From Chaetoderma sp. LZ-2023a (lineage: Eukaryota; Mollusca; Caudofoveata; Chaetodermatida; Chaetodermatidae): 64,000 bases of DNA. The DNA is taken from NCBI GenBank assembly GCA_034401795.1, contig CM067370.1, forward strand, positions 52,512,880 to 52,576,879, written 5' to 3'. The notes under the pieces are model-generated. The model searched no databases. It had not been told where the DNA came from and saw only the letters and a list, made by a program, of their open reading frames with translations. Positions within the stretch are counted from its first letter, which is position 1, and each line of letters opens with the position of its first letter. Both the position numbers and the translations under genes were made by a program. Of this stretch, positions 1-64,000 are shown piece by piece.

Positions 1-705
1 GCCTTAATAGAGACAACAAATTAATCACTGTCAGAAACATTGCATTAATAAAGATCTCAAATCAATCGCTGCCAGAAATATTGCATTAATAGAGGCACCA
101 AATCAATTACTATCGGAAACATTGCCTTAATCGAGACATCAAATGCATCATTGTCAGAAACATTGCATTAATAGAGACTGCAACTCTATTCCTGTCAGAA
201 ACATTGCATTAATAGACACCAAATTAATCGCTGTCAGAAACATTGCATTAATAGAGACACTAAATCAATCACTGTCAGACACATTGCATTAATAGTGACT
301 CCAAATCAATCCCTGTCAGTATCATTGCATTATAGAGATTCCAAATCACTCGCTGTCAGAAACATTGCATTAATAGAGATTCCGAATCAATCACTGCCAA
401 CAACATTGCATTAATTAGACACCAAATCATTTACTGTAAGAAACATTGCATTACTAGAGACATCAAATCGATCACCCTCAGAAACATTACATTACTCGAG
501 ATACCAAATCAATCACTGTCAGAAACATTGCGGTACCACAGAAACCAAATCAATCACTCAGAAACATTGCATTAATAGAGATTCCAAATAAATTACTGTC
601 AGAAACATTGCATTAATCTATAACCAAATCAATCAATGTCAGAAACCTTGCCTTACTAGATGCACGTACAAATCAATCACAGTCAGAAACATTGCCGCAA
701 TGGAG
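1..705. repeat. Minisatellite, ~41-bp unit
   Basis: About 17 imperfect head-to-tail copies of a unit containing CATTGCATTAATAGAGAC and AAATCAATCACTGTCAGAAA. Unit length varies by a few bases through small indels. The array runs off the left edge of the window, so its full size is unknown. No coding potential is seen. Confidence 0.9.
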
Positions 706-802
706 TTATATATGCCTCGCTAGATTCATAGATATTACTCACTAGATTCCTCATCACTAGGGTCTCAAAAACCTTCTCTATCTCTGTCATAACAGTTAGC
801 CT

Positions 803-1745
803 TTGAATCTCACATTGATCTTGGCGTATGGCCATGTTACAGAGGAGACTGGCGTGGAGGTGTCATCTTTCTCCCCATTGAAATCCGTACGTGAAAGTTC
901 CACAAGACACCCCCACCCTCCCCCAGTGGCAATAGTGGGTATGCCGCTAGAGATAGAATATGCTGATGATGTGGACTTCATAGGTGAGGAAAAGAAATCC
1001 CTTGGCGAACTTCTCCCAACAGCTGCAAGCAAACTAATAATTGAAAATCTCTTTATGAATGAATCCAAAACAGAGCTCACCCACAAATACCTATCTACAA
1101 AGCATGAAACTAAGGAAAATGAGATCAACTTCGTTGCGGCGAACCATGGTGGAAAAGTAAAATCCTGGGCTCTGCTTTGCGGTACTGCTGACATTGCTGG
1201 ATGCTGCATCATGGGGAACACAGGTTTCCAGTCCTTCTGTAAGCTATGGATTCGTAGATCAAAGATGCCCTTGATTAAAATGCTACGTGTATAGAATGCA
1301 ACATGAGTATCGTTGAGTTTGTATAATGGTAACAGCTGGACAGCTCCAAAGGCAGTTCTAGACAAACTCGGTGCCTTCACCGCAAACACCTATGCACCAT
1401 CACTGGACACCGATGGCCAGACAGCATAATTTCCAACGATGCATTATACAAGATGTGTAATACGTCGCCGCTGTCTGTAAAGGTCGCCCAGCAAAGATGG
1501 TCCATGACTGGCCATGTGCTAATGATGCCAGAAGAGACACCAGCCCAGCAAGCCTTGTAATTCGCCCTACTCTGAGCCAGCAAATACAAAACCAGGAGAG
1601 GACGTCATTGCATAAATCTGCTAAGCGTGCTACGCGGTGACCTCAAGAAAGCAGGACTCGGTACACTCAAGTCAAGAATGGACCTGAGGAAGCTAAGAAG
1701 TATGGTTGAGGACAAGATATAGTGGGCAAAGATGAAGAAGGGCTG
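803..1745 (+). pseudogene. Non-LTR retrotransposon reverse transcriptase remnant
   Basis: The longest open piece (803-1294) contains LEIEYADDVDFI, the YADD catalytic box of reverse transcriptases, then the thumb-like stretch NLFMNESKTELTHKYL. Downstream, in other frames, come pieces typical of the end of LINE-type polymerases: WIRRSKMPLIKMLRV, then a segment with a FHRKHLCTI-like reading and a W(S)MTGHVL motif around 1500, and KAGLGTL near 1650. At least three frameshifts or stops break it, and the 5' half with endonuclease is missing. It is a dead 3' fragment. The LINE clade cannot be named safely from this much. A related scrap is at 56483-56700 on the other strand. Confidence 0.75.
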
Positions 1746-2330
1746 ATTGCAGCTATAGGATGTTTTTACAACTACAGCCGCAGAATACGGTAATCATACA
1801 TATGGCCATGTTATGTTTTAAAACACCTACATGCAATTCTTCTGATCGAGGTGTGCCTTTTGGAGATTTTATATTGTCATCACTTAGTCACTACTAAAGC
1901 CCGCCATACACATCACGACCCACAGGTTTCACATACATTTAATGCATAGAATTAATGGCTGTTATCCCGGACTCACATATAGGAGACAGGTTATTCCTTT
2001 TCCCTATGTCCATCGGTTAGTCAGCCAGGCAGTCAGTCCGTCCGCTCGTGTGCTACAGAGCTGCGCTTGTACTAGATTTGCCTCGGTGTCTCAAATTAAA
2101 AAATGCATACTGGTACCATTAAAGTAGTTGCAACTCATTGGATATCAATTAGGTGTCAGCTCGGCGCCCTATGTGTTTTAAGCATTACACGCATTTAGGG
2201 TAGAACAACATCAACGGCATGCTAAAGTGACACTAAAATGGTGACATCGCAAATAGATACATTACTATCGCTGAGGTAGGTGGGGGTATTATTGGCAGTT
2301 AACGCATGCTAATTGAATATTCAGTTCCAG
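1746..2330. other. Intron or upstream DNA, nothing recognised
   Basis: No exon with good splice sites and no clear repeat was found here. Further upstream exons of the host gene are expected, because the first exon seen begins in phase 1, but they are not visible in the window. Confidence 0.5.
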
Positions 2331-2495
2331 GTAACTGGTCACCCTGGTCTGATTGGGCTCAGTGCTCTGTACCATGTGGTGGTGGCACTAGAGGACGGTC
2401 GCGCACATGCACCAATCCCGCACCACAATTTGGGGGAGCCGGCTGTCAGGGGGCTGACAGCGATGACAGATCATGTAACCCGCAACCGTGCCCAA
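2331..2495 (+). CDS. Host matrix-protein gene, exon a: thrombospondin type 1 repeat
   Basis: First recognisable exon of a + strand gene that ends at 31243. The acceptor is ...TTCAGTTCCAG and the donor GTAAGA. The 165-bp exon is phase 1 at both ends, as usual for shuffled extracellular modules. It encodes one complete TSP1 domain: [19 protein letters not shown], then RGRSRTC, then GxxC and two terminal cysteines (CNPQPC). The Trp ladder, the CGGG turn, the Arg strand and six Cys are all present. TSP1 modules bind glycosaminoglycans and matrix or cell-surface proteins. Upstream exons, including the start codon and any signal peptide, lie outside what can be recognised. The following exon fits in phase, so I assign the domain to the same gene. 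Confidence 0.85.
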
Positions 2496-2762
2496 GTAAG
2501 AACTATAGATAATAAAATTACCCAAGATGAGAGATCAGCATTCGGTTTGGTGTCACAAGATGACAGCTCTTTGAAGCAGATGTTCGATGTATGCATTTCG
2601 AAACTATCATCAACAGATCGTGATATCCTAAGTATCATCCTGATCTGTTGAATATATATAATATAATATATAAAATATATTTTATCAGAAACCATTCCTG
2701 CCATTGCGTGGTCAAATTATGTTCAAAAGAGTGAACAGCTCCCCTGTTTGGCTAATCATGAT

Positions 2763-3065
2763 AAACCACCACCACCACCACCACCACCACTGCCGCCGCC
2801 AACCCCACCACCACCACCACCACCACCACCACCACCACCACCACCACCACCACCACCACCACCACCACCACCACCACCACCACCACCAACACACCCACCA
2901 CCACCACCACCACCACCACCACCACCACCACCACCACCACCACCACCACCACCACCACCACAACAACAACAACAACAACAACAAAAGCAAAAACAACATT
3001 AGCAGCTACTACTGCAGCTGCTGCTGTTACTACTGCTACCGCTACCGCTACCGCTACCGCTGCCG

Positions 3066-3120
<55 letters not shown>

Positions 3121-3235
3121 GACGACGACGACGACGACGGCGACGGCGACAACGGCGACGACGGATGGTGCTGCTGCTGCTACTGCTATTGATAATAATG
3201 ATGATGATGATGATGATGATGGTGTAATGCATTAT
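2763..3235. repeat. Compound trinucleotide microsatellite
   Basis: A ~470-bp run of changing triplets: (CAC)n with small interruptions, (CAA)n, (CTG/CTA), (CCG/CTA), (TAC)n, (GAC)n with GGC, then (TGA/GAT)n. It ends a few bases before the acceptor of the exon starting at 3244, so it sits at the 3' end of an intron. The long His, Pro, Trp, Ser or Tyr open frames through it are products of the triplet repeat, not genes. Confidence 0.97.
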
Positions 3236-3243
3236 TTTATTAG

Positions 3244-3347
3244 CTCCTGCACCTATAACAGATTGTGATGACTGCATCCTTATAAATGGCATCGGATACA
3301 AGGATTTGAATCCATGTTGGACATACCTGCAATGCTTTTACGACGAG
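3244..3347 (+). CDS. Host matrix-protein gene, exon b: start of first chitin-binding-like domain
   Basis: The acceptor is ATTATTTTATTAG (3231-3243) and the donor GTAAAA (3348). Phase 1 in, phase 0 out; length 104. Read with one base from the previous exon, it encodes ITDCDDCILINGIGYKDLN followed by PCWTYLQCFYDE. The spacing of Cys and aromatic residues (C..C, Y, CW.YLQC) is that of the first half of a peritrophin-A/ChtBD2-type module. The module continues in the next exon, which begins DGTTIRAAERTVAWG. The exon is too short to appear as a long open frame. It bridges the phase mismatch between the TSP1 exon (phase 1 out) and the next exon (phase 0 in), which supports it strongly. Confidence 0.75.
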
Positions 3348-4545
3348 GTAAAAATGGACACATGCGTGCGTACGTGCGGTGACGTGTGCGTTTGCATAGC
3401 TGCACGTGGTCGCTTGTGCACGTATGTGTTTCTTAAAGTTTGACTGCATACGTATGCGTAAGGAAATCAATCCTATTAAAGGTGCATATTCACACAATAA
3501 TGCTTGAAAATAAAATTATTAAAATGGCATACTTTCAGAGGCTTAAAATGTGTGCATATAGATGTAAGGAAACGAAATAAATCTTAACATTGATGATTTC
3601 ATTCCGTACAAATTAGTATAATTTTTTTAGATGTCAATTTTAAATAGGGTCTCGTGTTTCTAATTCGATTTCACAAGCTAAAGAATTTTATTAATTTACA
3701 CGTGATGGAATTATACTATGTAAAGATTTATTTACATCTAGACCCACAATTTAAGCCTCTAAACGTACACAATTTAAACACTTTTATTTTTTAGCATTAT
3801 GGTGTGAATATGCATCTTCCAGTTTCTGTTCAGCGTTTCGGCGAAGCGGTTACATACGTAATTTTTAAAGAGATGTTAATCTCATCTTAACTGTTGTATT
3901 GCACTGATAGATTATGGTTGGTAGATTCCGTATCATTCTTATCATGCCACATTCCCGTATCTGTATCATAAGTATCTGCTTTGTAGCCAACACCGTCCAG
4001 TCAACTTAGTTTCCAAATATTCAATAGCGTACCTCTATGATTGCTAACCACATTGCTTATACCACATTGCCAAACTCGTGATGGTACCTCTATGACTGAG
4101 AGCATATACCGAGGCAGACACGTTAAGTTTTTTCTGATTAGTCGAAAAAAAGTCATGAACACCATCATAGGCTGAAAACGTATCAACATTTAGCTATTAA
4201 AGCCTGAATAGCTTTCGTTGTCAGCATGATAAAAAAGCTAAAATGTCAGTGATGGATTATGAGTGGAGAATTCTATCACCTGAGTGGGTAGTATAAGATA
4301 AGATGAAATTTCCTTTAAATAGCTACATTATCGGAATAATATTCAATTAAACGCCAAAATGCGAGGAAGCAGGAAGGCAAATTAAAGCAAATGATGCAAT
4401 GTGGGAATTGTTTAGCGTTCTACTAGTAACAATTCACTACCAACACACGCACGCACGAATGCACGCACGCGTGCACACACGCGCGGTCGTACGCACACGC
4501 ATATATGGAAACAGTCCTCACAATTAGAACGCTTAGTAGTATAGC
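3348..4545. other. Intron DNA left of the inserted element
   Basis: AT-rich sequence without recognised exons, apart from a CACG/CACACG-rich low-complexity patch at about 4438-4500. The ORFs here are not coding-like. Confidence 0.6.
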
Positions 4546-4664
4546 CGGTAGTAGAAAAATACCACCTCCCTCCACAGGCAACCGTTCCGTGATCCGCGGC
4601 TCCCACCGCCCTCTCAATTCCTGAGGCATAGGGTCATGGGCCCCACAAATACATACAAGATACC
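4546..4664 (-). repeat. Left copy of inverted terminal sequence
   Basis: On the minus strand this reads GTATGTATTTGTG ... TGACCCTATGCCTCA ... GAGAGGGCGGTGGGAGCCGC ... CTACTACCGGCT. It matches 14448-14570 on the plus strand with only a few differences. Read as protein, both copies contain ELRGRWEPRITERL, so the repeat may include the last codons of the integrase. Outside these limits similarity is not obvious by eye. Confidence 0.8.
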
Positions 4665-4783
4665 CAGGCCCTACACCCATCAGCCCAAGGTTTAAGAGCC
4701 TTGATATAGACTTTATCAAACATGCATTATAATACATGCAAATGGCTTAACGAACTGTGTTGGAGAATGTTGTGCGACACACA

Positions 4784-4981
4784 ATGCTCAGTTTCAGAAA
4801 GGCTGCTGTTGAGCTGAAGCCATGCGGAGGATGCGGAGCAGGTATTTATACAGACTGCGGACAATGTAAAGCATGCGGGGGTCATAAACATTCCAACAGA
4901 ATGAACTACAAGAAGGCCTGTGCCAGGAGAAAGTTCAGTTTAGTTATGGAAGAACTTAAACGCGTCATGCCATGCCTTTAG
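4784..4981 (+). CDS. Small CXXC-type zinc finger-like protein
   Basis: First gene inside the left end of the element. About 65 codons from the ATG at 4784; the frame is open from a GTG at 4757. The core reads PCGGCGAGIYTDCGQCKACG followed by N..NYKKACARRKF. The arrangement CGxC...DCGxCKxC...(K/N)..KxxCxRR matches the zf-CXXC fold, which in hosts binds unmethylated CpG (DNMT1, MLL, TET and CFP1 proteins). The first zinc cluster is short by comparison: one expected Cys of the leading CxxCxxC is missing, so this copy may be degraded or divergent. A role in recognising CpG DNA is inference from the fold only. Confidence 0.55.
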   Translation: MLSFRKAAVELKPCGGCGAGIYTDCGQCKACGGHKHSNRMNYKKACARRKFSLVMEELKRVMPCL

Positions 4982-5210
4982 AGACAGGCATCCACAGGGA
5001 TATACATCACCCACAGGTGCGGATCGCCACACATAATAGGGCCGGCCTCTCTCTGTTCTGTGTAGGCTCAGACAAACACATAATCTCTGCCAGAGTCACA
5101 TCGGCATGATGGGACCCCACCCCCATAGGGGCTTCCATCTACGTTGACAACGCTCACCTAGGAGGAGGCTAAAGTGATTATCATTTGAACCACGGCAGAC
5201 TCTGGCATGT
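4982..5210. other. Gap between element genes
   Basis: No coding sequence supported. It lies between the zinc finger gene on the plus strand and the convergent secreted-protein gene on the minus strand. Confidence 0.4.
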
Positions 5211-5466
5211 TCACATGTTACACAGAGAATCTGGTGCTGAGCAGGGGTCTCCAGCAGACAACACCCTCTCCACCCCATAGAGGTGGCAGTCAGACCCGAT
5301 CTCTTTACGTGGGTGAAAGCGGTCGTAAATGGTTCCCCGCAAGGGGTCGACCCAAGGATTGTACTGGGGGTCATCCAGGAAAGTGGGCCCACTTGCCATC
5401 CAATATCATGGCAGTCTCAGTGCCCTGTGCCACTGCTGTAGACGCAAGCACGAGAATTATGATGAG
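5211..5466 (-). pseudogene. Small secreted protein with signal peptide, broken
   Basis: Directly downstream of a TTTAA...TATATA promoter-like site (5476-5494, minus strand), the frame reads RILIIILVLASTAVAQG. This is a textbook signal peptide: a basic start, a hydrophobic core and an Ala-x-Ala cleavage site. The frame is then lost at about 5390 and continues one frame over as LDDPQYNPWVDPLRG, with two late Cys, to a stop at 5211. The expected start codon just before the first Arg is not ATG in this copy (the sequence is AGCCAGG). The family is unknown; in the element it would be a secreted or virion-surface-type protein. Confidence in coding is moderate and in function low. Confidence 0.45.
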
Positions 5467-5474
5467 AATCCTGG

Positions 5475-6451
5475 CTATATATGAAGAGTTAAACTGAACA
5501 CAGTGAACCCATCGAGAAATATCTGTGCCAGATCGAGCCCTGTTCCATCCGGATCGATAGTGATCTTCATCCCCTCAGGGGCAGGGGCTAGCTGCTTCAC
5601 TCTGCTGCTGGCTAAGAAACGTAGCTCTAGGACTATATGAGTCGTTTGCGGGCTAGTGAGTCCGACTCGCTGAAGCAGTTGAACAGCACCCTTAACTTTG
5701 GAGACATATGACACACCATCTACCCGTAGGGTGCCCTCCTGGAGGTTAACAGCTTCTTCTGGTCCATCGAATGGAGGACGCAGCAGGAGCGTTCCACCTG
5801 TAACCCCGATCCGGTGACCCACCCTCGTCAGGGAGACACCTTCACCTATATAGGTGAGGAAGGATGATCCCCGATTGTAGAGCTTTCGAACTGTCCCATC
5901 CTTTTTCACAACAGTGGAGAGGGGAGTAACCTCTATGTCAATGACTGCGGGAGGCCTATATAGGGGCAACCATGTTTGCCAGTCACCCCCAGGTCCAGCA
6001 CGGTACCACACTTCATTCTTCTCAAAAATGAACTGCAGGTTTTTTGCCAGGGTCAATAGCAGGCCATTATGGGCCATCGGCGGGGCACCGCTCGAATAGG
6101 GTTTGACCAGATGGAAGCTGAGGTCGTTATTTAGGGTTTTGTGTCTGCCACATCTGTATCCCAAAGCTCAATCAACGGCTCGAGGATGTACTTCCTCTTC
6201 AGGAAATCGTACCGAAACACGATCTTGTGGCCATCTATGTTGCGACCTAGGCACTCCTTCGTCACATCCTTGAGGTCTGTGAGCAGCTCCACCCCAGTAC
6301 CACCAATGGGGTGGGGGGAGAATGCATTTGAGCTGGCTTCGTACTGTCGGGCGAATGACTTGCCATCGCTCTCTTCTACCTTGGCAGCATCAACTGCGTA
6401 CACATCTGCCAGGTCAGCAAAACCAGTTGAGTGAGCAAATATGGGTTCCAT
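5475..6451 (-). pseudogene. Element gene, ~325 codons, candidate structural protein
   Basis: Two overlapping minus-strand frames form one gene. It starts at 6451 (MEPIFAHSTGFADLADVYA), runs to about 6135, then needs a -1 shift at the string ACAAAACCCTAAAT and continues as TLNNDLSFHL to the stop at 5475. The shifted part is rich in short beta-strand-like stretches (TTHIVLELRFLASS, GTGLDLAQIFLDGFTVFSL) with no catalytic motif, which suits a virion structural protein. That is inference. It is one of the longest genes in the element and among the best preserved. It is divergent from the gene at 6490 across a shared promoter with a palindromic GTTTAAAC. I do not recognise a named family with certainty. 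Confidence 0.6.
5476..5494 (-). promoter_or_regulatory. Promoter-like TTTAA-TATA site
   Basis: Minus strand GTTTAACTCTTCATATATA, ending about ten bases before the signal-peptide frame. Same layout as the sites before the other element genes. Confidence 0.5.
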
Positions 6452-6457
6452 AGCACG

Positions 6458-6486
6458 CTATAGAAGGGGTTTAAACAGGAGATATA
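6458..6486. promoter_or_regulatory. Bidirectional promoter with palindromic GTTTAAAC
   Basis: A single GTTTAAAC (6469-6476) serves both directions. Leftwards it is followed by CCCTTCTATAG and the ATG at 6451. Rightwards it is followed by AGGAGATATAACC and the ATG at 6490. Both halves have the TTTAA-spacer-TATA layout seen through the element. Confidence 0.6.
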
Positions 6487-6489
6487 ACC

Positions 6490-6867
6490 ATGCCGATTGT
6501 CCGACTGCTGCTCCCCAGTGGTGAGAACGTAATCTCACCCTCTCTAGAGGGGAGACGGGTGGTACAGTATTGTGTAGAATGGGTCATCTTCGAGGTGCCC
6601 CAGTGGGGCACAACGTACATACACGCCGATGTGCTACATCAACCTCCGGGCAGTGCATACAGCAGCTCCCTAGGAGAAGTCGGCCGGGACATGATAGAGT
6701 ATCTCCCAGGTGCCAACAGCAACCTATGGAAAGCTATCAGTCCTAGCCTGTTCACACCTGTAAATCAGCTGTTTGACAGTCCCTCCATTAACATATATGC
6801 CAGTACGGATAGGATATCGAACGCCCATTTAGAGTTTACACTCTTATTACTCATTGACCTAACATGA
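6490..6867 (+). CDS. Element protein, 125 aa, unknown
   Basis: Intact frame starting MPIVRLLLPSGENVISPS right after the shared promoter. It contains VEWVIFEVPQWGTTYIHADV and ends with the hydrophobic strand HLEFTLLLLIDLT. It looks like a small all-beta protein without catalytic motifs. The stop TGA overlaps the ATG of the next gene (ATGA at 6864-6867), so the two are probably expressed from one transcript. I do not recognise a family. Confidence 0.6.
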   Translation: MPIVRLLLPSGENVISPSLEGRRVVQYCVEWVIFEVPQWGTTYIHADVLHQPPGSAYSSSLGEVGRDMIEYLPGANSNLWKAISPSLFTPVNQLFDSPSINIYASTDRISNAHLEFTLLLLIDLT

Positions 6868-7408
6868 TATCATACCAGCATTATCTCACCTTGGCCGAGA
6901 TGATGAAGAAAGATGTTCGCCCTTCATGACCCCTGCACAGATAAAGGCCTTAAACGAACAGAGGCTCGCACGGCAACAAGAAGGAGAGCGACTACAGCTG
7001 GAGAACTGGTATCGACAGAACACGAGCCTTGCAAGGAGGCGAAGGAACAGTGACAATTTCCGATACTGGCAGACTCTACTGGAGGAGAGTAAGCGGGACG
7101 TAGGAGTCTTGTCAGACGACGATGAGCTAGATGTCTTCACAGACGAGGGTGAGCCAGGTGTCTTCTCAGACGAGGATGAGCCAGATGTCATACAGTGGAA
7201 AGAGGAGATGGCGCAGAAGTGTAAGACTAAGAAAGCCATCCAGCGGCGGACATACTATCTTGTTGATAAGGTGAAGTTCCAGATGTCACGTCTCAGAAAG
7301 CTACTGGCACCCGACATAGTGCTGGATGACCTCTGTCTAAGAGACATCTGTCTCAAAAACCAGCAAGCTGGCATGGTTCGCCCGGCTCTCCAAAATTTAC
7401 GCTTCTAG
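6864..7408 (+). pseudogene. Element protein, ~180 codons, charged, coiled
   Basis: Starts at the ATGA overlap (MISYQHYLTLAEMMKKDV). It shifts frame at about 6923 and continues as MTPAQIKALNEQRLARQQEG. The first part is helical and charged (an Arg/Gln/Glu-rich coiled-coil-like segment), the middle is strongly acidic with a repeated DE(D/G)E(L/P)DVF pattern, and the C terminus is basic and helical (AQKCKTKKAIQRRTYYLVDK). No enzyme motif. It may be a DNA- or scaffold-associated virion protein; function is unknown. One frameshift. Confidence 0.6.
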
Positions 7409-7440
7409 GCATCATGAACAGATTCTGCAAGTGATGCAGG

Positions 7441-7459
7441 TTTAATCTCCAGGTATACT
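7441..7459 (+). promoter_or_regulatory. Promoter-like TTTAA-TATA site
   Basis: TTTAATCTCCAGGTATACT directly before the ATG at 7460; same layout as the other element promoters. Confidence 0.55.
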
Positions 7460-8055
7460 ATGACAAAATCAGAGTGGCGGAAGCAACCAGAAATATACCC
7501 TCCCTAACGGCTGACGAGGGGGTACAGTACCTGGCTGGCGACTCCAGCAGATAGATACCATCAGCCAGAATCTCGTCCATGGGGCAGAAACGTACAGCAG
7601 AACACGCAGGCGATATAAGACAGGCTACAACGTCCTCGCGCGTACAACCACTGCTGCGGGTGTGATAGGAGCCAGTGCTGGGGTGGCAGCTGTGACCACT
7701 CTCGCTACAGGGGTGGGGACCATCGTCGCCATCCCGCTGGGTGGCGTGACACTAGCCGCCACTGTCTTGGTCACGGGCTTGGCAGCGGCAGATCACAAGG
7801 AGGCTGGAGAAGCATGCTAAGTATGTGGCACTGGCACAGAGTATGCTACAGACTATCGACGAGTCTGTCAGTAAAGCTCTCGAGGATGGCCAGGCCACTG
7901 ATGAAGAGTACCACCATATATTGAAGGTCCAAGCCCTGTACCGCACGGAAAAACCTAAAGTGCGACACCAATACCTCAAAGGCTCCAGCGGGCGAGTTGA
8001 TATGGAGGAGTTAAAAAACGAGATGTTATGGCGAGGTCGCCTCGCTGGTCTCTAG
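7460..8055 (+). pseudogene. Element membrane protein with Gly/Ala-rich double hydrophobic hairpin
   Basis: Starts right at the promoter-like site and is carried through three frames. First comes RVAEATRNIPSLTADEGVQY. Then a basic stretch, RTRRRYKTGYNVLA, leads into two Gly/Ala/Val-rich hydrophobic segments (VIGASAGVAAVTTLATG and VAIPLGGVTLAATVLVTG). Last is a soluble helical tail with SVSKALEDGQATDEEYHHIL to the stop at 8055. Two frameshifts lie near 7550 and 7800. Proteins of this layout recur beside other genes of this kind in invertebrate genomes, as far as I recall, but I cannot name a function. A virion membrane or scaffold role is inference. Confidence 0.6.
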
Positions 8056-8096
8056 AGTCGAGACGACTACAAATAGTGTGCTGCCTGTACGGTAGC

Positions 8097-8115
8097 TTTA
8101 AGAACACCAGTATAG
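8097..8115 (+). promoter_or_regulatory. Promoter-like TTTAA-TATA site
   Basis: TTTAAGAACACCAGTATAG directly before the ATG at 8116. Confidence 0.55.
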
Positions 8116-8346
8116 ATGGCCTTCCAACTGAACCTCACAACAGTCATCCGGAGCCAACCGCCCCTCCTGGGTACACCATTGACTGGCCTGAGAGGTCTAC
8201 TGGATGATATACCAGAGCTAACACCGTTCTCCATCACAGTGGATGGACGGTCCTGAACCAGCTTCTCCGTCAACCCACGACCGCTGACCAACCGCCCCAT
8301 CATCATCAAGGATGTGAAGCAAGCTGAACTTTGCCGTGTGGTGTGA
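8116..8346 (+). pseudogene. Element protein, 76 codons, one in-frame TGA
   Basis: The ATG follows the promoter-like site without a gap. The frame MAFQLNLTTVIRSQPPLLG ... FSITVDGRS meets a TGA and then goes on in the same frame with SFSVNPRPLTNRPIIIKDV to a stop at 8344-8346. Codon use and composition are alike on both sides of the TGA, so it is one gene with a nonsense change. The minus-strand frame over its 3' end is a shadow. Family unknown. Confidence 0.5.
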
Positions 8347-8347
8347 C

Positions 8348-8546
8348 ATGGCAGGATGTGGAGTAAGTTCCACCCTCCTTCACTCCTTTTCTGGTACTCC
8401 TGAAGCTGTGCTCATCACCAGCTATCTCAGATTCCACGTGTACTTCACTGTGTGACGAATCCTCCATGATCTGGGTGCAAGCCTCCTTGATAGAAACGCC
8501 TTCGACCCACAGCTCAACAGTCATAGCGTCTCAGCGGCCAGCAGAC

Positions 8547-8622
<76 letters not shown>

Positions 8623-8739
8623 AGCGCTCAGCCAGACTCAGTCGGTGGCATGGTGGTGACAACAGCAGTCTAGGGGTTTTGTACAGTGACCCGAGACGTG
8701 ACTACTCAGGATTCCCCTATTGAACCCCCTGACGAGTAG
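8348..8739 (+). pseudogene. Element gene 5' part, split by GA microsatellite
   Basis: Starts two bases after the previous stop: MAGCGVSSTLLHSFSGTPEA. An in-frame TGA follows after the Val at the end of LRFHVYFTV, then RILHDLGASLLDRNAFDPQL and SAASRLQ lead into a (GA)n tract at about 8548-8618. Beyond it a coding-like frame resumes (FSAQPDSVGGMVVTTAV, a TAG, then TRDVTTQDSPIEPPDE) to a TAG at 8737. The two halves differ in frame, as a dinucleotide expansion would cause. It may be one gene with the block that follows (8733-9425). Function unknown. Confidence 0.4.
8548..8618. repeat. (GA)n microsatellite inside an element gene
   Basis: About 35 uninterrupted GA dinucleotides. It lies inside decayed coding sequence and so grew after the element was inserted or stopped being under selection. 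Confidence 0.95.
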
Positions 8740-9425
8740 GCCGCCGGAAGACAGCGACATTCTCGTTCGATCCAGACTCCGCCCCTGGAGTGCTGGTGCA
8801 AAATATGCACATCACTGGCATGCGGCAGGACTATCCAGATGTGTGGAAGTACTTTGTCTCACACACCACCCCAGGCCTCACACCAGCAGTGATCATTCGG
8901 ATCAACCAGGCCCTGGAAGCAGTGTGCTACTGCCTCCTTATGGCACAGACCCAGCTGCTGCATTCCATAGATTGTGTCAGCGGAGCAGAGGTCCAGGCCA
9001 TGTTCATCAGTCTCGTTGAGGATATGATCATCGTGGCAGACTTCAGTAGTCTTATTGCTAAGTTCCAGCAGGGGTTGCAGAAGGCCCGTCACAAACTTGA
9101 CTTTGCTATTTCGCCACACCTACGGTTGATTCTGAGCAACATGATCATGCACATCAAGGACCTCCAAGTCAGGGGCTATAACAACATGATAGTCGAGGGG
9201 AGTTCCCTCGGTGTCCACTTCAGCTTCAACATTGCCATCAACGCACCTACGCGTAGTATGAGCCATACAGTCGTTCTGACTCTGACACTGCAGCCAGTCG
9301 ACACGGCAGCTCCAGGCACACCGACACTGCAGCCAGTCGACCCGACACCGCTTCCCGAGGTAGCTCTACATCTAGTGTCAGGCCTAGCTATTGTGGCACT
9401 CGGGATTAGCCTACTCTGCCGCTAG
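8733..9425 (+). pseudogene. Element protein with C-terminal membrane anchor
   Basis: The frame is open from 8733; coding-like sequence begins FSFDPDSAPGVLVQNMHITG and runs to 9425. The middle is helical (SLIAKFQQGLQKARHKLDFA) and is followed by VHFSFNIAIN. There are two tandem copies of a TLQPVD(T/P)-containing Pro-rich stretch, and the protein ends in a single hydrophobic segment (LHLVSGLAIVALGISLLC) with one terminal Arg. That suits a tail-anchored surface or virion membrane protein. No start codon fits well at its 5' end, so it may be the 3' part of the gene starting at 8348. Family not recognised. Confidence 0.5.
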
Positions 9426-9441
9426 CAAATCAGCTATAGGA

Positions 9442-9885
9442 CTATCCTGACTCTCTACAGTAGCAGTGGGGACCACAGTGAGACGCTGAACCAGCTTGGC
9501 ATGCCCTACAGCCCCTATACCCGCTGGATGGTTCGGCAGTGCATCCTTTTTCCAGCTTGTAGTATCGCAGAGCCTTGTTCAGCTCTGAGTCTGGTGAGGC
9601 TATGGCGGTCTGCAACTGCTGGAACACATCTGACAGATACTCCCGATCCTTGTAGAAACCTTTAGCTTGCAGGAGCTGCTCGACGATACTCCCACCCATG
9701 ATAAAGTATTCGAAGAAGCAAATCTGTCCCTTGCCAAATCCTAGATAGAGCTTCACAGCTGTCAGCTCCACTGTCAGCTCAGCACCGGAAAGCTGAGCGA
9801 GCACACCTGGTGTCTTCTTCTTGTAGTCTTTCAACTCCCTCTGGAAGACATCATAGTACTTCTCGCATAGCGTGAGCTCTGACAT
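9442..9885 (-). CDS. Element protein, 147 aa, unknown
   Basis: Intact minus-strand frame from the ATG at 9885: MSELTLCEKYYDVFQRELKD, mostly helical. The central segment is VKLYLGFGKGQICFFEYFIM and the C terminus is Cys-rich (CRACQ, HCGPHCYC). It is convergent with the gene ending at 9425 (16 bp apart) and divergent from the small gene at 9909. The C-terminal cysteines may come from an out-of-frame end, because the reading loses its composition after LEKGCTAE. No named family. Confidence 0.5.
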   Translation of the reverse strand: MSELTLCEKYYDVFQRELKDYKKKTPGVLAQLSGAELTVELTAVKLYLGFGKGQICFFEYFIMGGSIVEQLLQAKGFYKDREYLSDVFQQLQTAIASPDSELNKALRYYKLEKGCTAEPSSGYRGCRACQAGSASHCGPHCYCRESG

Positions 9886-9886
9886 G

Positions 9887-9906
9887 TTTAAGATATCTCA
9901 ATAGAG
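9887..9906 (+). promoter_or_regulatory. Promoter-like TTTAA site
   Basis: TTTAAGATATCTCAATAGAG before the ATG at 9909. The TATA part is weak (CAATAG). It overlaps the upstream region of the divergent gene starting at 9885. Confidence 0.35.
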
Positions 9907-9908
9907 AG

Positions 9909-10018
9909 ATGAATATTCCTGGGTACCAACCCGGCCACTGGGCACACGCAAAATGGAAAGATCTTAGCTCTCTCGCCAGGGGCCACAGACATTTAACCGC
10001 ATTGTATACTCAGTGCTC
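9909..10018 (+). CDS. Very small element ORF, doubtful
   Basis: MNIPGYQPGHWAHAKWKDLS follows a promoter-like site. The frame stays open beyond this, but the next gene's promoter (9992-10008) and start (10024) fall inside it, so a real product would be about 30-40 residues. It may be a broken short gene whose stop was the TAA of the next TTTAA box. Weak support. Confidence 0.25.
9992..10008 (+). promoter_or_regulatory. Promoter-like TTTAA-TATA site
   Basis: TTTAACCGCATTGTATA, 15 bases before the ATG at 10024. Confidence 0.5.
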
Positions 10019-10023
10019 AAACA

Positions 10024-10416
10024 ATGACGTCAACGGTACAGATCGTGAAGCAACTGCCCAAGAGCTGGGCGAGTCTTCAGAAGGTGGCGAACCTGCTGCG
10101 AACCAAGACACAGAAGTTACTGACCAAAGCAAAACCTCTGGTAGTCCATGTCGCCAGTAATGTGGCAGCGAATGTGGCCATTGTGAAGATGACAGGGGGA
10201 AGTGAGGTTCATCCTTCCGCCACTGGGACTGTCCTCGCTACAGTGGTGTGTGGGGTGGCCGGGCACTGTCTCGGAATAACTCACCCCATCCCTAAGATCG
10301 CCCTCAGTGGTGCCTCCTAAACTGTTGCCGCCAAGATCATGGGTGAACGTGTTACACTAATGGAGGTCGGGGTTCTAGGGCTAGCAATGGCTGGGATCAT
10401 CGTCGCCTACGTTTAA
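10024..10416 (+). pseudogene. Element membrane protein, one in-frame TAA
   Basis: The frame starts MTSTVQIVKQLPKSWASLQK with a basic helical N terminus. A Gly/Ala/Val-rich segment follows (GTVLATVVCGVAGHCLGI), then HPIPKIALSGAS and a TAA at 10318. In the same frame comes TVAAKIMGERVTLMEVGV and a second hydrophobic stretch (LGLAMAGIIVAYV), ending at a TAA that is itself part of the next promoter (GTTTAACCCC). About 130 codons with two membrane segments. Family unknown. Confidence 0.5.
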
Positions 10417-10428
10417 CCCCTCTGAATA
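10411..10428 (+). promoter_or_regulatory. Promoter-like TTTAA site
   Basis: GTTTAACCCCTCTGAATA before the ATG at 10436. The same GTTTAACCCCTCT word recurs at 11703. Confidence 0.5.
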
Positions 10429-10435
10429 GTGAGAG

Positions 10436-10639
10436 ATGGATCACGAGATGCATGCAGCATATGAGGCATGGCGTGCCAGAGGGCGGTGTGTAGCCCATAG
10501 TCGAGAACGCGGACTGAGGATTGCCAATGCCCGGGAATGGTGGACCGCCCACAAGGCATGCCCCTGCAGAGAGGGCCGGTACCTTGAGCCGACTGCGTGG
10601 TCCTCCTATGCTCAACTATTTCTCTGGGGTTATGACTAG
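10436..10639 (+). CDS. Small element protein, 67 aa
   Basis: An intact short frame right after the promoter-like site: MDHEMHAAYEAWRARGRCVA ... REWWTAHKACPCREG ... WSSYAQLFLWGYD. Rich in Trp, Arg and Cys. No recognised domain. The stop lies 21 bp before the next gene's start. Confidence 0.4.
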   Translation: MDHEMHAAYEAWRARGRCVAHSRERGLRIANAREWWTAHKACPCREGRYLEPTAWSSYAQLFLWGYD

Positions 10640-10659
10640 TAGGTTTACGCCGTCTGTAT

Positions 10660-11171
10660 ATGACTATGACTCTGTCACTCACAGACCTAGAAAGCAAAGA
10701 GCTAGGCGATCTTGCTCGCTTGGGCGAGGCACACCTCGGTTCAGAGGACACTATTGCCCCTATCTCCTTCCTAGACTTCGATGAGGAGGGAGACCGACGG
10801 GAGATCCGAGGTACCATCCCAGCCTGAGATCTCATCGGGAACACTGATACGGTAGGACAATCGGCATTAACAAGGCCAAAACTGTATACAAGGGGATGGA
10901 CATCAAGGAGAGGGCGACGATGCTCGGTAGGCTCGGAGTCGATGAGGCTGGAGCCATCAAGGTTATGGCTGAGCCCTATGCACAGGACCTGGTTAAGGAT
11001 CTCCTGAAACCACGGAGCTCATTCCGACAGGATAGAGAGAATCTCAAGATAGGCACACTCGGCCTGAGCCATATCACTGTCGATGGCCATACAGGTGCTA
11101 CCACCAGCCTCCGGCTACCAGAGGTGAAGAAGTCAGGGTTCTTTGGCTTTCCGTTTAAGACAACAGGATAG
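10660..11171 (+). pseudogene. Element protein, ~165 codons, one frameshift
   Basis: Starts MTMTLSLTDLESKELGDLAR after a TTTA...TGTAT site at 10643. It reads clearly as protein to IRGTIPA (TGA at 10825), then continues in another frame from about 10866 as NKAKTVYKGMDIKERATMLG. It ends SLRLPEVKKSGFFGFPFKTTG at 11171. The helical middle and the Gly-Phe-rich end are conserved-looking, and no catalytic motif is visible. The first 55 codons are separate from the longer downstream frame, and joining them by frame is inferred from context. Family unknown. Confidence 0.5.
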
Positions 11172-11242
11172 TCATGGCTTCCCCTGCATGTATCATACAG
11201 ATACTAGATTTACTAGACACTGTGGGTGCTGACACACGCCCT

Positions 11243-11695
11243 CTATGCTACCTTCTCAGCTGCTGCTGGGATTTCATGCTTGACGCCTCCATCGCATCCT
11301 TCGTATCCACCGGGGGTACAGGATTCCCTACTCTGCAGGCGAAAGACCGTTAGTAGATCATTGGGGTCGACCCTCGCCTTATGGAGAGCTAGAATAACAG
11401 GACTGTTGGTTTGGGCCACAGGAGGTAGGTCGAGTGTCCTGCCCTGGGTGCTGTCAAATTTCCGGTAGAGTATCCGAGTCAGGAGTTCTTTTGTACTACG
11501 AGCTGGCGCTCCTTCCTCTCTGGTGGCCAGTATCTCCGCATCAGACGGAGGTGTGACCTTGGCTCGCTCGTGGATGATGTTGATGTCATGAAGCAGTCTT
11601 CGGACCCTGTCACAGTGGGACAGTGCACGCCATGGCTATCATGCCGACTTGTCCTGCTGCCTATAGACAATCTGCTGGAGAACTTTGCCAAACAT
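11243..11695 (-). pseudogene. Minus-strand element protein, ~150 codons, broken
   Basis: Starts with MFGKVLQQIVYRQQDKSA at 11695. After a frame break at about 11640 it continues as HCDRVRRLLHDINIIHERAK, then TPPSDAEILATREEGAP, then STKELLTRILYRKFD, to a TAG at 11243. It is helical, charged and coding-like throughout. The longer minus-strand frame overlapping it (11479-11901) is a shadow that shares only part of this sequence. It is convergent with the preceding gene (11171) and divergent from the gene at 11731. No named family. Confidence 0.45.
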
Positions 11696-11702
11696 GGCAG
11701 CC

Positions 11703-11720
11703 GTTTAACCCCTCTATATA
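11703..11720 (+). promoter_or_regulatory. Promoter-like TTTAA-TATA site
   Basis: GTTTAACCCCTCTATATA, the cleanest copy of the element-wide promoter layout, ten bases before the ATG at 11731. Confidence 0.6.
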
Positions 11721-11730
11721 CCCAGACCTT

Positions 11731-12735
11731 ATGCATGCTGCAGTATGTGCAACATCGAGATGGGGCCATTGAACCCACGACATCGCACCGCACTGATCCA
11801 CGGAAGGACTGCCAGACGTCATTCGACCCAGTATACATGATGATAACCCGTTGTTTGCTGCTGGGAAGTACCTTGACTTTGCAATCTCGGCACAGATCCA
11901 CGAGATCAAGAGCATGACACTCGAGTTCAAGCTTCAGAGCACAATAGAACAGACGGTAGAGCTCCCGCAGGATCTGAACAGGTGGGAGATAGTGCAGAGC
12001 AACAGCACCGTGGACACCACCTATGTGAACGATGAGTACCGAGTCCTAGATCCGCTGGCTCGTGACCCAACCTTCGATGTGAAGGGAAAGGGCTATTACC
12101 CTGTAGGGTGCAATGATTGGTTCACGGAATTCGAACTACAGGCAGGTGTCGAGAAGCCCGTGGCAGTTCCACTCAAAACCATCCCCGAAAACACACATGT
12201 GAATCCGGCTGCCATGCCGAATAGGCTGTTCCTCCGGGTGTACACTGAGCAGCTCGCAGATGCGACGATGAATGCTCCAAGACTTCATGTCTGGCATGAC
12301 GAGAATGACCAGGAGATGAAGCAAACGGGTTCCAAACGGTGGATCGTGCATGTGGAGCGAGAACACCAGCAGGTCCAAGCCTCAGCTAACCAACAGGTGG
12401 AGCTGACATTGCATCGTGGTGCATCAGACTGTGTCGCTGTTGCAGTCCTGGTTCAGAATGGAGGAGCCATCCAGCAGGTGGATAAGCTAGACGACTTCAA
12501 GCTTGTGGTTGCTGGAGCCAATGTTCTTGGTGAGGTACGCGAGCTGGCTGATTGCCAACTCTACAGACAGAAAACTAAGTCATATGCACTTCTGCGCCTA
12601 ACCAGTGGAAGCGACGACCTCGAGTCGGCACTCGAGGGCCATCACCACCTCGGGGGCATGGACAACAGCTTCAACATCGGAACCCTCATAGCTGGGACTC
12701 ACTCATTAGGTGTGACGGTACTTTGGCTTTGCTAA
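11731..12735 (+). pseudogene. Largest element protein, ~334 codons, beta-rich, two in-frame TGAs
   Basis: One reading frame from the ATG behind the promoter to the stop at 12735, broken only by TGA at 11770 and 11794. The main part includes LFAAGKYLDFAISAQIHEIK, GYYPVGCNDWFTEFELQAG, PNRLFLRVYTEQLA and a C-terminal run of short hydrophobic strands (FNIGTLIAGTHSLGVTVLWL). High beta content, no catalytic motif and the largest size in the element make it a candidate virion structural protein. That is inference; Polinton major capsid proteins are about twice as long. The phrase LDFAIS also occurs in the 8733-9425 protein. Both TGAs could be single-base decay of Arg codons (CGA). Confidence 0.6.
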
Positions 12736-12762
12736 GGTATGCGTGTCAAACACATCAGGTAT

Positions 12763-13141
12763 TCAGCTTGAGCATGCGTAGTGCACGACTTCTGTCATCA
12801 CCGCTGCAGCTGCCACCACTACTATAAGCTCTGCTGTCTTCTGATCTGTCGATGCTTCATAGTTGAGTGCTGGCTCAGATATTTTTACAGCCTCGTAGTA
12901 CTCATCCAGACTCATCTGCCTCCTTGAGGCTCTGGCTGACCTGAGCTCGGAGTTGGCGTCGCCGTGCCTCCCTCTGGCGCATATGCTCGAGAGCTTTGCT
13001 GTACTCAAACTTCTCCTTGGACAGCTTCTCCATCGCCTGGTTATGACGCTCACGCTCGACCTCTGTCACCTTCTTGTCAGCGAAGCTGAGACCCCAGTTC
13101 CCCAGGTCAAACACGCCAACATTAAAGATTGCGGAGGCCAT
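12763..13141 (-). pseudogene. Element protein with C-terminal membrane segment
   Basis: Minus strand from the ATG at 13141: MASAIFNVGVFDLGNWGLSF, then a long charged helix (VERERHNQAMEKLSKEKFEY) that looks coiled-coil. A frame break at about 12910 is followed by SLDEYYEAVKISEPALNYEA and a hydrophobic tail (TAELIVVVAAAAVMTEVVHYA), stopping at 12763. I recall similar proteins beside integrases of this type in cnidarian and other invertebrate genomes, but no function is established. It is divergent from 13201, sharing the region 13142-13200. Confidence 0.55.
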
Positions 13142-13142
13142 A

Positions 13143-13161
13143 CTATAGACTACAGTTTAAA
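13143..13161 (-). promoter_or_regulatory. Promoter-like TTTAA-TATA site
   Basis: Minus strand TTTAAACTGTAGTCTATAG, two bases before the ATG at 13141. Because TTTAAA is palindromic it could also serve the + strand gene at 13201. Confidence 0.55.
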
Positions 13162-13200
13162 GCTACTACATAACTGCCCCAGCGACGGATCCACAGAGCG

Positions 13201-13635
13201 ATGTATGAACCAGAGGCTGATCCAGTCGAGGACATAGATGCCGAGGACTATGAGGAGGACTATGATGAGGAGGATGATTATGATGCAGACGACTACGATG
13301 TAGTGGAGACCACGGGTGAGTATGATGATGTAGAGCCTGAATCCCGCAAGCTAGTACACAGAGCGAAAGGAATCTATCGCACTTACGTAAAAGTTTCTAT
13401 CGGTCTGCTGGCAGCAGTTGGGGCTCTGATCACTCTGTTCACAACGAAGGCTGGCGAGACGGTCCACAAGATCGCCAACAATGCTCTCCATGGGGTGGAG
13501 AAGATTTCTGAAGCCATACCTGCCATCGCCTCAGGAGTAGGTACGTTCTTCGGAGTCACATGCCCTTGGCTATCGTACGTTGCCATAGCACTCGCGGCCA
13601 TCTGGGCCGCCGAACATTTAAGTCGTACTATATAA
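13201..13635 (+). CDS. Element membrane protein with acidic N terminus, 144 aa
   Basis: Intact frame. Residues 1-55 are extremely acidic and Tyr-rich (runs such as EDYEEDYDEEDDYDADDYD). Then comes a basic patch (RKLVHRAKGIYRTYVK), a first membrane segment (VSIGLLAAVGALITLF), a hydrophilic loop with HGVEKISEAIPAI, and a second hydrophobic segment (WLSYVAIALAAIWAAEHLSR). Two membrane passes with an acidic tail. It lies directly before the integrase and contains that gene's promoter in its last codons. Function unknown. Confidence 0.65.
   Translation: MYEPEADPVEDIDAEDYEEDYDEEDDYDADDYDVVETTGEYDDVEPESRKLVHRAKGIYRTYVKVSIGLLAAVGALITLFTTKAGETVHKIANNALHGVEKISEAIPAIASGVGTFFGVTCPWLSYVAIALAAIWAAEHLSRTI
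13617..13635 (+). promoter_or_regulatory. Promoter-like TTTAA-TATA site before integrase
   Basis: TTTAAGTCGTACTATATAA, two bases before the ATG at 13638. It overlaps the end and stop codon of the preceding gene. Confidence 0.6.
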
Positions 13636-13637
13636 GG

Positions 13638-14580
13638 ATGGCATCGCTGTACGACCTGGTCAAGTCCCTTAACTTCTGAGGGTTGGTCGATAAACTACCG
13701 TTCAGTGAGGATCCAGTAGAGACTAGACGCCGGTGTACGGAGGTGTTTAAGGAGGTCTTCAGTGATAGTCGAATGAATGACGGCCATCTGTTCATCTGTT
13801 TAGAGTTCGCCCAGGCCGTGCGTGACAGGACGGGAGTGGACGTCAGTAATAAAATCACCCAGGCCTTGCGTGACAGGACGGGAGCGGACGTCAGTGATGA
13901 AATCCGGGAGTTCCGTCTTTCTTGAGGAACTCTACTATCAGCCTGGTGGATATTACCGTGAGCCCCCTGAGGCACATCAGGCATGCCCATTTCGAGGAAA
14001 CTGTCCCGAACAGAGTTCACCAGGCAGATGTTCTATTCCTTCCACATGACTCGGTTGGTCATAAGCCCTATAAGTATGCCATCACCTTCGTCGATGTCGC
14101 CAGCAGGTACAAGGTGGCAGTACCGCTCACAGACAAGTCAGCTGGCCAGGTGGCCCAGGCATTCCAGGGTGTCTACGAGGCTTCGGAAAATCCCTCCAGT
14201 GGCTGGAATTGTTGCAGGTGGGTGAGGGTAAGGAGTTCAGAGGGGAGACTGCAGCCCTCCTACGGAAACACGGTGTGGCAGTTAGGCGAGGCGAGGTAGG
14301 GCATCACCGTGCTCAGGCTATCGTTGAGCGTGGAATCGGACACTGGCAGAGAGACTGTTCCCACACCAATACACCTAGGAAATGGCTGCGCCAAGTGAAC
14401 GTTCTAGAGTATGGGAAAGAGGGCTACCTGCTGTGGTGGAGAGATCCAATGTATGTATTTGTGTGGCCAATGACCCTATGCCTCACGAATTGAGAGGGCG
14501 GTGGGAGCCGCGGATCACGGAACGGTTGCTTGTGGAGGGAGGTGGTATGTTTCTACTACCGGCTAACCTACTCGCTTACT
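13638..14580 (+). pseudogene. Retroviral/Polinton-type integrase, inactivated
   Basis: The N-terminal part (MASLYDLVKSLNF, TGA at 13677, then GLVDKLPFSEDPVETRR in the same frame) contains a 48-bp tandem duplication (RDRTG(V/A)DVS twice). The frame changes at about 13925. The rve core follows: RVHQADVLFLPHD (first catalytic Asp), KYAITFVDVASRYKVAVPL, then, after another shift, VGEGKEFRGETAALLRKHGV, where the second catalytic Asp of the usual D-x-G-x-E-F box is Gly, and AIVERGIGHWQRD with the catalytic Glu. The core is thus identifiable but broken by at least two frameshifts, a stop and an active-site change. The C terminus merges into the right inverted repeat (ELRGRWEPRITERL). Right-end placement of the integrase gene matches Polintons. 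Confidence 0.8.
14448..14570 (+). repeat. Right copy of inverted terminal sequence
   Basis: Plus-strand copy of the sequence at 4546-4664 (minus strand), including GAGAGGGCGGTGGGAGCCGC and CTACTACCGGCT. Together the pair defines the element's ends to within about 100 bp. No clean target-site duplication was found by eye. Confidence 0.8.
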
Positions 14581-14582
14581 AA

Positions 14583-15660
14583 AGCCCCCACATAAAACTC
14601 GCATCCGGGCGTGCATTGCTAATGGACACATTTCTGTCGACGTAGGAGATGAGATGAGAATACTAGTATTATATAACAAGAAGCTCAATGTGAAGGACCT
14701 AATCAACAAGGTCAATCCCATCCCAAGAAAGCTATGTGTCCCTTAGATTCCCGCTATGCTTTTCATGACGGGCACTCGATAGGAGCAGTAACTGTTTACC
14801 AGAATGATCTCCTTTTAAAATGGTAACTATGTGTACCAAGCTTAATAATGATCACTCAGAGACTGACATCAGATTATAAACATGTCCAGTTAAAATTTAA
14901 CAGCTAAAAATCACGTAATCTTCACGAATTCTAAAAGCGGACAACTCTGACAAGCGACATGAGTTTAATTGTGTTAGACTACTCCGTTATTCAATACCAG
15001 GTTCCTGATAGTGTAATATTGTAAATCGATTTCAAATATTAGTAACCGAAAAGGGAAAGTATATTTGAATAGAGTTCATGTATCTGCGAACAGTATCATA
15101 AAATTGCGATATTATGGGGATTAGATACAGTATGATGAATCGACATTGCAGCTAGACAGTTGTCTTGCTGAACTGGTTCGCGTTAGGCCACACCTAAGAA
15201 CCAGCTCCGCTATAATATAATACGACGTCAAACGTGAACCGTATATTAAATAGAGGAATTTAAACTGGAGAGTCGATACCAAGTGTCAATATTAACCATT
15301 CCGCGATAAATATTGAAATTGTTCGACATACATATGTGCTGATCGTCTCCGTGTCATTGTGACGTATTTCTCCTGTTGTGAGTGGTCCAGGGAATATGGT
15401 CAACGCCTTGTCATGGATAACTCAAGGAAACGACTAACTGTGGGAATATTGACCGTAATATACTGACATATCGATACTTGGCTATATCTAAATAAGTTTT
15501 CAGATCGGAAATAAGTCTGTATAGTCATTTGCTTAGACACAGACGAGGATTTGTCAAGCGGATGTTTTACTATTTTTGTTAGTAAGATCTAGCAACACCA
15601 GTTCGTTTGCTGCTGCTATAGGTATATCGGCGTGTTAATCATCAAAGAATGCACATAAAA
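14583..15660. other. Intron DNA right of the inserted element
   Basis: AT-rich sequence, no exon, no long ORF and no recognised repeat. Confidence 0.5.
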
Positions 15661-15668
15661 TAGTTAAC

Positions 15669-16047
15669 GTAGTCAACGCGAGCACTGCATAGTCAACGCG
15701 AGCACTGCGTAGTCAACGCGAGCACTGCAGTCAACGGGGTCACTGCATAGTCAACGTGGTCACTGCATAGTCAACGCGAGAACTGCATAGTCAACGCGAG
15801 AACTGCATAGTCAACGCCAGCACTACGTAGTCAACGCGAGCAATGCGTAGTCAACGCCAGCACTGCATAGTCAAAGCAAGCACTGCGTAGTCAACGCGAG
15901 CACTGCAGTCAACACGAGCACTACATAGTCAACGCGAGCACTGCATAGTCAACGCGAGCACTGCATAGTCAAAGCGAGCACTGCATAGTCAAAGCGAGCA
16001 CTGCATAGTCAAAGCTAGTACTGCATAGTCAAAGTGAGCACTGCATA
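15669..16047. repeat. 20-bp minisatellite
   Basis: About 19 copies of a 20-bp unit, TAGTCAACGCGAGCACTGCA, with point variants (AAAGC for AACGC, GGTC for GAGC) and some shortened units. It lies in the intron ~150 bp before the exon at 16194. Confidence 0.95.
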
Positions 16048-16193
16048 GAATTAGAATGAAACCAGAACACTAAATTATATTCTTTGACAATTACACATTT
16101 CATGCACCTCAATTTCAAGGAGCTCGCTCGGGCGACTAATTGATATTGGTACAGACACCTATTTCCTCACCTCATAACACGTGTTCTTTGCAG

Positions 16194-16299
16194 GATGGTA
16201 CTACCATTAGAGCTGCCGAGCGCACTGTGGCATGGGGCAACTTTTGGAATCAGCATCACATAAATCAAGACTATCCATGGGCAGCTAACTGCCGATTTG
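16194..16299 (+). CDS. Host matrix-protein gene, exon c: rest of first chitin-binding-like domain
   Basis: Acceptor GTTCTTTGCAG, donor GTAAAG. Only phase 0 is open, reading DGTTIRAAERTVAWGNFWNQ then HHINQDYPWAANCRFG, and leaving phase 1. It completes the module begun at 3244-3347; the module's last Cys is in AANC. The 12.8-kb intron before it carries the virus-like element and the 20-bp minisatellite. Too short to show as a long open frame. Supported by splice sites, phase fit and Cys placement. Confidence 0.75.
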
Positions 16300-17091
16300 G
16301 TAAAGTATACTGATAATTCGTGCTTATTGTTATCGATCACTTAAGTACAAACGATCAGAATCGGCACGTGTAGCAGGATTCTCTATAATTTAATTAATAT
16401 GTCAACGTCTAGACTGATATGAGAGGCGTTGTTGTTGGTATTAGAAGGATACTGATTTGAAAGAATGTGCATGTGCCAATTATACTGGCCGCCGTACGTT
16501 TCTGTCTTACCTGGCTATAATTCTACTTGATTAATAGTAAAAGCGTTGGGGCTCTATGCAATGACCAATTAGCGGGTAGCATTTCAATACTCTCCTAGGA
16601 AATAATATGAACCCCTCCAACTGGATTAAAACACAGTAGTAATGTATATGACATGGCATAGCTCGGGGCTTTGTGGGTTTTTGGGGGCTTTGTGGTTTTT
16701 TGAGGGGTCCCAAGTTTGAAAATGTTGACACATTTACAAATATTTCTCGCTATGATCTTCACGAACATATATGCGTTATTCACTCTGCGCCGAGGCGAGG
16801 AAGCTTTGAATGCAGTGCCATCCGTTCTTCTGAGATGATGCACAATCTATGCCTTATATATAATGATATTATAACTGCATATTGTGTGTGTTACTTAGGT
16901 TGTAGTAATAGTTGTATGCAGTATCACTACATTTTAATATAAAAAAATTACAAAATCATATGAGTGTATTCGATTACTTAACTGTTATTTAATTTTAAAA
17001 CGCAACGACTAGAGCTAGACCGCAATCTTCCGCCTTCATTGACGGCAGGCCGCATCATGATAGTCATGCATAATTATTCATACTTTTACAG

Positions 17092-17304
17092 ATCAGTGTC
17101 TCGGTCAAGTTCCCGGTTCTCGTTACCCTCGTCCAGATAATTGCCGCGGTTATTGGGAGTGTGGCTCTGCAGGGCGCACCTCTGATCTGAGGTGCTGTGA
17201 TCCTGGTTTTAGATTTGACCAACTAGCAGGATCGTGTGTACAAGATCTTGCTGGTGTGTGTGACGACCCATGCCCACCAATTCTGCCAACTAGCCAAGGA
17301 CCAC
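17092..17304 (+). CDS. Host matrix-protein gene, exon d: chitin-binding type 2 domain
   Basis: Acceptor CTTTTACAG, donor GTATGT; 213 bp, phase 1-1. It encodes one peritrophin-A/ChtBD2 module: DQCLGQVPGSRYPRPDNCRG, YWECGSAGRTSDLRCCDPGF, RFDQLAGSCV, with the diagnostic Y-W-x-C and C-x-P-G-x-x-F-D. Then comes a Cys/Pro-rich linker, CDDPCPPILPT. ChtBD2 domains bind chitin in extracellular matrices. A second, more divergent module lies just upstream (3244 + 16194), so the protein has tandem chitin-binding domains. Confidence 0.85.
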
Positions 17305-17317
17305 GTATGTCATATAT

Positions 17318-17517
17318 ATCTTGATTGCCAGAAGGACAACTTGGACAAGATTGTCAATTTCAGAATGATGCTGTTTCATCTAATTTCCAACATAGATTTA
17401 TGATTAGTTGTATATATATGAATACAACTAATCATAAATCTATGTTGGAAATTAGATGAAACAGCATCATTCTGAAATTGACAATCTTGTCCAAGTTGTC
17501 CTTCTGGCAATCAAGAT
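17318..17517. repeat. Perfect 200-bp palindrome (96-bp arms, 8-bp loop)
   Basis: 17318-17413 is the exact reverse complement of 17422-17517, with the loop ATATATGA between. It starts 13 bases after the exon donor at 17305. The perfect arms mean a very young inverted duplication, or a template-switch or assembly artefact. As RNA it would form an uninterrupted ~96-bp hairpin in the intron. Confidence 0.95.
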
Positions 17518-17869
17518 TTTGAGCCGAATCGGGAGCAATAGCCGATACAGAACAGCGATAGTAGGCCTAATGTCGTTGTAAAGGAAAGTTAAAGAATGAG
17601 GCAAGATAATAGTTGTCATTATAGTTTTATCATTATACTGATTACCTCGCTAAAAAGTTTAACTTTAAAGCCGTTCCTGCTTACATATACCACACCTGTT
17701 GGTACAATATTTGGAAGAGTGTGATACCAGATCTGAATGGATCATATTGCTTAGAGCCTTTAATCGTTTAGCCCTCAAACGAAATGTGATATCCAGAGAT
17801 AGCATGGTTGTATTTGTGCTCAAACTGACTTTTCTATTGACTGCCTCCCTGTAATATTCTGGCTTGTAG

Positions 17870-18013
17870 TGGCTTGCCCAATGAGAGTCAGAGATCCCGC
17901 GAACCAGAGGGTGTTCTACAACACATTCGATCCATCTGAAGAAGACATGGAGTGTATAGATGGCCAAATCTTTGAGGAAGCCCTATGTACATGTGTGAAT
18001 CAAGTTGATGAAG
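17870..18013 (+). CDS. Host matrix-protein gene, exon e: Cys motif of Pif/BMSP type
   Basis: Acceptor TCTGGCTTGTAG, donor GTATGT; 144 bp, phase 1-1. It encodes LACPMRVRDPANQRVFYNTF, then EEDMECIDGQIFEEALCTCV and NQVDE. The spacing (C ... DP.N...Y ... M.C..G..F....C.CV) resembles the short cysteine motif between chitin-binding and LamG domains of Pif/BMSP-like matrix proteins. That comparison is from memory. The domain order supports it. Confidence 0.75.
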
Positions 18014-18167
18014 GTATGTATCAATAGAGGGGTCTGATCTCATGAATATGACGTCATAATCAACATACGTTACATTTTAAATGGCATCACAAGCAAATGA
18101 AAGTGGCAAAGGTCTAACATAAAGCGTCTGAAGTACATGTCTTTGGTGAACAATTCAATAAAAATTA

Positions 18168-18259
18168 TGTTGAATATGCTGAAACTAATGTGACTGGAAT
18201 CGGCTGCTGTCACATGCAGCAAGACATTCCAGTTGAATTTATTTCAAAATATTCACCAG
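18168..18259. repeat. MITE-like palindromic repeat, copy 1
   Basis: Ends are inverted copies: TGTTGAATATGCTGAAACTA at the left, and TTGAATTTATTTCAAAATATTC at the right, around a variable GCTGCTGTC core. One of at least five such ~90-110-bp copies in this window (18988-19085, 19103-19212, 26342-26434, 32053-32140). Confidence 0.7.
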
Positions 18260-18987
18260 TTTATTTGTTTTACATGACAATTGAGATTCTTTGGATCCTG
18301 TGTTCAAACTGTTAAAATCGATTCAAATGTGTATAGCAATTGGGCAGAGCTTTGCTAGAGATTATCGGACATAGCTAGAAATCTACCCACCCTGTCATTG
18401 CAATACGAATTGACGTGGTATACGTAGGAATGGCTGAGTCTGATGTGGAAAAGATGTTCAGCTTGTAGGTGCGTGCATACCACGATAGGGTGTATTTGAT
18501 AAATAAAATAGACTGTGTCTGGCATACGCTGGAACCCATTGCTATGCAAGATTAACGATATATAAATGCTAATTCTAATAAGTTATACTAGCCTATCCCT
18601 TTTCTAAACAAGAACAACATGGTCACATTTGTAATTTGCAATGCATATGTGTCACAATCATTCCATTATTGAGACAATGGACGGTAGAGTATCGTGGATA
18701 TTCGTAGAATGGCAATGCGATATAATAGTTCCAAAGAGCCACCGTCGTGCTGCGTCAAATATTGGCTGTGTATTAGGAGGCCATCTATAATTACTCAACA
18801 CTAGTTGATGCTAGTTAATCGATGAATCCAGTTTCCCAGTCAATGATACGGTGTCATACCAAATGCGCCAAAATTGGCCTGGTGTCATCATCAATTATAT
18901 CATGACGGACGCGACTTATACCATCTTAAACGCTTAAGAGTCCATTAAGATGTACAAAATGTATCTCCTTACTATTTATTACTAATT

Positions 18988-19212
18988 CTGTTGAATAATT
19001 TGAAACTAATTCGACTGGCTACTATTGTTGCCATATGCCATAGGCAGCAACACCACCCACTCAAATAAGATTCAAAATATAACAGCTTACCTGTGTAATT
19101 TTTAATTTGAAACTAATTTGGCATGGTATTGTTGCTGCCATAGGCAACACCAACATGTATGCTGTATGTTAGCAACAGCACGCCGTCAAATTAGTTTCAA
19201 AATATTCAACAG
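18988..19212. repeat. MITE-like palindromic repeats, copies 2 and 3
   Basis: Two adjacent copies (18988-19085 and 19103-19212) with the common arms TTTGAAACTAATTTG and CAAATTAGTTTCAAAATATT and a core containing TTGCTGCCATAGGCA. Copy 2 has a decayed right arm. Confidence 0.7.
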
Positions 19213-19446
19213 TTTACCTGTGTATTTTTCTGGAAATTGAGGCTTAGAGAGTAAAGACATCGATTGATTCCAGCATGGACAAGGCGTGGGTGTGGCATGG
19301 CTAGAGATGGGCAGGCACAGCTAAAGCTGGATTCCTCCATTAACACAGATCTGAATGCAGTATAGCGCACGACATGTGTATACAGTATCAACAATGAGGT
19401 TTTTAAAAATATCATTAAGACAAAACACTATCTCTATATATTTTAG

Positions 19447-19559
19447 GAGGATGTGTACCTGAGTTCTGGTTAGACTTCCGTAATGGAGCAATCAGAGATG
19501 TCTCCCGTAATAAGTATTATATAGACATTCACGGTGTGTCTGTAGAGCAGGATGCCACT
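19447..19559 (+). CDS. Host matrix-protein gene, exon f: start of LamG-like domain
   Basis: Acceptor ATATATTTTAG, donor GTGAGT; phase 1 in, 0 out. It encodes GGCVPEFWLDFRNGAIRDVS, RNKYYIDIHGVSVEQDAT. This is the first strand block of a concanavalin-like/LamG domain that continues in the following exons. Confidence 0.8.
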
Positions 19560-20029
19560 GTGAGTATCGACATAACGTGCTAAATACATTATTATGTACC
19601 CGTCCCAATAGCATTGCATATTGTGAAACTACATACACTACTTATAAATCTCTGCCACAATCTTATTTTATACTTGTACAAATATCTGGCCTTTGGTATG
19701 TGAATACCACTTCCTGTTTCTGACCTACGCGTATGCTAGTTAGGTGGAATATTTCAGGAGGGTACATTGCATATTATTATTTATATATGGATGTTTGTTA
19801 GATAGGCCGCCACGGAAGACTAATTATGAAATGCTCGGAGAGGAACGTAGAAATGCGTGACCATACGTGATCATTTCCTGTAGACTATGCCAAAATACAC
19901 ATCATAATTTCAATGTCCGTAATGGCTTTCCAATCTTTGTGGATGCCGTGATGTGGACCATCTAATCTGCACGGCTGCATAATAATTTGGCTTGAATGAC
20001 TATTGCCCATCGAGTGTGCAGCAACTAAA

Positions 20030-20450
20030 CCCAGTCAAATTAGTTTCAAAATATTCAACAGCTTATCTGTATAGTTTTCTGGTAATTTAGATCCAGAGAG
20101 TGCATGGATAGTTGGAGCTTAGCTAGAGATGGGCGGGGCATAGCTAAAACGGGATTCTCCATTAGATGCCCTGATGCTCTCTTGACAGTAGGGAGAATGT
20201 AGTACTTACTTCCCACCACGTGACAACCACCACCATCTGTTACAAGAAAACTGCTATGCTGCTCTGCTTTCTTGACATAATGAACCTTTCCAGTTTTAAC
20301 TATGCCCCGCCCATCTTTATCTAAGCTTCATCCACACCTCGCTCGTGTTGGGATCGATCGATCTCTGAACTTCCTGACTATCAATTTCCAGAAAAGTATA
20401 CATGGCAGCAACCGCGCCAGGTCAAATTAGTTTCAAAATATCCAGCAGAA
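20030..20450. repeat. Interspersed repeat in inverted arrangement
   Basis: 20040-20165 (CAGTCAAATTAGTTTCAAAA, then GATGGGCGGGGCATAGCTAA) is mirrored at about 20290-20445 (TATGCCCCGCCCATCTTTAT ... TTTCCAGAAAAGTATACATG). Related pieces are at 19212-19345 and, inverted, at 31935-32045. The MITE-like palindrome is therefore part of a longer composite element. Confidence 0.55.
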
Positions 20451-21304
20451 TGTTTATTAAATGGTAAAGACATACAATTCGTACAATGTGTCGGACGATT
20501 AAGCGTTGAAGACGGACTATATCGAGTCATTCATGATGTCATGATTATGATGCCATCATGCACGTCACTTAGTTGACTATGACATCATATGACGTCATAT
20601 GACGGATGGAAAGGTCCATACTGCTGGAGTCTAATAACCATTGCTTGAGCTTGAAACTCCTGCTATTTAGGAGACACATTCCCAGGCAGACAACCATTAA
20701 GTCACGTTATTATTGTCTATATAATAACTAATACATCTCATTTTTAACATTTAGTCAAAAATTCTGAGGGACTTATAGCTGCCAGAATATACTAAAATAT
20801 TCAATACCCAACTATAACTATAATGTAATTATACCAATGCACGTCGAATTCCATCCAGTAACTGATCATATGGATTCGGAGTATTCTGAGTAGAAATAGG
20901 CTACACAAACCGGAGCTTACATTCATCGCCATGTTTAAGAGAATAGAGTCTACTTAAAGTAGAATTGATCTACTGTTTCAATAAGGGCAATACGCACACG
21001 CCCTATATGTATCTCAATAATACGCGCTCAAACTTTATCGTTATTAGATTTTCATCCATAGATAGAACAGAAAATACGATATTGTGGATTTCCACGGCAT
21101 TTGACCTAATCCACCAGTGTCGATTGACTGCCGAATTTATAAATCGTCCTGCATCTGCGTCCGCCGAAATCCTTCCCACCCCTAATGTTTCGTAAGGGTA
21201 TTTGATATCTTCAAGTTTTACTTTTAATGTATTTCAATCAATACCTAATTTAGCATAATTCTGAGAGGAAAACTCTTAAGATCAGATTTGCACTCTTTTC
21301 TCAG

Positions 21305-21595
21305 GGACGATTTTATGGCGCATTTGATAAGAACCTGCAGACACAACTGATTGTTAACGGTCTGGTGTCATTCGATCCAGGCGAGAAATTAGCTGTATAC
21401 TGTCGTTACCGAAGAGACATCAACCAGAACTTCGCACCTGGCTCGGCACGTCCCGCAATCCTGTCAAACTCTGATTGCCTCCCGCTAGATTATTCGTACG
21501 CGTCATACATCAACCCATCTGCTGGCGGAGGTGATGCAGCTGGCTGGATTAGGAGTGTATCTGGAGCACAGGAAAGAGAAAATACCAACGAAAAT
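21305..21595 (+). CDS. Host matrix-protein gene, exon g: LamG-like domain, middle
   Basis: Acceptor TTTTCTCAG, donor GTGAGT; 291 bp, phase 0-0. It encodes GRFYGAFDKNLQTQLIVNGL, VSFDPGEKLAVYCRYRRDIN, SNSDCLPLDYSYASYINPSA, ending NTNEN. It is the largest exon of the domain. The longer open frame that starts inside it and runs past the donor is only partly real. Fits the exons on both sides in phase. Confidence 0.85.
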
Positions 21596-21921
21596 GTGAG
21601 TGTGATAGAGCAACTTTGTTCTAATATATACTACCAACAAATTGCTAAACTAATATACATAAATACCAGAAAAGCAAGATCTTCCTACCACACAGTAGTG
21701 GTTGGACAAACTGACAGTGAAATGGACATTATGTAGCCAACCGTTTGTGGTCTACTCGTGCGTATTAGGGTTGCGTCAGAAAAAGTGCAGCCGGCTGACA
21801 TTCAGTAAGGTGCGTGTTTTCCAACAGAAGACACAAAAATTCCTTTTCTCATTGCAGTTCAGGGAATTTTATGATTCTTTATTTTCAATAATGACTCGAA
21901 TACGTCAGTCTGTCGGTTGAT

Positions 21922-22045
21922 CGGGCAGGCGGACAGGCGGGCAGGCGGGCAGGTAGGCAGCCTTGCCAGCAGGCAGGCAAGCATGCCGGCCCAGCAGGCA
22001 GGCATACATGCAAACAAACAGGCAGGCAGGCAGACAGGCAACCAG
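21922..22045. repeat. (CAGG)n-type degenerate microsatellite
   Basis: Imperfect GGCA/GGCG tetranucleotides in the intron. The open frames over it are repeat artefacts. Confidence 0.9.
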
Positions 22046-22171
22046 GTGGGCGAACAGTGGACTAACACTGTTGGAATGGCTACATCAACTTCGTTTTGTC
22101 GAAATACACGTTCGGAATATTTGCATGAAATGTATAATGTTTGCTTAACGATGTCTTTATGCATTTAACAG

Positions 22172-22283
22172 AGTGGGATCAATGAATACATCATGGAATA
22201 TCAAGGGACATTTGATGGAGAAACCATGTCACTGGGTGTCAACAACAATGCTGCTCGTCCTGTCGGCACAGCTGGTCCTAAAG
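22172..22283 (+). CDS. Host matrix-protein gene, exon h: LamG-like domain
   Basis: Acceptor ATTTAACAG, donor GTAAGT; phase 0 in, 1 out. It encodes SGINEYIMEYQGTFDGETMS, LGVNNNAARPVGTAGPK. A typical beta-strand pair of a LamG-like sandwich. Confidence 0.85.
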
Positions 22284-23510
22284 GTAAGTAACATTAATAG
22301 TAAGGTAGCGTAATGCAATGAAGGGGACAGACTGGGCAAACGCATTAAATCTTCTGTGGCACTTTGGTTGGTCCTACTAATTACGTTTTTGCTAGGGTTC
22401 ATCAAGTGCCACATTGTTGGTTGTTGTCATGTGACATGCCATTCTTGTCATTGAATTATTAGGCAAAACTGGAAACTGAATAGATTACTAACATTTAAAT
22501 AATAAAAGAACAGTCAAATAAACAGAAGCTTAGATGTTTATATGGAAATCACACCAAGCAGCACATTGATACAATTTACATCTTGACATTGTCATTTATT
22601 AACAAGCTATTCAACTCAAAGATGTTTAAACGAATGGACAAGTGAAACTCTACTATTGTATAAAAATATACTAGCATGTCGTAAAGCTACACAGAAGCAG
22701 CCGCAATGCATAGCTCTGCGCATCGTCACTGAGCTTTCGTATATGCACATCTGCCACCACAGCAACTTCTGCTATTGCAGCCAGATTTCCCCAGCTATCT
22801 ACATGCTTTGGAAGCCACCGGACGCGTCTTCACATAATGTGTCAGCGAGGACTGTATTTGTACATTATCCATACTCATCAGTCAGGAGATAGTGCTTGTT
22901 TTCTGGACAGATTTCAGTCATGCACATCCTGCCTGGTAAGCAGCACGCTTCGAGTGCTGCAGTAGCGCATTTTGAGTTGGTGGAATGGTTTCCTTTTTTT
23001 TACTTTTCTGGCGATACCTCTCTCCGCATACCTCATTGACACAGTTCAGATGGCTGCTCTTGTGATATAGGACAATCGCATAGTGTTCAAGCAGCGTGAA
23101 ATCCCAGTGAATGGATTCTCTACCACGAACTTGAAATCTGCAGTTACCTCATGATATGACTTCCATGCCGATCGTCACCCTTTCCAAAAATGAAGAGGCT
23201 GTATCACAGCCAGTCGAACTATGGATGATTGGTAAGGCTATGGACTTGGATTCTCATAGTGCCTGGCAATTGCTTTAATGTGAAAATGGGCGAAATTCTT
23301 CCCTGTGTCGAAAGCTACTCACATGTCTGCAGCTGGCAATATACTCTGCAGGTGGTGAAACTTCACAATTAAGAGGACAATAACATCAGTATCCACAACG
23401 AACGAGACATGTGTCAGAGTGTTTCTGCAAAGCATTTTGCAAATGAAGCAATATTCTTGCATCTGTTTCTTCAGGGTAACTTTCTTGCATATTGCGGGTG
23501 GTTTTCATGT
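22284..23510. other. Intron DNA, possible 3' end of nuclease-like remnant
   Basis: No exon. The dead gene at 23511-24895 (minus strand) should have its C-terminal part here, but I could not read it convincingly. Confidence 0.4.
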
Positions 23511-24895
23511 TTACATCGCGTTGACCAGATCTAATAACAAGCTCATTCTTAGAGGAAAATTCACTCTTAGTAACTTTGTTAGAAAGAAAGGCAAATCGTT
23601 ATTGTTATCTTGATCACACAGACAATCTGGCCAGTTCGCAGGGATTTTATTTTTTACCAACATCCTTTCTTCTGATGCCTTTCGTTCTCTTTTCAAGTGT
23701 AAATTTTGTATACGGAGCCAACGGTAATTGTCCCAAACTGCATCCACTCATTTGGAGGTTTCTAACCGGTTCATAATGTTGGGGTGTGGGGTAGTGAACA
23801 ACAGCGGCTCCATCTAGAAACTTTATTTCAAATGTACTTGGAGGCTGTAGCTCAGTTGATATTTCTATGGAACATAGCTGTCCATGAGTAACTAAGAGGT
23901 CAGTATTATCATCTAGAGCTTGCATGTCTACAGAACTTGTTTCTGTTTCAGGTGTTTGTATGAGACAACTTAGCAAGTCAGATTTCTTTCCCCGGTGGAA
24001 CTTACCGCTGTCAGAGAGTGCGGGCGATATGGGTGAATCTCATGCATGAAACATACATCAATAGCGGTGTCTCTGTCCTTTGCTACGATGTAATGTCTGG
24101 AGAAAATATTCACATTAGTCTTCAAAGTTGTGATTTTTTCAGCTTGTTTAGTTTTATGGTTATGAGCAGGACACGTAGAGAGTCGTAGAGTGTTCCTCTT
24201 GAATGAAGAGAGTGCAGTCTACCAACTCTGACATGCGGTAGTCAATGTGTTTGTTCTTGCCAACTGCTTCCACAGTGCGGGCAATGTCAATAGCAGATTC
24301 AGTGGCAACATTGCTCGTATCTAGAGTCAGAATCCCTGACATGTCATTAAGGAAAGGATTTCCCATTTCACTGATGGTATCTGCCAAATAGTGGGCTTAC
24401 TGTCTGAAGTGTTTTGAATAGAAAGACCCTCCTCGTGGTGGCAGTGATTTTCAGGTTATTGAGGAAATCTCTCTTCAAATTCCTGCAGCAGTTGTGCTCC
24501 TTCACGTCCTGCTAATATCCACTTTCAGAATGCCGATTGGTTCTCTGTATGCCCAACTACACACCCAGAACCTTTCTCTGAGTCATTATTCTGCTCGTGT
24601 CCGTAATCAATAAGCATGGAAGAAAACAAACCAGTCGCCATGTTGTGCACATGCCTCCAGGAATGGAAGGGTGCCTGTTTTCCATGTCACGGATATGAAC
24701 TGGGATCCAGCGAGCAGAATTTTGATGAGTGAGTACAAAGAACCAAGGGCACATGCCTTTAAGTGACTCCACATACACTGAGAATTTGGCGTCACGACGG
24801 ACATTTATAAAGATGAGTCCCAGTAGCTCTATGTTGAGTATTATATCCCAGTATTGGAATTCTGGCCTCTTTCTGATAGTGTCTTTGGCTTCGTC
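23511..24895 (-). pseudogene. Nuclease-like multi-copy invertebrate gene, copy C
   Basis: Antisense in an intron of the host gene. From the 5' side, in several frames: FQYWDIILNIELLGLIFI and CPWFFVLTHQNSARWIPVHI (24895-24560), MADTISEMGNPFLNDMSGIL (24387), FEIKFLDGAAVVHYPTPQHY (around 23830), MDAVWDNYRWLRIQN (23747), KIPANWPDCLCDQDN. These phrases match in kind and order the N-terminal two thirds of a large uncharacterised protein family common in invertebrate genomes (recognised from general knowledge, not a search). At least six frameshifts or stops. It belongs with the copies at 33144-51134 and 59158-61564 but to another subfamily. Confidence 0.7.
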
Positions 24896-24941
24896 AGTTT
24901 AGGCCTGCTGTGTGAAAGCAAAGACATCTTGATGAAGCGTA

Positions 24942-24961
24942 TTTATTTATTTAGTTAGTTG

Positions 24962-25014
<53 letters not shown>

Positions 25015-25042
25015 CTAGTTAGCTAGTTAATTAGTTAGTTAT

Positions 25043-25086
<44 letters not shown>

Positions 25087-25122
25087 ATAGTCGGTTGGTT
25101 GGTTGGTTAATTAGTTAGTTAA

Positions 25123-25159
<37 letters not shown>

Positions 25160-25225
25160 CAGTCAGTCAGTCAGTCAGTCAGTCAGTCAGTCAGTCAGTT
25201 AATTAGTTAGTTAGTTAGTTAGTTA
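24942..25225. repeat. (TTAG)n / (TCAG)n microsatellite
   Basis: About 70 tetranucleotides, mostly GTTA, with an inner (TCAG)n block at 25157-25198. It is intronic and not a telomere, since the unit is four bases and it is flanked by unique DNA. Confidence 0.95.
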
Positions 25226-26524
25226 AAGTACAGTAATTAATTGGCATGCGTGTATTTGCTTAGACATACTATAAACCATATTGTCCATTATCATTACACC
25301 ATCTACATGTACAGTGTTCCTGGGTTAAGTATTTCGTTTGTGACTTACATCTTTTCTCCCTCTTTTATTAAAAGTTAATGAAACTAAAAATAAATATAAA
25401 TTTTATTATGTAGCCCATCCATGTCCATAGTGATACAAGTATTTTGTGCAGATCTATGACCTGCTCCTAAAATACTGGTGACACCTGGTGTCGGATAGGC
25501 CAAGTTTATCACAATATTATGATGAAATGTGTGATAATATTACAACTCTTTCGTTTTCCCCCTTTTATCAACTACATGGAAGATTGGTCCATTTTTAAAC
25601 CTTTGATCAACAACTTCATATTCATCTTTTTGAGCAAACATGTTATGTTAGCGATTTCCAGAACGCGGAATAATACGAATAATAGTCTAGCTGATAAAAC
25701 CCGTAATATTCACTTCTGTTTGTGGATCTTAGCGAAAATATGAAGTATTTAACATAGCTAAGGCGTGTTAAAAAATTATGCTTTTGTCTACTCAGTCCTC
25801 ATTTCATCAAAATCCGGCGCTAAGCTGCCTGGCTATGAAGTATACACTGGTGGGTCAAGATAACACTCGCACCGCATGCGGCGGAAGTACATTTACGCAT
25901 GCTTGCGAGACCACCTCTGTACAAAGTCCACCTCTTTATAAAGGTCATTTTACTTGAGTCCAGATATAACAGAACAATACATTTGGCCCTCCATAGATAG
26001 ATCACCTGCCTATACGGTCAACGTATGTCTGGTCCCCGAATGTGATCTGTATAGACAGATCTCACTGTGTGCAATCGCCACCATTGATCTGCCAGGGCTG
26101 CCATGACAGGACTAGTTTTAACGCTATTCTCAATGAGTATTGTCACCAATGAGCATGTTTCATACTAGAGTGATTCGATCTGCTACTCAAGTTGCTGACG
26201 TCAGAAACAAATATGTCACATCAATATAATCAACAGACCTTTCCATAAACCATGGTCATCTCTTGGGTAAGATTTACAGCGGTATTTTATTATAAATGAA
26301 TGACACGATGCGAGAGATCATGTATAATGTTAAAAAATGTTCTGTTAACTATTTTGAAACTAATTTGACTTGGGGCTACTGTCGCCTATGGCAGCAACGC
26401 GTTCAGATCAATCTAGCTTTAAACATATTCAGCTGCTTACCGATATGATCGTCTTAAAGTTGTAATTCACGGGGATAAGACCCTGATGTGTTTCTAACCC
26501 TAGCAAATGTAATGTGACTTTCAG
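25226..26524. other. Intron DNA
   Basis: AT-rich; only a MITE-like copy at 26342-26434 is recognised. Confidence 0.5.
26342..26434. repeat. MITE-like palindromic repeat, copy 4
   Basis: TATTTTGAAACTAATTTGAC ... CTATGGCAGCAACGC ... decayed right arm (TAGCTTTAAACATATTCAGC). Same family as 18168. Confidence 0.65.
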
Positions 26525-26613
26525 GGCGTGTTGGTCAGAATAACTGTGCCTTGCATATTGGATACGGTCAGCCAGAAGACAATTTTGATTACTTTACTGG
26601 AGAGATCTATGAG
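26525..26613 (+). CDS. Host matrix-protein gene, exon i: LamG-like domain end
   Basis: Acceptor GACTTTCAG, donor GTAGGT; phase 1 in, 0 out. It encodes GRVGQNNCALHIGYGQPEDN, FDYFTGEIYE. The F-x-G-x-I-Y-E-V-R-V-Y ending, completed by the next exon, is the usual last strand of LamG/concanavalin folds. Confidence 0.85.
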
Positions 26614-29600
26614 GTAGGTGATAACATATTTACACATGGCAATATTACACGCTTCCACAATATATTGAGAACTATTTATAAAGCGCATGCTCATCGGACT
26701 AGACTACCTGAAGCGTATGCAAATTATTGATTATGTTAGACTTTATGTACAATTGTATGCGAAAAAAGATGTTTTGTAAAAAAAAAAGGTTCACATACAC
26801 ACTGTTTTGTAATTTACTTAAAATGTGCGTCACATTTCATACTAGAAACAACGAATACAGTAAAACCTGTTTAAAACGGATGCCGTGTTGTTTTTACATA
26901 ATTAATACACGCTTGCATGTTTTGCAGTAGAAATACATAATGCAGTAAAATGTGTATAGTGTATGCTTTTTAGAGCATTTAAAAGTTTCTGCTAACCGCC
27001 TATGCTCGATGATTTCCCTGCATCTCATTTTCAAGTCAGCCATACAGGAAAACTGTTGAATACTTTGAAAATAATTTGACAGAATTGCTGTAACGACTTT
27101 CAATCAAATAAATTTCAAGAAACATTTAACATAATAAGTTTTAAATCGTAAAGAATATACTTTTTCAGAGATTTGTTAGTAAAATGGTTAACAAACACCA
27201 CTGTCTGCATGTTAGAGGGCTCTGCATCTATTTTGAATGTCCTTAATTTATATTAAGCCAACGCGCTAATAATATATGCATTACGAGAACAAAACACATC
27301 CTGTATATCCGTTATGTATTCACTTCAATATATGACCTCTCGTTGTACGCACGCTCTACCTCAGATATATCTTCACACGGTTACCCGTTGCTAAGGTTAC
27401 AATAATTTATAAACTCATGAAGCTAAAACAATGTAGGGGCAGTGTGGTGGATAGAAACTGGTTTCTCGACTCGAAATTACTTAAAGAAATTACTCTGCGT
27501 CCGGGTTAAGAGATTCGTATTTAATAGGCAGCTTTTAACGTTTGAAAAGCAACTGTAATTATTCACCACATGGCCGCGGATCCCGGACAGTCTCTTGAAA
27601 ACCTTGAAATCTGGACGCTCTCAGAAGCTAGCTGCTGGGTTTCTTGACATAATTATTAACCTGAGGCTGCATATGTAATTTTTTATTACGCACATATTAT
27701 AGTCTACTAAAGTAAGCATGGCGCGCGTGTCGATTTAAAAGACAATTCCGGAATGATAAAAAGTGTGCTTTATTTGAAAGATTATGACATTTTAATGAAA
27801 TTACGCCAGGATAATGTCTAGATAGAAATAGCGTAACCAAATATCGCTTGATAAAGTCGGTAAAATTGACCCTTTATCATACGTCGGGGCGCTGCCATTT
27901 TGTCGTGTCTAGTGAAATCAGCCCTGCAACGGCACGAGGGATGACTGGATGCGCGAGGCTAATAGATGTGCGTACATATTTTAAGGGATTATATGTAGAT
28001 GATAATAGCAACGGAACCGCTGAAGCGATTTCAAGGATTCTTGACCCTCCAAATAGGCGTCGACATCGGGATTAGTAGGATATAATTGATGTTGAAATCG
28101 GTGTATTGGTAATCTTAGATACGATCTGAGAATATTGCATCCTTTTTTGGTAAAATTCAGCATTGAGATGTTTCTGTCTGGCAGGCTCTATCTTTGGGAA
28201 TAATTTATGTATCGGCATAAAATTGAAGAGTGCTTGAAGCTAAAGGAACTGGCTATTTGTTTGTCTAATTATAATATTTATCACGTGAACATTGCCTGAG
28301 ATATAATTAAATGAACTAACATTTTAACATAAAATCAGGGAATTTTTCTAGGGCGATCGATTGGGATAAATTGATGAAACATTCCCAGTTATGAGATACC
28401 ATTATAAAGCATCGCCACGGCAACTTTTGTTATTGTAGCTCTAATACCTATTTTGATATGGGATGATGGATACAGCGCATCCTGCCATTTTTGCTTAAAA
28501 TCTTGCTGGCTTAGTTGTCCTGCAGAGTGTATCTTTGAAACCACTAGCACGATTATGACATCATCCTAGCATAGAATAAATTGTCAAATTTGCGGCTACA
28601 TGTAACGACCGGAATTATTACAATCAGTTCAGTGGTTCAGTAATATTATCATATGTTTTCTCAGAATAGATATTAACACTCCCTGCCTAACGGTATTTGA
28701 CAATACGCACGTGTCAAGAATGCCACTTCATTTAACCCTTGTCACGCTGCTGTAAAGTGTGCAATAGTCTACTTGTGGAAATAGTGCCGGCGTACATTTT
28801 GACATTTCCTTTTGCTGTAGCACACAGCAATGGCTTACAACAGCATTGTTACCAAAATGAACACCTACTGATAGGGCAGATAAAATCAAACCTATGCCAT
28901 TTAGACGTTGGGACAGCCGTCACGGGTTAACACCCGGTCTTCGTATTCATGCTGGCATCTTAGCAGTGTCACCTTTTAATCCCCATGATTTAATTCCCAA
29001 GATTGGCATGCAAACTAAGTTTTAGCGGCCCATCTTATTTTAAAACTATCCATAACTGCGCTTGGTAGTGGCGCCAAGCGATGGTGGTTTTTTAAACGGG
29101 TGGGCATATCATTACTCATCCTAAAGACCCTCATCAGTTGGCTCCAAAACATATTAGTCATATCAGATAAGTTATATGAGGCCACTATTAGTCGTTAGTG
29201 ACGATTTAACAGTCCATTCATTGTCCGTATGGACAGGTTTTACTGTATCGAGAAACAGCTTTGTTGGCAAATAAAAGCGTTATCAGCTTGGATAGCATTA
29301 TGCCACCAGAAACGTACTAGCTTGACGTGATAATGCCCCCTTTCTAGCTTAACCGGACGATTACAAATTAGCACATGTTAGGGCATATACATATTTACTG
29401 CTCGGCTCAGCAAAAATCACGTTGCTGCGGTGGTGACATCACGATCTCCCGAAATCTCGCTCTCATTGCGAGAAAATGTCTGGGCTCGAGAGACGAAATA
29501 ATCGCATCCTTAGCATGGTATAATTCTTCGTAGTGTTTGCCTATTGCAGTTATTTAAGATCCAATATGTTTGTCATATAATAGTCTTTCAAATAAAGTAC

Positions 29601-30240
29601 ACTGCGCATCCCGGAATTGTCCTTTAAAGAGGGACGAATGCAAACGAACTTTCCAAACCCTATGGCAAAAAAAGAAGAAAAAGCACAATTTCAGAGGGGT
29701 TTAAATAAAATCTAAATCCCTTTCATCTATGGAAATTGTGTTTCAGTATAATAAGAAAAGAGACACATTTTAGGCTGCATGTTATAATTTATTCCCTTAT
29801 TGCATAACGGAGCTAATGGGTTGTGCTAGCAAAACAACCAGCACGATGAAGAGGTGGTGGCGGAGTGAGGTACTGAATAGTGACAGTTAGTGGCGGAGGG
29901 TCCATAAAGGGAGTCTACACAATTTTGATAGTGTGGGTTATAGGATCTGATAATGTGATAGCCTACCTTCAAAGGGTTACAGACAAATGCTTGTTCGCAT
30001 GCAGTATAAAATAGTAATACGGCGTATTTAGCAAAAAATGTTGTATTAAATGTTGTCACTTATAATAACAAATTTACGTCATCTAAGACTGACCCATATC
30101 TATCCTGGACCTCATGCCATATTTACGCCGATTTTTAAGATTTCAATAATTTACGTCGGCACCACCGCCCCCCCCCCCCCACCCTCACCGCCAGACTGTG
30201 GTCTGTGATTGGTTGAACTTAGTCTGCCTATCAAACCTTG
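26614..30240. other. Intron DNA
   Basis: A 3.6-kb stretch of AT-rich DNA without exons or coding-like ORFs. Half of a MITE-like copy is seen at 27053-27125 and a C-run at ~30171. Confidence 0.5.
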
Positions 30241-30241
30241 C

Positions 30242-31105
30242 TCATAACTTGAAGGAATCACTCATGTCAGTAGTACCATTCACCCTGTCACATAGCATAT
30301 CAGTGATACCGTTCACAGCGTCCCATAGCATGCCATTGGCATCATTCACCACATCACATAACTTGTAAGTAATACCATTCACATAGTTGCATAACATGTT
30401 AGTAGGACAATTCACATAGCCACACAACATGTCAGTCATACCACCCACATAGTCACATAACATGTCAGTGATACCATTCACATAGTCACATAACATGTCA
30501 GTGATTCACATAGTCACATAACATGTCAGTGATACACTCACATAGTCACATAACATGTCAGTGATTCACATAGTCACATAACATGTCGTTGATTCACATA
30601 GTCACATAACATGTCAGTGATACCATTCACATAGTCACATAACATGTCAGTGATACCATTCGCATAGTCACATAACATGTCAGTGATACCATTCACATAG
30701 TCACATAACACGTCAGTGATTCATATAGTCACATAACATGTCAGTGATTCACATGGCCACATAAAATGTCAGTGATTCACATATCCACATAACATGTCGG
30801 TGATACCATTCTCCTAGCCACATACCATGTCAGTAGGACCATTCCCATAGCCACATACCATGTCAGTAGGACCATTCACATAGCCACATACCATGTCAGT
30901 AGGACCATTCACAAAGCCACATAGCATGTCATAGATACCATTCACATAGACACATACCATGTCAGTGATACCACTCACATAGCCACATAACATGTCAGTG
31001 ATACACATAGTCACATAACATGTCGGTGATTCACATAGCCACATAACATGTGAGTGATACCATTCACATAGCCGCATAGCAAGTTAGTGATACCATTCAA
31101 ATCGT
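30242..31105. repeat. 33-bp minisatellite
   Basis: About 26 imperfect units of CACATAGTCACATAACATGT + CAGTGATACCATT, with shorter ~21-23-bp variants in the middle. Because most units are a multiple of three, the minus strand stays open and reads as an 11-residue repeat (VNGITDMLCDY). That is a by-product, not a supported gene. Confidence 0.95.
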
Positions 31106-31108
31106 CCC

Positions 31109-31112
<4 letters not shown>

Positions 31113-31179
<67 letters not shown>
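31113..31179. repeat. (TA)n microsatellite
   Basis: About 33 TA dinucleotides ending ~28 bp before the last exon's acceptor. Confidence 0.97.
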
Positions 31180-31183
<4 letters not shown>

Positions 31184-31207
31184 CAATTGTGTTGTGTTTG
31201 TTTGCAG

Positions 31208-31243
31208 GTTCGTGTCTATAAGTGCATACCGACTACGTACTAG
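31208..31243 (+). CDS. Host matrix-protein gene, last exon with stop codon
   Basis: Acceptor GTTTGTTTGCAG, then VRVYKCIPTTY and TAG at 31241-31243, in phase 0 as required by the previous exon. It ends the protein straight after the LamG domain. A candidate polyadenylation signal AATAAA is at 31651-31656. Confidence 0.8.
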   Translation, partial: VRVYKCIPTTY

Positions 31244-31650
31244 AACTGTGACAGATATGAGAAACATCAACTTTTCCACAAGATATATCCTTCCACGCTC
31301 ATTTGTAATCAATGTTCCATATGTTCATGGCATTTGTAGATACAAACCACCATTAAACGTCTTTTGACAATGCTAACACATTTTTGTCTTCTGTCTCCTA
31401 CAGGTTGATAACTCATTTCGATCGGCTATGTATTTAACCCTGTCATGAAATCTCAAAATCTTATTTTCAAATCCATGACATACTTCTAAACTATAAAGCA
31501 GAATATCATGTTGTAAAATAGCGAACACATAAAATTGTGTATACCAATGGTGTTGTGTTGACAATGGTTCTCAAGTACCTACGGCCCGTAGACATTCCAG
31601 TCAAATTAGTGTCAGCATATTATTTGCTTAATTTGTTTTAAATTTGAGAT

Positions 31651-31656
31651 AATAAA
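31651..31656 (+). terminator. Candidate polyadenylation signal
   Basis: AATAAA about 410 bp after the stop codon of the host gene; the first canonical hexamer downstream that I see. Confidence 0.35.
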
Positions 31657-31659
31657 GCG

Positions 31660-33143
31660 ATTGAACAGCCTAAGTGGAACTTGCATAGTTATACCATAGT
31701 TTCTAAACAGGATCGTCATATTGAGTGCGAACTATCCTAAGGGACAGCGTTATGGAATTGCGCGCGGTGACAGTTAATGTGACATAATTTGATACAGATG
31801 GGAAGAACACGGGATACGAAATAGGTGCTTGTTCTGTTTCAGTGAACAAATATATATTAGTCATAATTGTCGTGTTGACATTCTATCAAGCTTGGTTTGT
31901 TTAATGCAATGTTAATCAATGGATGGATACACTGTTTTCTATACCCCGCCCATCTTTAGATAGGCTCCACCTACACTTCGTCCATGTTCCAGGCGACCGA
32001 ACACTGAACTCCCCAAATCTCAATCTGTAGAAAACTATAGGTCTACAGGTAACCTGTTGAATTATTTGAAACCTATTTGACTTGGTGCTGATGCTGCTTA
32101 TGGCACCAACAACGCCCAGTCAAATTCGTTTTAAAAATTAAACATAATGTTGATTAAATAGTAGAGATATAATTCGCACAACGGACTGTTTTCTATAAGT
32201 TCATGCCTGATTTAGATAAGCCCATTTAGCTGTTTATGACGTCATATAACGTTTGTCGATAGATAGATATTCTGGAAAGCTGAATTTTAGTCTAGGAATA
32301 TTAGGATTTGAGGTGTAACAAATTTGTACCAAGCTGATTTTTTTAGGAGAAGTCCACAATACCATAAGGAAAAACATACCAAAGCTCCCCAAGAATCCAG
32401 ATTGTGCTAAATTCAGAATTCAAGATGGCGTCCAAGATGGCCGCCATTCAATGTCAATAGCTAGATTTTTTCACTGTATGATGAGTAAAATGTTCTAAAA
32501 CGCAGTAAAGTGCAATTCTGTACTTGTTTTATGACTATACAACACTGGTAAGAAAAGATATATTTACTGTTTCTCAAATTCTAATGATAATAATAATCAA
32601 TATAGGGGAGATCGGGGCATAGTGAACCATGGGTCAACGAGACTTGTAGATTATGAGTATACATTTCTGCATTCATTAATTAAAACGCAGTAAAATCATA
32701 CTCAAAACAAAGAACTATTATTTTGGCATTGGGAATAGCAATAATGAAACATTCTATCCTATGTTGTTGCTTTCATGTATGCCTACGGATCCGGAAAGAT
32801 AAGTTTGGTGCATATTTGTCTCTGTCAAATACTAATGTTCTTGGTCTACAGTAAAGACTGGTCTATAGTTTTACACATCCGTTCTTTGTTTTATATTTTA
32901 CGGGGTGTTTTACTTATTGGATCATAAGACATTATGTTCAAAATATCCATAGCTTTTCTCGCATGATAGCTTGGATTCATGACATTGAATTTGAGTAAAT
33001 TTGATTTCAGTATTGGTGTAATTAATACAATATACTGAAATATACTTAAACGTGATCGCTAAGAATAATGCTTACCCCAATCGATGATAGGGTTCGCGTA
33101 TATATCATTAACTACATACAATAACCAATACTTAACAAAGAAG
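31660..33143. other. Intergenic DNA
   Basis: It holds an inverted piece of the composite repeat (31935-32045), a MITE-like copy (32053-32140) and a CAAGATGGCGTCCAAGATGG motif at ~32423 of a kind often seen in transposon ends. No gene. Confidence 0.5.
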
Positions 33144-33806
33144 TTATACACTTTTGTTTTCTGCAAGTTCATGCAGAATCTTAGGAACGTTGGTACACGT
33201 TTGTCCTATACACATCTTACAAATGGATGTGCAATCGAGTCCTAATTTCCTACAACCGCACAGTCTACCACAACTGGTTTTACAGCCACACGGTACCATG
33301 TGTAGTAGCTTATCTGGCGCTACAGAGTTTTCTGTTTCGACAGGTAGCGGCTTGTCCTCATGGTAACGCCAACTCCATTGAGTTGGTAAAAGGCAATTTC
33401 CCATCCACTGCTGTACTGTGAAGAATGCGCGATATGAATGTTGCTTAGCTGCAGTACTTGTTGGTGGCAGGGACTCCAACTTGAATGAAGCTGATATGGA
33501 TGAGCGGCTTATCATTTGACTGTACACTATGTATCAGTATTTATCTAGTGTTTTGACCTTCCGAGCTCCATATAGTCTGAGGAGGAATATTTCACCAGCA
33601 TCTGCAATGCCCCTTTTCGTAGCATTTGGGCTTATGAATACATCTAATTCGGTTAGCGTTTCATCACTTTCTATCAGAGCGGGTGCTTTCTTTTTGCCAT
33701 GTCCATATATGGCGGATACAGTGTCAAATCCTGTTAGGGCATGGGTGCCCAGCAAATGCTGCTTTGTGTCACCAATACTGTTCTGTATCGCTACAATATC
33801 ATACAC
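33144..33806 (-). pseudogene. Nuclease-like multi-copy gene, copy A, 3' part
   Basis: C-terminal part of the gene whose 5' part lies at 48869-51134 beyond the satellite. It begins in the array with VYDIVAIQNSIGDTKQ, then GTHALTGFDTVSAIYGHGKK, which resembles the helix-hairpin (H3TH) motif of FEN1/XPG nucleases (G-C/F-D ... I-x-G-x-G-x-K-x-A). Then comes GEIFLLRLYGARKVKTLDKY with an in-frame TGA (33534), a helical stretch, WSWRYHEDKPLPVE, and the tail MVPCGCKTSCGRLCGCRKLG plus CTSICKMC, a CXC-like Cys cluster, ending at a stop at 33144. Only one stop in 220 codons, so it is fairly young. Confidence 0.7.
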
Positions 33807-36800
33807 ACATACTGGATTAATGCTGTGATGTCATACACACATACTGGATTAATGCTGTGATATCATACACACATACTGGATTAATGCTGCGATATCATAC
33901 ACACATACAGGATTAATGCTGCGATATCATACACACATACTGGATTAATGCTGCGATTTCATACACACATACTGGATTAATGCTGTGATATCATACACAC
34001 ATACTGGATTAATGCTGTGATATCATACACACATACTGGATTAATGCTGTGATATCATAACAACACACTGGATTAATGTTGTGATATCATACACATGTAC
34101 TGGATTAATGCTGCGATATCATACACACATACTGGATTAATGCTGCGATATCATACACACATACTGGATTTATGCTGCGATATCATACACACATACTGGA
34201 TTAATGTTGGATATCATACACACATACTGGATTAATGTTGGATATCATACACACATACTGGATTAATGCTGTGATATCATACACACATACTGGATTAATG
34301 CTGCGATATCATACACACATACTGGAATAATGCTGCGATATCATACACACATACTGGATTAATGTTGGATATCATACACACATACTGGATTAATGCTGTG
34401 ATATCATACACACATACTGGATTAATGCTGTGATATCATACACACATACTTGATTAATGCTGTGATATCATACACACATTCTGGATTAAGGATGTGATAT
34501 CATACACACATACTGGATTAATGCTGCGATATCATACACACATACTGGATTAATGCTGCGATATCATACACACATACTGGAATAATGCTGCGATATCATA
34601 CACACATACTGGATTAATGTTGGATATCATACACACATACTGGATTAATGCTGTGATATCATACACACATACTGGATTAATGCTGCGATATCATACACAC
34701 ATACAGGATTAATGCTGCGATATCATACACACATACTGGATTAATGCTGCGATTTCATACACACATACTGGATTAATGCTGTGATATCATACACACATAC
34801 TGGATTAATGCTGTGATATCATACACACATACTGGATTAATGCTGTGATATCATAACAACACACTGGATTAATGTTGTGATATCATACACATGTACTGGA
34901 TTAATGCTGCGATATCATACACACATACTGGATTAATGCTGCGATATCATACACACATACTGGATTTATGCTGCGATATCATACACACATACTGGATTAA
35001 TGTTGGATATCATACACACATACTGGATTAATGTTGGATATCATACACACATACTGGATTAATGCTGTGATATCATACACACATACTGGATTAATGCTGC
35101 GATATCATACACACATACTGGAATAATGCTGCGATATCATACACACATACTGGATTAATGTTGGATATCATACACACATACTGGATTAATGCTGTGATAT
35201 CATACACACATACTGGATTAATGCTGTGATATCATACACACATACTTGATTAATGCTGTGATATCATACACACATTCTGGATTAAGGATGTGATATCATA
35301 CACACATACTGGATTAATGCTGCGATATCATACACACATACTGGATTAATGCTGCGATATCATACACACATACTGGATTAATGTTGCGATATCATACACA
35401 CATACTGGATTAATGGTGTGATATCACACACACATACTGGATTAATGGTGCGAAATCATACACACATACTGGATTAATGCTGCGATATCATATACACATA
35501 CTGGCTTAATGCTGTGATATCATACACACATACTGGATTAATGTTGCGATATCATACACACATACTGGATTAATGCTGTGATATCATACACACATACTGG
35601 ATTAATGCTGCGATATCATACACACATACTGGATTAATGCTGCGATATCATACACACATACTGGATTATGTTGCGATATCATACACACATACTGGATTAT
35701 GTTGCGATATCATACACACATACTGGATTAATGCTGTGATATCATACACACATACTGGATTAATGCTGCGATATCATACACACATACTGGATTAATGCTG
35801 TGATATCATACACACATACTTGATTAATACTGTGATATCATACACACATACTGGATTAATGCTGTGATATCATACACACATACTGGATTAGTGCTGCGAT
35901 ATCATACACACATACTGGATTAATGTTGTGATATTATACACACATACTGGATTAATGCTGTGATATCATAACAACATACTGGATTAATGTTGTGATATCA
36001 TACACACATACTGGATTAATGCTGTGATATCATACACACATACTGGATTAATGCTGTGATATCATACACACATACTGGATTAATGCTGTGATATCATACA
36101 TACATACTGGGTTAATGCTGTGATATCATAACAACATACTGGATTAATGTTGTGATATCATACACATGTACTGGATTAATGTTGGATATCATACATACAT
36201 ACTGGATTAATGCTGTGATATCATAACAACACACTGGATTAATGCTGCGATATCATACACACATACTGGATTAATGCTGCGATATCATACAAACATACTG
36301 GATTAATGCTGCGATATCATAAACACATACTGGATTAATGCTGTGATATCATACACACATACTGGATTAATGCTGTGATATCATACACACATACTGGATT
36401 AATGCTGCGATATCATACACACATACTGGATTAATGCTGTGATATCATACACACATACTGGATTAATGCTGCGATATCATACACACATACTGGATTAATG
36501 TTGCGATATCATACACATATACTGGATTAATGCTGTGATATCATACACACATACTGGATTAATGTTGCGATATCATACACACATACTGGATTAATGCTGC
36601 GATATCATACACACATACTGGATTAATGCTGTGATATCATACACACATACTGGATTAATGCTGTGATATCATAACAACATACTGGATTAATGCTGCGATA
36701 TCATACACACATACTGGATTAATGCTGTGATATCATACACACATACTGGATTAATGATGTGATATCATACACACATACTGGATTAATGTTGTGATATCAT

Positions 36801-39800
36801 ACACACATACTGGATTAATGCTGTGATATCATACACACATACTGGATTAATGCCGCGATATCATACACACATACTGGATTAATGCTGCGATATCATACAC
36901 ACATACTGGATTAATGTTGTGATATCATACACATATACTGGATTAATGCTGTGATATCATACATACATACTGGGTTAATGCTGTGATATCATAACAACAT
37001 ACTGGATTAATGTTGTGATATCATACACATGTACTGGATTAATGTTGGATATCATACATACATACTGGATTAATGCTGTGATATCATAACAACACACTGG
37101 ATTAATGTTGTGATATCATACACATGTACTGGATTAATGTTGGATATCATACACACATACTGGACTAATGCTGTGATATCATACACACATACTGGATTAA
37201 TGCTGCGATATCATACACACATACTGGATTAATGCTGCGATATCATACAAACATACTGGATTAATGCTGCGATATCATAAACACATGTACTGGATTAATG
37301 TTGGATATCATACATACATACTGGATTAATGCTGTGATATCATAACAACACACTGGATTAATGTTGTGATATCATACACACGTACTGGATTAATGTTGGA
37401 TATCATACACACATACTGGACTAATGCTGTGATATCATACACACATACTGGATTATGTTGCGATATCATACACACATACTGGATTAATGCTGTGATATCA
37501 TACACACATACTGGATTAATGCTGCGATATCATACACACATACTGGATTAATGCTGTGATATCATACACACATACTTGATTAATACTGTGATATCATACA
37601 CACATACTGGATTAATGCTGTGATATCATACACACATACTGGATTAATGCTGCGATATCATACACACATACTGGATTAATGTTGTGATATTATACACACA
37701 TACTGGATTAATGCTGTGATATCATAACAACATACTGGATTAATGTTGTGATATCATACACACATACTGGATTAATGCTGTGATATCATACACACATACT
37801 GGATTAATGCTGTGATATCATACACACATACTGGATTAATGCTGTGATATCATACATACATACTGGGTTAATGCTGTGATATCATAACAACATACTGGAT
37901 TAATGTTGTGATATCATACACATGTACTGGATTAATGTTGGATATCATACATACATACTGGATTAATGCTGTGATATCATAACAACACACTGGATTAATG
38001 TTGTGATATCATACACATGTACTGGATTAATGTGGGATATCATACACACATACTGGACTAATGCTGTGATATCATACACACATACTGGATTAATGCTGCG
38101 ATATCATACACACATACTGGATTAATGCTGCGATATCATACAAACATACTGGATTAATGCTGCGATATCATAAACACATACTGGATTAATGCTGTGATAT
38201 CATACACACATACTGGATTAATGCTGTGATATCATACACACATACTGGATTAATGCTGCGATATCATACACACATACTGGATTAATGCTGTGATATCATA
38301 CACACATACTGGATTAATGCTGCGATATCATACACACATACTGGATTAATGTTGTGATATCATACACATATACTGGATTAATGCTGTGATATCATACACA
38401 CATACTGGATTAATGTTGCGATATCATACACACATACTGGATTAATGCTGCGATATCATACACACATACTGGATTAATGCTGTGATATCATACACACATA
38501 CTGGATTAATGCTGTGATATCATAACAACATACTGGATTAATGCTGCGATATCATACACACATACTGGATTAATGCTGTGATATCATACACACATACTGG
38601 ATTAATGATGTGATATCATACACACATACTGGATTAATGCTGTGATATCATACACACATACTGGATTAATGTTGTGATATCATACACACATACTCGATTA
38701 ATGCTGTGATATCATACAAACATACTGGATTAATGCTGCGATATCATACACACATACTGGATTAATGCTGCGATATCATACACACATACTGGATTAATGC
38801 TGTGATATCATACATACATACTGGATTAATGTTGCGATATCATACACACATACTGGATTAATGCTGTGATATCATACACGCATACTGGATTAATGCTGCG
38901 ATATCATACACACATACTGGATTAATGCTGCGATTTCATACACACATACTGGATTAATGCTGCGATATCATACACACATACTGGATTAATGCTGCGATAT
39001 CATACACACATACTGGATTAATGCTGCGATATCATACACACATAATGCATTAATGTTGCGATATCATACACACATACTGGATTAATGCTGCGATATCATA
39101 CACACATACTGGATTAATGCTGTGATATCATACACACAAACTGGATTAAAGATGCGATATCATACACACATACTGGATTAATGCCGCGATATCATACACA
39201 CATACTGGATTAATGCTGCGATATCATACACACATACTGGATTAATGCTGCGATATCATACACACATACTGGATTAATGCTGCGATATCATACACACATA
39301 CTGGATTAATGCTGCGATATCATACACACATACTGGATTAATGCTGCGATATCATACACACATACTGGATTAATGCTGTGATATCATACACACATACTGG
39401 ATTAATGCTGTGATATCATACACACATACTGGATTAATGCTGTGATATCATACACACATACTGGATTAATGCTGCGATATCATACACACATACTGGATTA
39501 ATGCTGCGATATCATACACACATACTGGATTAATGTTGTGATATCATACACATATACTGGATTAATGCTGCGATATCATACACACATACTGGATTAATGC
39601 TGCGATATCATACACACATACTGGATTAATGCTGCGATATCATACACACATACTGGATTAATGCTGCGATATCATACACACATACTGGATTAATGCTGTG
39701 ATATCATACACACATACTGGATTAATGCTGCGATATCATACACACATACTGGATTAATGTTGCGATATCATACACACACACTTGATTAATGCTGCGATAG

Positions 39801-42800
39801 CATACACACATACTGGATTAATGCTGCGATATCATACACACATACTGGATTAATGCTGTGATATCATACACACATACTGGATTAATGTTGTGATATCATA
39901 CACACATACTGGATTAATGCTGTGATATCATACACACATACTGGATTAATGCTGCGATATCAAACACACATACTGGATTAATGCTGCGATATCATACACA
40001 CATACTGGATTAATGTAGTGATATCATACACACATACTGGATTAATGTAGTGATATCATACACATATACTGGATTAATGCTGCGATATCATACACACATA
40101 CTGGATTAATGCTGCGATATCATACACACATACTGGATTAATGCTGCGATATCATACACACATACTGGATTAATGCTGTGATATCATACACACATACTGG
40201 ATTAATGTTGTGATATCATACACACATACTGGATTAATGCTGTGATATCATACACACATACTGGATTAATGCTGTGATATCATAACAACATACTGGATTA
40301 ATGTTGTGGTATCATACACATGTACAGGATTAATGCTGTGATATCATACACACATACTGGATTAATGCTGCGATATCATACACACATACTGGATTAATGT
40401 TGGATATCATACACACATACTGGATTAATGTTGGATATCATACACACATACTGGATTAATGCTGTGATATCATACACACATACTGGATTAATGTTGTGAT
40501 ATCATACACACATACTGGATTAATGTTGTGATATCATACACACATACTGGATTAATGCTGCGATATCATACACACATACTGGATTAATGCTGTGATATCA
40601 TACACACATACTGGATTAATGCTGTGATATCATACACACATACTGGATTAATGTTGGATATCTTACACACATACTGGATTAATGCTGCGATATCATACAC
40701 ACATACTGGATTAATGTTGGATATCTTACACACATACTGGATTAATGCTGTGATATCATACACACATACTGGATTAATGTTGGATATCTTACACACATAC
40801 TGGATTAATGCTGTGATATCATACACACATACTGGAGTAATGCTGTGATATCATACACACATACTGGATTAATGCTGTGATATCATACACACATACTTGA
40901 TTAATGCTGTGATATCATACACACATACTGGATTAATGTTGTGATATCATACACACATACTGGATTAATGCTGCGATATCATACACACATACTGGATTAA
41001 TGTTGTGATATTATACACACATACTGGATTAATGCTGTGATATCATAACAACATACTGGATTAATGTTGTGATATCATACACACATACTGGATTAATGCT
41101 GTGATATCATACACACATACTGGATTAATGCTGTGATATCATACACACATACTGGATTAATGCTGTGATATCATACATACATACTGGGTTAATGCTGTGG
41201 TATCATAACAACATACTGGATTAATGTTGTGATATCATACACATGTACTGGATTAATGTTGGATATCATACATACATACAGGATTAATGCTGTGATATCA
41301 TAACAACACACTGGATTAATGTTGTGATATCATACACATGTACTGGATTAATGTTGGATATCATACACACATACTGGACTAATGCTGTGATATCATACAC
41401 ACATACTGGATTAATGCTGCGATATCATACACACATACTGGATTAATGCTGCGATATCATAAACACATACTGGATTAATGCTGTGATATCATACACACAT
41501 ACTGGATTAATGCTGTGATATCATACACACATACTGGATTAATGCTGCGATATCATACACACATACTGGATTAATGCTGTGATATCATACACACATACTG
41601 GATTAATGCTGCGATATCATACACACATACTGGATTAATGTTGTGATATCATACACATATACTGGATTAATGCTGTGATATCATACACACATACTGGATT
41701 AATGTTGCGATATCATACACACATACTGGATTAATGCTGCGATATCATACACACATACTGGATTAATGCTGTGATATCATACACACATACTGGATTAATG
41801 CTGTGATATCATAACAACATACTGGATTAATGCTGCGATATCATACACACATACTGGATTAATGCTGTGATATCATACACACATACTGGATTAATGATGT
41901 GATATCATACACACATACTGGATTAATGTTGTGATATCATACACACATACTGGATTAATGCTGTGATATCATACACACATATTGGATTAATGCTGCGATA
42001 TCATACACACATACTGGATTAATGTTGTGATATCATACACACATACTGGATTAATGCTGTGATATCATACACACATACTGGATTAATGCTGCGATATCAT
42101 ACACACATACTGGATTAATGCTGCGATATCATACACACATACTGGATTAATGCTGTGATATCATACACACATACTGGATTAATGTTGCGATATCATACAC
42201 ACATACTGGATTAATGCTGTGATATCATACACGCATACTGGATTAATGCTGCGATATCATACACACATACTGGATTAATGCTGCGATATCATACACACAT
42301 ACTGGATTAATGCTGCGATATCATACACACATACTGGATTAATGCTGCGATATCATACACACATACTGGATTAATGCTGCGATATCATACACACATAATA
42401 GATTAATGTTGCGATATCATACACACATACTGGATTAATGCTGCGATATCATACACACATACTGGATTAATGCTGTGATATCATACACACATACTGGATT
42501 AATGTTGGATATCTTACACACATACTGGATTAATGCTGTGATATCATACACACATACTGGAGTAATGCTGCGATATCATACACACATACTGGATTAATGT
42601 TGTGATATCATACACATATACAGGATTAATGCTGCGATATCATACACACATACTGGATTAATGCTGTGATATCATACACACATACTGGATTAATGCTGTG
42701 ATATCATACACACATACTGGATTAATGCTGTGATATCATACACACATACTGGATTAATGCTGCGATATCATACACACATACTGGATTAATGTTGTGATAT

Positions 42801-45800
42801 TATACACACATACTGGATTAATGCTGTGATATCATAACAACATACTGGATTAATGTTGTGATATCATACACACATACTGGATTAATGCTGTGATATCATA
42901 CACACATACTGGATTAATGCTGTGATATCATACACACATACTGGATTAATGCTGTGATATCATACATACATACTGGGTTAATGCTGTGATATCATAACAA
43001 CATACTGGATTAATGTTGTGATATCATACACATGTACTGGATTATTGTTGTGATATCATACACATGTACTGGATTAATGTTGGATATCATACATACATAC
43101 TGGATTAATGCTGTGATATCATAACAACACACTGGATTAATGTTGTGATATCATACACACGTACTGGATTAATGTTGGATATCATACACACATACTGGAC
43201 TAATGCTGTGATATCATACACACATACTGGATTAATGCTGCGATATCATACACACATACTGGATTAATGCTGCGATATCATAAACACATACTGGATTAAT
43301 GCTGTGATATCATACACACATACTGGATTAATGCTGCGATATCATACACACATACTGGATTAATGCTGCGATATCATACACACATACTGGATTAATGCTG
43401 TGATATCATACACACATACTGGATTAATGCTGCGATATCATACACACATACTGGATTAATGTTGTGATATCATACACATCTACTGGATTAATGCTGTGAT
43501 ATCATACACACATACTGGATTAATGTTGCGATATCATACACACATACTGGATTAATGCTGCGATATCATACACACATACTGGATTAATGCTGTGATATCA
43601 TACACACATACTGGATTAATGCTGTGATATCATAACAACATACTGGATTAATGCTGCGATATCATACACACATACTGGATTAATGCTGTGATATCATACA
43701 CACATACTGGATTAATGATGTGATATCATACACACATACTGGATTAATGTTGTGATATCATACATACATACTGGATTAATGCTGTGATATCATACACACA
43801 TACTGGATTAATGCTGCGATATCATACACACATACTGGATTAATGTTGTGATATCATACACACATACTGCATTAATGCTGTGATATCATACACACATACT
43901 GGATTAATGCTGCGATATCATACACACATACTGGATTAATGCTGCGATATCATACACACATACTGGATTAATGCTGTGATATCATACACACATACTGGAT
44001 TAATGTTGCGATATCATACACACATACTGGATTAATGCTGTGATATCATACACGCATACTGGATTAATGTTGCGATATCATACACACATACTGGATTAAT
44101 GCTGCGATATCATACACACATACTGGATTAATGCTGCGATATCATACACACATACTGGATTAATGCTGCGATATCATACACACATACTGGATTAATGCTG
44201 CGATATCATACACACATAATAGATTAATGTTGCGATATCATACACACATACTGGATTAATGCTGCGATATCATACACACATACTGGATTAATGCTGTAAT
44301 ATCATACACACAAACTGGATTAATGATGCGATATCATACACACATACTGGATTAATGCCGCGATATCATACACACATACTGGATTAATGCTGCGATATCA
44401 TACACACATACTGGATTAATGTTGTGATATCATACACATATACAGGATTAATGCTGCGATATCATACACACATACTGGTTTAATGCTGCGATATCATACA
44501 CACATACTGGATTAATGCTGCGATATCATACACACATACTGGATTAATGCTGTGATGTCATACACACATACTGGATTAATGCTGTGATATCATACACACA
44601 TACTGGATTAATGCTGCGATATCATACACACATACTGGATTAATGCTGCGATATCATACACACATACTGGATTAATGCTGCGATATCATACACACATACT
44701 GGATTAATGTTGTGATATCATACACATATACTGGATTAATGCTGCGATATCATACACACATACTGGATTAATGCTGCGATATCATACACACATACTGGAT
44801 TAATGCTGCGATATCATACACACATACTGGATTAATGCTGCGATATCATACACACATACTGGATTAATGCTGTGATATCATACACACATACTGGATTAAT
44901 GTTGGATATCATACACACATACTGGATTAATGCTGCGATATCATACACATATAATGGATTAATGCTGCGATATAATACACACATATTGGATTAATGTTGG
45001 ATATCATACACACATACTGGATTAATGCTGTGATATCATACACACATACTGGATTAATGCTGCGATATCATACACACATACTGGATTAATGTTGGATATC
45101 ATACACACATACTGGATTAATGCTGTTATATCTATCATACACACATACTGGATTACTGCTGTGATATCATACACACATACTGGATTAATGCTGCGATATC
45201 ATACACACATACTGGTTTAATGCTGTGATATCATACACACATTCTGGATTAATGGTGCGATATCATACACACATACTGGATTAATGCTGGGATATAATAC
45301 ACACATACTGGATTAATGCTGCGATATCATACACACATACTGGATTAATGCTGTGATATCATACACACATACTGGATTAATGATGCGATATCATACACAC
45401 ACTGGATTAATGATGTGATATCATACACACATACTGGATTAATGCTGCGATATCATACACACATACTGGATTAATGCTGCGATATCATACACACATACTG
45501 GATTAATGCTGCGATATCATACACACATACTGGAGTAATGCTGTGATATCATACACACATACTGGATTCATGCTGCGATATCATACACATATACTGGATT
45601 AATGCTGCGATATCATACACTCATACTGGATTAATGCTGCGATATCATACACACATACTGGATTAATGTTGTGATATCATATACACATACTGGATTAATG
45701 CTGCGATATCATACACACATACTGGATTAATGCTGTGATATCATACACACATACTGGATTAATGCTGCGATATCATATACACATACTGGATTAATGTTGC

Positions 45801-48800
45801 GATATCATACACACATACTGGATTAATGTTGTGATATCATACACACATACTGGATTAATGTTGTGATATCATACACACATACTGGATTAATGCTGTGATA
45901 TCATACACACATACTGGATTAATGATGCGATATCATACACACATACTGGATTAATGCCGCGATATCATACACACATACTGGATTAATGTTGCGATATCAT
46001 ACACACATACTGGATTAATGTTGTGATATCATACACATATACAGGATTAATGCTGCGATATCATACACACATACTGGATTAATGCTGCGATATCATACAC
46101 ACATACTGGATTAATGCTGCGATATCATACACACATACTGGATTAATGCTGTGATATCATACACACATACTGGATTAATGCTGTGATATCATACACACAT
46201 ACTGGATTAATGCTGCGATATCATACACACATACTGGATTAATGCTGCGATATCATACACACATACTGGATTAATGCTGCGATATCATACACACATACTG
46301 GATTAATGTTGTGATATCATACACATATACTGGATTAATGCTGCGATATCATACACACATACTGGATTAATGCTGCGATATCATACACACATACTGGATT
46401 AATGCTGCGATATCATACACACATACTGGATTAATGCTGCGATATCATACACACATACTGGATTAATGCTGTGATATCATACACACATACTGGATTAATG
46501 TTGGATATCATACACACATACTGGATTAATGCTGCGATATCATACACATATAATGGATTAATGCTGCGATATAATACACACATATTGGATTAATGTTGGA
46601 TATCATACACACATACTGGATTAATGCTGTGATATATACACACATACTGGATTAATGCTGCGATATCATACACACATACTGGATTAATGTTGGATATCAT
46701 ACACACATACTGGATTAATGCTGTGATATATATCATACACACATACTGGATTACTGCTGTGATATCATACACACATACTGGATTAATGCTGCGATATCAT
46801 ACACACATACTGGATTACTGCTGTGATATCATACACACATACTGGATTAATGCTGCGATATCATACACACATACTGGATTAATGTTGTGATATCATACAC
46901 ACATACTGGATTAATGCTGCGATATCATACACACAAACTGGATTAATGCTGCGATATCATACACACATACTGGATTAATGCTGTGATATCATACACACAT
47001 ACTGGATTAATGATGCGATATCATACACACACTGGATTAATGATGTGATATCATACACACATACTGGATTAATGCTGCGATATCATACACACATACTGGA
47101 TTAATGCTGCGATATCATACACACATACTGGATTAATGCTGCGATATCATACACATACTGGAGTAATGCTGTGATATCATACACACATACTGGATTCATG
47201 CTGCGATATCATACACATATACTGGATTAATGCTGCGATATCATACACTCATACTGGATTAATGCTGCGATATCATACACACATACTGGATTAATGTTGT
47301 GATATCATATACACATACTGGATTAATGCTGCGATATCATACACACATACTGGATTAATGCTGTGATATCATACACACATACTGGATTAATGCTGCGATA
47401 TCATATACACATACTGGATTAATGTTGCGATATCATACACACATACTGGATTAATGTTGTGATATCATACACACATACTGGATTAATGTTGTGATATCAT
47501 ACACACATACTGGATTAATGCTGTGATATCATACACACATACTGGATTAATGCTGTGATATCATAACAACATACTGGATTAATGTTGTGATATCATACAC
47601 ACATACTGGATTAATGCTGCGATATCATACACACATACTGGATTAATGTTGTGATATCATACACACATACTGGATTAATGCTGTGATATCATACACACAT
47701 ACTGGATTAATGCTGTGATATCATAGACACATACTGGATCAATGCTGTGATATCATACACACATACTGGATTAATGCTGTGATATCATACACACATACTG
47801 GATTAATACCGCGATATCATACACACATACTGGATTAATGCTGCGATATCATACACACATACTGGATTAATGCTGCGATATCATACACACATACTAGATT
47901 AATGCTGCGATATCATACACACATACTGGATTGATGCTGCGATATCATACACACATACTGGATTAATGCTGCGATATCATACACACATACTGGATTAATG
48001 CTGTGATATCATACACACATACTGGATTAATGCTGCGATATCATACACACATACTGGATTAATGCTGTGATATCATACCCACATACTGGATTAATGCTGT
48101 GATATCATACACACATACTGGATTAATGCTGTGATATCATAGACACATACTGGATCAATGCTGTGATATCATACACACATACTGGATTAATGCTGTGATA
48201 TCATACACACATACTGGATTAATACCGCGATATCATACACACATACTGGATTAATGCTGCGATATCATACACACATACTGGATTAATGCTGCGATATCAT
48301 ACACACATACTAGATTAATGCTGCGATATCATACACACATACTGGATTGATGCTGCGATATCATACACACATACTGGATTAATGCTGCGATATCATACAC
48401 ACATACTGGATTAATGCTGTGATATCATACACACATACTGGATTAATGCTGCGATATCATACACACATACTGGATTAATGCTGTGATATCATACACACAT
48501 ACTGGATTAATGATGTGTTATCATACACACATACTGGATTAATGCTGTGATATCATATACACATACTGGATCAATGCTGTGATATCATACACACATACTG
48601 GATTAATGATGTGATATCATACACACATACTGGATTAATGTTGCGATATCATACACACATACTGGATTAATGCTGCGATATCATACACACATACTGGATT
48701 AATGTTGTGATACCATACACACATACTGGATTAATGTTGTGATACCATGCACACATACTGGATTAATGTTGCGATATCATACACACATACCGGATTGATG

Positions 48801-48900
48801 CTGTGATATCATACACACATACTGGATTAATGTTGCGATATCATACACACATACTGGATTAATGTTGTGATATCATACGCACATACTGGATTAATGCTAC
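33790..48900. repeat. 15.1-kb satellite array, 32-bp unit, ~470 copies, inside a gene
   Basis: Head-to-tail units containing CATACACACATACTGGATTA then ATGCTG(T/C)GATAT. The period is 32 bp, with some 31-bp units (GTTGGATATC). The minus strand of a unit reads INPVCVYDI, which is in frame with the flanking gene at both edges. The outermost bases are GCTAC at both ends (33790-33794 and 48896-48900). Longer blocks are re-duplicated inside: shared rare variants recur at offsets of ~796 bp (33905/34701), ~1599 bp (44951/46550) and 416 bp (47723/48139). Open frames in the array are repeat artefacts. Confidence 0.97.
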
Positions 48901-51134
48901 ACATCATGTAAATACACATTCCTGAAGTTGCTAGCGATATTAGCATGAGCAACAAGTCTGTGCCAGTTCCAATAGCAACCAGGGATCTGGAACAATTTTG
49001 TGCTAGTGATAATGCCGTTGACACAATGCGACTGTCAGCATCACATTCAGCTTGTATCACACTAAGACAACAGCTTAACTCACTTAACATTGTAATTAGC
49101 CTCGATCTCTTCTTATTGCTTGACCGCAAGTATGTTTGTTTCATCGTAATCTGCATACCACCATCAAAGATGCTGTTCAGCTGTTCTCGTAGAGCTGTGA
49201 CTTTCGTAGCCATCGAAGACAATGGTCGTTTTTGCACCGTAATGGCTAAATGTATATGACAGATATGAGTCACACACGTTTCTATATGTTGCCTTGACAG
49301 GCCATGTAACACTATGGATGAGATGACCGCCATCCACGACAAACACAGAATCATCTGGCAAATTGCTTTGGACAGTCACCTTTGATTTCAATAACACACT
49401 GAGTGTACTCCTTGCTGTTTTCCTCATGAGTCAGCCATGAAAGAGTGCAGCAGGCTGAGGCGCTTGCTCATAAGCTAAGAAACTGTCCATTTCAGATGTG
49501 TCTTTTATCATACAGGTAATTATGTTGAAAGGTTACTTAGGGTTAACTTCTACTGATTGGCCACGGATTTGGACTGTGTTTGTTACATCACCTATTGCCT
49601 TCACTCTATCATTTCGATGCGATTTTATATCTGTGAAGGTTTGATGTGTAATGGCATTAGCTGCATTACGACCTAAATCATGCATTTTCACAATTTACTA
49701 CTTTATCTGTCACGAGACCAGTAGAGATAGACACTAAAGAATCACATGTGGAAAATCAAAATGGCGAATGTGTATGGAGCCACTGTACACATATATCATG
49801 GTCTTTATGGTCACGTACTTCAGTACTGGCACGCCAGTCCTTATGCTGCTCAGATGAATTAGTCTGGACACCTGTACACCTTTCAAGTGTATCACAGAGA
49901 GGTATGCAGTGTGGTAGGGCATGGGTCCAATTTGTTAGGGAACTGTCCATGATTCCACGTCCATGTGTCATTCCTCCGGAGGTTTTTAGTTGACGCATTA
50001 GATTCTGCTCAAAGGTTTGGTCTGAAAAGTTTCCACTCCAGAAGTGATCAGTACGACGTATTGTGAAGTATCCAATGCCGGTAAATAGCTTATATTCAGC
50101 TCGTGGCATTGTAGTTTCCAGCGATTTCGTCTGCTGTAAATAGAGTCACGCCGATTTTGCATACGTGAGTTCGCTCAGCATGAAGGAACAACCGTATGTT
50201 AGAGACCCAAAGTTTCCCTGTCCGGCTTTTATTTGCTTCATCTTCCGCTAACTACGAAAGAATACTTGTAATCTGTTGCACACTAACTTCGCAGGCGAAT
50301 GAGGTTTAGCATACGATTTGATAGGAATATGTCCAAACTGTCCCACTACCTCACCAGTTGCTATTTTAGTGCAGCGATTAAGAACATCCTGCTTAGCATC
50401 ACCTGGTGGAGTAACACATGCGATTCCACCTATGGAATGAAACGTGTTATGGTCCGTAAGTGTAGCAATGTCAAAGTCTCCATTGCCAAAGAGAAACTGT
50501 GTGAAACCATTTAGATTATAATATTGTTCACCACTTGTAAGAAATTAATACATTAGCTTCTGCACTTCTCTGTAATTGTCTGAGAAGCTCAATGCTACTT
50601 AAAGTGTCAATTAGCTCCCGTGATGCATACTTCCGATGTATGTAAACTGCAATAGCTATGCAAATTGGAGAGAGGAATGATCTTTGTCGACATGCAGATA
50701 TTATAGCGTGGGATATCGATGTAAAACGCCGGTCCACATTTGAAGATTGGTTTGGTTTTTTACTTTACAACTCCATGCAGAAAGCGATCGAGTGCTTCAG
50801 GAACTAACGTTGATCCATTGTCCGTGTTTTCCCTTGTAGGGTATGGAGAAGAATTGTATATTTGTGCTCTGATATCATCTCTAATAATTGATGCTGCCAC
50901 GTCGATTATATGGTTTCTCACACTCAAAACACCAGTGTGTTGGTCAGACGCCCACCTTTCATGAAGAATGTTGTACCTGACATCACGAAAACTGATAACA
51001 GTAGATTTCCCTGGTAAGCTTGTTGCAATTATTCGATCACCGTAGTATGTCTGTAATCTGTGTTTGAGATAGTACCCGGAATATCCATTAGTTCCATTCA
51101 AATAGTCTTCCATAAGCTCTACAAGTTCAGACAC
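48869..51134 (-). pseudogene. Nuclease-like multi-copy gene, copy A, 5' part
   Basis: Minus strand. N-terminal blocks: MSELVELMEDYLNGTNGYSG and VISFRDVRYNILHERWASD (51134-50760); ISHAIISACRQRSFLSPICI and YASRELIDTLSSIELL (50737-50528); TLTDHNTFHSIGGIACVTP (about 50450); GYFTIRRTDHFWSGNFSDQT, GGMTHGRGIMDSSLTNWTHA (50109-49756). Then a PIN-like core: VFVVDGGHLIHSV, TIVFDGYES (49427-49164), AECDADSRIVSTAL and GTGTDLLLMLISLAT (to 48930). The Asp residues at these five places are arranged like the metal-binding acids of PIN/FEN nucleases. It then enters the satellite through MMCSINPVC. About four frameshifts. Nuclease assignment is inference from motif order. Confidence 0.7.
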
Positions 51135-51179
51135 GTAATATTGGCACTCATCGTTTTCATCGGAACTTTGAATGCCTTC

Positions 51180-52560
51180 TCATCTTCCGCTGTTTAATTG
51201 ATGTTAGTAATGACATGGGCTCCTATGAGAACGGGTACAAAGGCTCATGATAGCGGTCAGTGAACCGTTCCCTGAACCATTCTCGAATTGCCTCGACTAT
51301 GCCCTGGCCAGTTCCGATAATGTGCCCTGCAGATGTGTGTACAGTGAGTGGTGGTGTGTAGTTAGTAACTCTCAGGGCTCAGGCTGCCCTAAACATTGTG
51401 TGACAGTTACCCGTGGCAGTGATTTCATTTGCTAAGGATTTTGTTTGTTAAATTGCAAGATATGTTATTGCGTTCACTGTGTGGTTTGGCTGGGTCTTCA
51501 CTTTCGCCACTTCGATAGATGTGGAGCTATAATGCTTTCTACTCTGCTGATCCTGTGGTGTTGGCAGTTGATGATTCCATACAGTTCAATATTTTGTTTA
51601 GGGCTTCGTTTGAATATGAGCTGATGTCGATGTTAGCTATTTGCTTACCAAGGGCCTTTTTGTATGACATTTGCGTCTATGCCATCTTGCCTGGTATGGC
51701 GTTTATACATTATCTAGAGATTGTTCATATGAAGGCGTGTAACAACTGGCTTATTTCCAAAATTGGGGTCTGCACCCCCACCGGAAAGAGCATCCTGAAT
51801 AGGGGTTTTGCTTATGTTTTGGGCAGTATGAACTCTCTTTTGTTGAAGACTACTGTTGTATCCCTTTTGGGCTTTGCGATCAGCAATGTGTTCCGCCAAT
51901 GTTTTATGGTGACGGCAATGATGGCAAATAGACAACTGGAACTTAGGAATGCCACCAGTGCATCTCCATTGCCGTGACTTTGCATTTACTATTATTCACG
52001 AGGCCGTCCATCCACCACTGAACATGTCCATTCTTTGCACGCGGGATTAAGGCTACTGACATCCACGACTAACCCTAACCTAATATGTTAGGATAGCACT
52101 AGGCTATAGGGCCACAAAGGACACACATTGGCTAACAACTCAGGCATGTCTCCAACTAGGCGACCATGTCCTTGGGAGTAGATGCGAGTATCTGCGAGTG
52201 GTTGAGCGCTTGAAATACTCTCTAGGTGCGAGAGGATTGCCTCACAACCGCTCACAAGTGCGTGTAGGTGGTTGCCGTCTGCACGGCGTGGTCGGCAGCG
52301 CACGCACCTAGTTTAACATGTTCAAACCTTCTACGAACCCCATAAGCATTCGCTGACGGTCGCAAGTCGATCTTAACTCACTCGCAACGCAACGTATGAG
52401 GAGGGTGATCGCAATGCCTCTCAGTCCTCTAGTGGTCTCAAGTTTGCTCGCAATAAATAGACAATTCTCCCAAACCGAGTGAATCGCTGCGACAGCCCAT
52501 CTTACACGTTGCAAGTACGTTGCACTCAATCGCCTGCGTGTGCGAATATATCAATAGGTT
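51180..52560. other. Flank of copy A, possible further 5' remnants
   Basis: Minus-strand pieces (for example ALNKILNCMESSTANTTGSA near 51600 and HHCRHHKTLAEHIADRKAQK near 51900) look weakly coding and could be the start of the same gene. The plus-strand ORF 51519-51977 is their shadow. 52080-52560 is rich in GCGA/TCGC words. Confidence 0.3.
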
Positions 52561-55400
52561 GTACTCGCTCGCTTGAGCAACCACTCATGCATCCTCCTAA
52601 GTAAATGGTCACCTACAGGGACACATGCTTTACTGCAATTGATGGTCGCAAGCAGATCATCGCGATCACCACAGCATACAGACCACACACCTTTTTTCTC
52701 GTGCGAAAATCACTCAATTCACCAAACGCTAGTCACCTTATCCGCTCTAACAGGTACTGTTTGTCTGCAGGTTTTTGTTCCTTCACGGCTGGATTGCTCA
52801 GCTTGACATTGTTCCTTAATCAACAGCACTGCAGAGTCTTCTTTGTTGTCTCTTCCAAGATTCAGAGATAAGCACCATTATCTATATCAATGATTACTGT
52901 CCCTCTGCAACCTTTCACTCTCTTAATCCTGGACTGATTAGAGCACCCCGTTCCTTTAAAACATCTAAGAACCGTCTCTCTCACAAAGAGTTATGATAAG
53001 CAAGGTTAGAAAGCTAGTTACGGTCAGAGAGCCTTCTCTTCTTCTCTTCGTTGAAATCTAATAGGCTTTAGATAGTATGTGAAATTATGAATAAGTAATC
53101 TCTCACCGCACCACGCGCACCCCTTTACACTATCCCATCTTATCCAGACTATTGTTCTGTTCCCGTAGATTGTCAGAATGAGATAGCGCCATCCTCCTCC
53201 ATTGCCTGCGTGCCACGAATGAAAACAGTTAGGGCTGTGGCCAGTTGCTGTGCTGACAACCAAGGAAACTAGCAGCATGTAGGCCGTTCCATCCAGCCAG
53301 AAGTCGTTATGGGGAACATCCCTCCACTGTCTGGATTCCCCGCTAGCCATCTGGATGGCACTTGACAGAATGAATTGCCGTGATGCCTACCGGGACTGGT
53401 GCCCTGTATGGCTAGCACATCTGGTGGCCGTCAGACTACAACTAGCGTTAGATTTGCGAGGCTCGAAGACACATCAGACTCAGAAGCGTCAGATCTAATT
53501 ACACTTCATAAGAAGTATAATACGAGAGAGATAGAATCTAGAACTGATGGCAGTCACATAAATACCACTGCACCACCCATTGCCGTGCACGATGTCGATC
53601 CAGTGTCTTTTCCTGTAAGCCGCATGGCCGGCTTGTCTGTTGTTAGTACTTGAAAGATGTCTTCATAAAGCCTGAGTATAGAAAAGCAGCTCGCCACCCA
53701 AGCTGTAAAACCATTAACTTTACCGCAAAGTCTGGAACTATCTGAAAGGTGTAATATCTAAACAGTGAAACAATTCCAGCAAGCACGCACGTATGCACGC
53801 ACACACACACACGCATGCGCACAGGACGCTTGGTCTGAATGCACTCAAATACGAGAGTGTTGCTGGTGTCTACAACCTAATTGTAAACCTTGGTATATAT
53901 TCAAAGTGCTTTTTCCAAGTTGTAACAAATGCAAAATAAGACATCAGAATATAAAGCAAGGCCGCCTTTTTAGAAAAAATTATTTTGTTGCAACATATCA
54001 TATTTCTCAGCATCAGATAAAGCAACGTTTTGGGTAATCCTACACCGAACTAAACTATACGCATAAGACGCATGCTGGTCTAAGACCACCTGTTGTCCGG
54101 GTACGTTCGGCACGATATGTGTTATTTTATTCAATTCGATTAATATCCTCAAACAGGAACACCCTTAGCTGATAAGATAGCTGCTGTTTTCTGCAAGGCC
54201 GCCATGTACACATTCATTTTTTACCAGAAGTTATTCTAACCAGGGAGTCTACCGATGGGTATCCTGTAGTGGATAGTATTGGCCCTCTCCGGCGAGGTCA
54301 ATTGTAGCCGTCTTTAAGGGTACCGCATTCGATTTGGGAGTTTGTGGGCTATCCATTTGGATTAAGATGTGCGTATCTTCTTCTTCGTCATGGATGACTA
54401 CCCCTTCGCCTCCACCTTCATCGTGGGCGGCATTCTATGCAGGCCTGTTAATGTATGACAACGGCAATGCCTACACGTGGCAGACACATTAACATATAAA
54501 CATTACATGTATATAACTGTTTACAATGGCATGGCGTCAGATATTCAATTAGTAAATGTGAGATGCAAAATGTGTGATTAGAATATTCGTCACGCCATTT
54601 GCCGTCTCGTGATGCATATTGAGGCACCAACAAAAGTAAAATCTAAAAGAATTGAAAAGAGTTCTAAAAGAATGCAGTCATGACAGGATGCTACGAAGTG
54701 AGACGAGATGCGCGTGGATAGATTGATGAATGGCAGGTGAATGCGCGTCTGTATAGCCTGTGGTCATACGGCGATAACTTTAAGTCGCTAAATACATTTT
54801 TCTCATATTGCCTCTTGAACACACAATATTATCTTAAGAAGGGCATCTGCCATCTGTCAGTAGGCCTACATATATGCATAGACTACTTTATTAGTGCATG
54901 TATAAGCTAATATTCCGATCAGCTTTATCCCATAAAGACATCAACGTTCACATTTGTGCGCAATACGGTATGCCACAATATGCGCCTCTAGTTTGAGTAT
55001 CAACTGACTCTGAATTCCGCCCCCCCCCCTCCCCCCCCCCCCCCCCCGCTATCTCCCTCACACAGCAAACCCCAGTCCAGGATATAACACGTGATACGGT
55101 CCGGCGTAAAGCTATTCATCATACTCACTGAATCGCACTATCCACATACAAAATGCTGACTTTCAAGCTAAAAACATTTAATTCATCGATGCGTTATTCT
55201 GCTAAGCAGGTCGAAACTGGAACCGTACTAATAAATATAGACGCCGATTAGATATACGTTTTATTCACATGTCAATGCACGCATTGGAAAAACACATGGG
55301 TTCACAGCCATGTGTAAAGATACACACGGAAGTGACGATAATCGAAATCTGTACACCCAAATCCTTCAGTACAATGCTTAATCTGGAATGTCTTTATTTA
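52561..55400. other. Intergenic DNA, no supported gene
   Basis: Several 70-110-codon ORFs (for example 53024-53350 minus, 53399-53653 plus) have no recognisable domain or splice context. A poly-C run is at about 55020-55047 and a short CA/CG patch at about 53785-53820. Confidence 0.4.
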
Positions 55401-55409
55401 AATTTCACT

Positions 55410-55694
55410 CGCTCACTCGCTCGCCCGACCGCCCGCCCGCTCACCTACCCACCCACCCGCCCGCTCGCTCGCTCTCCCGTCAGCCTACACGCCCACGCAC
55501 TTAACACCACACCCACACACGCACGCACGCTCGCTCACTCACGCACGGCGTCACTCTGTCTATCAGTTGGTCGGGCGGTCGGTCGGTCGCTCGGTCACTC
55601 GCTCGCTCGGTCGCTCGAACAAATGAACGACCAACCAAATGACTGAACGAACGACCGAACGACCGACCGACCGAATGGCCGACCGACCAAACGC

Positions 55695-55784
<90 letters not shown>

Positions 55785-55818
55785 CATTAATCAATCAATA
55801 AATCAATCAATCAATCTA
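55410..55818. repeat. Tetranucleotide satellite: (CTCG/CCGC)n, (GGTC/GACC)n, (CAAT)n
   Basis: A run of changing four-base units, ending in (AATC)n at 55694-55818. Open frames with SINQ repeats are artefacts. Confidence 0.93.
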
Positions 55819-57880
55819 GGACAAATGTGTCCAATACCTGCATCACTCATATATTTTAAGTGTGCCGCCGTGAGGTGCACATGTTTTATCGAGATGTCAA
55901 ACTAGTTATTAATTATATTATCGAAATTATCCATAGTGGTTGATAATTTTGAAAAAATAGTAAATCAGATATTTACCATTTCTTCCTTGGTAACTGTTTC
56001 TTGTCAGCAGCCAGGGTCATTAGCTCCCGCATGTTCTTACTTCTTAGTGTATTCAGTCCTGCATTTTCAGATCAGTAATTAGCACGTCTTATCCAATGCA
56101 GTCCTTCGCGGACATTTAATTGTGTGCACCAAGTGCAGAGGCCTCCAAGGCTTTCTGTGCAGGCGTTACTTGTGGTATTACAGAATATGGTCAAACATAG
56201 ACTACATTTCCTCGAGCAATTTCACAGACAGTAGGGCCGTATTTCATGACACTCTAGCTATTACGCCGTCCCGCCAGCTATGATGAGCGTGGGCGGTGAT
56301 TCAGGTGGCAGACATCGGCCTTATCTAGAACATCCTTATTGTAAAGCACCAGTAATACTCACGTTGCATAAGATACGTATATGTTCTGGTCAGAGGGGTC
56401 CTTAATCCCGGGATCCACACACATACTGAAATGGCACGTTTTCCCATAAGGCAACTTGTGGCAATGAAGGAATAGCCGAGCATCAGTGAGCCAAACATTT
56501 TGCCTCGCCCTCACCATCGCCGCATCCAGAGACGCCTTGTGCGTACAGCTGCACACCTAGACGCCTTGTGCGTACATGGATAATCGCTGTCTTAGATTTG
56601 TTCATAACGAGGTTCTTATTACAAAGCTTTTCTACAACGATTGGCTTTATTTCTTCATTAATGTCTACGTCGGCTGCGTACTCCATCTCTTGTTGGAATC
56701 TCAGTGTAGGTATTAAAGTTTGGCCGCGTGTCGTGCCCCACCCAACCCCATCACACTTGGTACGAATGGAGGAGGAGGTAGGAGGAGTTAGCGTGTAAAC
56801 AGCACCGAAGAAAGGCCATCTCCCACAAAACCGATACTGGTCTCGAGCTCTACGGAATGCATATCCTGTACTCGTATTTTCAGCTTAGTGCCTGACAATA
56901 ACAGTCTTACTACTCGCAGTCAATCCTACATGGCACAGTTCAATAAAATAGGCGGTCGTTATGACCGTAGGAAAATCAGGGTGTCACACGTATCACGAAT
57001 AAAAAACAGCATGATCAATTAAAATACAAACACTATAATCTTGATGTTGTTTTACAGACGAGGAAAAGAATTAATGAATGATTAATTAAATAAATAACTA
57101 AATTATATCTGGCCTGACCAATGAAGTGGGTCGTGTGGTCTCGATGCGATGTATGCGTGCCAAACTTGTCGGTGCGATGTACGCATGCCAACACTGTTGT
57201 CTGTTGACGTAACGTTGGTGTGCCAACGCTCTTGACGTTACGTAGATGTGCCCGTGAAGGGTCCGCGAGATTTTGCCTATGAGTGTGTAGAATATGTGTC
57301 TAAAATTTGGATCCCTGTTTCGATACCCACGGATGGAGTTCTTCTCATCTCTGAGCATACAAAGTGCTTGTTTCTGGTTCTGTATTGCCGCCGTCGTACT
57401 GTGTGGATTGGGAGGGTGGCCATACATGAATTATTCCCCTTAATTCATCCTCTGTTCGAAGCAAAGGGAAACCATCCATGTTTTAGCAGTTTTCAAAGAT
57501 ATTTATTTATATCTAAATAAACAAACAAACAAATCTAAAATTCAGCCTCTATACATATATTGGTCTAGATACACACATATATAAATCTGCACAACTATAT
57601 ATCTATACCTTATAACACATATAGAGTGTTAATTGATCAGTATCATTTATCACAATATATAAATTTGAATTTTACTTTTTATACGAAAACTAGCTTTATT
57701 AAATTATTCAAGTTAGTTTAGATTAAAATTATTTAAGAATACATTATTTAAGAATATATTATTATTGTGGCCCTGGGCTGGACAGGGTGCCAGCGCCGCT
57801 GACAGTGGCGTCTCGGCAGGTTCTCGTGACAGCGACGTCTTCACTGGCTAGCGCCTTGATTGAAAAGGCTGGGCAATGTT
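55819..57880. other. Intergenic DNA
   Basis: Apart from the reverse transcriptase scrap below, no gene or repeat is recognised. 57500-57770 is very AT-rich. Confidence 0.5.
56483..56700 (-). pseudogene. Reverse transcriptase scrap (non-LTR)
   Basis: Minus-strand reading QQEMEYAADVDI ... EKLCNKNLVMNKSKTAIIHV. It aligns by eye with the YADD region of the remnant at 803-1294 (IEYADDVDFI ... ENLFMNESKTELTH), with the box altered to YAAD. ~60 codons only. Confidence 0.55.
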
Positions 57881-57884
57881 CGAA

Positions 57885-58715
57885 GACTCTATAGTGCAGA
57901 CTGTCATGTATCAAAAACAGTCCCGTAGGAATTGAATGCCCACAGTGAGATAGTGGTTGATTTCACTTCATTATGGTGTAAAACGAAGAAAATTGTAGGC
58001 AACAATTTTTTCGACACCTGTGACCCTGTAGGATCCAAAAAAACAAGATGATCGCCGTCGCTCATGGAAACTACAGGGAATGCCATATATCTAGAACTGC
58101 TTGGCCAATTTCAATAAAGTTTGTCCTTTTTATGTTTTACAAATATGGCTGATCATTTGGAATAGGTTTCAGGTCGATAGGAAGTCAAGGTCGTGCACCA
58201 AGGACAAAGTCACATTCAATTTTGGCCTACCGCTGCAGAAATATGAGCGCATCTGGAGGTAATTGATCAGTTTGTATGATGTTAGACTCTACCGTTGTGT
58301 TTTCAAACATGCCCAATCATTTGCAATAGGGTCTATCTCGATAGGAGGTCAAGATCGCAGAGAAAGGTGCAGGTCATATTCATTTTAGCCTTTCGGTACG
58401 GAAATCGGAGCACCTCTGGAGTGAAATGATCAATTTGCATGATCTTAGACGTTATTGTATGGTTTTCAATCATGCCTGTACATTTGGATTATGTTTTAGT
58501 TTGATATGAGGTCAAATGTCGGGCCTCATAGTCAATGCCATTTTTAACCACTCGGTGAAGAAATATGAGTACCACTCGAGTTAATTGATCAATTTGCATG
58601 ATGTCTGAATGTGTTGCAGGGTTTTCACACCTGTCTGTTCATTTTAATCAACTTTCAGGTCGATTGGACTTCAAAGTCACATGGTCAGGTCAAAAGAAAC
58701 GTCAACATATGATGA
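57885..58715. repeat. Left inverted arm with ~160-bp subrepeats
   Basis: Unit marks GATCA(G/A)TTTG(T/C)ATGAT recur at 58265, 58428 and 58588. Outer end near CTATAGTGCAGACTGTCATG. Confidence 0.65.
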
Positions 58716-59154
58716 TCATTCAATAAAAATCAATTTATAACAAGTTTGTCATGTGGCAATTGCAATTACTGCAAAATAGAATACAAAGGTAATATATCAA
58801 GGAAACAAATGTAGAATCCAAGGTTCACGGTCAAAACCAATGAAAAGTCTAAGACACTGAATACAGTTAAGCAATTGCGAGGAATAACCAATCGGGATTC
58901 TAATAATCCTGCAGTCAGAGAACTGCCGTGCAAGTATCTATGTCAAGTGACCTGAAATACACCAACAGGAAAATACGCATACCCAGGCAGCACGTTGAAT
59001 AAGATGAAATGTAAGCTGTAATGTAATTTTAAGGGGTAGATTACTGAAGCATACATGTACAGCGTATCTATCATGAAGCATGTTATTATAAATCCTTAGT
59101 AAGAAGTAAATTAGGGGCACACACTCCCCAAACTGTCCTCTGTTCGTGCAACAA

Positions 59155-61564
59155 TCATGCATCGTTGTCTTCATCTTCCATCATCCTGTAGTTAGGAATG
59201 TTGCTGCAATCACTAGTGTGATATTTGCAGAGCGCAGTATATGGGAGGTTGTTCTTCTTGCATGAGCAGTGACCCTTGCAAGATGTCTGGCAACCACATT
59301 TGATCAGCTCTACGTCAGCAACCAACTGCTGCTGGTTTGTAGAGGCACTAGGCTGGGACATACTCCCTGCCAGGCACCCATTCATACTCTTCTTGCGGCG
59401 GTAGGCATTGGTGAGGTGTTGTATAGCTTTTGCCCCTCATAGCTACAAAGTTCGTATGTAGGATATTGGGCAACAGTGTTGCTCTTGTCGGAGGAAGCTT
59501 TTCACCCTCCATATGTTTTGTCCTGAACCGTTCCCATCACAAAGCTGGTATGCTAGTTGGACCTCCAGTACTGTATACTGAGCACACGCACCTCTCGATA
59601 GGCCACACTTCTTTGTGCAGCTCACCGCCCACCATTCAGGCCTTGGCACTTCTCTTCACCAATAACACTCACACGGTCAGGAATGTTGATCGATCGATAT
59701 TTGTTGCCTTTCCCAGTAAGGAACCTGACGTTGGTGAATGTACCTAGTCGTCCATGAGCCACACGATCCATCAACAAGATCAGTGCGCCAGTGTCAGGCG
59801 ACCATACATCTATCTCCCTCGGTGTGAAGTCTTGGAGGGGCATCGATCACATGCAGAGGAATTATGGTGTCTGCCTCCTCATGATAATGAGCAGACATGG
59901 ACTCTGCTAAAAAGTGGGGTGAATTGATCTGAACCGTGGTACCCTTCACAACCACCACCTTCTTCTTTGACCCTTTGTGTGCCTCCAGTACAGCATCACC
60001 AACTGTGTTAGAGTTGATCGCCTTTGGCATGGGGGCAGCTCTTTAAGGATAACCGTTGCGATTGTCATCTCGTCATGGATTGCAAACTTCATCTCATTTC
60101 CCTGTGTTCGCCCTCGTCGTTTGCTTCAGTGATTGACCGACGCTTCACCGTCCATGTGATTCTCTTAACAAATGCCTCCTTGAAGTTGAGGATCTTTTTC
60201 ATGCTTGGACATTTTTTTATATAATGAATAACAGCCCTGCTGTCAATGATAATAACATGGCCATGTGATTCAACGGAGTCAATGATGAGAATGCTGAGAT
60301 GGACATTGTGTGTATCATCATGTGCTGGTCGCTGGATGGTTGATTCTCGTGGTGATGTCTGTATTTCAGTCTGAAAGGGCTTTGCCTCCTCAACAACATG
60401 TATGATGGCTGCTTTGTCTGTTGGAATAATGAGTGATCCATCTGAGGCAAACATTGACCCCGGTGTTACCACCATCTTGTAATCGCCAATGGTTGCAGGC
60501 AGGCGAGGAACTAGCTCTGGACGTGACTGTTGAATGCCGTGGAAGCGGGCAAGGAGTTGTCTCTCGTCTCGGAGTTTGATGACCTCTTCTACTACACTCA
60601 CACGCATCTTCGCCATCCATGTGTTCAAGGTCTTGAGCTTTATCTTCTTGATTGCACCCCACACATACATGGGTGCGGCAGGTACAAGACGATTCTGAGC
60701 AAGCTTTCGATAGCCCCCTGTCCCATCTCATCGCGGCTGAGCATGTCCTCCTTGGAACATTCCAGAATCAGCACTGATGACACAATGCTCTTTAGTGGTG
60801 TCTCCACAATGAAGGGGTTACCTTCGCAGTGGATTTGGATGGATTCCCTCAGCTTCAGCACATACCTGATTGGTCGTACGGCGATGTCGTCAGAAAGCTG
60901 ATAATGCTCACCTGAAGAGGGAGAGGCAGCTGAGAAGCGCCGAAATCCACACAGCCAATCACTGACGATAGAGGTGATGTGGGACAATGTGGTGATAACA
61001 CGGTCAAGTGAGACCTCATCTTGCATAATACCCACAAGATGCCCAACCCCTTTCAACTCCTTGATCTTCTGTTCAGGGCCTGATCTACAAAGAGTGCAGT
61101 GAAGGGCGAGTCAGATTGTTTTACACAGTAGTTTCCCTCCTTTAGTGCCTTCCACGTTGTCTGGTCATCATTTTCAAGCTGGTTCATTTGGGCCCGTTGG
61201 ATAGGCTTAGTGCGTGCGTAGTGGTACAGGTCATGAGCGAAGAAGTACTGGATCTGATCGTCCAGTGCAGCCAGATACGTCTCCCAGTCGCCAGATGGCA
61301 TGCACTGATGATGTGCAGTAGACACTTGACCTGTTTCATGTAGTTTGTCAAGAAGCGGGCCAGCTTCCTAGCATCCATACCAATAATCTTAGATTCTATC
61401 TGATTCGTGATCAGTATAATGCGATGCCAAGTCGTTGTAGATGTCTGCAACGTTCTCACTTCTCTGGTGAAGGCTGGATTTGAGTTGCTCGCACTTTCTC
61501 CGGAGAGGCGCATCAGGAGATATTTCTCCCAATACTGCATCAAACTTGAAGATGAAACAGGCAA
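59155..61564 (-). pseudogene. Nuclease-like multi-copy gene, copy B
   Basis: Minus strand, in order: MQYWEKYLLM (61540), FFAHDLYHYARTKPIQRAQM and DSPFTALFVDQALN (61325-61060), GVGHLVGIMQDEVSLDRVIT (61056), CEGNPFIVETPLKSIVSSVL, LNTWMAKMRVSVVEEVIKLR and PELVPRLPATIGDYKMVV (60670-60450). Then come SMSAHYHEEADTIIPLHVID (59930), DVWSPDTGALILLMDRVAHG with FTNVRFLTGKGNKYRSINIP (59820-59650), and the tail VELIKCGCQTSCKGHCSCKK (59300). EEADT and SPDT(G) occupy the places of the nuclease-core acids of copy A. The second Asp of the usual DTD is Gly here. At least seven frameshifts. It lies between inverted arms, so it was probably the element's own gene. Confidence 0.7.
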
Positions 61565-61829
61565 GCATTTTTGATATTCAACTCCTCTCTTGAATACCTT
61601 CCCTGTGGCTCATTTACAATTTTCTTACGACAGTCTGAATGATATCTAATTTTCCTAGCTCAGGCCGGGACAAATTAGAAAGATAATCTGATAGGTGTCT
61701 CAAATTAGCTTCCCCTAGATCTGCCAAGCATTTTGCATAGTATAATCTGCACGAGAATAATATGGCGATTATTAAAGTGTCTGTTCCGATATACATGTTA
61801 GGCTTTATTGTAGGCTTATCGTTATTATG

Positions 61830-62485
61830 GCCTTGACCTTGCTGCATGACCTTAACTTCCTATCGATCTGCAACATACTGCAAATAATCATGCATGTCTG
61901 AAAACTATACAATAGAGTCTAACACAAATTGATCAATTAACTCGCCAGGTGTTCATATTTCTGCACCGAGAGTCCAAAATTGGCTGTGACCTTGACCTTT
62001 CTCTGTGACCTGAACCTCTTATCGAGATAAAAGCAATTTCAAATAATCGGGCATGTTTGAAAACCCAACAATAGAGGTTAACATCATACAAATTGATCAA
62101 TTAACTCCAGAGATACTCATATTTCTGCAACGAGAGGCCAAAAATGATGTTGACCTTGACCGTGTCATAACCTTGACCTCTTGTTGACCTGAAACCAGTT
62201 TCAAATGATCGGGCTTATTTGAACACCCCAAAATCGACTCTAACATCATTGAAATTGGTCAAGTGGTTCCAGAGATATGCCATTCTTTGTAGTATCCATA
62301 AGCGATGGTGGCCATTTTAGATTTTTTGTACCCTACAGGGTTCACGGGTGTCAAAAAAATTATTACCTAAGATTGTTCTTCATTTCACACCCTAATGAAG
62401 TGAAATCAACCACTATCTCGCTTTTGGCATGCATTTCCTACGGAAAGTACATCCCAGTCTACACTACAAGTGCTGATTGCACAAC
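61830..62485. repeat. Right inverted arm with ~160-bp subrepeats
   Basis: Inverted partner of 57885-58715. Marks AATTGATCAATTAACTC recur at 61928 and 62092, with a weaker one (AAATTGGTCAAGTGGTTCCA) at 62250. The outer end is near AGTCTACACTACAAGTGCTG. Confidence 0.65.
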
Positions 62486-64000
62486 AGCGGGCTTCTAAAA
62501 GATTTAAGTCGAGAGATTGAATAGATTAGGCCCAAGTTTGGAAAAACCCACATTGTTACACTTCACATACCACTTATACACACACACACACGCACACGCA
62601 CACGCGCACGCACACACACACACACGAACGCTCTCACGCACGCACGCACGCACGCACGCACCTAAACACACACACACACAGTTTATAACACTGGTTTCTG
62701 TATTGCCGTCGCACTGTTAATGAGATGGGAATACAAACAGGACAGGCTGTTTTGAGGACATAACCCTGTGGATGGTCTGTAGTTTTCAGCCGCCAAGTTT
62801 AAAGAAAAATGTGTAGATGGTAGTGGGAGACATGTGCTGCCTATGGAGCAACAGTTATATGGCTAGGAGCTGTTTTGAAATGGCGTGAGCTGTTTTAAAA
62901 CAGCTGCTTTGTGTAGCAGCTGTTTTGATCCTGCTGACGGCTGTTTGAAACGGTTTGAACTGCAGTGGAGCAGTTGCTATGGGTAGCAGATCTTCTGAAG
63001 CTGCTTGAACTTTTTTGATACAGCAGCGATGGGTAGCAGCTGTTTTGAATCTGCAGGTGGCTGTTATGAAGCTGTTTGAACTGTTTTGAGGCGGCAGATA
63101 TGGGCAGCAGCTGTTTTGAAAGTGCTACTATTTTACTTCGTACTAGTCTTTCTAAATATCATTGATGCCAACAATAACGGTACCGCTTTGAAAAGCTTTT
63201 AAATGATTCTCTTGGACTTCTAGCGTAATGTGCATGTATCCATGAAACACTACATACCTGATACGGCAACACTTTAATAGGCTAAGAAATACATGATAGT
63301 TAGGTATGTAGCGATGATCACTTTAGTACAGTTTGCCTTCTTGCATAGCTTTTTCAAACACCATCTCAGGTCTGACTTATTGACAGGATCCCTCATGCCG
63401 AGGGTGCATACTCGTCTGGTCGACGAGTCTGAAGCTGATGAGCGACTTCTAACTACGTGTTAGCACAATCACAAATAAGAAGACAAAGACAAGACAGCAC
63501 AAAAGCTTTGAATACGCATCTTATCTAGTTACGCCGAAGCTGAAGAAGCCGATGGCAGACTATGGTGACCTTCCTGAAAGGAGTGGAAGACCCACTTGGC
63601 CCTTCTGGTCACCATATGGTTAGTCTGCAATCAGCGTCTAAGTGCCGAGAACGAGCTGTATAAGACTCGTTACCTGGGAGCTAACGTTTAACTGCGTTAG
63701 GGTTATGTAAATGCCCAAAGGTTCACTGCTAGGCCGTTGCTACTTTAATTATTATTTCACGGTGAAATCCTACTTTGGCTTAAAGGCTATCCTAAGAGGT
63801 ACCAGTGAAGGTACTGTGGAGGGTGCGTGAATCGTCCTCGTTAGATTCTATCCATCGAGGACCCTCTGCGATTCCACGGGTCGGCTCTAACCTAACCGAA
63901 GGGGAGTTACCATATCAATGTAAGGTCAGATTGGCCGGAGTTCTTGCGCACGGAGAAGCAGTTGCTAGAGTAACTAAATGTTCGTTCTAGGCTTGTGGCC
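62486..64000. other. Intergenic DNA with simple and low-order repeats
   Basis: (CA)n/(CACG)n at 62577-62683; irregular tandem repeats of GTAGCAGCTGTTTTGAA-type words with 50-75-bp spacing at 62865-63125. No gene recognised to the window's end. Confidence 0.5.

Follow-up and report, generated by a model that had tools for sequence, protein, structure and literature searches.

The window, the whole 64-kb stretch of DNA analysed, contains an array of 32-bp repeats that interrupts a gene fragment on the minus strand. This array is probably a minisatellite born within the gene, by slippage or unequal exchange at the hexamer TGTAGC, mutation of the resulting junction and subsequent amplification. 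An exonic origin of the repeat unit is supported within limits, as only the VYDI end of the unit looks conserved in the one relative that crosses the site, which is distant.

The array and the gene that it interrupts

Tandem Repeats Finder reports 472.9 copies of a 32-nt period. Wrap-around alignment, which agrees with it on the array ends, resolves 473 units, the first being partial (29 nt), and confirms the roughly 470 units of 32 bp inside a gene that were described in the initial annotation (Table 1). A fuzzy-pattern parse that recovered 307 cores only was superseded by this alignment. Unit length is 32 nt in 433 of the 473 units, 31 nt in 33 and another value in 7, and the mean difference from the consensus is 2.8%, leaving out a common choice between A and G at the second position of the hexamer.

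On the minus strand, the gene reads ...CIYMMCSINPVCAYDI where it enters the array and INPVCVYDIVAIQNSIGD where it leaves it, and the unit is read alike at both edges, as had been claimed. Substituting a single unit for the array connects the two flanks in frame. A further break lies downstream of the array, where the gene has an in-frame stop near 33.53 kb, a position across which relatives align. Near 49.2 kb, outside the coverage of the relatives, neighbouring open frames indicate that there is probably a frame change. Judging from their order and strand, further open pieces upstream may be decayed remnants of the N-terminal region of this gene.

Table 1: Features of the array and of the gene around it, within the 64-kb window.
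Feature	Position	Strand	Basis
32-bp minisatellite array, 473 units, ~15 kb; coding-strand unit C[A/G]CA[G/A]C-ATTAATCCAGTATGTGTGTATGATAT	33796..48898	-	Tandem Repeats Finder; wrap-around alignment and column counts
TGTAGC, 5' copy of 6-bp direct repeat, gene side of first unit	48896..48901	-	Exact run at lag 32, one-unit site
TGTAGC, 3' copy of 6-bp direct repeat, gene side of last unit	33790..33795	-	Exact run at lag 32
Gene flank 5' of array, DADSRIVSTALSLAQ...GTDLLLMLISLATSGMCIYMMC; open frame extends into array to 48827	48899..49375	-	ORF list; BLASTP to P0007, E 1e-8
Upstream piece in other frame, with VFDGYES	49164..49430	-	ORF list
Gene flank 3' of array, VAIQNSIGDTKQHLLGTHALTGFDTVSAIYGHGKKKA..., helix-3-turn-helix-like block	33534..33795	-	ORF list; BLASTP; family profile E 4e-20
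3' coding region beyond in-frame stop, SLPPTS.AA.QHSYR...VQQW.GN and Cys-rich tail	33144..33533	-	8 related proteins, best E 7.7e-42; family profile E 2e-56
Further open pieces (51714-51995, 50760-51179, 50248-50544, 49756-50145)	49756..51995	-	ORF list

The array lacks the features of an in-frame coding tandem repeat, in which the unit is a multiple of three and the frame is open throughout. As 32 is not a multiple of three, successive units are read in shifting frames. The three coding-strand frames hold 308, 318 and 311 stops and the longest open stretch is 88 codons, so the array is not a coding repeat. The explanation proposed below requires no function of the array.

Elsewhere in the window, two rotations of the unit, compared without a shuffled control, gave short local matches only (11-20 bp, scores 19-25). 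A 33-bp array at 30.3 kb was considered as kin to the 32-bp unit, and kinship is not claimed: the local score is 20, and 6 of 300 shuffles were equal to it, with 11 of 33 rotations tried for each shuffle and all 33 for the real unit.

Relatives across the array site

A protein search with the 129-aa tail piece yielded eight relatives (8 of 9 candidates accepted at E 1). The 98-aa 3' piece gave none from 3 candidates at E 0.001, and the 182-aa 5' piece none from 61 at E 10. A distant relative, P0007, is the only one of the eight found to cross the array site. By BLASTP, its residues 3-60 match the 5' flank as far as CIY (E 1e-8) and its residues 73-161 match the 3' flank from VYDI, which is encoded by the last unit of the array (E 4e-15) and is aligned to LYNI in P0007. 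Between the two matches lie 12 residues in P0007, compared with 9 (MMCSINPVC) in the one-unit reading. The start of a second relative, P0005, MYNCTEIQHAIGDT, is aligned to VYDIVAIQNSIGDT with E 1e-13 and agreement at MYN. In a tblastn search of the unmasked window the match begins at 33806, inside the array.

The one-unit reading aligns with P0007 from end to end (score 180), with one gap of 3 residues at the site and three other short gaps. The score is 79 with no unit (flanks joined at one TGTAGC) and also with two or three units, and 159 with four, at which the reading is back in frame. Shuffled versions of the 9-residue segment scored equally well or better against P0007 in 351 of 5000 trials, and random 9-mers did so in 1937 of 5000. 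Some other translations of the unit outscore the one-unit reading, reaching 187 on the same strand and 189 on the other. Random in-frame inserts of 20-50 nt average 175-178, so P0007 fixes the frame and rough length of the segment more than its letters. From this alignment, the VYDI end alone looks conserved, and the SINPVC half is not recognisably so.

The proposal that the unit is the gene's own coding segment is supported, with limits: the in-frame one-unit join and the pairing of VYDI with LYNI speak for it, but SINPVC finds no recognisable counterpart. Of the relatives expected to carry a single segment, the distant P0007 has one of similar length with LYNI for VYDI, the remainder of which is not recognisably conserved. 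Degraded copies near 22.9-23.5 kb and 59.2-60.0 kb were rejected as a control within the window, as their alignments over the site are no better than shuffled (469/1000 and 627/1000 shuffles equal). Viral contigs yielded no relatives with an exact 26-mer core, the 3' piece, P0007 or an alignment (A1), and genome contigs yielded none with A1. The collections scanned are viral and prokaryotic and say little on a gene taken as eukaryotic.

The initial annotation placed a nuclease core and an H3TH-like block in the expected order and at the expected distance. The spacing agrees, with 52 residues separating the TDLL and GFDT blocks in the one-unit reading compared with 55 in P0007, but the labels were not confirmed by searches and are best regarded as plausible. 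The upstream piece contains VFDGYES, which we take to be a nuclease-core-like motif. In the PDB this piece has 13 matches, all to fatty-acid-binding proteins (E 0.49-0.69). For the H3TH-region piece, FEN1 accounts for 13 of the 18 matches listed (E 1.2-1.7), ranking below methionine synthase (E 0.62). When the first 12 residues, which are array-derived, were removed from the query, there was no FEN1 among 5 matches. P0007 had one PDB match, to an uncharacterized protein (E 1.6), and none to FEN1, and its predicted structure is too poor for a fold search (mean pLDDT 51.3; below 50 over residues 1-107). Pfam gave nothing above cut-off for eight gene pieces and three of the eight relatives, and Rfam had no matches at the gathering threshold in the whole window. 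The gene may itself be part of a mobile element. An Academ-type DNA transposon gene was considered as a candidate identity. We found no literature linking Academ with "XPG nuclease"; the main text of one article that names Academ contains neither XPG nor nuclease (PMC10294476).

Edge hexamers, internal junctions and growth of the array

At the one-unit site, TGTAGC stands on either side of the segment, the two copies exactly 32 bp apart. We propose that the gene originally had this arrangement around a stretch that encoded approximately SINPVCVYDI. A first step of slippage or unequal exchange involving the 6-bp repeats would have produced a tandem duplication. The internal junction would then have mutated from TGTAGC to CGCAGC or CACAGC, by transitions only, and the unit made of core plus mutated junction would have been amplified, both unit by unit and in blocks hundreds of bases long, until a short founder had become 473 copies. 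The hexamers at the two outer edges, as parts of the gene, would have stayed unchanged. A 32-bp duplication shifts the frame, which is compatible with a gene that had died earlier or that the duplication itself inactivated.

The internal junctions are consistent with this order of events. None of the 472 is TGTAGC, so a single mutated founder junction probably gave rise to the array, with block duplications contributing later. The commonest forms are CGCAGC (173), CACAGC (159) and CACAAC (55); the third position of the hexamer is C in all 472 and the first is C in 470. In the commonest forms, between two and four of the six positions depart from TGTAGC, so the founder junction cannot be observed directly.

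These observations also bear on an alternative, in which a pre-existing satellite, or a mobile element bearing one, was inserted into the gene and left TGTAGC behind as a 6-bp target-site duplication. It would account for the hexamer at both edges and for the different internal junctions, and the near-equal scores of random in-frame inserts against P0007 are compatible with it. We nevertheless consider an insertion unlikely. If the site is reduced to one TGTAGC, the gene loses its frame and soon meets a stop, and removal of the insert lowers the P0007 match from 180 to 79. Further, the gene-side copies of TGTAGC are in exact phase with the internal junction hexamer and have four of six letters in common with CGCAGC, whereas we estimate that an insertion at a random point would complete the 32-bp period in roughly one case in 32. 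The match of LYNI to VYDI within the last unit also argues for birth from the gene.

A second alternative accepts the gene segment as source and attributes the first duplication to another process, such as template switching or end joining, the 6-bp match being due to chance. The absence of TGTAGC from the internal junctions, which leaves the founder junction out of direct view, is in its favour. However, runs of at least 6 at lag 32 bracket just 0.22% of 43501 non-repeat positions in the window, which is our estimate of chance, and the differences seen in the commonest junctions are transitions. We regard a chance hexamer as decidedly improbable, and prefer duplication driven by TGTAGC.

Block duplications are present in the assembly. 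Exact repeats of at least 300 bp cover 43.7% of the array, compared with 0 in 20 permutations of the units, and the longest exact blocks are 751, 496 and 479 bp. Although such blocks could also arise from a misjoined assembly, it is very hard to credit that misassembly of a short repeat tract accounts for most of the array length, as the 95 distinct forms among the 473 units, the mix of which changes along the array, are unlike a simple copied contig, and both edges pass into unique gene sequence, in order.

Relation to known tandem arrays

The locus agrees with the Haber-Louis model for the birth of minisatellites, of which it is an unusually large and legible case. In that model, slippage or unequal exchange duplicates a motif that lies between direct repeats of 5-10 bp, and the motif is then amplified as the unit (Haber & Louis, 1998, as described in PMC6947457 and cited in PMC2820488); here, the 6-bp TGTAGC at lag 32 brackets the 32-bp motif. 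The locus differs from the model, as so described, in having part of a gene as its source and in the apparent mutation of the internal junction ahead of most of the amplification. Slipped-strand mispairing at noncontiguous repeats appears, by title and citation, to be in principle the same birth model (Taylor & Breden, 2000, cited in PMC2820488). With 473 units and 15 kb, the array is above the range given for minisatellites in these sources, which is "up to 100 repeat units" in PMC6947457 and "0.5 kb to several kilobases" in PMC2820488. For tandem repeats that arose from transposable elements, the sources described are SINE, LINE, LTR-type and MITE elements (PMC6947457). If the gene belongs to a mobile element, a segment of an element would likewise have become an array unit here; unlike in the cases described there, the unit derives from coding sequence in an uncharacterised gene family.

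Among the titles and beginnings of abstracts listed in a literature search, there was no exon-born array of comparable kind. In many large tandem arrays the source of the unit is no longer readable. Here, both edges retain the hexamer and reading frame of the gene and the internal junctions preserve an apparent early founder mutation, so that source, likely birth step and growth in blocks can be read from one locus. It allows short-repeat slippage to be tested directly as an origin of arrays above the usual minisatellite range. A highly speculative extension is that the locus represents a new satellite family at its very start, in which a multicopy gene, a 6-bp slip and one mutated founder led to 15 kb of repeats and the unit may already be starting to spread or act on its source family. 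Were this true, the array could be, for example, a source of small RNAs that target transcripts in which the segment occurs.

Coding repeat expansions, such as those of antifreeze glycoprotein genes, also involve amplification in place of a short coding segment, and the product is translated and functional. The present array resembles them in the amplification of a coding segment in place and differs in that its period disrupts the reading frame, in a gene that is dead.

The array and its growth

The minus-strand gene fragment (about 49.4 to 33.1 kb) is broken by one array. This consists of 473 units, the first one partial, with a length of 32 nt in 433, 31 nt in 33 and other lengths in seven. 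On the coding strand the unit reads C[A/G]CA[G/A]C and then ATTAATCCAGTATGTGTGTATGATAT. Mean divergence from the consensus is 2.8% when the frequent A/G alternative at hexamer position 2 is disregarded. Units do not decay towards the edges: those near the 5' edge average 0.90 differences, the last 20 units 0.85 and those in the middle 0.90. The 32-bp period shifts the reading frame, and more than 300 stops occur within the array in each coding-strand frame. Elsewhere in the window, matches to the unit are short and local only, as judged without a shuffled control.

The longest exact block that recurs in the array measures 751 bp, its copies lying 796 bp apart; among those listed, other exact blocks of at least 200 bp recur as much as 6961 bp apart. 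Exact repeats of at least 200 bp cover 61.1% of the array, compared with a mean of 1.2% in 20 permutations of the units, and those of at least 300 bp cover 43.7%, compared with a mean of 0. Given that long exact repeats cover far more than in the permutations, the array seems to have grown by many-unit blocks as well as by single units. There is a small chance that the array is misassembled.

The interrupted gene and its relatives

The gene enters the array on the 5' side as ...GTGTDLLLMLISLATSGMCIYMMC, then SINPVCAYDI within the first unit. On the 3' side the last unit encodes INPVCVYDI, running on into VAIQNSIGDTKQHLLGTHALTGFDTVSAIYGHGKKKA. Both junctions were correctly described in the initial annotation, in which the units were seen as copies of the gene's own coding segment (SINPVCVYDI) rather than a foreign satellite. 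When the whole array was swapped by script for a single unit (the one-unit reading), both flanks fused into one open frame. The gene is also damaged by a stop in frame near 33.53 kb, which alignments to relatives span, and probably by a frame change near 49.2 kb, outside the relatives' coverage, as neighbouring open frames suggest.

With the gene tail (33144-33533) as query, eight related proteins were identified among nine candidates (best E 7.7e-42); protein searches with two other gene pieces identified no relatives. One of the eight, P0007, spans the array position and is the only one to cover the 5' flank. The 5' flank as far as CIY aligns with P0007 residues 3-60 (36% of 58, E 1e-8), and the 3' flank, beginning at VYDI, with residues 73-161 (34% of 90, E 4e-15). 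Between these two stretches P0007 has 12 residues and the one-unit reading nine. VYDI is encoded within the last unit of the array, and its equivalent in P0007 is LYNI. A second relative, P0005, starts at the same site with MYNC, followed by TEIQHAIGDT (VAIQNSIGDT in the gene). In a tblastn search of the unmasked window, the P0007 match likewise starts at 33806, within the array.

Compared directly with P0007, the gene scored 180 with one unit, 79 with zero, two or three units, and 159 with four; the one-unit reading without its nine residues scored 167. Scores at least as good came from 351 of 5000 shuffles of these residues and from 1937 of 5000 random 9-mers. The real translation of the unit was outscored by some of the alternative ones, and in-frame inserts of random sequence, 20-50 nt long, had mean scores of about 175-178. 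P0007 fixes the frame, approximate length and VYDI end of the segment; the SINPVC half is not confirmed by it. Accordingly, the case for an exon origin rests jointly on frame, length, VYDI and edge structure, not on residue identity alone.

By eye we agree that the gene resembles FEN/XPG-like nuclease genes, as previously annotated, but this identity was not established by PDB or Pfam searches or by a structure model. FEN1 accounted for 13 of 18 PDB matches of the 3' piece (E 1.2-1.7), behind methionine synthase at 0.62, and these were gone once 12 array-encoded residues were omitted. The PDB search identified no nuclease matches for P0007 or for the upstream gene piece, Pfam gave no match above cut-off, and the P0007 structure model was poor. 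The gene may belong to a DNA transposon family.

Edges and birth of the array

With about 100 bases of gene included on either side of the one-unit site, TGTAGC is the only exact direct repeat of at least 6 bp at lag 32, and its two copies coincide exactly with the array edges (33790-33795 and 48896-48901). A match of at least 6 flanks 0.22% of 32-bp segments across 43501 non-repeat window positions. TGTAGC occurs at none of the 472 internal junctions, which instead read CGCAGC (173), CACAGC (159), CACAAC (55), a one-base-shorter form (29), CGCAAC (24) and rarer others. Position 3 of the junction hexamer is C in all 472, and position 1 in 470.

The simplest account of both edges and junctions is a short founder, a junction changed by transitions, and then amplification. 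At first there would have been two units, or very few, with a single internal junction; this junction would have been altered by transitions before being amplified, and the gene-side hexamers would have stayed unchanged throughout. TGTAGC would likewise be present twice after an insertion that duplicated a 6-bp target site, but this is quite unlikely: cutting the array down to one TGTAGC loses the frame, with a stop after a few residues, the 32-bp phase is closed at the edges, and the P0007 match reaches into the last unit. The exon origin proposed initially is supported, with a more precise mechanism and a narrower scope. These results support an array that arose from the gene itself as a minisatellite of very large size, by a known type of birth; the gene copy that carries it is dead, and both edges still show where the array came from.

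Other broken copies and repeats in the window

Two other broken copies of the gene were identified by eye (see table). Pairwise alignment of these over the array site was no better than with shuffled sequence. The family profile matches the Cys-rich tail of the third copy, at 59158-59436, with an E-value of 1.6e-6.

About 2 kb beyond the 3' end of the gene is a 33-bp minisatellite (30263-31110), for which similarity to the 32-bp unit was not established. The period is divisible by three, and CDYVNGITDML repeats in a minus-strand ORF (30242-30505). A 10-kb stretch of mostly higher GC (about 0.5) lies between inverted repeats, each roughly 123 bp long and 94% identical to the other (4535-4657 and 14450-14572). 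It includes an ORF (13901-14299, plus strand) with a weak, below cut-off match to an integrase core (PF00665, E 1.2e-4), and the whole looks like a mobile element. Also present are a 200-bp palindrome (17318-17517, 98% self-complementary) and an inverted pair of about 575 bp (57923-58495 and 61872-62443, 78% identical), possibly a dispersed repeat. Tandem repeats are abundant in the region.

Tandem arrays and broken gene copies in the window
Feature	Position	Strand	Description
32-bp tandem array	33796-48898		single array; interrupts minus-strand gene fragment
Second broken relative	22900-23500	minus	by eye: VDTDVIVLLIVKFHHL...TGKNFAHFHIKAIARHYENP; HSSTGCDTASS in another frame
Third broken copy	59158-60000	minus	by eye: HYHEEADT and FLTGKGNKYRSINI upstream of Cys-rich tail
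Tandem array	4-695		41-bp period
Tandem array	15670-16048		20-bp period
Tandem array	24943-25225		4-bp period (TTAG)
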